A stretch of 42,318 bases of DNA from Desulfobotulus mexicanus (GTDB lineage Bacteria > Desulfobacterota > Desulfobacteria > Desulfobacterales > ASO4-4): positions 1-42,318 of the forward strand of contig NZ_VDMB01000026.1 of assembly GCF_006175995.1 (NCBI RefSeq). Direction: 5' to 3'. Numbering within the stretch: the first letter of the stretch is position 1; each line of letters opens with the position of its first letter. The position numbers were made by a program, and so were the translations under genes. Positions 1 to 42,318 of this stretch are shown piece by piece. The notes under the pieces were generated by a model that saw only the letters and a program-made list of their open reading frames with translations, did no database searches and had not been told where the DNA came from.

Positions 1-309
1 ATTTAATACTGGGCAACAAACCATCTTGATATGGATGATCTTAAGCGACTTCAACTGTCTGAATTTTCATGGAAAATCGAAGAGTATCATCGTAACCTTA
101 AACAGTTCTGTGGAGTGGAACGCTCTCATGTAAGAGCTGCCAAAGCTCAAAGAAATCATATCGGACTTGCAATAAGGACATTCTTGCGTTTTTCGGTCTT
201 CAGTTTCAAGACAGGCCTCAGCTGTTTTGAACTCAAATACAGAATTATCAGGGATGCTGTCAGGAAATATATGGAGCACCCAGCTTGGACTTTTGAGGCA
301 ACTGCGTAA
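1..309 (+). pseudogene. C-terminal remnant of a DDE transposase
   Basis: The reading frame ending at 309 encodes the tail of an insertion-sequence transposase. The segment WKIEEYHRNLKQFCGVER followed by an AQRNHI block matches the conserved C-terminal region around the last catalytic Glu of DDE transposases of the IS4/IS701 type (family knowledge; exact family not certain). A TAA at 4-6 lies in frame just before the residues YWATNHLD, where related proteins read through, so the frame is broken as well as cut by the window edge. No terminal inverted repeat was identified downstream. It is best read as a dead fragment marking an old insertion next to the tmc locus. Confidence 0.6.
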
Positions 310-358
310 CTCCTAATCTTGAAATCTCTGTAAAAACAAAGCAGGTATCTTGATTGTG

Positions 359-374
359 TGGCTGATTTTTTGCA
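359..374 (+). promoter_or_regulatory. Weak sigma-54-like (-24/-12) element before the histidine kinase
   Basis: The sequence TGGCTGATTTTTTGCA has GG and GC elements in the correct register for a sigma-54 promoter (consensus TGGCACG-N4-TTGCA). Positions 5 to 7 deviate. It lies about 90 bases upstream of the kinase start at 464, inside a 154-base gap that otherwise shows nothing clear. It is weaker than the sites before tmcD and rseC and may be chance in T-rich DNA. Confidence 0.35.
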
Positions 375-463
375 TGGTATCAGCTTGAAACCATCTGGTA
401 GAACAGGACACCAGAAAAAAGTCCTTAAATCAATACTTATGATTTTTTTATGGAATAGCGCTT

Positions 464-1936
464 ATGGCTCTGAGCATAATGTGGATACCCAGAGATAAAG
501 AGCATCTGCCGCTTCTGTCTTCATTTCTGAAAGATAAGGATGTGAATCTTCATGTCTATCCTCCTGGAAGTGCTGAACCCTTTACCTGGGATGCGGATAT
601 TGTTATCTGGCAGATGCCTTCGGATCCTGTGCTGGCCAAAGCTCTGCAGGACCGTGTACGCAGTCTTTCGGACCACTGCAATATTGTTATTCTCGGAGAA
701 CCGAAACAGGAAGAGGCAATGCTGCGGTGCATGGACAGGGGAGCTGTGGATCTTCTTTTCACGCCCCTTAAGTCCTGGGAAATCCACGCTTTGCTGCGGA
801 GGCATTTTCTGCGGGTAAAAAATGAGCAGGAGCTTTTACGGATGGAGCGCTTTTTCCACAATTCGCCCTGCTATATCACCATTCAGGGTAAGGAGTGCAA
901 CATCCGGGCGGTTAACCGTCGTTTTCAGAAGGATTTTGGTGTGAAGGCCGGGCTCCCCTGTTACATGGTGTACAGGGATGATCCCCAGGTCCGTTCGGCA
1001 CCCTGCCCCAGCTGCCCATTGAAAAAAACCATACAGGACGGCAACCCCCATCAGTCGGAGATGCTTATGATCAACCGAAAGGGGGAAGAGGTTCAGCTCC
1101 TTGTGTGGACAGCCCCTGTGTATGATGAGAGTGGCAGTTTTAATGAAGTTATGATGGTGAGTACGGATATCACCAATTTTTACAGGGAAAGGGAGCATCT
1201 TTCCCATCTGGGGCTGATGATCAGTACTCTTTCCCATAGTATTAAAGGGCTTCTGACGGGCATGGATGGTGGAATTTATCTCATGAGTTCCGGATTCCGC
1301 AAGAACAGTACGGAAGATATGGAAGAGGGCTTTGAAGCGGTCAAACATATTACAGATCGTCTGCGGAGTCTGGTGCTGGATATACTCCTGTATGCCAAGG
1401 ACAGGCCCATGGACTGGGAGCGTATGGATGCCATGAGTTTTCTGGAGGATGTCTTTCAGACCATGGCCCCAAGAATCAGGATACAGGGAATATCCTTTGT
1501 TTCTTATTTTGATTCTGGCCTTGATTTTTTTGATGTGGATGCGGGAATATTCAGGACTGCCCTGATCAATCTTTTGGAAAACGCCCTGGATGCCTGTATG
1601 GCAGATGCCACAAAGGAAAGTCACCGTATTGAAATGCATGGGCAGGAATCCGATGATGGCAGTGAGATTCTAATTGAGATCCGGGATACGGGTATCGGAA
1701 TGGATGAGGAAACCCGCAGGCGTATGTTTACCATCTTTTTTTCCTCCAAGGGCCGCAGTGGGACAGGGCTTGGACTTTTTATCACAAGCCGTGTCATCCA
1801 TCAGCATGGAGGTGAGATACGTGTGACTTCTTCCCCCGGAGAAGGAACGGTATTTACCCTGCGTATTCCCAAAGCACGGCTTGAGATTGTTGAAAAATCT
1901 GAAGAACGCACGCAGGGTAGTGTTTTGGGCAGTTAA
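464..1936 (+). CDS. PAS-domain sensor histidine kinase with degenerate N-terminal receiver
   Basis: This 490-residue protein has no obvious membrane segment, so it is probably a cytoplasmic kinase. Residues 1-115 resemble a receiver fold, but the phospho-acceptor Asp is absent (the strand reads ADIVIWQMP). A PAS domain follows at about 125-240, with a Cys-rich stretch (PCPSCP near 180-185) seen in many PAS domains of this phylum. The phospho-acceptor is probably His258 (STLSHSIKG). A HATPase domain follows with N box NLLENALDA, DTGIGM and GTGLGL. It sits directly upstream of tmcDCBA and faces the same way, with a receiver-only protein after tmcA, so it probably signals about the tmc system (inference). 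The start lacks a clear ribosome binding site; ATG 479 is an alternative. Confidence 0.85.
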   Translation: MALSIMWIPRDKEHLPLLSSFLKDKDVNLHVYPPGSAEPFTWDADIVIWQMPSDPVLAKALQDRVRSLSDHCNIVILGEPKQEEAMLRCMDRGAVDLLFTPLKSWEIHALLRRHFLRVKNEQELLRMERFFHNSPCYITIQGKECNIRAVNRRFQKDFGVKAGLPCYMVYRDDPQVRSAPCPSCPLKKTIQDGNPHQSEMLMINRKGEEVQLLVWTAPVYDESGSFNEVMMVSTDITNFYREREHLSHLGLMISTLSHSIKGLLTGMDGGIYLMSSGFRKNSTEDMEEGFEAVKHITDRLRSLVLDILLYAKDRPMDWERMDAMSFLEDVFQTMAPRIRIQGISFVSYFDSGLDFFDVDAGIFRTALINLLENALDACMADATKESHRIEMHGQESDDGSEILIEIRDTGIGMDEETRRRMFTIFFSSKGRSGTGLGLFITSRVIHQHGGEIRVTSSPGEGTVFTLRIPKARLEIVEKSEERTQGSVLGS

Positions 1937-1963
1937 ATTTCAGGGTTTTATTTCCGGTTTACG

Positions 1964-1990
1964 AGTCCTGAAAACAGGACTGTTTTGTAT
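1964..1990 (+). terminator. Probable rho-independent terminator after the kinase gene
   Basis: A 7-bp perfect stem, AGTCCTG/CAGGACT with an AAAA loop, is followed by the T-rich run GTTTTGTATTT. It lies 28 bases after the kinase stop, so the kinase and tmc genes are probably separate transcripts. Confidence 0.55.
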
Positions 1991-2179
1991 TTGTCCGAAA
2001 AACCAGCCTCTTTTCAAGGTCCTGTTTTAAAGTTTTTGTCTTCTTTTTTGCCCCAGTCCTGTGTATTCCATGAAATTTATGTACCATGGGTGATTTTTTT
2101 TAAAGGAAGCAGGTGCAGGTCTGTTCTCCTGTTTTTTGAAGACAGTTTTTAGGCTGTGGGTGCCTGTTTCAGAATCTTA

Positions 2180-2195
2180 TGGCCCGTTATTTGCT
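2180..2195 (+). promoter_or_regulatory. Sigma-54 (-24/-12) promoter for tmcDCBA
   Basis: TGGCCCGTTATTTGCT matches the sigma-54 consensus TGGCACG-N4-TTGCW at every fixed position except one (C for A), with the 12-base GG-to-GC register exact. It would start transcription near 2206, about 100 bases before tmcD. The 370-base gap 1937-2308 also holds the upstream terminator and several CCTGTTTT-like repeats (near 1967, 2020 and 2130). The kind of activator that would act here cannot be seen in the sequence. Confidence 0.65.
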
Positions 2196-2308
2196 TTTAT
2201 TATCAGCATCAAGAGTGGCGTCTGCGGATGTGCCGGAAGCGGTGCGTTCTGCATTCCAATCCAGCCGATGGTTTTTTTAACCCATCGCATTCCTGAGGAG
2301 ATGCGCCG

Positions 2309-3583
2309 ATGAAGCAGAAAACAATTTCGAAAGCAGAATGGGACTGGCAGGCAGGTCGCCGTATTGTGGCGGATCTGAACCAGTGGAAAAATGAGTATGG
2401 TTATATGGAGGAGCCTGTAATCCGCCCCGATGGTGAAGGGGCTGCTGCCATTGTGCGCACGGATGAGGCAGAGTATTCCATTGTTTCCGAAACGGGGCTG
2501 TGGGAAGGTCGCTGGGATAAAATATGGAAGCTTAACTATGGTGCAGATCAGCGTCTGTCTGCGCTGGTTGCGGAAATGGGCACCTGGTCCATGGCTGTGG
2601 ATGATGAAACCTGGGAAGAGAGTTTTGATTTCCTCTGGACTCCCCTGAAAAGCTCTGATGGCAGCCACATTGCTGCATCTGTACAGCAGGGACGGCAGTA
2701 TGCTGCGGTACTTAACGGAGTAATATGGGAAAAGACCTTTTTTGCCATAAATGATCTTGCCATGGCTCCGTCCGGAGATAAGCTGGCTGCCGTGGTGCAG
2801 ACCGTGGCTCTGCAGGAAGGGGACATAGAAAAGTTCCAGAGCGGATGTTTTACCGTTGCCGTTAATGGAGAAAGCTGGCACCAGAATTTTGTGAATCTCT
2901 GGGATGTTCGTTTTTCAGCAGATGGTCAACATGTTGCCGCAGCGGCGCGTTCCAGCCTCTATGATTATACGGTGGTCGTGGACGGTAAGAGCTGGAATCA
3001 GCGTTTTGACGGTTTGTGGGAGCCCCTGTTTCTGAAAGACGGCAGGGTGGCTGTGCCGGGACGTTCCGCTGGAAAATGGCAGCTTGTGGTAAATGGTGCT
3101 CCTTTGTGGTCCCAGGCTTTTACCCAGCTATGGCAGCTTGTTGAAGATCCCGTATCCGGAAGGGTGGCAGGGGTTTGTGCTCCTGAATTCGGCAAATGGA
3201 CGATGGTGGATAACGGCAGGGTCTGGGGGCTGCGGTTCGGGGATATGGTTATGGATCCTGTTTTCAGCCCGGATGGCAGGCGTCTGGCATGTACGGGTAA
3301 AAGCGGTCATGCCTGGACCCTTGCCTGTGACGACAAGGCCTGGGATCATCGTTTTGAACAGATTTGGACTCCGGTTTTTTCTCCGGACAGTGCCCATGTG
3401 GGATGCCGTGTGCGGGACAAAGGCCGGTATGCTGTGTATGTGAATGGAAAAGCCATGGTTTCAGATCTTGATTTTGCCTGCGACCCGGTATTCAGTCCCG
3501 ATGGAAAGCTGGTGCTGATCCGTGGTGTGGGCGGTGAAGGAGGCGCAGGCAAGGTCTTCCGGGAAGTGCTGGAAATCGGCTGA
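2309..3583 (+). CDS. tmcD: TmcD, tryptophan-rich repeat protein of the Tmc complex
   Basis: The 424-residue protein has no signal peptide or membrane segment. It is built from about eight to nine repeats of roughly 40 residues with the pattern VVxGxxWxxxFxxLWxPxFSPDGxxVA, unusually rich in Trp. This suggests a beta-propeller-like fold. It matches the description of TmcD, the Trp-rich cytoplasmic subunit of the Tmc complex of sulfate reducers (family knowledge), and the three genes after it are clearly tmcC, tmcB and tmcA. The start ATG follows GAGGAG at good spacing. Its biochemical role is unknown; a scaffold on the cytoplasmic face is a guess. The gene order D-C-B-A is the reverse of the A-B-C-D order I recall for Desulfovibrio vulgaris. 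Confidence 0.75.
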   Translation: MKQKTISKAEWDWQAGRRIVADLNQWKNEYGYMEEPVIRPDGEGAAAIVRTDEAEYSIVSETGLWEGRWDKIWKLNYGADQRLSALVAEMGTWSMAVDDETWEESFDFLWTPLKSSDGSHIAASVQQGRQYAAVLNGVIWEKTFFAINDLAMAPSGDKLAAVVQTVALQEGDIEKFQSGCFTVAVNGESWHQNFVNLWDVRFSADGQHVAAAARSSLYDYTVVVDGKSWNQRFDGLWEPLFLKDGRVAVPGRSAGKWQLVVNGAPLWSQAFTQLWQLVEDPVSGRVAGVCAPEFGKWTMVDNGRVWGLRFGDMVMDPVFSPDGRRLACTGKSGHAWTLACDDKAWDHRFEQIWTPVFSPDSAHVGCRVRDKGRYAVYVNGKAMVSDLDFACDPVFSPDGKLVLIRGVGGEGGAGKVFREVLEIG

Positions 3584-3683
3584 GTCATGTGTGAACGAAC
3601 GAAAGATTTTTTCGTTTAATCGCTGAAATTGTCGGGACCAGGTACTTTAAAAACCGTTCCCGGAACTTGATAAAGGAGGTTCC

Positions 3684-4346
3684 ATGACCCTGCAAACCCT
3701 TTATACCATCATTGCCGGTCCTCTGGCTGTGCTTGCCATCACAGGCTTTGTCCTTGGCTGTGTGTACCGCATTGTTATGGCGGTGCGGCAGACGGCATCG
3801 GACCGGATGGTAATTGAATATTTTCATCCCCGCTATGCCCTGCGTTCCATTCTGAGATGGCTTACACCCTATTCAACGGTGAATATGCGTCGCCATCCCA
3901 TTATGACTCTGGTGACCTTTGTATTTCATCTAGGTATGGTGGTGATGCCCTTTTTCATTTTTGCCCATATGCTGATGGTTTATGAAGCCTTCGGTCTTTC
4001 CTGGCCAACCCTGCCGGATGTTTTTGTGGAATGGATGAGCTGGGCCGTACTCCTTGCTCTGGTTTTTTTTCTGGGCCGGAGACTTATACTGCCTGAGGTT
4101 CGTTATCTCACAACCCTTTCTGATTATTTGATTCTCCTGTTGATAGCTCTTCCATTTTTCACGGGTATCTGGGCATACAAGGGATGGTGGGCTGCTGAGT
4201 GGGTTACCCTTCTCCATATGCTTTCCGGAGAAATACTTCTTCTGGCCATTCCCTTTACGCGTTTGGGGCATATGGTTTTATTTTTCATGACTCGCGGTTA
4301 TATGGGCTCTGAATTCGGCGGCATCCGCCATGCCCGGGACTGGTAA
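3684..4346 (+). CDS. tmcC: TmcC, cytochrome b-type membrane subunit
   Basis: This 220-residue integral membrane protein has about five hydrophobic helices and is related to the NarI/DsrM-like cytochrome b family. His residues lie in or near helices (FHLGMVV, FAHMLM, LLHMLSGE, RLGHM) and are candidates for haem b ligands. In Tmc it carries electrons across the membrane between the periplasmic cytochrome TmcA and the cytoplasmic Fe-S subunit TmcB (family knowledge). A strong AAAGGAGG site precedes the ATG. It lies 100 bases after tmcD, and tmcB starts 10 bases beyond its stop. A menaquinone-reacting role, as in related complexes, cannot be excluded. Confidence 0.82.
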   Translation: MTLQTLYTIIAGPLAVLAITGFVLGCVYRIVMAVRQTASDRMVIEYFHPRYALRSILRWLTPYSTVNMRRHPIMTLVTFVFHLGMVVMPFFIFAHMLMVYEAFGLSWPTLPDVFVEWMSWAVLLALVFFLGRRLILPEVRYLTTLSDYLILLLIALPFFTGIWAYKGWWAAEWVTLLHMLSGEILLLAIPFTRLGHMVLFFMTRGYMGSEFGGIRHARDW

Positions 4347-4356
4347 GGGAGGCGCC

Positions 4357-5691
4357 ATGACACAGCAGACGGTAAAGGTAAAAAAGAATATTGTGGATGA
4401 AGGCATTGAGGCGGGCCTTGCCCGTCTTACGCCGGAACGGATAGAGTCCGTTATTCAGCGTGTACTGAACCGTGAAGCAGGTGCACGCCTGAAAACCTAT
4501 GCAAGGACCTGTGTACACTGCGGTCTCTGCTCCGACGCCTGCCATCATTTTGTATCCATGAACCGGGATCCTAAGCTTTCTCCTGCGGGTAAGGTGAAGC
4601 GGACCATTGGCGTTATGATGCAGAAAAAAGGGAAGGTTTCTAAGGATTTTATCCGGGAAGCTGCCATGGTGGCCTATAGTGAGTGCAATCTTTGTAAAAA
4701 ATGTGTGCTTTACTGCCCCTTTGGCATAGATGTCGGATATCTGATGACCCTTGTGCGCCGCATCTGTCATCTTCTTGGTGTAGTGCCCCGTTATATGCAG
4801 GATACGGCCCACAGCCAGTCAGTGCATTTCAATCAGATGTGGATCAACGGAGATGAGTGGGTGGATACCCTGTTCTGGCAGGAGGAGGAGGCCAGGGATG
4901 AAGCGCCGGATATCCGTATCCCCGTGGATAAGGAAGGCTCTGACATCTTCTATTCTGTAATCGGTCCTGAACCAAAATTCCGCGCCCAGCTTATTTATCA
5001 GGCAGCCATGATTTTTGAAGCCGCAGGCTCGGACTGGACCATGCCCGGTTCTCCGGGTTGGGATAACTCTGATCTCTGCATGTTCAGTGGAGATAATGAG
5101 ATGATGGGCCGTAATAAGCGAGCCCATTTTGAGGCTGCCGCAAAACTTCGGGTGAAAAAGATAGTCATGGGCGAGTGTGGTCACGCCTTCCGTTCCGTAT
5201 ATGATGTGGGTAACCGCTGGCTGGGCTTTAAGATGCCGCCCATTCCCGTTATCCATGCCGTTGAGTTTTATCATGACCTTGTCTGTAACGGAAAAATCCG
5301 CATTCTTAAAAAGTTTGCCCAGCCCATCACCCTGCATGACCCCTGCAATATTGCAAGGGGTATGGGGCTTTACGAAAAGGCAAGGGAGCTTGCCCATGCT
5401 CTCTGTGAAACCGTGGTGGAAATGACTCCCAACCGGGAGCATAACATCTGCTGCAATGCCGGAGGCGGTATCATTAACTGCGGTCCTCCTTTTAAGGATA
5501 AGCGGGTGGAAGCAAACTCCGTGAAGGCAAAGCAGCTTTTTGATGCCAAGGCCATGGGTGCGGAGGTTGTAATTGCTCCCTGCCATAACTGCCATGGTGG
5601 TCTGGAAGACATTATTCACCACTATGGCGTGGAAATGGAGCTGAAGTTTTTCGGTGATATCATCTATGAAGTCATGGAGAAGCCAGAATGA
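4357..5691 (+). CDS. tmcB: TmcB, HdrD-like iron-sulfur subunit
   Basis: The product is 444 residues from the ATG at 4357, chosen because it follows AAGGGAGG at ideal spacing; an upstream ATG at 4330 would overlap tmcC. Two [4Fe-4S] motifs are present (Cys52, 55, 58, 62 and Cys110, 113, 116, 120). A CCG-type C-terminal region follows with HDPCN, CCNAGGG and APCHNCHGG, as in heterodisulfide reductase subunit D, where such cysteines bind a noncubane cluster. It is cytoplasmic and membrane-attached through TmcC. The thiol-disulfide or other partner on the cytoplasmic side is not known. Its stop lies 17 bases before tmcA, so the two are probably translationally coupled. Confidence 0.87.
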   Translation: MTQQTVKVKKNIVDEGIEAGLARLTPERIESVIQRVLNREAGARLKTYARTCVHCGLCSDACHHFVSMNRDPKLSPAGKVKRTIGVMMQKKGKVSKDFIREAAMVAYSECNLCKKCVLYCPFGIDVGYLMTLVRRICHLLGVVPRYMQDTAHSQSVHFNQMWINGDEWVDTLFWQEEEARDEAPDIRIPVDKEGSDIFYSVIGPEPKFRAQLIYQAAMIFEAAGSDWTMPGSPGWDNSDLCMFSGDNEMMGRNKRAHFEAAAKLRVKKIVMGECGHAFRSVYDVGNRWLGFKMPPIPVIHAVEFYHDLVCNGKIRILKKFAQPITLHDPCNIARGMGLYEKARELAHALCETVVEMTPNREHNICCNAGGGIINCGPPFKDKRVEANSVKAKQLFDAKAMGAEVVIAPCHNCHGGLEDIIHHYGVEMELKFFGDIIYEVMEKPE

Positions 5692-5708
5692 GACATGAAG
5701 GAGTGTAT

Positions 5709-6095
5709 ATGCTTAAAAAATCCCTTGCTTTTCTATCTGTTCTCGGCATCCTTGGCCTGATTGTGTTTTCTCTGAATGCCTTTTCAGGTATTGATGAGGG
5801 CACGGTGACGGACCCGGCCTTTGAGCGTAAAACCCGTGGAACTGTTGCCTTTGACCATGATATGCATATGGAGGCACCGGGTGTCACGGATTGTGCCACC
5901 TGCCACCATTATTATGAAGATGGAGTTCTGATTGAATTTGAATCTTCCGAAGGGTTGAGCTGTTCTGAGTGTCATATGGGTAAGGGCGGGGATATCATGC
6001 CCCTGATAGAAGCCTATCATCAGCAGTGCCGGAGCTGTCACATTGAGCAGCAGGCAGGTCCTGTAACCTGTGCCGGGTGTCATGAGAAACCCTGA
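5709..6095 (+). CDS. tmcA: TmcA, type II tetrahaem cytochrome c3
   Basis: This 128-residue exported cytochrome has an N-terminal hydrophobic segment (about residues 5-25) that serves as signal or anchor. Four CXXCH haem c sites start at Cys62, 85, 107 and 121. Extra His residues (FDHDMH, CHH) suit bis-His ligation. It accepts electrons from the periplasmic c3/hydrogenase pool and passes them to TmcC (family knowledge). The ATG at 5709 follows GAAGGAG by five bases; ATG 5688 overlaps tmcB and would put charged residues before the signal. It is clearly homologous to the cytochrome of the rnf operon at 31971-32339: both end in a CxxCHxxxQAGPVxCAxCH block. Confidence 0.88.
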   Translation: MLKKSLAFLSVLGILGLIVFSLNAFSGIDEGTVTDPAFERKTRGTVAFDHDMHMEAPGVTDCATCHHYYEDGVLIEFESSEGLSCSECHMGKGGDIMPLIEAYHQQCRSCHIEQQAGPVTCAGCHEKP

Positions 6096-6171
6096 TTTTC
6101 TGTCTGATTTATGGTATCGGGTTTTGATCCGTCAGGCAGTTTGTATGTATCCGGGTTGTCAATTCTGGATG

Positions 6172-6206
6172 CCCGGGCCAATGTAATAAAAATTATCCGG
6201 CCCGGG
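6172..6206 (+). other. GC-rich hairpin between tmcA and the response regulator
   Basis: CCCGGGCC at 6172-6179 and GGCCCGGG at 6199-6206 form a perfect 8-bp stem around an AT-rich loop. There is no T run, so it is not a classical terminator. It lies 30 bases before the regulator start and could cause partial termination, mRNA processing or protein binding. Confidence 0.4.
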
Positions 6207-6235
6207 ATAGTGTATCCCACTGGAGGAGGTGAGGC

Positions 6236-6589
6236 ATGCTTAAAAAAATCATGGTGGTGGATGACGACCCCATTATCCGTAAATATCTGATGAATGTGTT
6301 CAATGATAATGGCTATGAGGCCTGTGGTGCAGCATCGGGCCCTGAGGCTTCGGAGCTTCTGGAAAAGGAAAAGCCGGATCTTATTACTTTAGATTTGGAA
6401 ATGCCCGATGAATGGGGTCCAAGGTTCTACCGACGCATGACTAAAAATCCTGAGTATGCGAAGATTCCGGTAATCGTGATTTCCGGTATGCAGAGCCGGC
6501 ATCTTTCCATTAACAAGGCCATTGCCTATCTGGATAAGCCTTTTGATCCGGAAAAACTGATCGGAATTATCAAAAACACCATCGGCTGA
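6236..6589 (+). CDS. Single-domain response regulator
   Basis: This 117-residue receiver has no output domain. The acidic pair D10/D11, phospho-acceptor Asp53 (ITLDLEMP), Ser in VIVISG and Lys in YLDKPF are all present, so it should accept phosphate. A GGAGGAGG-like site precedes the ATG. It follows tmcA and faces the same way. With the kinase at 464-1936 it frames the tmc operon, a layout that suggests phosphorelay or protein-protein control linked to Tmc (inference). Without a DNA-binding domain it cannot act directly as a transcription factor. Confidence 0.85.
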   Translation: MLKKIMVVDDDPIIRKYLMNVFNDNGYEACGAASGPEASELLEKEKPDLITLDLEMPDEWGPRFYRRMTKNPEYAKIPVIVISGMQSRHLSINKAIAYLDKPFDPEKLIGIIKNTIG

Positions 6590-6649
6590 TCTGTTTTTAA
6601 CGGATAAAAAAATCCCTGATTCAGGGTATAAAAACAGGCATAAAAAATA

Positions 6650-6678
6650 TTGACAGTCGTTTTTTTGTCATGTAAAGG
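6650..6678 (+). promoter_or_regulatory. Sigma-70-type promoter for tRNA-Pro
   Basis: A consensus TTGACA (6650-6655) is spaced 17 bases from TAAAGG (6673-6678), which has TG just upstream as in extended -10 elements. The tRNA begins 14 bases after the -10. The -10 itself is weak. Confidence 0.55.
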
Positions 6679-6691
6679 TATCGATTGTTGT

Positions 6692-6768
6692 CGGGAAGTG
6701 GCTCAGCCTGGTAGAGCACAGCGTTCGGGACGCTGGGGTCGCTGGTTCGAATCCAGTCTTCCCGACCA
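6692..6768 (+). tRNA. tRNA-Pro (anticodon CGG)
   Basis: A full cloverleaf of 77 bases can be drawn. The acceptor stem is CGGGAAG/CTTCCCG and the anticodon stem CAGCG/CGCTG encloses the loop TTCGGGA. The T arm carries GGTTCGAATCC, and CCA is encoded at 6766-6768. Anticodon CGG reads the proline codon CCG. Confidence 0.95.
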
Positions 6769-6968
6769 CATGTGTATACTGGGTACAGGAAATAGCAGGC
6801 TTTATGTTTTTATTGCATTGATAATTAAAAAGAATTCCGAATAAGTCAGTTTGGTTGAAAGATTCGGGATCATAAATATCCTGCCATAACGTCATATCTA
6901 AAATCTCACAAAGTGAGCCCCATCATTACCCTGCCTGTATGGCTCGCCCACTTTGAGCCGAATTTCAG

Positions 6969-7010
6969 AACGGTGGAAGAACCTTTATGGCTTCCACCGT
7001 TTCTTTTTTT
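6969..7010 (+). terminator. Strong rho-independent terminator
   Basis: CGGTGGAAG and CTTCCACCG (6971-6979 and 6991-6999) form a perfect 9-bp stem, followed by TTTCTTTTTTT. It lies 200 bases after the tRNA. An imperfect GTGAGCC/GGCTCGCCCAC inverted repeat lies just before it, near 6910-6955. No gene is visible between the tRNA and this hairpin or from here to cheY. A possible TATAAT at 7128-7133 has only a 15-base spacer to TTGCCA. Confidence 0.75.
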
Positions 7011-7293
7011 AAATTTATTATGATGTGCATCTTTGTGTATTTATAGACTGGCATGGAGAGAAAAACATATTTTAAGATATCCCCTGTACCGGACAAGTAA
7101 AGATGCTTGCCAAAAAATCAGACTTGCTATAATTATCAGTTCTGTAGATTAAATATTTTGTGCTGCGGCATTGCAATAAGGTCGCAGGGGATCTGTAATG
7201 TGATTGATGATGCCTGTATCCGAATCGGTTTGCACTAATATCATTGTCCCGTCATTATGAAGTTATGCGGGAATCAGGAGGGATTGAAAGACA

Positions 7294-7668
7294 ATGGATG
7301 TTTCAATTAAAATCCTTGTAGTAGATGATTTTGCCACCATGCGGCGCATACTGAAAAATATTCTCAAGCAGCTGGGCTTTACTAATATAACCGAAGCAGA
7401 TGATGGCACAACAGCCCTTGAAGCCCTTTCTAAAAACAGCTTTGACCTTATTATTTCCGACTGGAACATGCCTAAGATGACAGGCCTTGAACTGTTAAAA
7501 AAGGTTCGTTCCGATCCGGCCTATAAGAATATCCCATTTTTGATGGTCACGGCGGAAGCCCAGAAACAGAATGTGGTTGAAGCTGTGCAGGCGGGGGTTT
7601 CTAATTATGTGGTAAAACCCTTTACAGCAGAGTCCATTGCCGAAAAACTTGAAAAGATTATCTCCTGA
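7294..7668 (+). CDS. cheY: CheY-type chemotaxis response regulator
   Basis: This 124-residue single receiver is close to chemotaxis CheY in length and motifs: acidic pair D11/D12, phospho-acceptor Asp56 (ISDWNMP), Thr in LMVTAEA and Lys in YVVKPF. The SDWNMPxMTGLELLK block is typical of CheY that binds the flagellar switch, unlike the divergent receiver at 6236. An AGGAGGG site precedes the ATG. It is a lone gene here, with no cheA, cheW or flagellar genes in the window, so its role in motility is family-based inference. Confidence 0.82.
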   Translation: MDVSIKILVVDDFATMRRILKNILKQLGFTNITEADDGTTALEALSKNSFDLIISDWNMPKMTGLELLKKVRSDPAYKNIPFLMVTAEAQKQNVVEAVQAGVSNYVVKPFTAESIAEKLEKIIS

Positions 7669-7796
7669 AAACCTGTACAGGAACTGTTTTTTTAGTGTGG
7701 GCAGGCAAAAGATCTGCCCATAGGACTTGTTTTTTATGATTCAGATATGCATAGCTGAACAAATGCGGGCATCAGATTTTTTCCCCATGGAGTACC

Positions 7797-8402
7797 ATGC
7801 TGCAGATTTTTGTCCATCTTTACCTTAAGATATTTTTATTGCTGACTCCCTTTTTTGTTCTTTCGGTATTTCTTTCCATGACAGCGGGTATGGGAAAAAA
7901 TGAGCGCCGTAAAATTGCCGGCAAGGTAACCATTGCGGTTCTTGTGGCATCCTTTGTGCTTTTTTTCTTCGGTCATTATATTTTTCTTGTATTTGGTATC
8001 ACCATTGATGCCTTTCGCATTGGGGCAGGTGCAATTCTTTTTTTATCGGCCGTGACCCTTGTACGGGGACCTGCACCTGGCACGCCTCCTCCCGTGAATG
8101 AAGGGGATTTTTCCGTTGTGCCCCTGGCCATACCCATTACCGTAGGTCCCGGAACCATAGGTGCCCTTCTTGTTATGGGAACAGGATATGAGACGGTGGC
8201 AGAAAAAATTACTGCCTGTATGTCCCTTACGGCTGCTGCATTTTCCGTTGGTGCCCTGCTCTGGTCCGCAGGTGGTGTGGAGCGTATCCTTGGTCGTCTC
8301 GGGCTTTCCATACTTACCAAGCTGACAGGACTTTTTGTTGCTTCCATTGCAGCTCAGATTATCTTCACAGGTATTCGTAATTTTTTAGGCCCCCTGCCAT
8401 GA
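7797..8402 (+). CDS. MarC family membrane protein
   Basis: This 201-residue protein has about six transmembrane helices and matches the MarC/UPF0056 family, including the PLAIPITVGPGTIGALL block in the middle that is the family signature. The function of the family is unproven; it was once linked to antibiotic resistance and later disputed. The stop overlaps the start of the next gene by four bases (ATGA), so it is co-translated with the Bcr/CflA exporter. Confidence 0.85.
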   Translation: MLQIFVHLYLKIFLLLTPFFVLSVFLSMTAGMGKNERRKIAGKVTIAVLVASFVLFFFGHYIFLVFGITIDAFRIGAGAILFLSAVTLVRGPAPGTPPPVNEGDFSVVPLAIPITVGPGTIGALLVMGTGYETVAEKITACMSLTAAAFSVGALLWSAGGVERILGRLGLSILTKLTGLFVASIAAQIIFTGIRNFLGPLP

Positions 8403-9595
8403 AAAAAGATGGTTTCGGGCGTATCATAGCTCTGATTGCTCTTTTATCGGCATTTCCTCCCCTGGCAACAGATATGTATCTTCCGGCCCTTCCCACCCTG
8501 CAGGCTCAGTGGAATCAGCCCCTGAGTATTGTCAATCTGACCCTTGTGGCTTTTTTTGTCACTTACTGTTTTTTTCTTCTGGTTTATGGTCCCCTTTCAG
8601 ATCGCTTTGGCCGGAAACCGCCCCTTATTGCGGGTATCGTGATTTATGTTGCGGCCTCTTTTCTTTGTGCTTCTGCTCCATCGATCTATCACCTGATTGC
8701 CTATCGTGTTCTTCAGGCTTCCGGGGCGGCCGCTGCATCTGCCATTGCACTGGCCATCATTAAGGACCGTATCCCCGGACAGAGAAGGGAACAGGCCATG
8801 GCCCATGTGGCCATTATCACTGCACTGGCACCCATGATTGCCCCTGTGATCGGAGGGCTTATCATGATTCGCCTGACATGGCCCTGGATTTTTGTTTCTC
8901 AGGGTATTCTTGGTTTGATTTCCTTGGGTGGCGTGGCCATGATGCGGGAGTCTCTGCAGAGAACTCCTGGAATTCAGGTTTCTTTCATGCGCCGCTATAT
9001 GGGCGTGATCAAAAACCGTCGTTTTTTGAGTATTGTAATGGTTATTTCCCTTGTGGGGCTTCCTCTTTTTGCCTTTATTGGTGGGTCCTCGGATATTTAT
9101 ATCAGCACCATGGGACTCTCCGAAAGTCAGTTTGGGGTCTTATTTGGTGCCAATGCCTTCTGTTTTATGGTTGGTTCTTTCTGCTGTTCACGTCTGGTTC
9201 GGAAGGCAGGCGGCATGCGACTTATGAGTATAGGGTTCTGCGGAATTTTTACTGGGGGAATGGCCCTTGTTTTTCTGCCCCTGCCGGGAGCCATGCAGAT
9301 GGCCCTTCCCATGGCTCTGATTACTTTCTGTATAGGTCTAAGCCGTCCGCCATCCAATAATATTGCCCTGGAACAGGTGGATGTGGATACGGGCAGCGCT
9401 TCTTCAATTCTGATCTTTATCTATTTTGTCATGGGGGCTTTTTCCATGTTCTTTATCTCTCTGGACTGGACGGATAAAGTACGGGTTATTGGTATTCTGG
9501 CTGCATGCAGTGGAGCTGGGTGTTTTGTATGCTGGCAGTTTTTAAAGCCGTTTCTTCGTATGCCTGTGATGGAGCAGAAAAGAAAAGCCTCCTGA
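8399..9595 (+). CDS. Bcr/CflA family drug-efflux MFS transporter
   Basis: This 398-residue major facilitator has 12 predicted helices. Near the N terminus it carries the family hallmark LATDMYLPALP and the loop 2-3 motif YGPLSDRFGRKP (MFS motif A). The region IAYRVLQASGAAAASAIALA matches motif B of drug:H+ antiporters. It probably exports a small toxic compound using the proton gradient; the substrate cannot be told. It overlaps the MarC-like gene by four bases, and a hairpin lies at its stop codon. Confidence 0.87.
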   Translation: MKKDGFGRIIALIALLSAFPPLATDMYLPALPTLQAQWNQPLSIVNLTLVAFFVTYCFFLLVYGPLSDRFGRKPPLIAGIVIYVAASFLCASAPSIYHLIAYRVLQASGAAAASAIALAIIKDRIPGQRREQAMAHVAIITALAPMIAPVIGGLIMIRLTWPWIFVSQGILGLISLGGVAMMRESLQRTPGIQVSFMRRYMGVIKNRRFLSIVMVISLVGLPLFAFIGGSSDIYISTMGLSESQFGVLFGANAFCFMVGSFCCSRLVRKAGGMRLMSIGFCGIFTGGMALVFLPLPGAMQMALPMALITFCIGLSRPPSNNIALEQVDVDTGSASSILIFIYFVMGAFSMFFISLDWTDKVRVIGILAACSGAGCFVCWQFLKPFLRMPVMEQKRKAS

Positions 9596-9609
9596 TATCA
9601 GGAGGCTTT
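9584..9609. terminator. Bidirectional terminator between exporter and rubrerythrin genes
   Basis: A perfect 26-base palindrome runs from 9584 to 9609, AAAGCCTCC at one end and GGAGGCTTT at the other, and overlaps the exporter stop codon. On the minus strand it continues as TTTTCTTTTC, a good tail for ending the perR-rbr transcript. On plus the T run is short. Confidence 0.65.
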
Positions 9610-9676
9610 CGGTATTCTATCTCTATACCATCATGTCTTTTTCAGGAATAATGACCCGAATCAGGATTATGGTAGT

Positions 9677-10252
9677 TTAGTAGTTGGTTGGTTTCATTTC
9701 AAAATGTGCCTGGGGATGGGCACAGGCAGGACACATTTCAGGTGCATTGTCCCCTGTGTGCACATAACCGCAGTTGCGGCAGGCCCAGGTGGTTTCAGGA
9801 TCTCTTTTGAAAACCCGTCCTGCCTCTATATTTGCTGCAAGGGCATTGTAACGGTTTTCATGATGTTCTTCGGCGATACAGATTTTTTCAAAGACAACGG
9901 CGATGGCTTCAAAACCTTCTTCACGGGCAGTTTTTGCGTATCCGGGATACATGGAGGTGAATTCTTCATACTCCCCCTGGGCGGCTGCTTTGAGGTTTTC
10001 AAGGGTGCTGCCGATAACTCCTGCAGGGAAATTCCAGCGTACTTCCACTTCGCCGCCTTCAAGGAATTTGAAAAAACGCTTTGCATGTTCTTTTTCCTGA
10101 TTGGCAGTTTCTTCGAAAATGGCCGCAATCTGAACATAGCCTTCTTTTTTGGCTTGTGCTGCAAAATAGGTGTAGCGGTTTCTTGCCTGGGATTCACCTG
10201 CAAAAGCTGTCAGAAGGTTTTTTTCAGTCTGTGTTCCTTTAATAGATTTCAT
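9677..10252 (-). CDS. rbr: Rubrerythrin
   Basis: This 191-residue cytoplasmic protein is a peroxide-reducing rubrerythrin of the usual length. The N-terminal ferritin-like domain holds the di-iron ligands in the repeated Glu motifs (AGESQARNRY, EETANQEKEHAKRF, EKICIAEEHHENRY). The C-terminal rubredoxin domain has two Cys pairs (CRNCG and CPACAHP). It reduces hydrogen peroxide to water using electrons from rubredoxin or NADH-linked partners (family knowledge). The start follows AAAGGAG. It lies 38 bases downstream of the perR-type gene in the same direction, so it is probably co-transcribed and derepressed by peroxide. Confidence 0.95.
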   Translation of the reverse strand: MKSIKGTQTEKNLLTAFAGESQARNRYTYFAAQAKKEGYVQIAAIFEETANQEKEHAKRFFKFLEGGEVEVRWNFPAGVIGSTLENLKAAAQGEYEEFTSMYPGYAKTAREEGFEAIAVVFEKICIAEEHHENRYNALAANIEAGRVFKRDPETTWACRNCGYVHTGDNAPEMCPACAHPQAHFEMKPTNY

Positions 10253-10290
10253 TACGCATCTCTCCTTTGATAAATTGAAGGTTCATTTTA

Positions 10291-10746
10291 TTATGGTTCC
10301 ACTGAAAGGGGATTTTTGATGAGGCCTTGGGGAAAATCGTGTTTCTGACATTCCGGGCATAATCCCCTGATTTCAACAATAACTTCGTGTATCTGGTATG
10401 CTGTTTTCAGATCCTGTAAAAGAAGTTTCTCCAAAAGATCCGTTTCATTAATATCCCCAAGGCTGTCGCAGCAGGTGCAGCGTATATGCACATGGGGATT
10501 TGTATTGCCATCGTAGCGCCTTGGGCCAGTCCCTGTATCAATTCTTTGAATATAGCCGTTCTCGCTTAAGCTTTCAAGATTGCGGTATACGGTGCCAAGG
10601 CTTATGCGGGGCAGCCTGTGCTTTACATTCTGGTAAATGGCGTCTGCTGTTGGATGTTTTTTTGTGTTCAGCACCTCTTCAAGGATAATACGTCTTTGGG
10701 TACTCAGGCGTATGGCACCCAGTTTGTTTTCTGTTTTTTTTTCCAA
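10291..10746 (-). CDS. perR: PerR-like Fur family regulator (TTG start)
   Basis: The Fur-family fold is clear: a winged helix with SLGTVYRNLESL, then HVHIRCTCC and CPEC, whose two CXXC pairs form the structural zinc site. The first in-frame ATG (10836) would add 30 unusual residues and cover the putative operator. I prefer TTG at 10746, because AAGGAG lies seven bases before it and the 151-residue product then has the normal family length. Together with rbr directly downstream and the operator upstream, PerR-type peroxide sensing is more likely than iron or zinc control, but the sequence alone does not separate these firmly. Confidence 0.82.
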   Translation of the reverse strand: MEKKTENKLGAIRLSTQRRIILEEVLNTKKHPTADAIYQNVKHRLPRISLGTVYRNLESLSENGYIQRIDTGTGPRRYDGNTNPHVHIRCTCCDSLGDINETDLLEKLLLQDLKTAYQIHEVIVEIRGLCPECQKHDFPQGLIKNPLSVEP

Positions 10747-10801
10747 AAGACGGCTCCTTGCACTGACTGACCATTTAAAGTGGATACCCGCTTTAAATTT
10801 C

Positions 10802-10816
10802 TGATAATGATTACTA
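10802..10816. promoter_or_regulatory. PerR/Fur-type operator
   Basis: TGATAATGATTACTA is an imperfect 7-1-7 palindrome matching the PerR box TTATAATNATTATAA at 11 of 14 fixed positions. It lies about 55 bases upstream of the TTG start of the regulator gene, as expected for autoregulation of perR-rbr. Confidence 0.55.
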
Positions 10817-10843
10817 TTAAGCCTTGAGCCTGTCAAGGAAAAA

Positions 10844-11485
10844 TCAGGGATGAATCATCTTAATGATTTTTCTTGTAAGTATACCCATGGCAATATCATG
10901 GGCCGCTATTACAGCACCTTTACTGCTGTCTTCTGCCATGACCTGCACCTCAAAGGCTTCTTCCCTCTCAACAGCTGATTTTCGAATAATACCAAAGGTT
11001 CCGAGAAGCCGGACATTTCCATTTATATCCGATGAAAAATCGAGTATCTGTATACGTATTCGCTGATTTGCTCCTCCATAGGCACCGCTGATATCCACAG
11101 GAATTACACGGAAGTCCGGAAGGGCTGCATCCAGCCTTGCTGCAAGGGATTCCCGGAACAGACGATCCAGTGCTGCTGCCCATCTCTCCTGTTCATGGAT
11201 GATAATTTCGTTTTCAGAGCTTCTGGTAATGAGCTGCGGCCGATCAAGATGCCTTGGCAGATTTGTTGTTTCTATGACAAGGATTTCTGTCTTTTCGTTT
11301 TTTTCTATAAGCGGGGGGGTACTGATACCCAGATGATAAACCCTTGGCTGGGGCGTGGCCGTGCAGCCTGAAATAAGCAATGCAAAAAGTATCAGGTAGA
11401 GGGGTGTTGGAAATCCGCATACCTTATTGCATAAGAAATCAGAAATATTTATTTTTTTAAATAAAGCTGCTTTCTTAACTCTCAT
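10844..11485 (-). CDS. pqiC: PqiC-like lipoprotein (ABC-type transport auxiliary)
   Basis: This 213-residue protein has a hydrophobic segment ending in the lipobox LLISGC (near residue 41), so it is an outer-membrane-directed lipoprotein. Downstream residues such as RVYHLG and LDRPQLITRSS fit the PqiC/YmbA (DUF330) family. In PqiABC systems this subunit anchors the MCE protein PqiB at the outer membrane for lipid transport across the periplasm. It is the last gene of a pqiA-pqiB-pqiC operon on the minus strand, 46 bases after pqiB. An AAGGAG site precedes the ATG; the N-terminal leader before the hydrophobic stretch is rather long. Confidence 0.82.
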   Translation of the reverse strand: MRVKKAALFKKINISDFLCNKVCGFPTPLYLILFALLISGCTATPQPRVYHLGISTPPLIEKNEKTEILVIETTNLPRHLDRPQLITRSSENEIIIHEQERWAAALDRLFRESLAARLDAALPDFRVIPVDISGAYGGANQRIRIQILDFSSDINGNVRLLGTFGIIRKSAVEREEAFEVQVMAEDSSKGAVIAAHDIAMGILTRKIIKMIHP

Positions 11486-11531
11486 GAAATGTCTCCTTGT
11501 TTTTCGTTTTATTCTAATTTTTCAGTACATT

Positions 11532-13100
11532 TTATTTCCCGTAGATCAGTGTATCAGGTCTGGCTTCTATGCTTTCTGCAAGGATACGGATGGCCCGTGC
11601 TGATTCAGCAAGCTCCCTTGCCGCCTGACTCAGATCTCTGTACAGGGGGCTTCCCGGTTTCATTCCGTCAAGGCCTTCATTCAAACCTTCAAGGGTTGTA
11701 TGAATGGCGGTAAGGACCTCCTGGCTGTATGTCAGCAGGGGCTTGATATCTTCAGGAATTTCCTGCAGGCCTTTCAGCATGGCCTGTGCTTCTTTCATGG
11801 TTTCAATAGTATTTTCAGCAATACCTTCCATGGGGAGCTTTTGAATACGGTCTAATATGGCAATGGCTTTTCCCGCAAGCTGTGTAAAGGGATGGGGAAG
11901 GGTGGGAATGACGGGAAAGCCTTCTTTGTTATAGGATAGTTTACCTGAAGGGTTTTCGCTGTCCATTTCCATGGAGATAAAAAGCTGACCTGTAAGCATG
12001 TTGCCCATTTCAAGTCTGGCCTTAAGTCCCTTTTCCAGCATTTCCACAAGTTGTGTTTCTGCTTCTGAATGGTTATTTCCCATTAGTATTTCCGGAAGAA
12101 TGGATATTTTAACGGGGATTTTGATATTGTCGCTGTCTTTGTCATAGTAAAGCCTGACACTTAGAACCTCACCGATCTGTACACCTTTATAGTCCACGGG
12201 AGCACCGGGATTCAGGCCCCGTATGGAACTGTCAAAGTAGAGGATAAATTTTTTCCCCATCTGCATGGATCTGGATCTGATTTCCCTGAAGCTTGGAAAA
12301 AGATGAAATTCATCTCCGTTTTTTGCAGGGCTGGCTTCGGGATCGGGATTGTCAAAGGCAATACCACCCACCAGCATAGACTCCAGTGATTCTGATTGAA
12401 AACGAATACCGTCTGCACCAAAGGAAAAATCAATGCCCGAGTCCCGCCAGAAACGACTGGATGCTGTAACATGGGTGTCGTAGGGAGATTTTATGAAAAC
12501 ATCGAGAAGAATTTTGTCATGATTCCCAAGGATGGTTCGAGCTTCCACGGTTCCTGCGTGAATTTTTCTGAAATAGACAGGGGTGCCCACCTCAATGCCG
12601 CCGGAATCGGTTTCGAGGAGAATGCGCAGCCCCGGTGTTTCAGAAGGGGTTATGGGCGGATTCTCAAGCCCTGTGAAAACCGTTGCCGGTTTTCCGCTTC
12701 CCGGCTCTATGGCAATATAGGCTCCCGAAAGAAGGGTATTCAGTCCGGATATGCCCTGTCTGTCGATGCGGGGACGGACTACCCAGAAGCGGCTGTCTTC
12801 CGTGAGATAGGGCAGAACCTCCCTCGTAACGCGGACATGCACCATGATATGGGAAAGATCTTGTGAAAGCTCAAGGCTTTCCACGGTGCCGATGGAAAGA
12901 TCCTTGAAGCGGAGCTGGGTTTTGCCTGTCACAAGGCCGGATGCGGTTTCAAAACTTATGGTTATGAGAACACCACGCTGGGCATAGTGCTGGAAAAGGA
13001 GCCAGCCACCCATGAGCATTGCTGCAAGGGGAATCAGCCAGATCCAGAAGCGGTTTTTCGCCATGGTGATTTCCGGAAGTTCATTTTCAGGACTGTTCAT
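11532..13100 (-). CDS. pqiB: PqiB-like MCE-domain protein
   Basis: The product is 522 residues from the ATG at 13100, which has AGGGGA at good spacing; the upstream ATG at 13160 would extend into pqiA. A single N-terminal transmembrane helix (FWIWLIPLAAMLMGGWLLF) is followed by three MCE domains (around residues 30-125, 145-250 and 270-380). Each carries the GLxxGxxVxxxGxxIGxV type pattern, for example GLNPGAPVDYKGVQIGEV. The C-terminal third is helical, as in PqiB, where it forms a needle spanning the periplasm. The role is phospholipid transport between membranes (family knowledge). Its start overlaps pqiA by 14 bases. Confidence 0.9.
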   Translation of the reverse strand: MNSPENELPEITMAKNRFWIWLIPLAAMLMGGWLLFQHYAQRGVLITISFETASGLVTGKTQLRFKDLSIGTVESLELSQDLSHIMVHVRVTREVLPYLTEDSRFWVVRPRIDRQGISGLNTLLSGAYIAIEPGSGKPATVFTGLENPPITPSETPGLRILLETDSGGIEVGTPVYFRKIHAGTVEARTILGNHDKILLDVFIKSPYDTHVTASSRFWRDSGIDFSFGADGIRFQSESLESMLVGGIAFDNPDPEASPAKNGDEFHLFPSFREIRSRSMQMGKKFILYFDSSIRGLNPGAPVDYKGVQIGEVLSVRLYYDKDSDNIKIPVKISILPEILMGNNHSEAETQLVEMLEKGLKARLEMGNMLTGQLFISMEMDSENPSGKLSYNKEGFPVIPTLPHPFTQLAGKAIAILDRIQKLPMEGIAENTIETMKEAQAMLKGLQEIPEDIKPLLTYSQEVLTAIHTTLEGLNEGLDGMKPGSPLYRDLSQAARELAESARAIRILAESIEARPDTLIYGK

Positions 13101-14346
13101 TGTTTTTCCCCTGAGGAGTTGAATCCCAGAGCAGTCTGGGGTCAAAGGTTTCTGCGGCAAAAAGGGTGATTACAACCATGGCGGCAAAGGCAGTGGCTGC
13201 AATGCCGGGTTGTATGGTGGCAAGGCTTCCCATCTGTATCATGGCGGCCAGAGTGGCGACCACAAAAACATCCACCATGGACCACTTGCCTATGAATTCT
13301 GTGATTTTATATATTTTTGTAAGGTCATTCGGATAATTTTTTTTCCGGAAATATACGCTGCCTGTGAGATATAGGAGGGCCAGCAGTTTTGCCAGAGGAA
13401 TGAAAACGCTGGCAAAAAAAACAATGGAGGCAACGGCATAGGCCTTTGTTTCCCATAAGAGAATCACACCGCCAATAATGGTACTGTAAATGGTTGTTCC
13501 AAGGTTTTCCGTAATCATGATGGGATAGAGGTTAGCCGGAATATAGAGGATAAAAGCGGTTATGGTCAGGGCAAAGGTACGGTTGATACTCTGGGGAATC
13601 CGGTTGTGAAGGGGGCTTGCACAACGGGTGCAGCGTTTTTGTCCTGTTTTATGGATGCGGGTGCAGGTATGGCAGGGAACAAGACCCGTTGCAATGGCCC
13701 GTTTTCCCGGCAGGGGTGCTGGGTTAAGGCCGGGGCGGCTCAGTCGCTGCCACATATCCCTGACCGGGATGACCAGAAAGGAAAAGCGGATGAAAAACAC
13801 CTGAATGCAGAAGGCCCAGAATCCGTGGAGAAGCTGAATATCTGCCATATGCATGGCCTTTACCAGTACTACAATAATGCTGATAAGATAAACATCTGTC
13901 ATATCCCAGAAACGGATGCGGGAAAAGGCTTTGAGCATAAAGCGGTAAAAGGGAGGTTTTGTTTTATGATAGAGAAAAAAAAGCAGGTAGATTAAGAGGA
14001 GAATGGAAATAAGCGGTGCGGCAATTAGAAGAAGCCCCGTAAAAATGGCCAGTGGCAGCATATTATGCTGTGTCAGGATTATAACTGCAGATGGCAGGGA
14101 AATGGTCTGGTGCTGCCCGCCAAATCCTATGGCAATAAAAGGAAGTGTCATGGCAATGATCCAGCCCACAAGGGCTGTGAGGCAGAGAGCCAGAGGCAGG
14201 GCTGTGCCATACATGCATCTTCCTGTCAGGCGGGTACCGCAGCTTTTACAGAGAGCTACATGACCCGGCAGAAGACGGGGCCTGATGTGCAGGCGGTCGC
14301 AGGACGGGCAGGCAATCCAGTCCCGGTAAAAAATAAGAGTATTCAT
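13087..14346 (-). CDS. pqiA: PqiA-like membrane protein
   Basis: This 419-residue protein has two homologous halves. Each half opens with a zinc-ribbon-like motif (CPSCDRLH...CKSC near residue 13; CHTCTRIH...CTRC near 225) and continues with about four membrane helices. This is the usual PqiA architecture. PqiA is the inner-membrane partner of the MCE protein PqiB and probably loads or receives lipid. It is the first gene of the pqiABC operon and overlaps pqiB, showing translational coupling. The 231-base gap upstream to ndh shows no clear regulatory site. Confidence 0.9.
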   Translation of the reverse strand: MNTLIFYRDWIACPSCDRLHIRPRLLPGHVALCKSCGTRLTGRCMYGTALPLALCLTALVGWIIAMTLPFIAIGFGGQHQTISLPSAVIILTQHNMLPLAIFTGLLLIAAPLISILLLIYLLFFLYHKTKPPFYRFMLKAFSRIRFWDMTDVYLISIIVVLVKAMHMADIQLLHGFWAFCIQVFFIRFSFLVIPVRDMWQRLSRPGLNPAPLPGKRAIATGLVPCHTCTRIHKTGQKRCTRCASPLHNRIPQSINRTFALTITAFILYIPANLYPIMITENLGTTIYSTIIGGVILLWETKAYAVASIVFFASVFIPLAKLLALLYLTGSVYFRKKNYPNDLTKIYKITEFIGKWSMVDVFVVATLAAMIQMGSLATIQPGIAATAFAAMVVITLFAAETFDPRLLWDSTPQGKNNEQS

Positions 14347-14577
14347 TGAAAGCCTTTCTTTCTGAACCCATATAATATTTTTTTTAAAAGGGCTTTATGA
14401 AAGACCGCTTTTGTTTTGACATGAGTAAAAGGCTTTTTGTTTTTTTGTGAAAGTCTCTGGATGACAAAAATCCCTTTCCAAATTACAATACACAAATATG
14501 ATGATTTTGCCAAAGACAGGAAAATACAGACAGGGCTTTCTTAACGGTATACTGGAAAGCAGGGGGTGAAAATACTT

Positions 14578-15891
14578 ATGAAACATGTGCTTATTGTAGG
14601 TGGAGGTTTTGTGGGCCTCAATGCGGCAAAAATCCTTGGGAAATCGGGTAAAGTCAGGGTTACCCTGATGGACCGTAAAAATTATCATCTTTTTCAACCA
14701 CTTCTCTATCAGGTTGCCATGGCTGGACTCAGCCCTGCTGAAATAGCAGCCCCTCTGCGCAGTCTGCTTTCAGTTTATCCCAATGTGCGGGTTCTTCAGG
14801 CAGAAGCCTTATCCATTGATAGGGATGCCAGAAAGGTGGAAACCAGTATTGGCAGTACCAGCTATGATTATCTTGTTCTAGGCTGTGGAGCCCAACATAC
14901 CTATTTTGGTAATGAAGCATGGGAGCCACTGGCTCCGGGCCTGAAAACAATAGAACAGGCCACGGAAATCCGCAGAAGGATTCTTTATGCTTTTGAGAAG
15001 GCGGAATCTACAGATAACGTTGAAGAAAAGATGAAGCAGCTCACCTTTGTGGTGGTAGGCGGTGGTACAACAGGGGTGGAGCTTTCCGGAGCCATCGGTG
15101 AGATGAGCAGGTATACCTTTTCCAAGGATTTTAAAAATATTGATCCAAAACTGACAAGGGTTATTCTGGTGGAGGCTGGCGAGCGTATTCTTCCTGCATA
15201 TCATCCGGATCTTTCTGCAAGGGCCACAAGGGATCTGGAATCTCTGGGGGTTCAGGTCTGGACATCCAAAAGGGTTGAGGCTGTGGATTCCGAAGGCGTG
15301 ACCATTGGCAAGGAGCGTATACAGGCGGCTACGGTGATCTGGGCTGCGGGCATACAGGCCTCGGAAATGAATCAGTTCCTTGGTCAGGAGACAGACTGGC
15401 TGGGGCGGGTCGGTGTGAAACAGGATCTGAGCATTGAGGGACACCCTGAAATATTTGTGGGTGGGGATCAGGCGGCTTTCAAGCCGGAAGGGGCTTCTGA
15501 GGCATTGTCCGGGGTTGCTCCGGTGGCACTGCATCAGGGTCGTCATATTGCACGTAATATACTTTGTGATATAGCAGAAAAACCACGCAGGGATTTTCAG
15601 TATTTTGATAAAGGACAGATGGCGACCATAGGCAGAAGCCGGGCTGTGGTGGAAGTCGGCAGAATTCGTTTCTCTGGTTTTTTTGCCTGGATCACCTGGC
15701 TTTTCATCCATATTTATTTTCTTGCGGGCTTTAAAAACAGGCTTTTTGTGGTGTTGCAATGGGCCGGGGCCTATCTTACCTTTAACCGGGGTGCCCGTCT
15801 CATTGTTAACAAGGAATGGCAGTTCTATAAGCCCGGAAAAAAAGAATCTGTCCCGAAGGATGATTCCGGGGAGCAGAAAAAGAATCTCTGA
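14578..15891 (+). CDS. ndh: Type II NADH dehydrogenase
   Basis: This is a 437-residue FAD enzyme. The N-terminal dinucleotide fold VGGGFVGLNAAK (7-18) binds FAD, and a second fold with VVVGGGTTGVELSGA binds NAD(P)H. The C-terminal hydrophobic stretch with FFAWITWLFIHIYFLAGF is typical of NDH-2 and anchors it at the membrane. It oxidises NADH and reduces quinone without pumping ions. ATG 14578 is preferred because the GTG at 14566 lies inside the probable ribosome binding site AGGGGG. It appears monocistronic. In a menaquinone-containing anaerobe it may burn excess NADH or serve oxygen protection. Confidence 0.9.
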   Translation: MKHVLIVGGGFVGLNAAKILGKSGKVRVTLMDRKNYHLFQPLLYQVAMAGLSPAEIAAPLRSLLSVYPNVRVLQAEALSIDRDARKVETSIGSTSYDYLVLGCGAQHTYFGNEAWEPLAPGLKTIEQATEIRRRILYAFEKAESTDNVEEKMKQLTFVVVGGGTTGVELSGAIGEMSRYTFSKDFKNIDPKLTRVILVEAGERILPAYHPDLSARATRDLESLGVQVWTSKRVEAVDSEGVTIGKERIQAATVIWAAGIQASEMNQFLGQETDWLGRVGVKQDLSIEGHPEIFVGGDQAAFKPEGASEALSGVAPVALHQGRHIARNILCDIAEKPRRDFQYFDKGQMATIGRSRAVVEVGRIRFSGFFAWITWLFIHIYFLAGFKNRLFVVLQWAGAYLTFNRGARLIVNKEWQFYKPGKKESVPKDDSGEQKKNL

Positions 15892-15892
15892 T

Positions 15893-16308
15893 TTTTTATT
15901 GTTCAGCACAGTTTTCCAAGTACCATACCTGCAAGACAGATGCACAGGCCCCAGGCTATTTGCCAGTGACGCAATCTTATTCTTAGGGCTTATTGGCCTG
16001 TGCGGAAGCGGCAAAAACTCCCCGCCACAGGCAGGATAAGCATTTTGATTACCAGGGCAATCTTAAGCACGCTGCCTTGTGGCGGCTCAGACAGTTTGCC
16101 GCTTTTATTAGCACTCCGGCACTCAAGCTTGCAAAAGCCCATTGTTTTCATCGCAGGCTCTGGGTTTATGGCTTGAGTGCTGGACAAAACTCTGATCCGA
16201 AACGATTGCAATGTCACTTGCAAATAGCCACGGAGCCTTGCAACAGTACGAAGCTGCTGCAATTATTACAGCATTGGCAGTTCGGAATAAACTGTGCTGA
16301 ATAATTAC
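15893..16308. repeat. Palindromic intergenic element of about 410 bp
   Basis: The ends are inverted copies: TTCAGCACAGTTT near 15902-15914 and AAACTGTGCTGAA near 16288-16300. A second inverted pair lies inside: GGCTATTTGCCAGTGAC (from 15954) against GTCACTTGCAAATAGCC (16214-16230). A third pair, GCACTCAAGC and GCTTGAGTGC (about 16119-16180), makes an inner hairpin. About 45 bases of the right arm recur at 18171-18223. This is a structured, non-coding repeat with MITE-like ends. A 103-codon ORF at 15993-16304 is made of the repeat and is unlikely to be a gene. Confidence 0.65.
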
Positions 16309-16358
16309 GATTTTTTAAGCTTTTCATGGATGAAAGCCTCCGGGAATCAGATCCTGTC

Positions 16359-17597
16359 TTAATTTATGGCCGGATTGTCAGGCGCCATCCCGGAACCGGA
16401 GCTGCTGAGGCTCCGGCCTGTTCTGGCTTCTTTTCTCAAAATATTCAGGTAAAGGGGGTAGGCTTCGTTTTCTCCCTGGGTCATGATAACATAGGGATAC
16501 CAGCCATTGGGTCCCCTCAGGTAACCGGCCCGTGTTCTGACATCGGAGAGGGTACCTGTTTTAAACCAGCCCTGATTTTCCCTGCGCATCAGGCTCATAT
16601 ATGGGCTGAAGGCGTGAAGGGCTTTGAGCATTTCTTTTGCTGTTATCCGGTTTTTCCTTGATAGCCCTGAACCTTCCTCAACCACAAAGCCCTCTATTCC
16701 GAGTTTGTTTTTTATAAAGTCCGAGAAATAAATTCCTGCTTTTTCAAGGCTTAAGGGGCCGCTATGATCTGTATCCTTTAAGGCTGTTGCCAGCAGCAGT
16801 TTGTTGGCCACGTAATTATTGGAAAAGGCCATGAGTTGATGAACAATGTCTGTAACGGTAAAGGGTGAGGAATATTCCAGAAGCAGGATGTCCGGAATCT
16901 CAGGATTTTCATATCTGAAATCTGTTTTAGATTCTTCAAAGGTGAATCCTGCATCTTCAAGGAAGTATCGGACCATGGCAGCGGCATAGTGCATGGGAAA
17001 GTCATTGTCCGATGGCAGGGCGATGCGTCCCGATGCAAGGCGTGATGCCCTGACTGGAGCCAGCACCATGGGTAAAAAGGGGGTTTCGTTTTCTGAGGAA
17101 ACGAAATGTCCCTTTTCTGTTTTAAAGGAAACGGAGTTGAAGTTTACGGCAAAGGGTGTAAGGGGGGCGTTGTAGCTTCTTTGGGAAAGGGGGCTTATGC
17201 CATCCACAGGCAGTTTCTTTTCAAAGGCGGAGATATCAATGATGATACCTTTAAAATTCCGTTCCGGTGTGGCTGTCGCCAGTCGGGTAACCATGTCTCT
17301 GAGGGGGTTGGAGGTCAGCAGGGGATCGGCACTGGCTTTTATCACGAGGAAGTTATCCCTGTCTCTGCTTACAGGTGTTGTGATGCGGTAATCCGGTCCC
17401 AGTGTCTCCAGGGCATAGAGGGATGTAAGAATTTTAAGAATAGATGCAGGGGTCATGGTGGCATCCGGATTTGTGGAGCTGAGAATTTCTCCCCCCGGAG
17501 TCTCCAGAATCCATGCCTTTTGAATCGTCTGTTTTTCTGCGGCAGAGGTCAGGGGTATGGATAGAAGAAAGAATATTAAAATATTAAAAAAACGCAT
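16359..17597 (-). CDS. dacB: PBP4-type D-alanyl-D-alanine carboxypeptidase
   Basis: This 412-residue protein has a signal peptide (cleaved after about residue 20) and all three penicillin-binding motifs: Ser52-x-x-Lys55 (PASILK), Ser259-Asn-Asn (FSNN) and Lys346-Thr-Gly-Thr. The order and large spacing between the first two fit the S13/PBP4 class, which trims or cleaves peptidoglycan cross-links in the periplasm. It is somewhat shorter than E. coli PBP4. It lies 28 bases after dtd in the same direction, so the two probably form an operon. Confidence 0.87.
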   Translation of the reverse strand: MRFFNILIFFLLSIPLTSAAEKQTIQKAWILETPGGEILSSTNPDATMTPASILKILTSLYALETLGPDYRITTPVSRDRDNFLVIKASADPLLTSNPLRDMVTRLATATPERNFKGIIIDISAFEKKLPVDGISPLSQRSYNAPLTPFAVNFNSVSFKTEKGHFVSSENETPFLPMVLAPVRASRLASGRIALPSDNDFPMHYAAAMVRYFLEDAGFTFEESKTDFRYENPEIPDILLLEYSSPFTVTDIVHQLMAFSNNYVANKLLLATALKDTDHSGPLSLEKAGIYFSDFIKNKLGIEGFVVEEGSGLSRKNRITAKEMLKALHAFSPYMSLMRRENQGWFKTGTLSDVRTRAGYLRGPNGWYPYVIMTQGENEAYPLYLNILRKEARTGRSLSSSGSGMAPDNPAIN

Positions 17598-17625
17598 GGT
17601 TTATCCTTTCTCATGCATCAGGTTT

Positions 17626-18078
17626 TTATCTGTTGCGCATCCGGCTGTCCAGGGTAAGGGTTACAGGGCCTTCATTGATAAGGGATACATCCATGTTGGC
17701 CTGAAATCTTCCCGTCTCAACCCTGATGTCTCTGTTTTTGCATGATTCCACAAAATGCTGGTAAAGGGGGATGGCTGTTTCCGGTTTTGCCGCATCCGTA
17801 AAGGAGGGGCGGCGGCCTTTGCGACAGTCCGCAAGCAGGGTGAACTGAGACACCACAAGAATTTCCCCTGAAATGTCCACAAGAGAGTGGTTCATTTTTC
17901 CTTCTTCATCTTCAAATATTCTTAAATGAACAATTTTATCCGCAAGAAAGGTGCTGTCTTCCTGGCTGTCTTCCTTTGCAACTCCCAGAAGAATGAGAAG
18001 GCCATGATCAATTTTTCCTTCAATAATGTCATCAATGCGGACTTCAGCGGAACGGACACGCTGCACAACGGCTATCAT
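17626..18078 (-). CDS. dtd: D-aminoacyl-tRNA deacylase
   Basis: This 150-residue protein starts MIAVVQRVRSAEV and contains the two active-site signatures of DTD: SQFTLLAD (around residue 78) and NEGPVT (near the C terminus), which supplies the Gly-cisPro gate. It hydrolyses D-amino acids, and glycine on tRNA-Ala, from mischarged tRNA. Length is normal. GAGGAG precedes the ATG. It is the first gene of a dtd-dacB pair; the pairing of a D-amino-acid proofreading enzyme with a cell-wall carboxypeptidase may be coincidental. Confidence 0.95.
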   Translation of the reverse strand: MIAVVQRVRSAEVRIDDIIEGKIDHGLLILLGVAKEDSQEDSTFLADKIVHLRIFEDEEGKMNHSLVDISGEILVVSQFTLLADCRKGRRPSFTDAAKPETAIPLYQHFVESCKNRDIRVETGRFQANMDVSLINEGPVTLTLDSRMRNR

Positions 18079-18170
18079 GGTATATATGCTCCTCTGTAAC
18101 TTTTTAAGTCTTTGATTACTATGGTTTTATAAGTAACATACCAGTCAGGCAGGCGCACAGGCCTTCAAAG

Positions 18171-18223
18171 CTCTGATCCGAAACGATTGCAATGTCACTT
18201 GCAATAGCCAGGGTGCCTTGTAA
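18171..18223 (+). repeat. Partial copy of the palindromic intergenic element
   Basis: CTCTGATCCGAAACGATTGC and the bases after it, through ATAGCCA and GCCTTG, match 16190-16240 almost perfectly with a one-base indel. The rest of the 227-base gap 18079-18305 shows no further similarity to the larger copy and no gene. Confidence 0.7.
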
Positions 18224-18305
18224 CGGCATTAGACTTGTGAAATTAAACCGTTGGTGTTTCTGAAAAAATGTGTTGAACCGTTACCTTTTACAAATATTCA
18301 GAAGC

Positions 18306-18860
18306 TTATTGAAAAACGGAAAGGATGTCTTTGATATTTTCTTTTCTCGTTCTCTTTTTTCTGAGTTTTTCCCAGTCCTCCGGGAAAGCCAGAGGTGAAA
18401 ATTTTGTTTCAAGGGTTAAATGAAGGTGATCATTTTCCCGGACAAAGGAAATAATGCGTATGGGTTCAGTAATAACACCTTCATAACGCAGGGTCAGTCT
18501 GGATTGAAGGTGGCGGTCAAAGGATTCACTCCGGCCTGTGATACTCCGGGTTCCCTCTTCAATGAGCAGTCTTTCCCATGCTGTTTTAAGTGCCAGCATT
18601 CTGCCATCTTCGCCGGGTTGCTCCGGAATTTTTACGGAAACAGTCTGTATTTTCCAGTTGTCCGTTCGGTATTCTTCCGGTGCCGGAAACATGATCAGCC
18701 GACTTTCACTCTGTATACCATTTCTGTTGTCCTGTTCAAGCCGGATCAAAAAGGGACCTGAGCTCTGATGGTAATAAGGCCTAGCACAGGAGATGCAGAG
18801 GAGCAGGAATAAAATCAGAGATGAGAAATATATATAAGGTGAGTGCAGGGCTTTTTTCAT
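18306..18860 (-). CDS. Hypothetical lipoprotein
   Basis: I do not recognise the family. The 184-residue product has a hydrophobic N terminus ending in the lipobox LLLCISC (Cys near 25), so it is probably an exported lipoprotein. The rest is soluble with a charged C terminus (KKRTRKE). It is transcribed divergently from the lipoprotein gene at 19114, across a 253-base gap with no clear operator. The neighbouring lipoprotein has a similar layout (lipobox, then a short alpha/beta domain), so the two could act at the same membrane. Confidence 0.65.
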   Translation of the reverse strand: MKKALHSPYIYFSSLILFLLLCISCARPYYHQSSGPFLIRLEQDNRNGIQSESRLIMFPAPEEYRTDNWKIQTVSVKIPEQPGEDGRMLALKTAWERLLIEEGTRSITGRSESFDRHLQSRLTLRYEGVITEPIRIISFVRENDHLHLTLETKFSPLAFPEDWEKLRKKRTRKENIKDILSVFQ

Positions 18861-19113
18861 TTTTTTATTTCCGCAGCTAAAGAAAATGGATCTTCCGGTC
18901 GATCAGGGTTATAACCGCCTTGCAGTCGTGTGTATTTTTGAATGGAGATGGTTAAAAAAGCAAGAAAATATTCGGAACAGGGTGGTGCCATGGGCAAAGG
19001 GCTGATTCCCTGTCTTTGTTATCTGAATGAAATAAAGATTGAAGAAAAAGAAAACATACAGGAAAGACATGACATCAATAAGTATGCTGGTAACATTCAG
19101 ATCCGGAGGGTGC

Positions 19114-19617
19114 ATGGAAAAACAAAAGGGGAGTTCTTGTCACATCTGCAAGATGGCTTTGTTAGTTCTGGTATTGGTGATTATTATGGGTGGATGTGCC
19201 ACCCGGAATCAGGTTCTGTGGCATAAAACCGCTGCCGTGCATTCGGCCAATATTGTTCCCGGTGTGGAGGCAGAAGAAGCTGCTGCAAAAATTGTAGTTC
19301 GTGTTCGGGGTCAGGGCCTTGCACCGGAAGAAGGTTCTCCTGCCAGACGGCGCTATAATGCGGAACGGGCTGCTGTACTCGACGGTTACAGACAGCTTTC
19401 GGAGAGGATAGCAGGTTTTATTCTGGATTCCTACACCATGTCCGGTGAAGGGGACATGAGCCATGACAGGATTGTTGCAGAAACCCGTGCCTATGTTCGG
19501 GGTGCTCAGATTATGGAAGTTGCCTATGCTGAAGGTATGGCAACGGCGGAGATGCGGGTTTTCCTTGCCCCGAGAACTTCCATTTTTCAGTGGGACGGAA
19601 GGATTGCTAATAGATGA
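19114..19617 (+). CDS. LPP20-like lipoprotein
   Basis: The 167-residue product starts at ATG 19114, chosen because GGAGGG lies just upstream; an in-frame ATG at 19039 lacks this. A hydrophobic stretch ends in the lipobox IMGGC. The following domain has RVRGQGLAPEEG, an Arg-rich segment with AERAAVLDGYRQLSERIAGF, and later VRGAQIMEVAYAEGMATAEMRVFL, which fits the LPP20/FlgP-like lipoprotein fold. Function in this organism is unknown; LPP20-family proteins are outer-membrane-associated. It ends before a strong terminator. Confidence 0.65.
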   Translation: MEKQKGSSCHICKMALLVLVLVIIMGGCATRNQVLWHKTAAVHSANIVPGVEAEEAAAKIVVRVRGQGLAPEEGSPARRRYNAERAAVLDGYRQLSERIAGFILDSYTMSGEGDMSHDRIVAETRAYVRGAQIMEVAYAEGMATAEMRVFLAPRTSIFQWDGRIANR

Positions 19618-19697
19618 GCTGTATGGCAGAACTCTGACAGGATTTTCAACGGGGCTTTATCCAAGAGATATTGTCCGGGGCATGGGGCTATGTTAAG

Positions 19698-19740
19698 AAA
19701 AGACAGGCAGATCATTAAGATCTGTCTGTCTTTTGTTTTT
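19698..19740 (+). terminator. Rho-independent terminator after the LPP20-like gene
   Basis: AAAAGACAGGCAGAT pairs with ATCTGTCTGTCTTTT (one G-U or mismatch) across a short loop, followed by GTTTTTT. It closes the lipoprotein transcript 80 bases after its stop and lies just before the next gene's ribosome binding site. Confidence 0.75.
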
Positions 19741-19759
19741 TATTATGAGGAGGGTATTT

Positions 19760-20569
19760 ATGCCCCAGACCATGCCGTCATCCGGACTGTCCCGAAAGTT
19801 TGTACTGGTTCTTTTGGTTCTTCTCGTATTTGGAGAAGTTATAGTCTTTGCTGTTGCGTGGAACACATCGGGCAAAAAGTCCTGGCTGCAGGTGCAAAAC
19901 AGTGAAGGAGCTATCATCTACGAGACAAGGGGAGATACCCTTACCCGTTTTGACCGCTATTATTTTGAACAGAATTTTGGTCCTCTGGAAAACTATCATA
20001 CCCGGCTTATTGCCCAGGAAATACCTTTTCCCATGACAGCCTGGCTGTTTGCTGCCATTGGTGTGCCTGTGGGGCTGGTTCTTTTTATGGCTTTTTTTGT
20101 CAAAGTATGGCGTTCTCTTTTTTCGGGGAAGCCGGAGGGTTCTTCAGAAAGCGATCCTGCAAATGAAAGCTGGGGCAGGGTGGTTTCCCGCATGGACAGG
20201 CCCGGTGTTTTTATGGTAGGCGGGCTGGTTTTTGTTTCTGTGCTGGCCCTCTGGGTGCTGCCTGCCCTGCTTTCCCGTGCAGCCCTTTCTGCTTTGGAGC
20301 TGGTTTTACGTTTCCGCTGGATTTTTGCTGCTCTTTTTACAGGGGTTTTAAGTCTTTGTTTCTGGTTTATTTATCTCCGCTATCGTCTGGCGGCAAGGGC
20401 CATGGATGCAAGACTGGAGCTGGAGCGTCTGCGTCTTCATCTGGAAATGCAAGTCGGACAGATTGCCTGTAAAGAAGAAAAGACACAACTTATATCTGAC
20501 AACAGGCAGGGTAAGGAATCTGAAGACAGGATGTCTTCTGAGACTGTGGAAATGAAAAAAATTCCATAA
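19760..20569 (+). CDS. Hypothetical membrane protein with C-terminal coiled coil
   Basis: I do not recognise the family. The 269-residue product starts at ATG 19760 after GAGGAGGG; the earlier ATG at 19733 overlaps the terminator tail. It shows one N-terminal helix (about 12-34), an extracytoplasmic segment, then about three more helices (around 88-110, 148-170 and 185-207). A charged helical tail (ARLELERLRLHLEMQ) may form a coiled coil in the cytoplasm. It stands alone between a terminator and the DHH-CBS gene. Confidence 0.6.
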   Translation: MPQTMPSSGLSRKFVLVLLVLLVFGEVIVFAVAWNTSGKKSWLQVQNSEGAIIYETRGDTLTRFDRYYFEQNFGPLENYHTRLIAQEIPFPMTAWLFAAIGVPVGLVLFMAFFVKVWRSLFSGKPEGSSESDPANESWGRVVSRMDRPGVFMVGGLVFVSVLALWVLPALLSRAALSALELVLRFRWIFAALFTGVLSLCFWFIYLRYRLAARAMDARLELERLRLHLEMQVGQIACKEEKTQLISDNRQGKESEDRMSSETVEMKKIP

Positions 20570-20699
20570 GAAAGCAGTGCAGTCCGGCTGAAAAAAGGTT
20601 TGTCTGGAAGACAGGCGGTATTTTTAAATCCCGTCTCACTGCCGGTTGCATTGACTGGCATGGCGCGCATAATAGACTGAATTTCAGGATGTGAGGGTC

Positions 20700-22004
20700 A
20701 TGGATATCATCACTACCCATAAGAATGCGGATTTCGATGCTGTGGCCTCCATGGTTGCGGCAACTCTTTTGTATCCGGGTGCTGTACCCGTAAGGCCCAA
20801 CGATCTCAATCCCAATGTGAAAGCTTTTTTATCCATTCATAAGGATATCTTTGATACCTATCTCCCCAAAGAAGCAGAACTTGATAAGGTCCGGCGTCTG
20901 ATTGTGGTGGATACGGGATCCTGGGCAAGGCTGGACGGGCATCTGCGCAGGCTTCAGAAAAATAAGGATCTGGAGCTCATCCTCTGGGATCATCATCCGG
21001 AAGGCGATATGCAGCCCCAGTGGACCTGCAGGGAATTTGTGGGTGCCACTGTAACTCTTCTGGTAAGACGCCTCCGGGAGCAGGGCATGCGCCTGACACC
21101 CATGCAGGCCACCCTCTTTCTGCTGGGGCTTTATGAGGATACGGGGAATTTGAGTTTCAGTTCCACTAAATCCGAGGATGCGTTGGCAGCGGCTTATCTT
21201 CTGGAAAACAGGGCGGATCTGAATGTACTCTCCACCTTTCTTCGCCCTGTTTACGGAGAGCGGCAGAAAGACATTCTTTTTGAGATGATACAGGCCGGAG
21301 AATCAGCCAAGGTGGATGTGAAGGGCCACCGCATTGCCATCAGCCGCATGGTGATCGAGGGGCATGTGGGCAATCTTTCCGTTGTAATTAATATGTACAG
21401 GGAGATCATGAATGTGGATGCTGCCTTTGGGGTGTTCACGGACCTTGAGCGTCAGCGTACCTTTGTCATCGGCCGGAGTAAAACCGAAGATCTGAACGTG
21501 GGGTCCATCATGCGAAGTCTTGGCGGCGGAGGGCATCCTGCGGCTGGCTCGGCAATGCTGGACATGGTCAATCCTGAGGCCGTGGTGGATCAGATGATGG
21601 CCCTTCTGGAGGGAAATCAGCAGAGCTCCATTCAGTTAAGCGATATTATGAGTTATCCCGTTAAAACCGTTGAGGCCAGCATGCCCATGCATGAGGTCTG
21701 GGAAGTGCTGGAGGAAAAGGGATGCACAGGGCTTCCTGTGGTGGAGGACGGGGTGCTGACCGGTGTGATCTCCCGCCGTGATTTCAGAAAAATAAGAAAA
21801 GAGGCCCAGAAAAAGTCGCCGGTAAAGGCTTTCATGAGCCGTAATGTCATCACCATAGGTCCGGAAAAAAGCCCCATGGAAGCAGCAAAGGTGATGGTAA
21901 AATATGATATCGGCCGCTTGCCTGTGATCCGGGATGGTAAAATTATCGGCATTGTTTCCCGTTCAGATGCCATGCGCTATTTTTATGATCTGCTTCCGGA
22001 TTGA
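20700..22004 (+). CDS. DHH-family phosphoesterase with tandem CBS domains
   Basis: The 434-residue product has an N-terminal DHH domain (HKNADFDAVAS, VVDTG and the DHH triad in LWDHHPEG), then a DHHA1 domain with GGGGHPAAGSA, then two CBS domains (about 310-365 and 375-430). DHH/DHHA1 enzymes cleave phosphodiesters such as nanoRNA or cyclic dinucleotide products. CBS pairs bind adenosine nucleotides and regulate the enzyme (family knowledge). A similar module is fused to a poly(A)-polymerase/tRNA nucleotidyltransferase domain in many relatives; here the protein ends after the CBS pair. ATG 20700 is favoured over GTG 20691. Confidence 0.85.
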   Translation: MDIITTHKNADFDAVASMVAATLLYPGAVPVRPNDLNPNVKAFLSIHKDIFDTYLPKEAELDKVRRLIVVDTGSWARLDGHLRRLQKNKDLELILWDHHPEGDMQPQWTCREFVGATVTLLVRRLREQGMRLTPMQATLFLLGLYEDTGNLSFSSTKSEDALAAAYLLENRADLNVLSTFLRPVYGERQKDILFEMIQAGESAKVDVKGHRIAISRMVIEGHVGNLSVVINMYREIMNVDAAFGVFTDLERQRTFVIGRSKTEDLNVGSIMRSLGGGGHPAAGSAMLDMVNPEAVVDQMMALLEGNQQSSIQLSDIMSYPVKTVEASMPMHEVWEVLEEKGCTGLPVVEDGVLTGVISRRDFRKIRKEAQKKSPVKAFMSRNVITIGPEKSPMEAAKVMVKYDIGRLPVIRDGKIIGIVSRSDAMRYFYDLLPD

Positions 22005-22087
22005 AAGATTAGAAAATTAGCGGGTGGGGAGCCAGCAGGCCGGGAAGAAGGTTCCGGAGAAGGGTTGAAATCCATCAGGAGGATTTA

Positions 22088-22192
22088 ATGGCTAACTGGA
22101 AATTGGTAGTTGAAGGCCAACAAATAAGGATAGATCGTGTGAGGGACGAACCACGATCTATCCTTATTTGTTATCATTACTATGTATTTTAA
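22088..22192 (+). pseudogene. Small ORF with strong ribosome binding site, interrupted by a hairpin
   Basis: AGGAGG followed by ATTTA and ATG is the best ribosome binding site in the neighbourhood. It opens a 34-codon frame starting MANWKLVVEGQ. From codon 11 on, the frame runs through the 21-bp inverted repeat and then AT-rich DNA, where it stops. I read it as the first codons of a native gene cut off where the AT-rich phaC segment begins. A genuine small peptide or leader is also possible. Confidence 0.4.
22119..22172. repeat. Perfect 21-bp inverted repeat at the edge of the AT-rich segment
   Basis: Arms 22119-22139 and 22152-22172 are perfectly complementary over 21 bases, around a 12-base loop. 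The arms start AACAAATAAGGATAG. No T run follows, so a plain terminator is unlikely. It sits exactly where base composition shifts from balanced to AT-rich, 120 bases upstream of phaC. Confidence 0.8.
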
Positions 22193-22294
22193 AGCATTTT
22201 TTATTATTTAATGATACTTTATTATCTGCAAATTTTGGAATCTGATAAGTTTTTTGTTTTAAAAAATAATAAAGTTCAAGTTTTTGGGGGGCGC

Positions 22295-24148
22295 ATGGAA
22301 AAAGAAATAGCATCATCAGGATTTGATTTGGATAGAATTTATGATCTTATGATCAAATTTACCAGTAAGCAGAAAAGTTATGTAGATGCTCTTTCAAAAA
22401 ATAAAGTAAAAAGTGAGCTTCCTGCACCTGGGGTTATGTTTGATTTTTTTGAAGTATTTCAAAAAATGGCACTAAATCCCGGCAATCTTTTAAATCTAAG
22501 TTTTAAAATGATGAAAGATTATAATGAAGTTTCATCATCTATTGTAGGAAACTTATTGGATCCTCAGGAAAAAGAAGAAAAACAGGAAAAAGATAAAAGA
22601 TTTTCAGGAGAAGAGTGGAATAAAACTCCATTTTTTCAGTTTATGAAAGATTTGTACCTTTTAAACGTGAAAACCTTAAGTGAAGCTGTTTCAAATGTTG
22701 AAGGTATTGAGGCTGTTAAAAAGAAAAGAGTTGAGTTTTATACAAAGCAGTTTCTTGAAGCTGTTTCACCTTCCAATTTTCTTGCCACTAACCCGGAACT
22801 GTTAAAATATACCTTTGATCATAAAGGTGAAAATATTTTTGAGGGCATTGATAATTTTTTAGATGATGTAAACTGTGAAGATGGAAGTCTTAATATTAGA
22901 ATTTCAGATGATACAGCATTTATGCTTGGAGAAAATATTGCACTGAGTAAAGGAAGTGTTGTTTATCAAAATGATATTCTTCAGCTTATTCAGTATTCCC
23001 CAACTACGGATAAAGTTTTTAAGATTCCTGTTTTAATTTCTCCTCCTTTTATAAATAAATATTATATTCTTGATATTAATGAAAAAATTTCCATGGTCAA
23101 ATGGCTGGTGGATCAGGGTTACACTGTTTTTGTAATTTCATGGGTAAATCCATCAACAGAGCATGCTTCAAAAAGATATGAAGATTATGTGCTTGAAGGT
23201 CATATTGAAGTTCTTGATGTGATTGAAAAAATAACAAAAGTTAAAAAGATCTCAGCTATTGGATATTGTACTGGTGGAACAATTCTTGCCACAACAGCCG
23301 CATATCTTGAGTCAAAAAAGCAACAAAGGTTTGCATCCCTTACTTATATGGCAACATTGATAGATTTTTCCGAACCAGGAGAAATTGGGAATTTTCTTGA
23401 TCAATCTCAGGTAAAAAAAATAACCGAGGATATTAAAAAAGTAGGATATCTTGACGGAAGGCATCTTGCCAAGACATTTAATATGTTGAAACCAAGTGAT
23501 CTTATATGGTCCTATGCTGTTAACAGTTATATAAAGGGACGGGATCCTGTTCCTTTTGATATTTTGTACTGGAATTCCGACTCTACAAATCTTCCTGCCG
23601 GAATGTATGCTTTTTACCTTCAGAATATGTATATTGAAAACAGGCTTAAGGATCCCGGTGGAATAAAAATAGGTGGCGTTCCAATTGATATTTCAAAAAT
23701 AAAAACGCCTTCATATTTTCTTGCAACTGAAGATGATCATATAGTTTTGTGGAAATCTTCATTTAAAGGAGCTCTTCTTTTTGCAGGAAGAGTGAGGTTT
23801 GTTCTTGGTGGTTCGGGCCATGTTGCAGGAGTTGTTAATCCTCCTGTGAAAAATAAGTACGGCTACAGGGCTGCAGATCTTGAATTTGATTCTCCTGTAA
23901 ACTGGGTCAAAAATGCTGGAAAAAAGGAAGGTTCATGGTGGCTTGACTGGCATGATTGGAACATTGAGTTTGCAGGTGAAGAGGTTGCAAAAAGAATACC
24001 CGGCAAAGGTAATTTTAAGGAAATTGAAAAGGCACCCGGAAGTTATGCACTCAGAAGAGTTGACACCAAGGTCAAATGCAAGGAAACCTGTACCTGTAGT
24101 AAGCCTTCGCGCAATGGAATTACTCAGATCAAGCCTTCAATTAAATAA
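22295..24148 (+). CDS. phaC: Class I poly(3-hydroxyalkanoate) synthase, probably acquired
   Basis: This 617-residue enzyme polymerises 3-hydroxyacyl-CoA into storage polyester on granules. The catalytic triad is visible: Cys325 in the lipase-like box GYCTGG, Asp481 in ATEDDHIV and His509 in GGSGHVAG. Length and spacing match class I PhaC, where the triad sits at almost the same residues. ATG 22295 is chosen; the upstream extension to 22211 does not look like a PhaC N terminus. Codon choice is strongly A/T-ending, unlike the genes on both sides, which points to horizontal transfer. No phaA, phaB, phaE or phasin gene is nearby, so monomer supply must come from elsewhere. The protein ends in a Lys/Cys-rich tail (KCKETCTC), which is odd for the family. 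Confidence 0.92.
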   Translation: MEKEIASSGFDLDRIYDLMIKFTSKQKSYVDALSKNKVKSELPAPGVMFDFFEVFQKMALNPGNLLNLSFKMMKDYNEVSSSIVGNLLDPQEKEEKQEKDKRFSGEEWNKTPFFQFMKDLYLLNVKTLSEAVSNVEGIEAVKKKRVEFYTKQFLEAVSPSNFLATNPELLKYTFDHKGENIFEGIDNFLDDVNCEDGSLNIRISDDTAFMLGENIALSKGSVVYQNDILQLIQYSPTTDKVFKIPVLISPPFINKYYILDINEKISMVKWLVDQGYTVFVISWVNPSTEHASKRYEDYVLEGHIEVLDVIEKITKVKKISAIGYCTGGTILATTAAYLESKKQQRFASLTYMATLIDFSEPGEIGNFLDQSQVKKITEDIKKVGYLDGRHLAKTFNMLKPSDLIWSYAVNSYIKGRDPVPFDILYWNSDSTNLPAGMYAFYLQNMYIENRLKDPGGIKIGGVPIDISKIKTPSYFLATEDDHIVLWKSSFKGALLFAGRVRFVLGGSGHVAGVVNPPVKNKYGYRAADLEFDSPVNWVKNAGKKEGSWWLDWHDWNIEFAGEEVAKRIPGKGNFKEIEKAPGSYALRRVDTKVKCKETCTCSKPSRNGITQIKPSIK

Positions 24149-24163
24149 TTTTGATAACCGGTT

Positions 24164-24202
24164 AAAAAAGGGGACACGGCATCAGGCCGCATCCCCTTTT
24201 CT
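24164..24202 (-). terminator. Terminator for nifJ (minus strand)
   Basis: GGGGA and TCCCC flanked by A and T runs form a hairpin over 24164-24202, with GGC/GCC pairs extending towards the loop. Read on the minus strand it ends in CCCCTTTTTT, a good tail for the nifJ transcript. Confidence 0.6.
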
Positions 24203-24211
24203 TTGTCCTGC

Positions 24212-24243
24212 ATCCGGGAAGCCTTAAGGCCTCCCGGATTTTT

Positions 24244-24246
<3 letters not shown>
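24212..24246 (+). terminator. Terminator for phaC (plus strand)
   Basis: ATCCGGGA and TCCCGGAT form a stem continued by GGCCTTAAGGCC-like pairing, followed by TTTTTTT at 24239-24245. The tail overlaps the nifJ stop region, so convergent transcripts end within 80 bases of each other. Confidence 0.75.
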
Positions 24247-27813
<3,567 letters not shown>

Positions 27814-27869
27814 TCATGGATAAAGCTTGTGGCTTGTTCAAAACAGATAAGGGCATTGGAGATTTTCCT

Positions 27870-28445
27870 TCAGCCCATTCCTTTAAATGCAAAGAAGCTT
27901 AAAGAAACTACGCCTGCGGTTACCAGCCCGATGGCTGTGTCCCGGAAAGGGCCTGGAACCCGCATCTGGAAAAGTCTTTCCCGGATGCCCGCAAAGAGGG
28001 TGAGGGCCAGACCGAAACCCACGGCATAGGCTGTGGATGCCACCAGGGTTTCAATAAAGGTGTATTCCGCACTGATGGCCAGCAGACAGGCCCCCATTAC
28101 GGCGCAGTTGGTGGTGATAAGGGGGAGAAAGATGCCCAGACCCGCATAAAGGCCGGGGGCACTTTTTTTAAGGAACATTTCCACAAACTGCACCAGTGAG
28201 GCAATTATGAGGATAAAGGCAATGGTACGCAGAAAGGTGATGCCCATGGGTGCCAGCAGCCAGTGTTCCACCATCCATGTTACGGAACCGGCCATGACCA
28301 GAACAAATAGAACGGCCATGGACATGCCCACAGCTGTTTCCATTGCCTTGGAAGTGCCCATGAAGGGGCAGATGCCAAGATACTGGGTGAGAACAATGTT
28401 GTTGATAAGAATGCAGGTAATGGCCAGGAGGATATAGGTTTCCAT
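27870..28445 (-). CDS. rnfA: RnfA, membrane subunit of the Rnf complex
   Basis: This 191-residue protein has six transmembrane helices and closely follows the RnfA/NqrE family: ILINNIVLTQYLGICPFMG near the N terminus and LITTNCAVMGACL in the middle. The two conserved Cys residues in opposed half-membrane helices are present; they hold the intramembrane Fe-S cluster with RnfE. It is the last rnf gene in the minus-strand operon, nine bases after rnfE. Confidence 0.96.
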   Translation of the reverse strand: METYILLAITCILINNIVLTQYLGICPFMGTSKAMETAVGMSMAVLFVLVMAGSVTWMVEHWLLAPMGITFLRTIAFILIIASLVQFVEMFLKKSAPGLYAGLGIFLPLITTNCAVMGACLLAISAEYTFIETLVASTAYAVGFGLALTLFAGIRERLFQMRVPGPFRDTAIGLVTAGVVSLSFFAFKGMG

Positions 28446-28454
28446 GGTTCGCTC

Positions 28455-29051
28455 CTATCGGCGCTGGCTGATGAGGTTCATGAGTCCCAGAAGAATACCG
28501 AGTCCTATAAAGGCACCGGGCGCTTCCACAAGAAATGTGAGGGGCTGGTATCCGGGACCGAAAATACTGTGTCCCAGCAGGGTTCCGTTTCCAAAGGCTT
28601 CCCGAAGAGCGCCAAGGGCAGCCAGTGAAAGGGTGAATCCGATGCCTATACCAAGGCCGTCGGCCAGGGATGGGAGGACGCTGTTTTTGCTGGCAAAGGC
28701 TTCGGCCCTTCCCAGAACAACACAGTTCACGACAATGAGGGGAATGAAAATTCCAAGCTTCTGGTATAAAGGATAGGTGAAGGCCTGCATGAGCATATCC
28801 ACAATGGTGACAAAGGTTGCTATCACAAGAATGTAGCAGGCAATGCGCACTTTGGGTGGAATCTGATTTCTCAGAATGGAGATCAGCACATTGGAGCAGA
28901 CCAGCACAAAGGTGGTGGCAAGGCCCATGCCGATGCCGTTTTCAACGGTCATGGTAACGGCCAGTACGGGGCAGAGTCCAAGGACCAGACGGAAGGGCGG
29001 AATTTCTTCCCACAGTCCCTTGAGGAACTCTTTATGCAAAGGACGCGGCAT
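28455..29051 (-). CDS. rnfE: RnfE, membrane subunit of the Rnf complex
   Basis: This 198-residue, six-helix protein is homologous to RnfA with opposite topology. The hallmark segments GLCPVLAVT and FIPLIVVNCVVLGRAEAFA carry the conserved Cys residues that share the intramembrane cluster with RnfA. It starts directly after the rnfG stop with no gap, a sign of coupled translation. Confidence 0.96.
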   Translation of the reverse strand: MPRPLHKEFLKGLWEEIPPFRLVLGLCPVLAVTMTVENGIGMGLATTFVLVCSNVLISILRNQIPPKVRIACYILVIATFVTIVDMLMQAFTYPLYQKLGIFIPLIVVNCVVLGRAEAFASKNSVLPSLADGLGIGIGFTLSLAALGALREAFGNGTLLGHSIFGPGYQPLTFLVEAPGAFIGLGILLGLMNLISQRR

Positions 29052-29642
29052 TTATTCCTCCTTTTCCGTTTTGGAAGATTCGAGTTCGGGTTTGAGGCGA
29101 AGGTAGGCCGAAGAAGCCCGTTCCACTGCCTGAACCACCGCACGGGCTGTGATGGTGGCACCACTTATGCTGTCTAAGCTTCCACCGTCTAAGCGGAGGC
29201 TTTCCGGTGATCCGGCTTTTTTACCCTTAAACTGACGGGTGAAGGACGGGTCATCCTTGGCCCTTGATCCTATGCCCGGTGTTTCGCTGTGGGTAGTTAC
29301 ACCCGCACCCATCAGGGTATCGTCCTTCAGGCTGAAGCCCACCATCACATGAACATCTCCGGAATAGCCCTGTGCCCTGTCTTCCAGCACCATGATGCTT
29401 TGATTGTTCACTTTGCCTGGAAAAATGAGATAGTCACGATTGCCGTCATTTAAGGTGAACCGATCGGCAATGGGGTCGTTTTCCGTGCCTTCAAGAATCT
29501 GCCGGATAACCGGCGCTTTTTCATTGGCAAGTTTCTGTCTTTCAATGGGGTCTTTGGTCCACTGCTGAACTCCCGCCAGCACTCCGCCGGAGACGGCACT
29601 GAGGATGGCAAGGGTGACCACCATACGTATCATTTCTCCCAT
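29052..29642 (-). CDS. rnfG: RnfG, flavoprotein subunit with covalent FMN
   Basis: This 196-residue protein has one N-terminal membrane helix and an extracytoplasmic FMN-binding domain. The flavinylation motif DSISGATIT places the FMN-bearing threonine at Thr163, the target of ApbE flavin transferase (family knowledge). No apbE gene is in the window. It overlaps the end of rnfD by 13 bases. In this organism it may take or give electrons to the operon's cytochrome in the periplasm. Confidence 0.94.
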   Translation of the reverse strand: MGEMIRMVVTLAILSAVSGGVLAGVQQWTKDPIERQKLANEKAPVIRQILEGTENDPIADRFTLNDGNRDYLIFPGKVNNQSIMVLEDRAQGYSGDVHVMVGFSLKDDTLMGAGVTTHSETPGIGSRAKDDPSFTRQFKGKKAGSPESLRLDGGSLDSISGATITARAVVQAVERASSAYLRLKPELESSKTEKEE

Positions 29643-30601
29643 GAGGACCTCCCCAGGGCTTTGGGCCGCATCCGGTCCAGGATGGGCGTAAGAAGATTCA
29701 TCAGGAGAACGGCAAAGACAGCACCGTCTCCATAAACACCCAGATTACGGATGATGATTACCAGTGCACCGCCGCCAAGGCCAAAGATAAGCATGGGTAT
29801 GGGCAGTACCGGAGATCCTGCATCCTCAGGCATGAGAAAAAAGGCCACCAGAAGGGTGCTGCCCGTGAGCAGATGGAAGAGGGGACCTGCATAAAGGGCA
29901 GGATTCATCAGGTGAAAAGCTGTGGCCGTAAGAAGAATACCTGCAAGGAAGGAAAGGCAGATTTCCCAGCGTGAAATGCCGGTGAGCATGAGAAAGATGC
30001 CCCCGATCAGAAGCCCTGCGGCACAGCCTGTTCCGATATAGGCAATTTCCCTGCCCATAAAAAGATCGGCCATGTTAAAGCGGAAGGCTGCTTCAGCTCC
30101 CATGGCCTTTACTTCAACGAGGGGCCAGATGGCCGGAAAATTAAGGGTGTAATTGAGAAAGGTCCGATCCAGATCATAGAGGTGGGGCCAGGATATGAGA
30201 AGAAGGGCTGTGACCAGAGCCGCAGGATTAAAGGGATGGGTGCCCGTGCCTCCATATATTTCCCGGCCAAGGCCTACGGCAAGGCCCGTTGCACAGACCA
30301 CAGCCCACCATGGCATGGCCATGGGCATGAGCATGGCAATGAGAAGGCCGGTCAGGGCAGCACCGCCGTCTTTTGCGGAAGAGGGCTTTCTGCTTATTAA
30401 CTGAAAAAGCACTTCCCAGATCATGGCTGAGCCTACGGCCATGAGAAGCACTGCAAGGGCAGGCATGCCAAAGCGCAGAATCGTTGGGACTATGGCAGGA
30501 AGGGCTGCTGCCATGATGATGAGGTGCCGGATGGAAATACTCTGTCCGCAGTGCATGAACGGTGCATGCCCCACGGTGAACCGGGTTGCGGAAGACATCA
30601 T
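29630..30601 (-). CDS. rnfD: RnfD, membrane subunit (flavinylation site apparently missing)
   Basis: From ATG 30601, which overlaps the rnfC stop as ATGA and has AGGAGG eight bases upstream, the product is 323 residues with about nine helices. An upstream ATG at 30712 lies inside rnfC and is rejected. The segments YGGTGTHPFNPAALVTALLL and IGTGCAAGLLIGGIFLML identify RnfD/NqrB. Where related proteins carry the FMN-binding Thr in an S/T-x-ATP-like motif before the GEtSala-type helix, this one reads VEVKAMGAEAAF, with no threonine. Either FMN is not covalently bound or the site has moved. Confidence 0.92.
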   Translation of the reverse strand: MMSSATRFTVGHAPFMHCGQSISIRHLIIMAAALPAIVPTILRFGMPALAVLLMAVGSAMIWEVLFQLISRKPSSAKDGGAALTGLLIAMLMPMAMPWWAVVCATGLAVGLGREIYGGTGTHPFNPAALVTALLLISWPHLYDLDRTFLNYTLNFPAIWPLVEVKAMGAEAAFRFNMADLFMGREIAYIGTGCAAGLLIGGIFLMLTGISRWEICLSFLAGILLTATAFHLMNPALYAGPLFHLLTGSTLLVAFFLMPEDAGSPVLPIPMLIFGLGGGALVIIIRNLGVYGDGAVFAVLLMNLLTPILDRMRPKALGRSSWEK

Positions 30602-31908
30602 TCTGCCACCTCCTGATTCTGCGCTTCTTCGGCCAGATAGCGTCGGTGTTCGTATTTGGCCAATTGAATATACTGGAAAATGGGAATGCGTCCGGGGCAT
30701 ACAAAGCTGCACAGGCCGCAGTCGATGCAGCTCATAAGGTCAAAGGATTCCGCTGCTTCCCCATAATGGCCAGCTTCCAGAACCCGCAGAAGAAGATTCA
30801 CAGGAACCCGTGCCGGACAGATGCGGTTGCAGGCACCGCAGTTGAGGCAGGATGGGGTCTGTGAAGGAACACCCTTTTCTGCTGCCTGAACGAGGAGGGT
30901 ATCCGTGTCCGGACATATGGGGAAGTCATCGGTATATACGGCATAGCCTGTCATGGGGCCGCCCAGAATCAGTCTGTCTCCGTATTCGGCCTTAAGTCCC
31001 AGATGTTCCAGTACCTTTGAAACAGGCGTTCCGATGCAAACGGAAATCAGATGGCCAATGCCGTCCTTTCCCATGACCTGCACCAGTTTCTGCATGGGAG
31101 GAACGCCCGTTGCGTAGAGAGTTCCCATGGCAGCCAGGGCTTCGGCCTGCAGGACAAGGGTTCCTGCTTCCATGAGGGGTGCTTCCGCAGGGGCTTCTTC
31201 TCCTGTCACAGTGCGGTGGAGGAGGCGGGGAGAAGCTGCCGGATAAACCGGTGCAACTCCGTGCACGCGGCATCCCTTGAGCTTGTTCCATTCCTGCTGC
31301 TGGCCTTCCACCACCATAAGGTGGGCTGAAGCCGAAGGCCATGTACTGCGAATCCATTCCAGTCCGGCTTCAAGATCTTTTTGTCTTGTCTTAAGTACGT
31401 ACTGGTTGTTGGTGGCCAGAACATCGGAGCCAAGCCCGTTGATAATAACCCTCAGGGGCGGATTTTGGGGCAGCTCAGGTTTGCCGGGAAGTGCAGGAGC
31501 TGCCCGGAACATGTCGCTGCGCTGAAAACTTTCCGCCTGAGGGGGGGAGTCCGTTTCTCCTGCTTCTATGGTGAGGGTCATATAGACACGTCCATAGTCT
31601 CCCACATAGGGGGTCATGCCTGTCACGGTGCCGGAGATGGGGGATATGACGGCATGGCCTTTGTCAAAAAGTTCAAGGAGTTGTCCCTTTGATACGACAT
31701 CGCCTTTTTTAAGTTTAAATTCCTTGCCCGGAATCTGCTTGAGTCGCAGAAGGGCTTCCCTGCCACCAATGCCATGGCCCAGAGTCTGATCCGAAAGAAG
31801 GGTGACGCTCTGCGGGACGGGCAGAGGGTCCAGGTCAGGGGGAGTTGGTGGCAGCAGTGCATACCTGAGCCGGGAAGAACCAAGGGTAAGCAGTCGGTTA
31901 ACAATCAT
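30598..31908 (-). CDS. rnfC: RnfC, NADH-binding iron-sulfur subunit
   Basis: This 436-residue soluble subunit sits on the membrane face of Rnf. An SLBB/NqrA-like N terminus carries LKKGDVVSKGQLL and SPISGTVTGM. The centre is a Complex I 51-kDa-like NADH/FMN domain (GGPMTGYAVY). The C terminus has two [4Fe-4S] motifs, CLNCGACNRICP (near 367) and CIDCGLCSFVCP (near 406). It exchanges electrons with NAD+/NADH (family knowledge). It lies 62 bases after the cytochrome gene. Confidence 0.95.
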   Translation of the reverse strand: MIVNRLLTLGSSRLRYALLPPTPPDLDPLPVPQSVTLLSDQTLGHGIGGREALLRLKQIPGKEFKLKKGDVVSKGQLLELFDKGHAVISPISGTVTGMTPYVGDYGRVYMTLTIEAGETDSPPQAESFQRSDMFRAAPALPGKPELPQNPPLRVIINGLGSDVLATNNQYVLKTRQKDLEAGLEWIRSTWPSASAHLMVVEGQQQEWNKLKGCRVHGVAPVYPAASPRLLHRTVTGEEAPAEAPLMEAGTLVLQAEALAAMGTLYATGVPPMQKLVQVMGKDGIGHLISVCIGTPVSKVLEHLGLKAEYGDRLILGGPMTGYAVYTDDFPICPDTDTLLVQAAEKGVPSQTPSCLNCGACNRICPARVPVNLLLRVLEAGHYGEAAESFDLMSCIDCGLCSFVCPGRIPIFQYIQLAKYEHRRYLAEEAQNQEVAE

Positions 31909-31970
31909 AAGAATCTCCTGGTGCAGATGTGTATGTCCCTTGCAGGGGCATGGGGATGTGGCATCTGATA

Positions 31971-32339
31971 TCAGCGGCTATGACAGGCTGCACAATCCAC
32001 GGGCCCTGCCTGCTCATCTTCATGGCACTGGATGCACTGGTCGTGGAGGGCATCCATGTAGGAAAGCATAAAGGGATCTTCAGAATCTTTTTCGTGGCAG
32101 ACAAGGCAGGAAAAGGTGTCATCCCCGTAATCCAGGTTGTGATGACAGCTTGCACAGTCCAGTCCGTAATCTTCAGAATGGATCTGATGGTCAAAAAGAA
32201 CATTGCCTGCCTTTCCTTCAAAAAGTATACGTACGGGTTCCATGGGAGGCTGGGCCGGAAAGAGGGTGTAGGCCCCGAAACCCAGCAGAGAAAGCACAAT
32301 GGCTATGGCCAGAAGCTTTTTTGGTGGTAAATGCTGCAT
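31971..32339 (-). CDS. Tetrahaem cytochrome c of the rnf operon
   Basis: This 122-residue exported cytochrome has a signal/anchor helix (about residues 8-27). Four CXXCH sites start at Cys62, 78, 102 and 116, with extra His residues (FDHQIH, CHH) for bis-His ligation. It is a clear paralogue of TmcA at 5709-6095: the first haem sits at the same residue, and both end in a QAGPVxCAxCH block. In Desulfovibrio a multihaem cytochrome gene also precedes rnfC (established, as I recall), so it probably links Rnf to the periplasmic c3 pool. The gene starts the run cyt-rnfC-D-G-E-A. Confidence 0.88.
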   Translation of the reverse strand: MQHLPPKKLLAIAIVLSLLGFGAYTLFPAQPPMEPVRILFEGKAGNVLFDHQIHSEDYGLDCASCHHNLDYGDDTFSCLVCHEKDSEDPFMLSYMDALHDQCIQCHEDEQAGPVDCAACHSR

Positions 32340-32437
32340 GGTAATCCGCCTTTTGTATCCGTAAGTTCATAAGAATGTGCAGGGCTATGACCGATACTTA
32401 CCGGTTGACAGACAAAGGGGGCCGGTGTGACTGTACG

Positions 32438-32468
32438 CAGCCCCGATGGGAGAGAGATATCGGGGCTG
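32438..32468. other. Perfect 10-bp hairpin between rseC and the rnf cytochrome gene
   Basis: CAGCCCCGAT (32438-32447) and ATCGGGGCTG (32459-32468) form a perfect stem with an 11-base loop. On the coding (minus) strand no T run follows, so it is not a standard terminator for rseC. It may be a processing or attenuation hairpin setting the ratio of rseC to rnf messages. Confidence 0.45.
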
Positions 32469-32532
32469 TTTGTACAGGAGGTTCAGGCAGCCTGCTTGAT
32501 GGAATTGTTTAGCAATATGAATGCCATATTGT

Positions 32533-33051
32533 TTATATGGTTGTTTTTATTTGAATTGATTCGTTTTTGTCTTCGGTCTGACGGGGCGGTTCTGTGGGAT
32601 TGTCCGAAAAAGCGGACTGTTCCGGACCTTTGATGCGTTTTAAAATTTTTGGTCCATATGCCGGAGAGCGGGCCAGTCTGGAACTGATGTGGCGTATGGT
32701 AAAAAATGCCAGTGCAAGGGACAGTAGACCGGCACAGGCAGCTAAGGCATCGGCCGGCAGGTGCAGCCTGCTGGCGGCATGGTGGGCGGTAAGTGCAGCA
32801 CTTACAAAAAAGACAACGGGCGAGACATAAAGAAGGGCCATGACCCTTACAAACTCGCTGTTTCCTATGCCCACAAGAACCTTGTCTCCTGCTCTGAGAC
32901 CGGGAAGGGTTTTGACCTCTATCTCCATGCTTGCCGGATCTACGGAACAGACACTTCTGGCTTTACAGGCGGCACAGGCTTCGGGTCTGCAGGCCTGAAT
33001 TCGGGTGTTTTCTCCTGATGTGAAGGTGACGATGGCCTCTGTTGTTCGCAT
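32533..33051 (-). CDS. rseC: RseC/MucC family membrane protein
   Basis: This 172-residue protein has a short N-terminal beta domain with four Cys (residues 21, 26, 29 and 35), then two membrane helices (about 70-88 and 100-120) and a charged tail. This is the RseC/MucC layout, in which the Cys cluster is thought to bind an Fe-S centre. RseC-like proteins accompany Rnf in several bacteria and, with Rnf, reduce SoxR in E. coli. It is read towards rnf, 193 bases upstream of the cytochrome gene, so it is probably the first gene of the operon. GAGGAG precedes the ATG. Confidence 0.85.
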   Translation of the reverse strand: MRTTEAIVTFTSGENTRIQACRPEACAACKARSVCSVDPASMEIEVKTLPGLRAGDKVLVGIGNSEFVRVMALLYVSPVVFFVSAALTAHHAASRLHLPADALAACAGLLSLALAFFTIRHISSRLARSPAYGPKILKRIKGPEQSAFSDNPTEPPRQTEDKNESIQIKTTI

Positions 33052-33099
33052 GACAGCTCCTCACTGAAGGTGGTTTGATACATCTCTTTTAATGATAAA

Positions 33100-33115
33100 A
33101 GCAAAAAACAGGCCA
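33100..33115 (-). promoter_or_regulatory. Sigma-54 (-24/-12) promoter for rseC-rnf
   Basis: On the minus strand the sequence is TGGCCTGTTTTTTGCT. It matches the sigma-54 consensus TGGCACG-N4-TTGCW except at two positions (CT for AC), with exact GG-to-GC spacing. The predicted start near 33089 gives a short leader of about 38 bases to the rseC ATG. It is very similar to the site before tmcD (TGGCCCGTTATTTGCT). Confidence 0.6.
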
Positions 33116-33146
33116 GATTTAATTTTTGACGGATGGGACAGCTCGT

Positions 33147-33236
33147 CGCAGGCGTAAGGCCTGCGTCTGTGAGTCTTTTTACGGTCCCTGTTTTGCAGGG
33201 GCATCCTTTACGGGTGCCCGGCTACAAGCGTAAAAC
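33147..33236 (+). repeat. Dispersed repeat, copy A
   Basis: The stretch with CTTTTTACGG, GCAGGGGCATCCTTTACGGG and CGTAAAAC matches, in the opposite orientation, the repeat at 36718-36827. Its left end is the hairpin CGCAGGC/GCCTGCG (33147-33165). It occupies the 540-base gap between the divergent rseC-rnf and rnfB genes, a place where it could touch regulation. Apart from the sigma-54 site at 33100 and a small CCCGC/GCGGG hairpin near 33549, I see nothing else in the gap. Confidence 0.6.
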
Positions 33237-33591
33237 ATGGTTGTTTAATTTCAAAGGCTTAGGCTTGCTATGGCTGAAAGATAATGATAATCAAAAAAAT
33301 ATTGGTGAAGCCTTTTTGGGAATGGATCAAAGGTCAAAGCTTTTGAATACATGGCATGAATCTTGTAATGTTATTTGCAGGACAAAGGGACGCTTGCGGA
33401 AGACGAAAGAGTAAGAACGGGTATTTTGGAAAAAAGATACGCTTTCCTTCATTAATATATAGAGTTTTGTACCTTGCGTCTGCTTTTTTATATAAAAAAT
33501 ACTGTCCGGAAAACAGGACGGCTTTTGGAGCAAGATCTGTACAGATTCCCGCACCTGCGGGTTCCACGAATCCAGAAGGAGAAAATTTGCA

Positions 33592-34437
33592 ATGAATATC
33601 CTGATTTCTGTACTGGCCCTGAGCGGACTGGGTGCCCTTATCGGTCTTTTGCTGGCCATTGCTGACAAATGGCTTTATGTGGAGGAAGATCCCCGCATTG
33701 ATCTGGTGGAAGGTGTGCTTCCCGCAGGTCAGTGCGGTGCCTGCGGTTATGCGGGATGTCGGCAGTATGCGGAAAAGGTGGTGCTTGAGCCCCGCGTTTC
33801 TCCGGCTCTCTGCACGCCGGGGGGGGCTGATGTGGCCCGTGAAGTGGCCCGCATCAGTGGTAAGGAAGCCGAAGAAATGCTTGCTGCCAAAGCTGTGGTT
33901 GCCTGTGGTGGTGGAAATGTGGAGGGATGCCATTCCCTGTTTACTTATCAGGGTATTTCCGACTGCCGTGCAGCTTCTTTGCTGACGGAAGGGGAGAAGG
34001 CCTGTAAATGGGGGTGCCTTGGCCTTGGAAGCTGTGTTTCAGTTTGTCCTGAAAATGCTATCCTTGTCAATGCGCGTGGTGTTGCTGAAGTGGATAAGGA
34101 AGCCTGCATCGGATGCGGTATCTGTGTCCGGGCCTGCCCCAAGGATGTGATTGTCATGGTTCCGGAAACGGCAAAAACCATGATTTTCTGCAAAAATCCG
34201 GACAAGGGCGGAGAAACTAAAAAAGCCTGTGACTTTGGTTGCATCGGCTGCCGTCTCTGCACCAAAGCCTGCCCCCACGGAGCCGTTGCCATGGCAGGCA
34301 ATCTCCCGGAAATAGATTACGCCAGATGCGCCGTCTGCCCTGAGCCTGTATGCCTTGGGGTGAAATGCAAGCCGGGTTGTTTTCTGCCCGTTTCCGGTAT
34401 CCGGCCTGGGGAAATATCAGAAGCTCAGGCTGCCTGA
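33592..34437 (+). CDS. rnfB: RnfB, polyferredoxin subunit, encoded apart from the rnf operon
   Basis: This 281-residue subunit has an N-terminal membrane helix and a first cluster motif (CGACGYAGC with a distant Cys). A ferredoxin-like region follows with CLGLGSCVSVCP, CIGCGICVRACP and CIGCRLCTKACP. RnfB takes electrons from reduced ferredoxin into the complex (family knowledge). In most genomes it sits beside rnfA. Here it lies on the opposite strand, divergent from rseC-rnfCDGEA, with its own GAAGGAG start site, so it needs its own promoter. A weak sigma-54-like site lies near 33352, with GT instead of GC at -12. Confidence 0.94.
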   Translation: MNILISVLALSGLGALIGLLLAIADKWLYVEEDPRIDLVEGVLPAGQCGACGYAGCRQYAEKVVLEPRVSPALCTPGGADVAREVARISGKEAEEMLAAKAVVACGGGNVEGCHSLFTYQGISDCRAASLLTEGEKACKWGCLGLGSCVSVCPENAILVNARGVAEVDKEACIGCGICVRACPKDVIVMVPETAKTMIFCKNPDKGGETKKACDFGCIGCRLCTKACPHGAVAMAGNLPEIDYARCAVCPEPVCLGVKCKPGCFLPVSGIRPGEISEAQAA

Positions 34438-34444
34438 TGACTTA

Positions 34445-34473
34445 GGCTATTTCCTAAAATAGAAATACCTTTT
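34445..34473 (+). terminator. Weak terminator after rnfB
   Basis: GGCTATTTC and GAAATACC form an 8-bp stem with one mismatch, around an 8-base loop, followed by TTTT. It lies just after the rnfB stop. The rest of the 117-base gap to the ykgJ-like gene is C/G-rich with no feature I can name. Confidence 0.45.
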
Positions 34474-34555
34474 GTCCCCCCCCTCTCCCTCCGGGCGGTG
34501 GCTGAGGCTCTCGAAGCGAGGGGGTCGGGGTGAGGCAGCCCTGTCCACGGTTTTT

Positions 34556-35230
34556 TTATACGGGAATCCGTTTGGGTTTGATCACCCAGCCGGATTCTTT
34601 TTTTTCTATTTTCAGATCAAACATAACCGGCAGTGTCTGCATCAGAGGTCTTCCAAAGAGAAGATCCGTCATTTTTGCCATCTCCGGTTTTTTTTCATGC
34701 ATGACCTCCCGTATGTGTCTGTCATACAAAATGATTTCTCCGAGTTTCCGGACACTTTCCTCGTCGGCACCTTTTTTTCCCTCTATGGTTTCAACAAGGC
34801 TGCGGATGGTATCATAGCCGCAGCGCTTTTCATGGTCTTCAATGAGATCCCAGAGACCTTCAACACCGCCGAAAATATCTTTGCGGGTAAGCCGGTCTTC
34901 CTGATAGCGGGCCAGCAGGGCACGGGTGTCCCAGCATTTCAGCAGTCTGCATTCCACAGGACGGGTTTCATAAACATCACAGGCGTCCCCTTTTTCAGAA
35001 AGATGGATACAGGCCCAGTCCCTGTTGCTGTCCGGCTGGATTTTGATGATTTCTTCTTCCAGTATGATTTTTTTGTTTTCCACCGGGTCCATGCCAATCT
35101 CGCCTTTTCTAAGGGTAAAAAGGCCGCTTGCAGGCAGTTTGCCCTGCATGATGAGAAACTTGTCTTCAATGTGCAGGGCGGGTCCGCCTTTGCGGCAACA
35201 TTCGCCGCACTGGGTACAGGATGTCTGCAT
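34556..35230 (-). CDS. YkgJ family cysteine-cluster protein
   Basis: The product is 224 residues from ATG 35230, which follows AAAGGAG; an ORF start at 35326 has no such site. The N terminus MQTSCTQCGECCRKGGPAL and later CIHL, CDVYETRPVECRLLKCW make up the eight-Cys YkgJ cluster, which binds zinc or iron and may hold an Fe-S centre. Function is unknown across the family. It converges on rnfB, so it is not part of the rnf operon. Upstream, 35231-35392 shows no recognisable feature. Confidence 0.82.
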   Translation of the reverse strand: MQTSCTQCGECCRKGGPALHIEDKFLIMQGKLPASGLFTLRKGEIGMDPVENKKIILEEEIIKIQPDSNRDWACIHLSEKGDACDVYETRPVECRLLKCWDTRALLARYQEDRLTRKDIFGGVEGLWDLIEDHEKRCGYDTIRSLVETIEGKKGADEESVRKLGEIILYDRHIREVMHEKKPEMAKMTDLLFGRPLMQTLPVMFDLKIEKKESGWVIKPKRIPV

Positions 35231-35392
35231 GGTCACTCCTTTTGCTTGTAAGTCTGCTATACTGACTGCGTCTGCAGTGCAGGGTCTGGTCTGAAAGAAT
35301 GTCTGGCAAAGATCTTTTTTTATCAATGCCCTTGCCTGCTGGATCTAGCCGAAAGAGGCGCAAGTGTCAAAGTGTTCCGCATCGTAAAAATC

Positions 35393-35520
35393 ATTCACAG
35401 GGGAAGGCCCTGCGCCTGCCCGTGAAATACGCAACCCAACACCTTATCCTTGCAATCCCAATGGGGGTGGCTTAATATTTGATGTTGGTCTTGTACATGG
35501 AAAGTCTCCCTTTATAGAGC
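35393..35520 (+). repeat. Dispersed repeat, copy B
   Basis: Starting at CGTAAAAATCATT and running through CAGGGGAAGGCCCTGCGCCTG and CGTGAAATAC to GTACATGGAAAGTCTCCC, it matches copy C at 36769-36890 over about 120 bases with small indels. It lies 100 bases before the AAA-ATPase gene. A hairpin with GTCTCCCTT and AAGGGAGAC (35508-35546, then T-rich) lies at its right end and could end transcripts. Confidence 0.75.
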
Positions 35521-35621
35521 TTTGAGCGGTTCTGGAAGGGAGACTTTTTTTATATTCAAGAGTTTAAGGAATTTCTGATGTCTGGGCTGAAATAAAGGCA
35601 TGGGCATGTAATGGAGATGAG

Positions 35622-36743
35622 ATGATGAAAAAACTGCCCGTCGGAATCAGTAATTTAAGGGAGATCATTGGGAATGGATATGCCTATGTGGATAAATCTA
35701 TGTTCGTGCATGATCTTGAAGAAACAGGCAAATATTATTTTCTTTCCAGACCAAGGCGCTTTGGTAAATCCTTGATGGTAGATACATTAAAAGAAGCCTT
35801 TGAGGGAAACCGAAGCCTGTTTGAAGGCCTATGGCTGGAAAATAGGAGGGACTGGGAACAGGTTTATCCTGTGATTCGTGTATCCTTTGGGCAGGGTATT
35901 ATTGGAAGCCGGAGTGAGCTGGAAGAAAAAATAGCTGAAATATTGTATTTTTATGAACAAAAATTTGGTGTTGTGTCTGATTTCAAGAGTATTTCAGGCC
36001 GTTTTGCCCAGTTGATAGAGTCTGTCTCCATAAAGTATAATCAACGGGTTGTGCTTCTTGTGGATGAATACGACAAGCCCATTCTGGATAACATTATATG
36101 CAGAGACAGGGTTGAGGAGATCCGGGATGGCTTGAAAAACTTTTATTCTGTAATTAAAGACAGTGATGCTCATCTTCACTTTGTTTTTATCACAGGGGTT
36201 TCAAAGTTTTCCAAGGTAAGCCTGTTTTCCGGGCTTAACAATCTTGTGGATATTACCCTTTCCCCCATGTTTGCAACCATCTGCGGACTTACAGAATCGG
36301 AGCTTGTTTGTGTTTTTGAAGAGCATCTGAAAGGAAAAAACCTTGATGATATACGGCGCTGGTATAATGGTTATTCCTGGTTGGGAGAGAGGATTTATAA
36401 TCCTTTCAGTATCTTGAATTTTTTCAGGGAAGGACTTTTCAGAAACTACTGGTTTGAAAGCGGCACTCCTGCATTTCTTCTTCAGCTTCTTACGGAGCGG
36501 CATTATCCCATTCCGGCCATTGAGAAGCTTGAAGTGGGGGCGGAACTCCTTGGCAGCTTTGAGCTGGATAATATTTTTGTGGAAACCCTCCTCTTTCAGA
36601 CGGGTTATCTTACCATTACTGCCCATGAGGAAGTGCTGCCCGGCGAGGTTCTCTATCGTCTGAATTATCCCAACTTTGAGGTCAAAAAAAGTTTTACAGA
36701 ATATCTTCTCACCTGTTTTACCCGGCAGCCTGCGTCCCCGTAG
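35622..36743 (+). CDS. AAA-ATPase-like protein lacking its C-terminal nuclease domain
   Basis: The 373-residue product matches the AAA-ATPase_like (PF09820) family, common and multicopy in anaerobes. It has the start LPVGISNLREIIGNGYAYVD, a Walker A-like RPRRFGKS (43-50), Walker B VVLLVDEYDKP (Asp148-Glu149), and later FITGVSKFSKVSLFSGLNNL and WYNGY. Full-length members run past 500 residues and end in a PD-(D/E)XK nuclease-like domain (DUF1703). This one stops right after FEVKKSFTEYLL. The last residues (CFTRQPASP) and the stop are encoded by repeat copy C, so the gene was truncated at the repeat. The function of the family is not established; a mobile or defence role is often suspected. Confidence 0.8.
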   Translation: MMKKLPVGISNLREIIGNGYAYVDKSMFVHDLEETGKYYFLSRPRRFGKSLMVDTLKEAFEGNRSLFEGLWLENRRDWEQVYPVIRVSFGQGIIGSRSELEEKIAEILYFYEQKFGVVSDFKSISGRFAQLIESVSIKYNQRVVLLVDEYDKPILDNIICRDRVEEIRDGLKNFYSVIKDSDAHLHFVFITGVSKFSKVSLFSGLNNLVDITLSPMFATICGLTESELVCVFEEHLKGKNLDDIRRWYNGYSWLGERIYNPFSILNFFREGLFRNYWFESGTPAFLLQLLTERHYPIPAIEKLEVGAELLGSFELDNIFVETLLFQTGYLTITAHEEVLPGEVLYRLNYPNFEVKKSFTEYLLTCFTRQPASP

Positions 36744-36902
36744 AGGGTGCCCCTGCATAAAACAGCGCCGTAAAAATCATTTACAGGGGAAGGCCCTGCG
36801 CCTGTCCGTGAAATACACAACCCAACCTTATACTTGCTTAAAGCTGATGTTTGTACATGAAATGTTTTCCTTTATAGCATTGGGAATGGGTATGCCTATT
36901 GG
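36718..36902 (+). repeat. Dispersed repeat, copy C, with remnant of a second ATPase gene
   Basis: The left part (36718-36770) matches copy A in inverted orientation (TAGAGGGTGCCCCTGCATAA region). The centre and right (36769-36890) match copy B. The end, CATTGGGAATGGGTATGCCT (36878-36897), nearly equals the stretch at 35666-35685 that encodes IIGNGYAY of the ATPase gene. So the segment keeps a trace of the start of another copy of that gene, whose body is lost. Confidence 0.7.
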
Positions 36903-37641
36903 AGGCCGTATTTTTTTAATATTGTCTGAAATGTTCCATTATTTTTAATGGATTGGAGGTATTCATTGAATATTTCAGGGGAAATAACTGCATCATTGCG
37001 GATGATGAAATGCCGATGATATACTGAGTCATTGATTTCGGAAATGAGGAGTTTTTTGTATTCTTCGGGATGGGTAACGCTGAAATAGCCAAGGGTTGTT
37101 GTTGATGAAACACCAATATTGCCTCTCTCGTTGAGTACCATCTGAATTACCGTGGGTTCGTTTCTTACTGTGTGGGTATTGTATTTTTCCCGGAGTACAG
37201 ACTGATTTTTTTCAAAATTGCAGAAACGGTAGGTAAAGCCGTTCACAACAACGGTGGGTTCAATGCCTACTTTTTGGAAATAAGACTGGTCTTCTGTTTT
37301 TGAACGCAGGGCAAAATATTTATCTTTTACCTCAAGAATATCATTGCTGGCTTTGACTGTGTTCCTGTCATATCCCCATGCAATGTTTACCATGGCAACC
37401 ATGTCCAGTTCTCCCGACTCAATGGATTGTCGGGTTCTCAGGGAGGGGGAGGTGAAGAGTTCAGATAGTCTTTCTGTATTCCGTTAAGGGCTTCAAGGAT
37501 ATCTTTGATCATGCCATTATTGTTTTCTATCGTGTAGGGCGGTTGCTCGTTGGTGGCACCCACGCGTACAGGGGTCTGGGCAAAGGCGCTGCTGCCGTAC
37601 AAAATGAGTATCGTCAGGATTGATATACTGATTTTTTTCAT
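36896..37641 (-). pseudogene. Frameshifted periplasmic substrate-binding protein
   Basis: The N-terminal part (37641-37438) has a signal peptide (SILTILILYGSSAFA) and a typical start of a family 3 solute-binding protein (VGATNEQPPYTIENNNGMIKDI). The C-terminal part (about 37442-36896) continues the fold in another frame: SGELDMVAMVN, a lobe with FCNFEKN, and TILKKYGL at the end. The frames join at a C-rich tract, CCTCCCCCTCCC on the coding strand near 37440. Together they give about 250 residues, the usual length. A single slip in the tract explains the break; it could be a real mutation, phase variation or a sequencing error. Confidence 0.78.
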
Positions 37642-37780
37642 GGCCCTGTCTCCTTTATATGAATTTTTGTGAAAACATGTTCTTATATTATCATTTATTT
37701 AGATGTCGAAACAATGTTTTTTTATTTTGTGTTCAAATTTTTTATACCCTTCTGATTTTATTTTGTCCTGCCTCTTTGCT

Positions 37781-39472
37781 TTAATCCCAGGCAAGTTTAT
37801 AGCCATTCCCGGTGGTAATGCTTTCAGGAACCAGTTCAAGATTTTCTGAAATCTGAATTTTTGCCGTTGAGGCCTCCAGAATATCCTTTTTAACATCAAT
37901 GCCCGGCATCACCTGAATCAGTTCAGGGCCTTTTTCCGTTAGTTTGAAAATACCGACAGTGGTTACATAGTAAACAGTTTTGCCTCTTTTCAATGCAGCT
38001 TTAGCATTGAATGTTACCTCCAATACTTCATCAACGAATTTCGGAATTCCTTTTTTGATAAGGGTCAGTTTACCATCTTTAAGTTTAAATTCGGCCTTTG
38101 CCATCCAGCTGCCGATGAAGATAATCGTTTTTGCGCTGTCGGCAATATTCATGAAGCCGCCGGGGCCTACATAGTTTTTGACACCTTCACCTCGTTTGGA
38201 CACATTGACATTACCCTTGGAATCGACCTGAAGTGTTCCCAATACCGTAATATCAAGACTGGTTTTATAATGATTGAATATCCATGCGGAACTGTACATT
38301 TTCTGAGGGTTGATTGCACCGCCGAAAAATAGACCTGATGCCGGAAGCCCCCCATAAACCCCGGTTTCAGAGGAGAAGGTAAAATCATCAAAGAGTCCCC
38401 CTTCATAGACAAGACGACCGACTTCTTCCGGCAGTCCAATCCCCAAATTTACAAGATTGCCCTTTTGAGCCACCTTAACAAATAAGGATGCCGCCATTCT
38501 GGCAAGTACATTTTCAACGGGGCCGCGTTTAGGGGTGTATGAGGTGATCTTATTGATTGTATTCATTTTGGCAATGGATTTTTCCATGCACTCCTTAGCC
38601 CCCTCAGTAAACATTGGCCAGTATTTTTTCTGTTTGATACTTGCTGTCTGTTCATTGGCAGGGTTCACAACAATATGGGTGACATGCTTTGACGACAGGC
38701 TTATGGATGTTTCATCTTTTTCAATGATTTTAGACACCGTGGCAATGACTTTTCCACCATTGTAGTTTGCCGCAAGTGCTGCTTCACGGATTTCTGTAAT
38801 GGCCGATGCGTTTTTGAAATAGATGTTGCCTTCACTGTCTGCATAAGGGGCATTGAAAAGAGCGACATCGATTTTCGGCAGAGAGTACTCCAGTAAATCT
38901 CCGTTTTTCTTTACATAGGATTTGGTGCTGTGCGGGGTTGCAGCCGTATTGCCTCCAAGATCAGGGTCAAGAAAGGTGCCGATGCCGATTTCGCTCAGGC
39001 TGGTGGTGTTCCCTTCAGACTGATTGTGTAAAATTTGTGTTATTTCACCCTGGGGCAGGATGTGGATTTCAATTTCTTTATTAGCGCCCATTTCAAGCTG
39101 TTTGTGCGCTGTTTCCACATGCCCGCTGATATATTCTTTGATCAGGCCGGAAACCGCAACTTCCTCAACTGTACCAGGTGCCTTTCCCCTGCCGCCTTGG
39201 GCACTGACGGTCATCCATGTTAAGTTTTTTGGGGTTTTATCCTTTAAATAGCTGTTCCTGATGGCCCTGAAAAGAATTGAACATCTGGCATGGCCGCCCA
39301 TACCCACTGAGATAACTGTTGATCCATCGGGTATCTGTTTTGCGGCCTCAGCAGCAGTGATAAACCGGTTTCGATCAATCGCTCCGGGGTGGTAGCTCAG
39401 GTTGTATCGGTTTTGTGTTGCTAAAAATGATATCAAATGGCCGTATATCTTTGCAGTTTCGATGAATTTCAT
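37781..39472 (-). CDS. Family I acyl-CoA:acetate/propionate CoA-transferase
   Basis: This 563-residue enzyme fuses the alpha and beta halves of a family I CoA-transferase, like YdiF or propionate CoA-transferase. The N-terminal half has FITAAEAAKQIPDGSTV and a glycine-rich GMGGHARC. The C-terminal half has NLGIGLPEEV and FSSETGVYGG, with the catalytic glutamate at Glu369. It moves CoA between acyl-CoA and a free acid such as acetate, propionate or butyrate; substrate choice cannot be read. It lies downstream of a sigma-54 promoter and is divergent from the activator at 39649. The codon use is more A/T-rich than the core genes. The start is preceded by AAGGGG. Confidence 0.9.
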   Translation of the reverse strand: MKFIETAKIYGHLISFLATQNRYNLSYHPGAIDRNRFITAAEAAKQIPDGSTVISVGMGGHARCSILFRAIRNSYLKDKTPKNLTWMTVSAQGGRGKAPGTVEEVAVSGLIKEYISGHVETAHKQLEMGANKEIEIHILPQGEITQILHNQSEGNTTSLSEIGIGTFLDPDLGGNTAATPHSTKSYVKKNGDLLEYSLPKIDVALFNAPYADSEGNIYFKNASAITEIREAALAANYNGGKVIATVSKIIEKDETSISLSSKHVTHIVVNPANEQTASIKQKKYWPMFTEGAKECMEKSIAKMNTINKITSYTPKRGPVENVLARMAASLFVKVAQKGNLVNLGIGLPEEVGRLVYEGGLFDDFTFSSETGVYGGLPASGLFFGGAINPQKMYSSAWIFNHYKTSLDITVLGTLQVDSKGNVNVSKRGEGVKNYVGPGGFMNIADSAKTIIFIGSWMAKAEFKLKDGKLTLIKKGIPKFVDEVLEVTFNAKAALKRGKTVYYVTTVGIFKLTEKGPELIQVMPGIDVKKDILEASTAKIQISENLELVPESITTGNGYKLAWD

Positions 39473-39526
39473 TATGCCCCTTTTTTAAAAAATTAATCTT
39501 GATTGGCGTAACCGTATCAGTAATAT

Positions 39527-39542
39527 TGCTATTAATGTGCCA
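39527..39542 (-). promoter_or_regulatory. Sigma-54 (-24/-12) promoter for the CoA-transferase gene
   Basis: Minus-strand TGGCACATTAATAGCA matches the consensus TGGCACG-N4-TTGCA with the full TGGCAC block and GC in exact register. The predicted start near 39515 leaves a leader of about 43 bases. The divergent gene encodes a sigma-54 activator, which supports the call. Confidence 0.75.
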
Positions 39543-39597
39543 TCTGTTATTTTATTAATAAAATCAGCTATTGCGTAGAAGATAGGGAGGATGTATT

Positions 39598-39631
39598 ACG
39601 ATATATCGTTTTTATGAAAACGAATATTCGT
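39598..39631. promoter_or_regulatory. Paired palindromic activator sites (enhancer)
   Basis: ACGATATATCGT (39598-39609) and ACGAATATTCGT (39620-39631) are perfect 12-bp palindromes with the same ACGA/TCGT ends. Their centres are 22 bp apart, about two helical turns. They lie 55-90 bases upstream of the -24 element and end 17 bases before the activator start. This is the expected layout for binding sites of a sigma-54 activator that also controls its own gene. Confidence 0.65.
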
Positions 39632-39648
39632 GAAAGGTATGATATGTC

Positions 39649-41178
39649 GTGAAAATTACCCATGAACATTTCCGCGAAGTAACCCGCCGCATCTGTGGCA
39701 GTCTGGATCTGGATCAGGCCCTTTATGATGCTTTTTTATACATGAAGGATCTACTGCCGCTGGATGCCCTCTTCATCACCCTCTATGAGTACGAAAAAAG
39801 ACGCTCACGGGTCATTGCCCTTGCCTATGATGGAGGGGGATTTCTTCTGGATGAGAGCTTTCCCCTTTCCGATGCCGCATGGGAAGCCATCCGATCATGG
39901 CAGGCCCGGTCCAGATCCGATACCACACCATGGATACGGGATCATACCCATCCCATCAACCGGGAGATTCTGCGGACGGTGCGTTCGGGAGTGGCTGCCC
40001 TGCAGCAGATGGAAATAGGGGATTTCTGCAGCATGACCTGTGGTCTGCGCATCCAGAAAACCCTCATCGGCAATCTGACCTTTGGAACCCTTGGGGCCAA
40101 TCATTATAAAGACAGCCATGCGGCACTGGTGAGGGAACTCAATGAACCCTTTGCCATCGCCCTGTCCAATGCCCTGCGTTACATGGATCTGGTCCGGGAT
40201 CATAAGGCCCTGCAGCAGGATGCCCGCCGTATGATGGGAAGTGTTATGGTGGGATCAGACAGCGGACTGAAGGAAGTCCGTAAGCTCATGGCCCATGTGG
40301 CTCCCACGGACAGCCCCGTGCTGCTTCTGGGCGAAACGGGTACGGGAAAGGAAGTGGTGGCATCGGAAATCCATTCCCTTTCCCGCAGATCCCAAGGACC
40401 GCTGATTCGGGTCAACTGCGGTGCCATTCCCGAATCCCTCATCGATTCCGAGCTTTTCGGCCATGAAAAGGGGGCCTTTACCGGGGCGCTGGAAACCATG
40501 CCGGGACGGTTTGAAAGGGCCGATGGCGGAACCCTTTTTCTCGATGAGATAGGAGAACTCCCGGCCAGTGCTCAGGTGAAGCTTCTGCGGGTTCTCCAGA
40601 GTGGAGAATTTGAAAGGGTAGGGGGTGCCAGATCCATGAGGGCCAGTGTACGCATTGTTGCCGCCACCCACAGGAATCTGGAATCCATGATTCCTTCGGG
40701 AGAGTTCCGCCGGGATCTCTGGTATCGCCTCAATGTTTTTCCCGTTCATATTCCGCCACTCAGGGAAAGAAAGCAGGATATCCCTGCCATGGTGCATCAT
40801 TTCATCCGTATGAAATGTGAAGAGATGAATCTTCCCTATCGCCCCGATATCGCCCCCGGAGGACTGGACGGGCTGATGGCCTATGACTGGCCCGGCAACG
40901 TGCGGGAGCTTCAGAATGTGGTGGAGCGTGCCCTGATCCTCTGTCAGGGCAGGCCCCTTTCCTTTTCCCTTCTGCCGGACAGGGGGCATGAAGTTGTAAG
41001 GGAGGGCAGAGAGGATTTTACGGGAAACCGGACGCTGGATGGGGTGATGGCTGAACATATTCGTGCTGTTTTGCGGGAAACAGCGGGCAGAATTGCCGGT
41101 GAAAGGGGAGCAGCCGCCATTCTGGGACTGCATCCCAATACCCTCCGCAGCCGTATGAAAAAGCTGGGGGTGGTGTGA
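39649..41178 (+). CDS. Sigma-54-dependent activator with N-terminal GAF-like domain
   Basis: This 509-residue bacterial enhancer-binding protein has a GAF-like sensory region (about 10-185). Next comes the AAA+ domain with Walker A GETGTGKE (228-235), the sigma-54 contact loop GAFTGA (275-280), Walker B LFLDE (296-300) and WPGNVRELQNVVERA. A Fis-type helix-turn-helix closes the protein (ERGAAAILGLHPNTLRSRMKKLGV). It hydrolyses ATP to open sigma-54 promoters. There is no receiver domain, so a ligand bound by the GAF region, perhaps an organic acid or its CoA ester, is the likely signal (inference). The start is GTG 39649; the ATG six bases earlier runs into a stop. It is divergent from the CoA-transferase gene, its probable target. 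Confidence 0.92.
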   Translation: MKITHEHFREVTRRICGSLDLDQALYDAFLYMKDLLPLDALFITLYEYEKRRSRVIALAYDGGGFLLDESFPLSDAAWEAIRSWQARSRSDTTPWIRDHTHPINREILRTVRSGVAALQQMEIGDFCSMTCGLRIQKTLIGNLTFGTLGANHYKDSHAALVRELNEPFAIALSNALRYMDLVRDHKALQQDARRMMGSVMVGSDSGLKEVRKLMAHVAPTDSPVLLLGETGTGKEVVASEIHSLSRRSQGPLIRVNCGAIPESLIDSELFGHEKGAFTGALETMPGRFERADGGTLFLDEIGELPASAQVKLLRVLQSGEFERVGGARSMRASVRIVAATHRNLESMIPSGEFRRDLWYRLNVFPVHIPPLRERKQDIPAMVHHFIRMKCEEMNLPYRPDIAPGGLDGLMAYDWPGNVRELQNVVERALILCQGRPLSFSLLPDRGHEVVREGREDFTGNRTLDGVMAEHIRAVLRETAGRIAGERGAAAILGLHPNTLRSRMKKLGVV

Positions 41179-41243
41179 AGGATAAGGGCGAGGTCTGAAT
41201 TCTGGCAATATGAAGCTACATTGGCAGCCATGGCAGGGCAAAG

Positions 41244-41396
41244 ATGGAAGGTAAGTACGGTGGCCGTAAAAGAGACAGTATCAAACGGGAGAAGATCCTT
41301 GCCTTGCTGGGCAGGGGTCTGACCTACAGTGAGATCTAGGGAGCCTTGGGTGTGAGCCGCAGAACCATAGCCAGAACCAAGGCCGAGGGTGTCTGA
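41244..41396 (+). pseudogene. Helix-turn-helix fragment with in-frame amber codon
   Basis: A 50-codon frame from ATG 41244 encodes a basic start and a helix-turn-helix: IKREKILALLGRGLTYSEI, then TAG at 41337-41339, then GALGVSRRTIARTKAEGV. The TAG sits where such motifs often have Gln, and CAG to TAG is a single change. It resembles the DNA-binding end of a transposase or recombinase. The rest of the 448-base gap (41179-41626) shows no other gene. Confidence 0.5.
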
Positions 41397-41626
41397 TGGG
41401 AAGATGGCAGGGGGGGCTGATCCTGTGGCCCCTATATATAAGGTGTAAATCTGGTCTTCCGGGTGGTATCGAGCAGAGGGATCTTTTGGCTGCTGTTTCT
41501 TGCGCTTTCTGATTCAGGGGATTATAATTATTGATAATAAGGGGTGTCGCCCATGGCTGCTGCAAGTCTGTAGCCATGCAGGAGTTTTTACTGTAAGAAC
41601 AGCGTAATAGGATTGAGAGGAAGCCA

Positions 41627-42318
41627 GTGGGCAACCATGATGTTTTTTTCAAGAAGATTTTAGAGGTAGAGGGCCATGCAGAGGAACTGGTACGGTCATC
41701 CCTGCCGCCTGCCATACTTGAGGAACTGGATCTGGGTACCCTGAAGGAGGAAAAGGGTTCTTTTTTGGGTTAGGAGCTGTCAGAGTATTTTTCTGATCTG
41801 CTTTACAGCTGTCAGTTCAAAGGTACGCTGATTCGTATAGCTCTGCTTTTTGAGCATAAAAGCTATGTGGATAATGATCTTCCTTTTCAGATTCACTTAT
41901 ACACGGGTGGTTTTTGGGAACGCTGCCGTAAGCAGAAAATAGAACGCACCCCTATTATTCCCATAGTGATCTATAATGGAGAAAGAAAATGGCAGCCAGG
42001 TCTTCTCAGTGACTGTTTTAAAGACCTGCCTCCCATGATCAAGCCCTTCATCCCGGATTCAGAGTATGTTTTTGTGGATCTTTCAAGCTGGCAAGATGAG
42101 GATATCAAAGAGAAGCTCTTTGTAATGGTTTCCATGAAGTTCTGTATGCTCATTTTTAAGAACATTTTTCATCCAGAGAAGCTGAAAGACAACATAAAGG
42201 AATATTTTGAGCTGGCATCCTCTTTGTTTGAAGATGAAGATGGTCTTAAGATCATCAAAAATGCCATAGAGTACATTTTTAAATCCACAGATCTTCAGCC
42301 TGAATATGTGGCTGAGAC
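41627..42318 (+). pseudogene. Rpn-family (PD-(D/E)XK) nuclease gene with premature stop, cut by window edge
   Basis: From GTG 41627, with GAGAGG six bases before it, the frame reads GNHDVFFKKILE, then SLPPAILEELD. A TAG at 41771-41773 (codon 49) is followed by ELSEYFSDLLYSC, LFEHKSYVDNDLPFQIHLY and PIIPIVIYNGERKW. These are the hallmarks of the Rpn/Transposase_31 family, whose PD-(D/E)XK core uses the Asp in SDLL and the EHK motif. The family promotes RecA-independent recombination and toxin-like DNA cleavage in E. coli. The stop suggests a decayed gene; the frame stays open after it to the window end. Confidence 0.75.

Follow-up and report, generated by a model that had tools for sequence, protein, structure and literature searches.

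The LurSR lactate regulon of D. vulgaris resembles the locus described here in several respects: it relies on a two-component sigma-54 activator, a 16-bp box form, a lactate permease target and a box placed some distance upstream of a sigma-54 promoter (PMC6456213). The LurR sites reported for D. vulgaris are ATCCGCTTTTTCAGAC, GTCCGCTTTTCAAGAC, GTCCACTTTTTCAGAC, GTCTGCAATGTCGGAC and GTCCATTTTTTCAGAC (PMC6456213). NrfR and LurR of this organism are reported to bind the same sites (PMC6456213), so the box has no power to single out LurR. LurSR of D. vulgaris is reported to act on the por-lactate operon and on genes for lactate permease (PMC6456213), whereas in Desulfobotulus boxes are also found at rnf and tmc. 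In the DVU3142-ohc regulon of D. vulgaris, too, a sigma-54 activator governs a membrane complex for electron transport, but the complex is a different one and its single-component regulator is divergent from the target (PMC4641369). In Rhodobacter capsulatus, rnf itself is described as controlled by NifA and RpoN through a sigma-54 promoter and an enhancer-bound activator; unlike here, the activator is NifA, the context is nitrogen fixation and Tmc is not involved (PMC6925177). Control of rnf by a sigma-54 activator is, as such, already known (NifA, PMC6925177). No paper in the literature searched names LurR and Rnf together, and the words 'tmc' and 'rnf' are absent from the main texts of the D. 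vulgaris sigma-54 regulome and response-regulator studies.

The window analyzed here is a stretch of 42,318 nucleotides from Desulfobotulus mexicanus, and the genes of the two complexes are arranged in it as follows:

464..1936, plus strand: PAS sensor histidine kinase gene before tmc (PF02518 and PF13426 over cut-off)
2309..6095, plus strand: tmcD, tmcC, tmcB and tmcA (four NCBIfam equivalogs over cut-off)
27870..31908, minus strand: rnfC, D and G and two Rnf-Nqr membrane subunits (Pfam)
31971..32339, minus strand: TmcA-like tetrahaem cytochrome (PF02085 over cut-off; NCBIfam TmcA 53.6 bits against a cut-off of 114)
32533..33051, minus strand: rseC (PF04246 over cut-off; below the NCBIfam equivalog cut-off)
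33592..34437, plus strand: rnfB, divergent from rseC (TIGR01944 over cut-off)

RnfC, RseC and the cytochrome are assigned by Pfam and context, each being under its NCBIfam cut-off (RnfC reaches 147 of the 246 bits of TIGR01945), and the two Rnf-Nqr membrane subunits are named rnfE and rnfA from gene order. The rnfB gene lies on the opposite side of the rseC promoter, in reverse orientation. The observation in an earlier note on this DNA that each complex has a homologous tetrahaem cytochrome holds: the rnf-side protein is 38% identical to the TmcA of the window, and four CXXCH motifs are visible by eye in each. Coordinates and alignment place the kinase gene beside tmc also in two other Desulfobotulus genomes (G001 and G002), which are compared throughout with the window's own genome (G000). 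A pyruvate:ferredoxin oxidoreductase gene (24244-27774, minus strand) begins 95 bp past rnfA, and the gap holds no terminator-like hairpin; in G001, the frame after rnfA has the opposite direction. Downstream of tmcA lie two single-domain response regulators (6236-6589 and 7294-7668) and a tRNA gene (6692-6765).

Promoters recognized by sigma-54 follow the consensus TGGC-N7-TTGCW with fixed spacing. Scored with a hand-weighted form of this consensus (maximum 22.5), the upstream regions contain these sites:

359..374, plus strand: weaker sigma-54-like site TGGCTGATTTTTTGCA facing the sensor kinase gene before tmc (score 19.5 in 3/3 genomes)
2180..2195, plus strand: sigma-54 site of tmcD, TGGCCCGTTATTTGCT (score 21.5 in 3/3 genomes)
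32511..32526, minus strand: second sigma-54 site, TGGCATTCATATTGCT, facing cytochrome-rnfC (score 21.5; 3/3 genomes)
33100..33115, minus strand: sigma-54 site of rseC, TGGCCTGTTTTTTGCT (score 21.5 of 22.5; 3/3 Desulfobotulus genomes)
33352..33367, plus strand: weaker sigma-54-like site TGGCATGAATCTTGTA facing rnfB (scores 20.0, 20.0 and 19.0 in the three genomes)

The rseC site, read from 33115 to 33100, starts 64 nt ahead of the rseC ATG and would represent the -24/-12 element of a sigma-54 promoter. Strict consensus matches occur at rseC, tmcD and cytochrome-rnfC; the last of these begins 6 bases past the rseC stop, and since cytochrome-rnfC thereby has a sigma-54 site of its own, the rseC site is not the sole entry point. 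The whole window holds 6 strict matches against 1.73 expected, a number reached by 1 of 100 shuffles.

Both the elements and their conservation are seen directly. G001 and G002 keep sites of equal score ahead of rseC, tmcD and cytochrome-rnfC. Among 400 shuffles of each upstream region in G000, G001 and G002, respectively, the observed score is reached by 2, 2 and 0 for rseC, by 0, 1 and 2 for tmcD and by 0, 0 and 2 for cytochrome-rnfC. The sites facing rnfB and the kinase gene, though conserved, have scores that recur in 8, 13 and 22 and in 13, 14 and 22 of the 400 shuffles. In G002 the region upstream of tmc is for the most part poorly alignable with that of G000, yet the sigma-54 site is kept. 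The genome of the window encodes RpoN (one PF04552 match, E 1.7e-61). Taken as sequence evidence, this makes sigma-54 control of rseC and tmcD very probable, and the sigma factor shared by the two complexes, as proposed in the earlier note, is well supported. Beyond the genus, 27 loci for rseC (from 27 of the 48 other genomes of the order with an RseC match) and 27 for tmcD (from 27 of the 40 with a TmcD match) give best scores of 19.0 and 20.0 against 21.5 in Desulfobotulus; tmcD may not be the first gene in these loci, which makes them weak evidence of absence. The same order-level loci (198 kb) contain two box matches, and the Desulfobotulus arrangement is not seen in them.

In the window the rseC and tmc sites are indeed near-identical, the likeness from which a shared activator had been suggested: 2 of their 16 bases differ, and with 10 downstream bases added 22 of 26 are alike. 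In the relatives the likeness falls to 18/26 and 17/26, and among the variable positions 13 of 17 agree in G000, 9 of 17 in G001 and 8 of 17 in G002. As evidence for a common activator the near-identity was rejected, because it does not extend to G001 and G002 and because the likeness of two -24/-12 elements is silent on the identity of the activator. A 21-base pattern derived from the two sites is matched exactly nowhere else in the 3.83-Mb genome; at 3 mismatches it gains five more matches, and its reversed form has 0. Being built from these two sites, the pattern shows only the absence of a third copy.

A different feature is common to the two loci. A 16-bp palindrome, GTCC-N8-GGAC, precedes both tmcD and cytochrome-rnfC and is also present in the gap between rseC and rnfB; these boxes, like the sites at 32511-32526 and 33352-33367, are additional to the features that the earlier note described. 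A search for a common palindrome upstream of both sites, which that note had proposed, thus succeeds, with the qualification that the tmc copy is degenerate in G002. The boxes were scored with a matrix made from the five published D. vulgaris LurR sites alone, which is therefore not circular for Desulfobotulus; a second matrix was built from boxes of these genomes and its scores for them are circular. With the LurR matrix the boxes are:

1965..1980, no strand assigned: box GTCCTGAAAACAGGAC upstream of tmcD (12.5 bits)
1993..2008, no strand assigned: second tmc box, half-conserved (13.5 bits; counterparts in G001 and G002)
32602..32617, minus strand: LurR-type box GTCCGCTTTTTCGGAC within the rseC frame (22.4 bits, top 16-mer of the window)
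33504..33519, no strand assigned: box GTCCGGAAAACAGGAC between the divergent rseC and rnfB (14.2, 14.2 and 17.6 bits in the three genomes)

The box of cytochrome-rnfC (22.4, 20.7 and 15.6 bits in the three genomes) scores like true LurR sites, and it ends 75 bp ahead of the cytochrome-rnfC site in 3/3 genomes. The box between rseC and rnfB lies 388, 439 and 184 bp upstream of the rseC site in the three genomes, a distance that tells against the regulon proposed below. Upstream of tmcD, the first box ends 199 bp ahead of the sigma-54 site; it is identical in G001, and in G002 it is degenerate and 353 bp away. It can also be read as a terminator-like hairpin with a T-rich tail, 28 bp past the kinase stop. 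The second tmc box follows 28-30 bp beyond the first in the three genomes. The tmc boxes reach 12.5-13.7 bits, and a background of 331 kb holds 38 matches of at least 12 bits and 8 of at least 14; this background is rich in real sigma-54 promoters, as 24 of its 25 stretches were picked around activator genes. The LurR-matrix match ranked second in the window (17.2 bits, position 34985) does not belong to any of these promoters. No good LurR-type box was found near the kinase-facing site at 359..374.

In number the boxes are ordinary. The form GTCC-NN-AAAA-NN-GGAC has 4, 7 and 1 matches in G000, G001 and G002 (reversed controls 6, 9 and 5), and a looser form has 15, 17 and 16 (reversed controls 25, 31 and 15). 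Since neither the counts of the box nor those of its looser form rise above the controls as a whole, it is their places that are not ordinary: three of the 4 strict matches in G000, three of the 7 in G001 and the single one in G002 (at rnf) fall at tmc or rnf, and 6 of 15, 6 of 17 and 5 of 16 looser matches fall at the tmc/rnf and lctP/activator loci, the rest being scattered. The tmc box and the rseC/rnfB box are identical at 15 of 16 bases, and in the 3.83 Mb of the genome GTCCKGAAAACAGGAC is matched exactly twice, ahead of tmcD and in the gap between rseC and rnfB; allowing up to 2 mismatches gives 11 matches (reversed control 13). Other strict palindromes lie in an adenylate-kinase-like frame (G000) and a penicillin-binding-protein-like frame (G001), both named by eye. 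From the looser search, the pairs L189/L208 and L192/L207 align between two genomes, and the pair L203/L204, also shared by two genomes, is coding sequence. GTCCGAAAAAACGGAC stands beside apparent CRISPR repeats (by eye) on three contigs of G001 (L092, L095 and L098, on C24, C41 and C55).

The top match to the LurR matrix in the 331 kb of background (17.4 bits) is flanked on one side by an L-lactate permease gene (PF02652) and on the other by an operon encoding a kinase of 1145 aa and a receiver-AAA+ activator of 475 aa (Pfam domains). The latter is the candidate for the regulator of these promoters:

G000:C2:46095-47519: candidate activator, receiver-AAA+, with a histidine kinase partner and a PF02652 permease as neighbor

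It is termed LurR-like here by its box, its Pfam domains and its lactate-gene context; the HTH_8 model has no match on it. In 3/3 genomes this locus has a sigma-54-like lctP site and a pair of boxes separated by 93-95 bp, the lctP box scoring 17.4, 17.4 and 15.6 bits. The nearer box ends 75, 74 and 75 bp ahead of the -24 element in the three genomes. This spacing, common to lctP and cytochrome-rnfC, is taken as the strongest single link of rnf to the lactate locus. Among D. vulgaris promoters, the largest group is reported to lie at most 100 nt from the box, and four are more than 300 bp away (PMC4641369). Another sigma-54 activator, encoded within the window (39649-41178, plus strand), is not favored as the cognate regulator: it adjoins a CoA-transferase gene, lacks a Pfam receiver and has no strict box nearby. 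Elsewhere in the genome, a divergent sigma-54 activator adjoins genes of a Nuo-like complex (by eye; L106:6006-7409, G000:C7). The stretch 3' of the lctP-linked activator (L120:7568-8052, G000:C2, and also L148 and L149) shows in the three genomes a box and a sigma-54-like site, TGGCATTTGATTTGCA, as well as conserved sequence, GGGGTCCCGCCGAGAT...; it may perhaps encode a sigma-54-dependent small RNA, and Rfam has no match on it.

Homologues of the candidate carry related signals. Homologue loci from the order and the phylum number 46; in 9 of them a box lies at most 450 bp 3' of the gene, against 0 of 24 other activators of G000. By chance, about 11 matches in 331 kb (the union of two counts, at least two of them lctP boxes) predict fewer than 1 in 19.6 kb; the 46 homologues are mutually related, so the 9 are not independent events. 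A sigma-54-like site scoring at least 19 is found beyond the box in 6 of the 7 box carriers with 350 nt of sequence there; among 1882 background tiles of that length, 102 have one. The boxes cannot readily be read as terminators, as a T run follows in 0/9 (by eye). All nine box carriers have SG[LF]SRSxxY near the C-terminus (by eye), and the recognition-helix motif SG[LFI]S[RK]S, present in 16/46 homologues, accompanies the 3' box: 9/16 with the motif have it and 0/30 without. The candidate itself reads SGLSKSHFY. Its closest homologue (59%; six candidates scored per genome) precedes a dld gene that shares about 72% identity with the dld of G001; the interval from activator to dld contains a 20.7-bit box, and a sigma-54-like site stands 76 bp past this box.

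From these sequences we infer binding, activation, signal and the identity of the activator, with decreasing assurance as the reading widens. That rnf and lctP have an activator in common is likely; that the same activator also serves tmc is somewhat less so, though more probable than not. A LurSR-like system driving lctP, rnf and, less surely, tmc as one enhancer-binding-protein regulon is favored by a little over even. The fullest version, in which a LurR-type activator directly controls lactate permease, Rnf and Tmc as one regulon and so wires fuel sensing to two membrane energy-conserving complexes, is put forward tentatively. In this regulon, the kinase would respond to a stimulus, perhaps lactate or a related acid, a guess based on the neighboring genes. 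The LurR-like response regulator encoded beside the lactate permease gene would then bind the GTCC-N8-GGAC boxes, most of which lie 75 to 440 bp ahead of the promoters, and loop to RNA polymerase-sigma54, so that the lctP, rnf and tmc promoters open. The rseC promoter would be grouped with that of cytochrome-rnfC and, less surely, with those of tmcD and rnfB. Fuel uptake and two membrane electron-transfer complexes would rise jointly. Within the one-regulon reading, as many as three promoters could possibly serve Rnf, and the divergent genes rseC and rnfB would have a single enhancer between them; the rnfB site is upstream of the box, so activation there would have to act from downstream. In six Desulfobacteraceae strains from outside Desulfobotulus, Rnf is described as abundant and constitutive, with Tmc the exception, which speaks against generality (PMC11887813). 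Rnf of D. alaskensis is reported as important on malate, fumarate, ethanol, hydrogen and formate; lactate is absent from that list, which speaks against lactate as the signal, and this may be something else (PMC4215793). If the reading is true, two complexes gain a named activator with its boxes and promoters, in a genus that includes a cultivated strain, and a LurR-type box outside lactate genes would mean a regulon rewired between sulfate-reducer lineages.

Three alternatives compete with this regulon. The sigma-54 words and palindromes could be functionless chance matches, with rseC and rnf read from sigma-70 or Rex-controlled promoters. Some strict matches are expected in the window in any case (the 1.73 given above), and Rnf of Desulfovibrio is described as coregulated by Rex (PMC4215793). 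The sites are nevertheless conserved through diverged sequence. Matches to the sigma-70 consensus number 0 in 32300-33700 and 0 in 1900-2320, against 1.5 and 0.5 expected. Words resembling the Rex motif are not commoner than in shuffles (24 vs 21.6), and no Rex operator by that motif was found at up to 3 mismatches in the stretches upstream of tmcD, rseC and the cytochrome gene in the window. Chance is accordingly very improbable as an account of these sites. A regulator other than the permease-linked one that recognizes the same box, such as an NrfR-like one, might instead serve rnf, tmc and lctP together, the permease-linked activator being a mere neighbor. Binding of the same sites by NrfR and LurR in D. 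vulgaris (PMC6456213) makes this conceivable, as does the number of activators in G000 (32 PF00158 matches, weak ones included). In each Desulfobotulus genome, with 27 candidates scored, this activator is the sole match at 1e-110, and the 3' box occurs with 9 of its 46 homologues and with 0 of the other 24 activators. An activator of this second kind is thus quite unlikely.

The remaining alternative accepts the sigma-54 promoters and the activator common to rnf and lctP and places tmc under another one, for example via the adjoining kinase, with the tmc palindrome acting as the kinase terminator. The hairpin with its T-rich tail just past the kinase stop fits this, as do the degenerate box of G002, the low scores on the LurR matrix and the retention of the kinase beside tmc in both relatives. 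Against it stand the 15 bases out of 16 that the tmc box has in common with the rseC/rnfB box, with no third exact match in the genome, and the second, half-conserved box further on in all three genomes. Separate control of tmc is rather unlikely on this balance. For the regulatory connection between Tmc and Rnf that the earlier note had advanced, the outcome is divided. The shared activator gains from a common palindrome that matches a published activator box and loses the argument from near-identical sites; the link is carried by the rnf boxes, and its tmc side is the weaker for the same features of the tmc box.

Two leaders downstream of the sigma-54 sites are themselves conserved. The tmcD leader (2207-2308) is strikingly so in the three genomes (GTGGCGTCTGC...GCATTCCAATCCAGCCG), the sequence upstream having drifted, and an RNA structure is possible there. 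The leader from the second sigma-54 site to the cytochrome gene (32430-32510) is also conserved (AGCAGGCTGCCTGAACCTCCTG...) and contains an inverted repeat, GCCCCGAT/ATCGGGGC.
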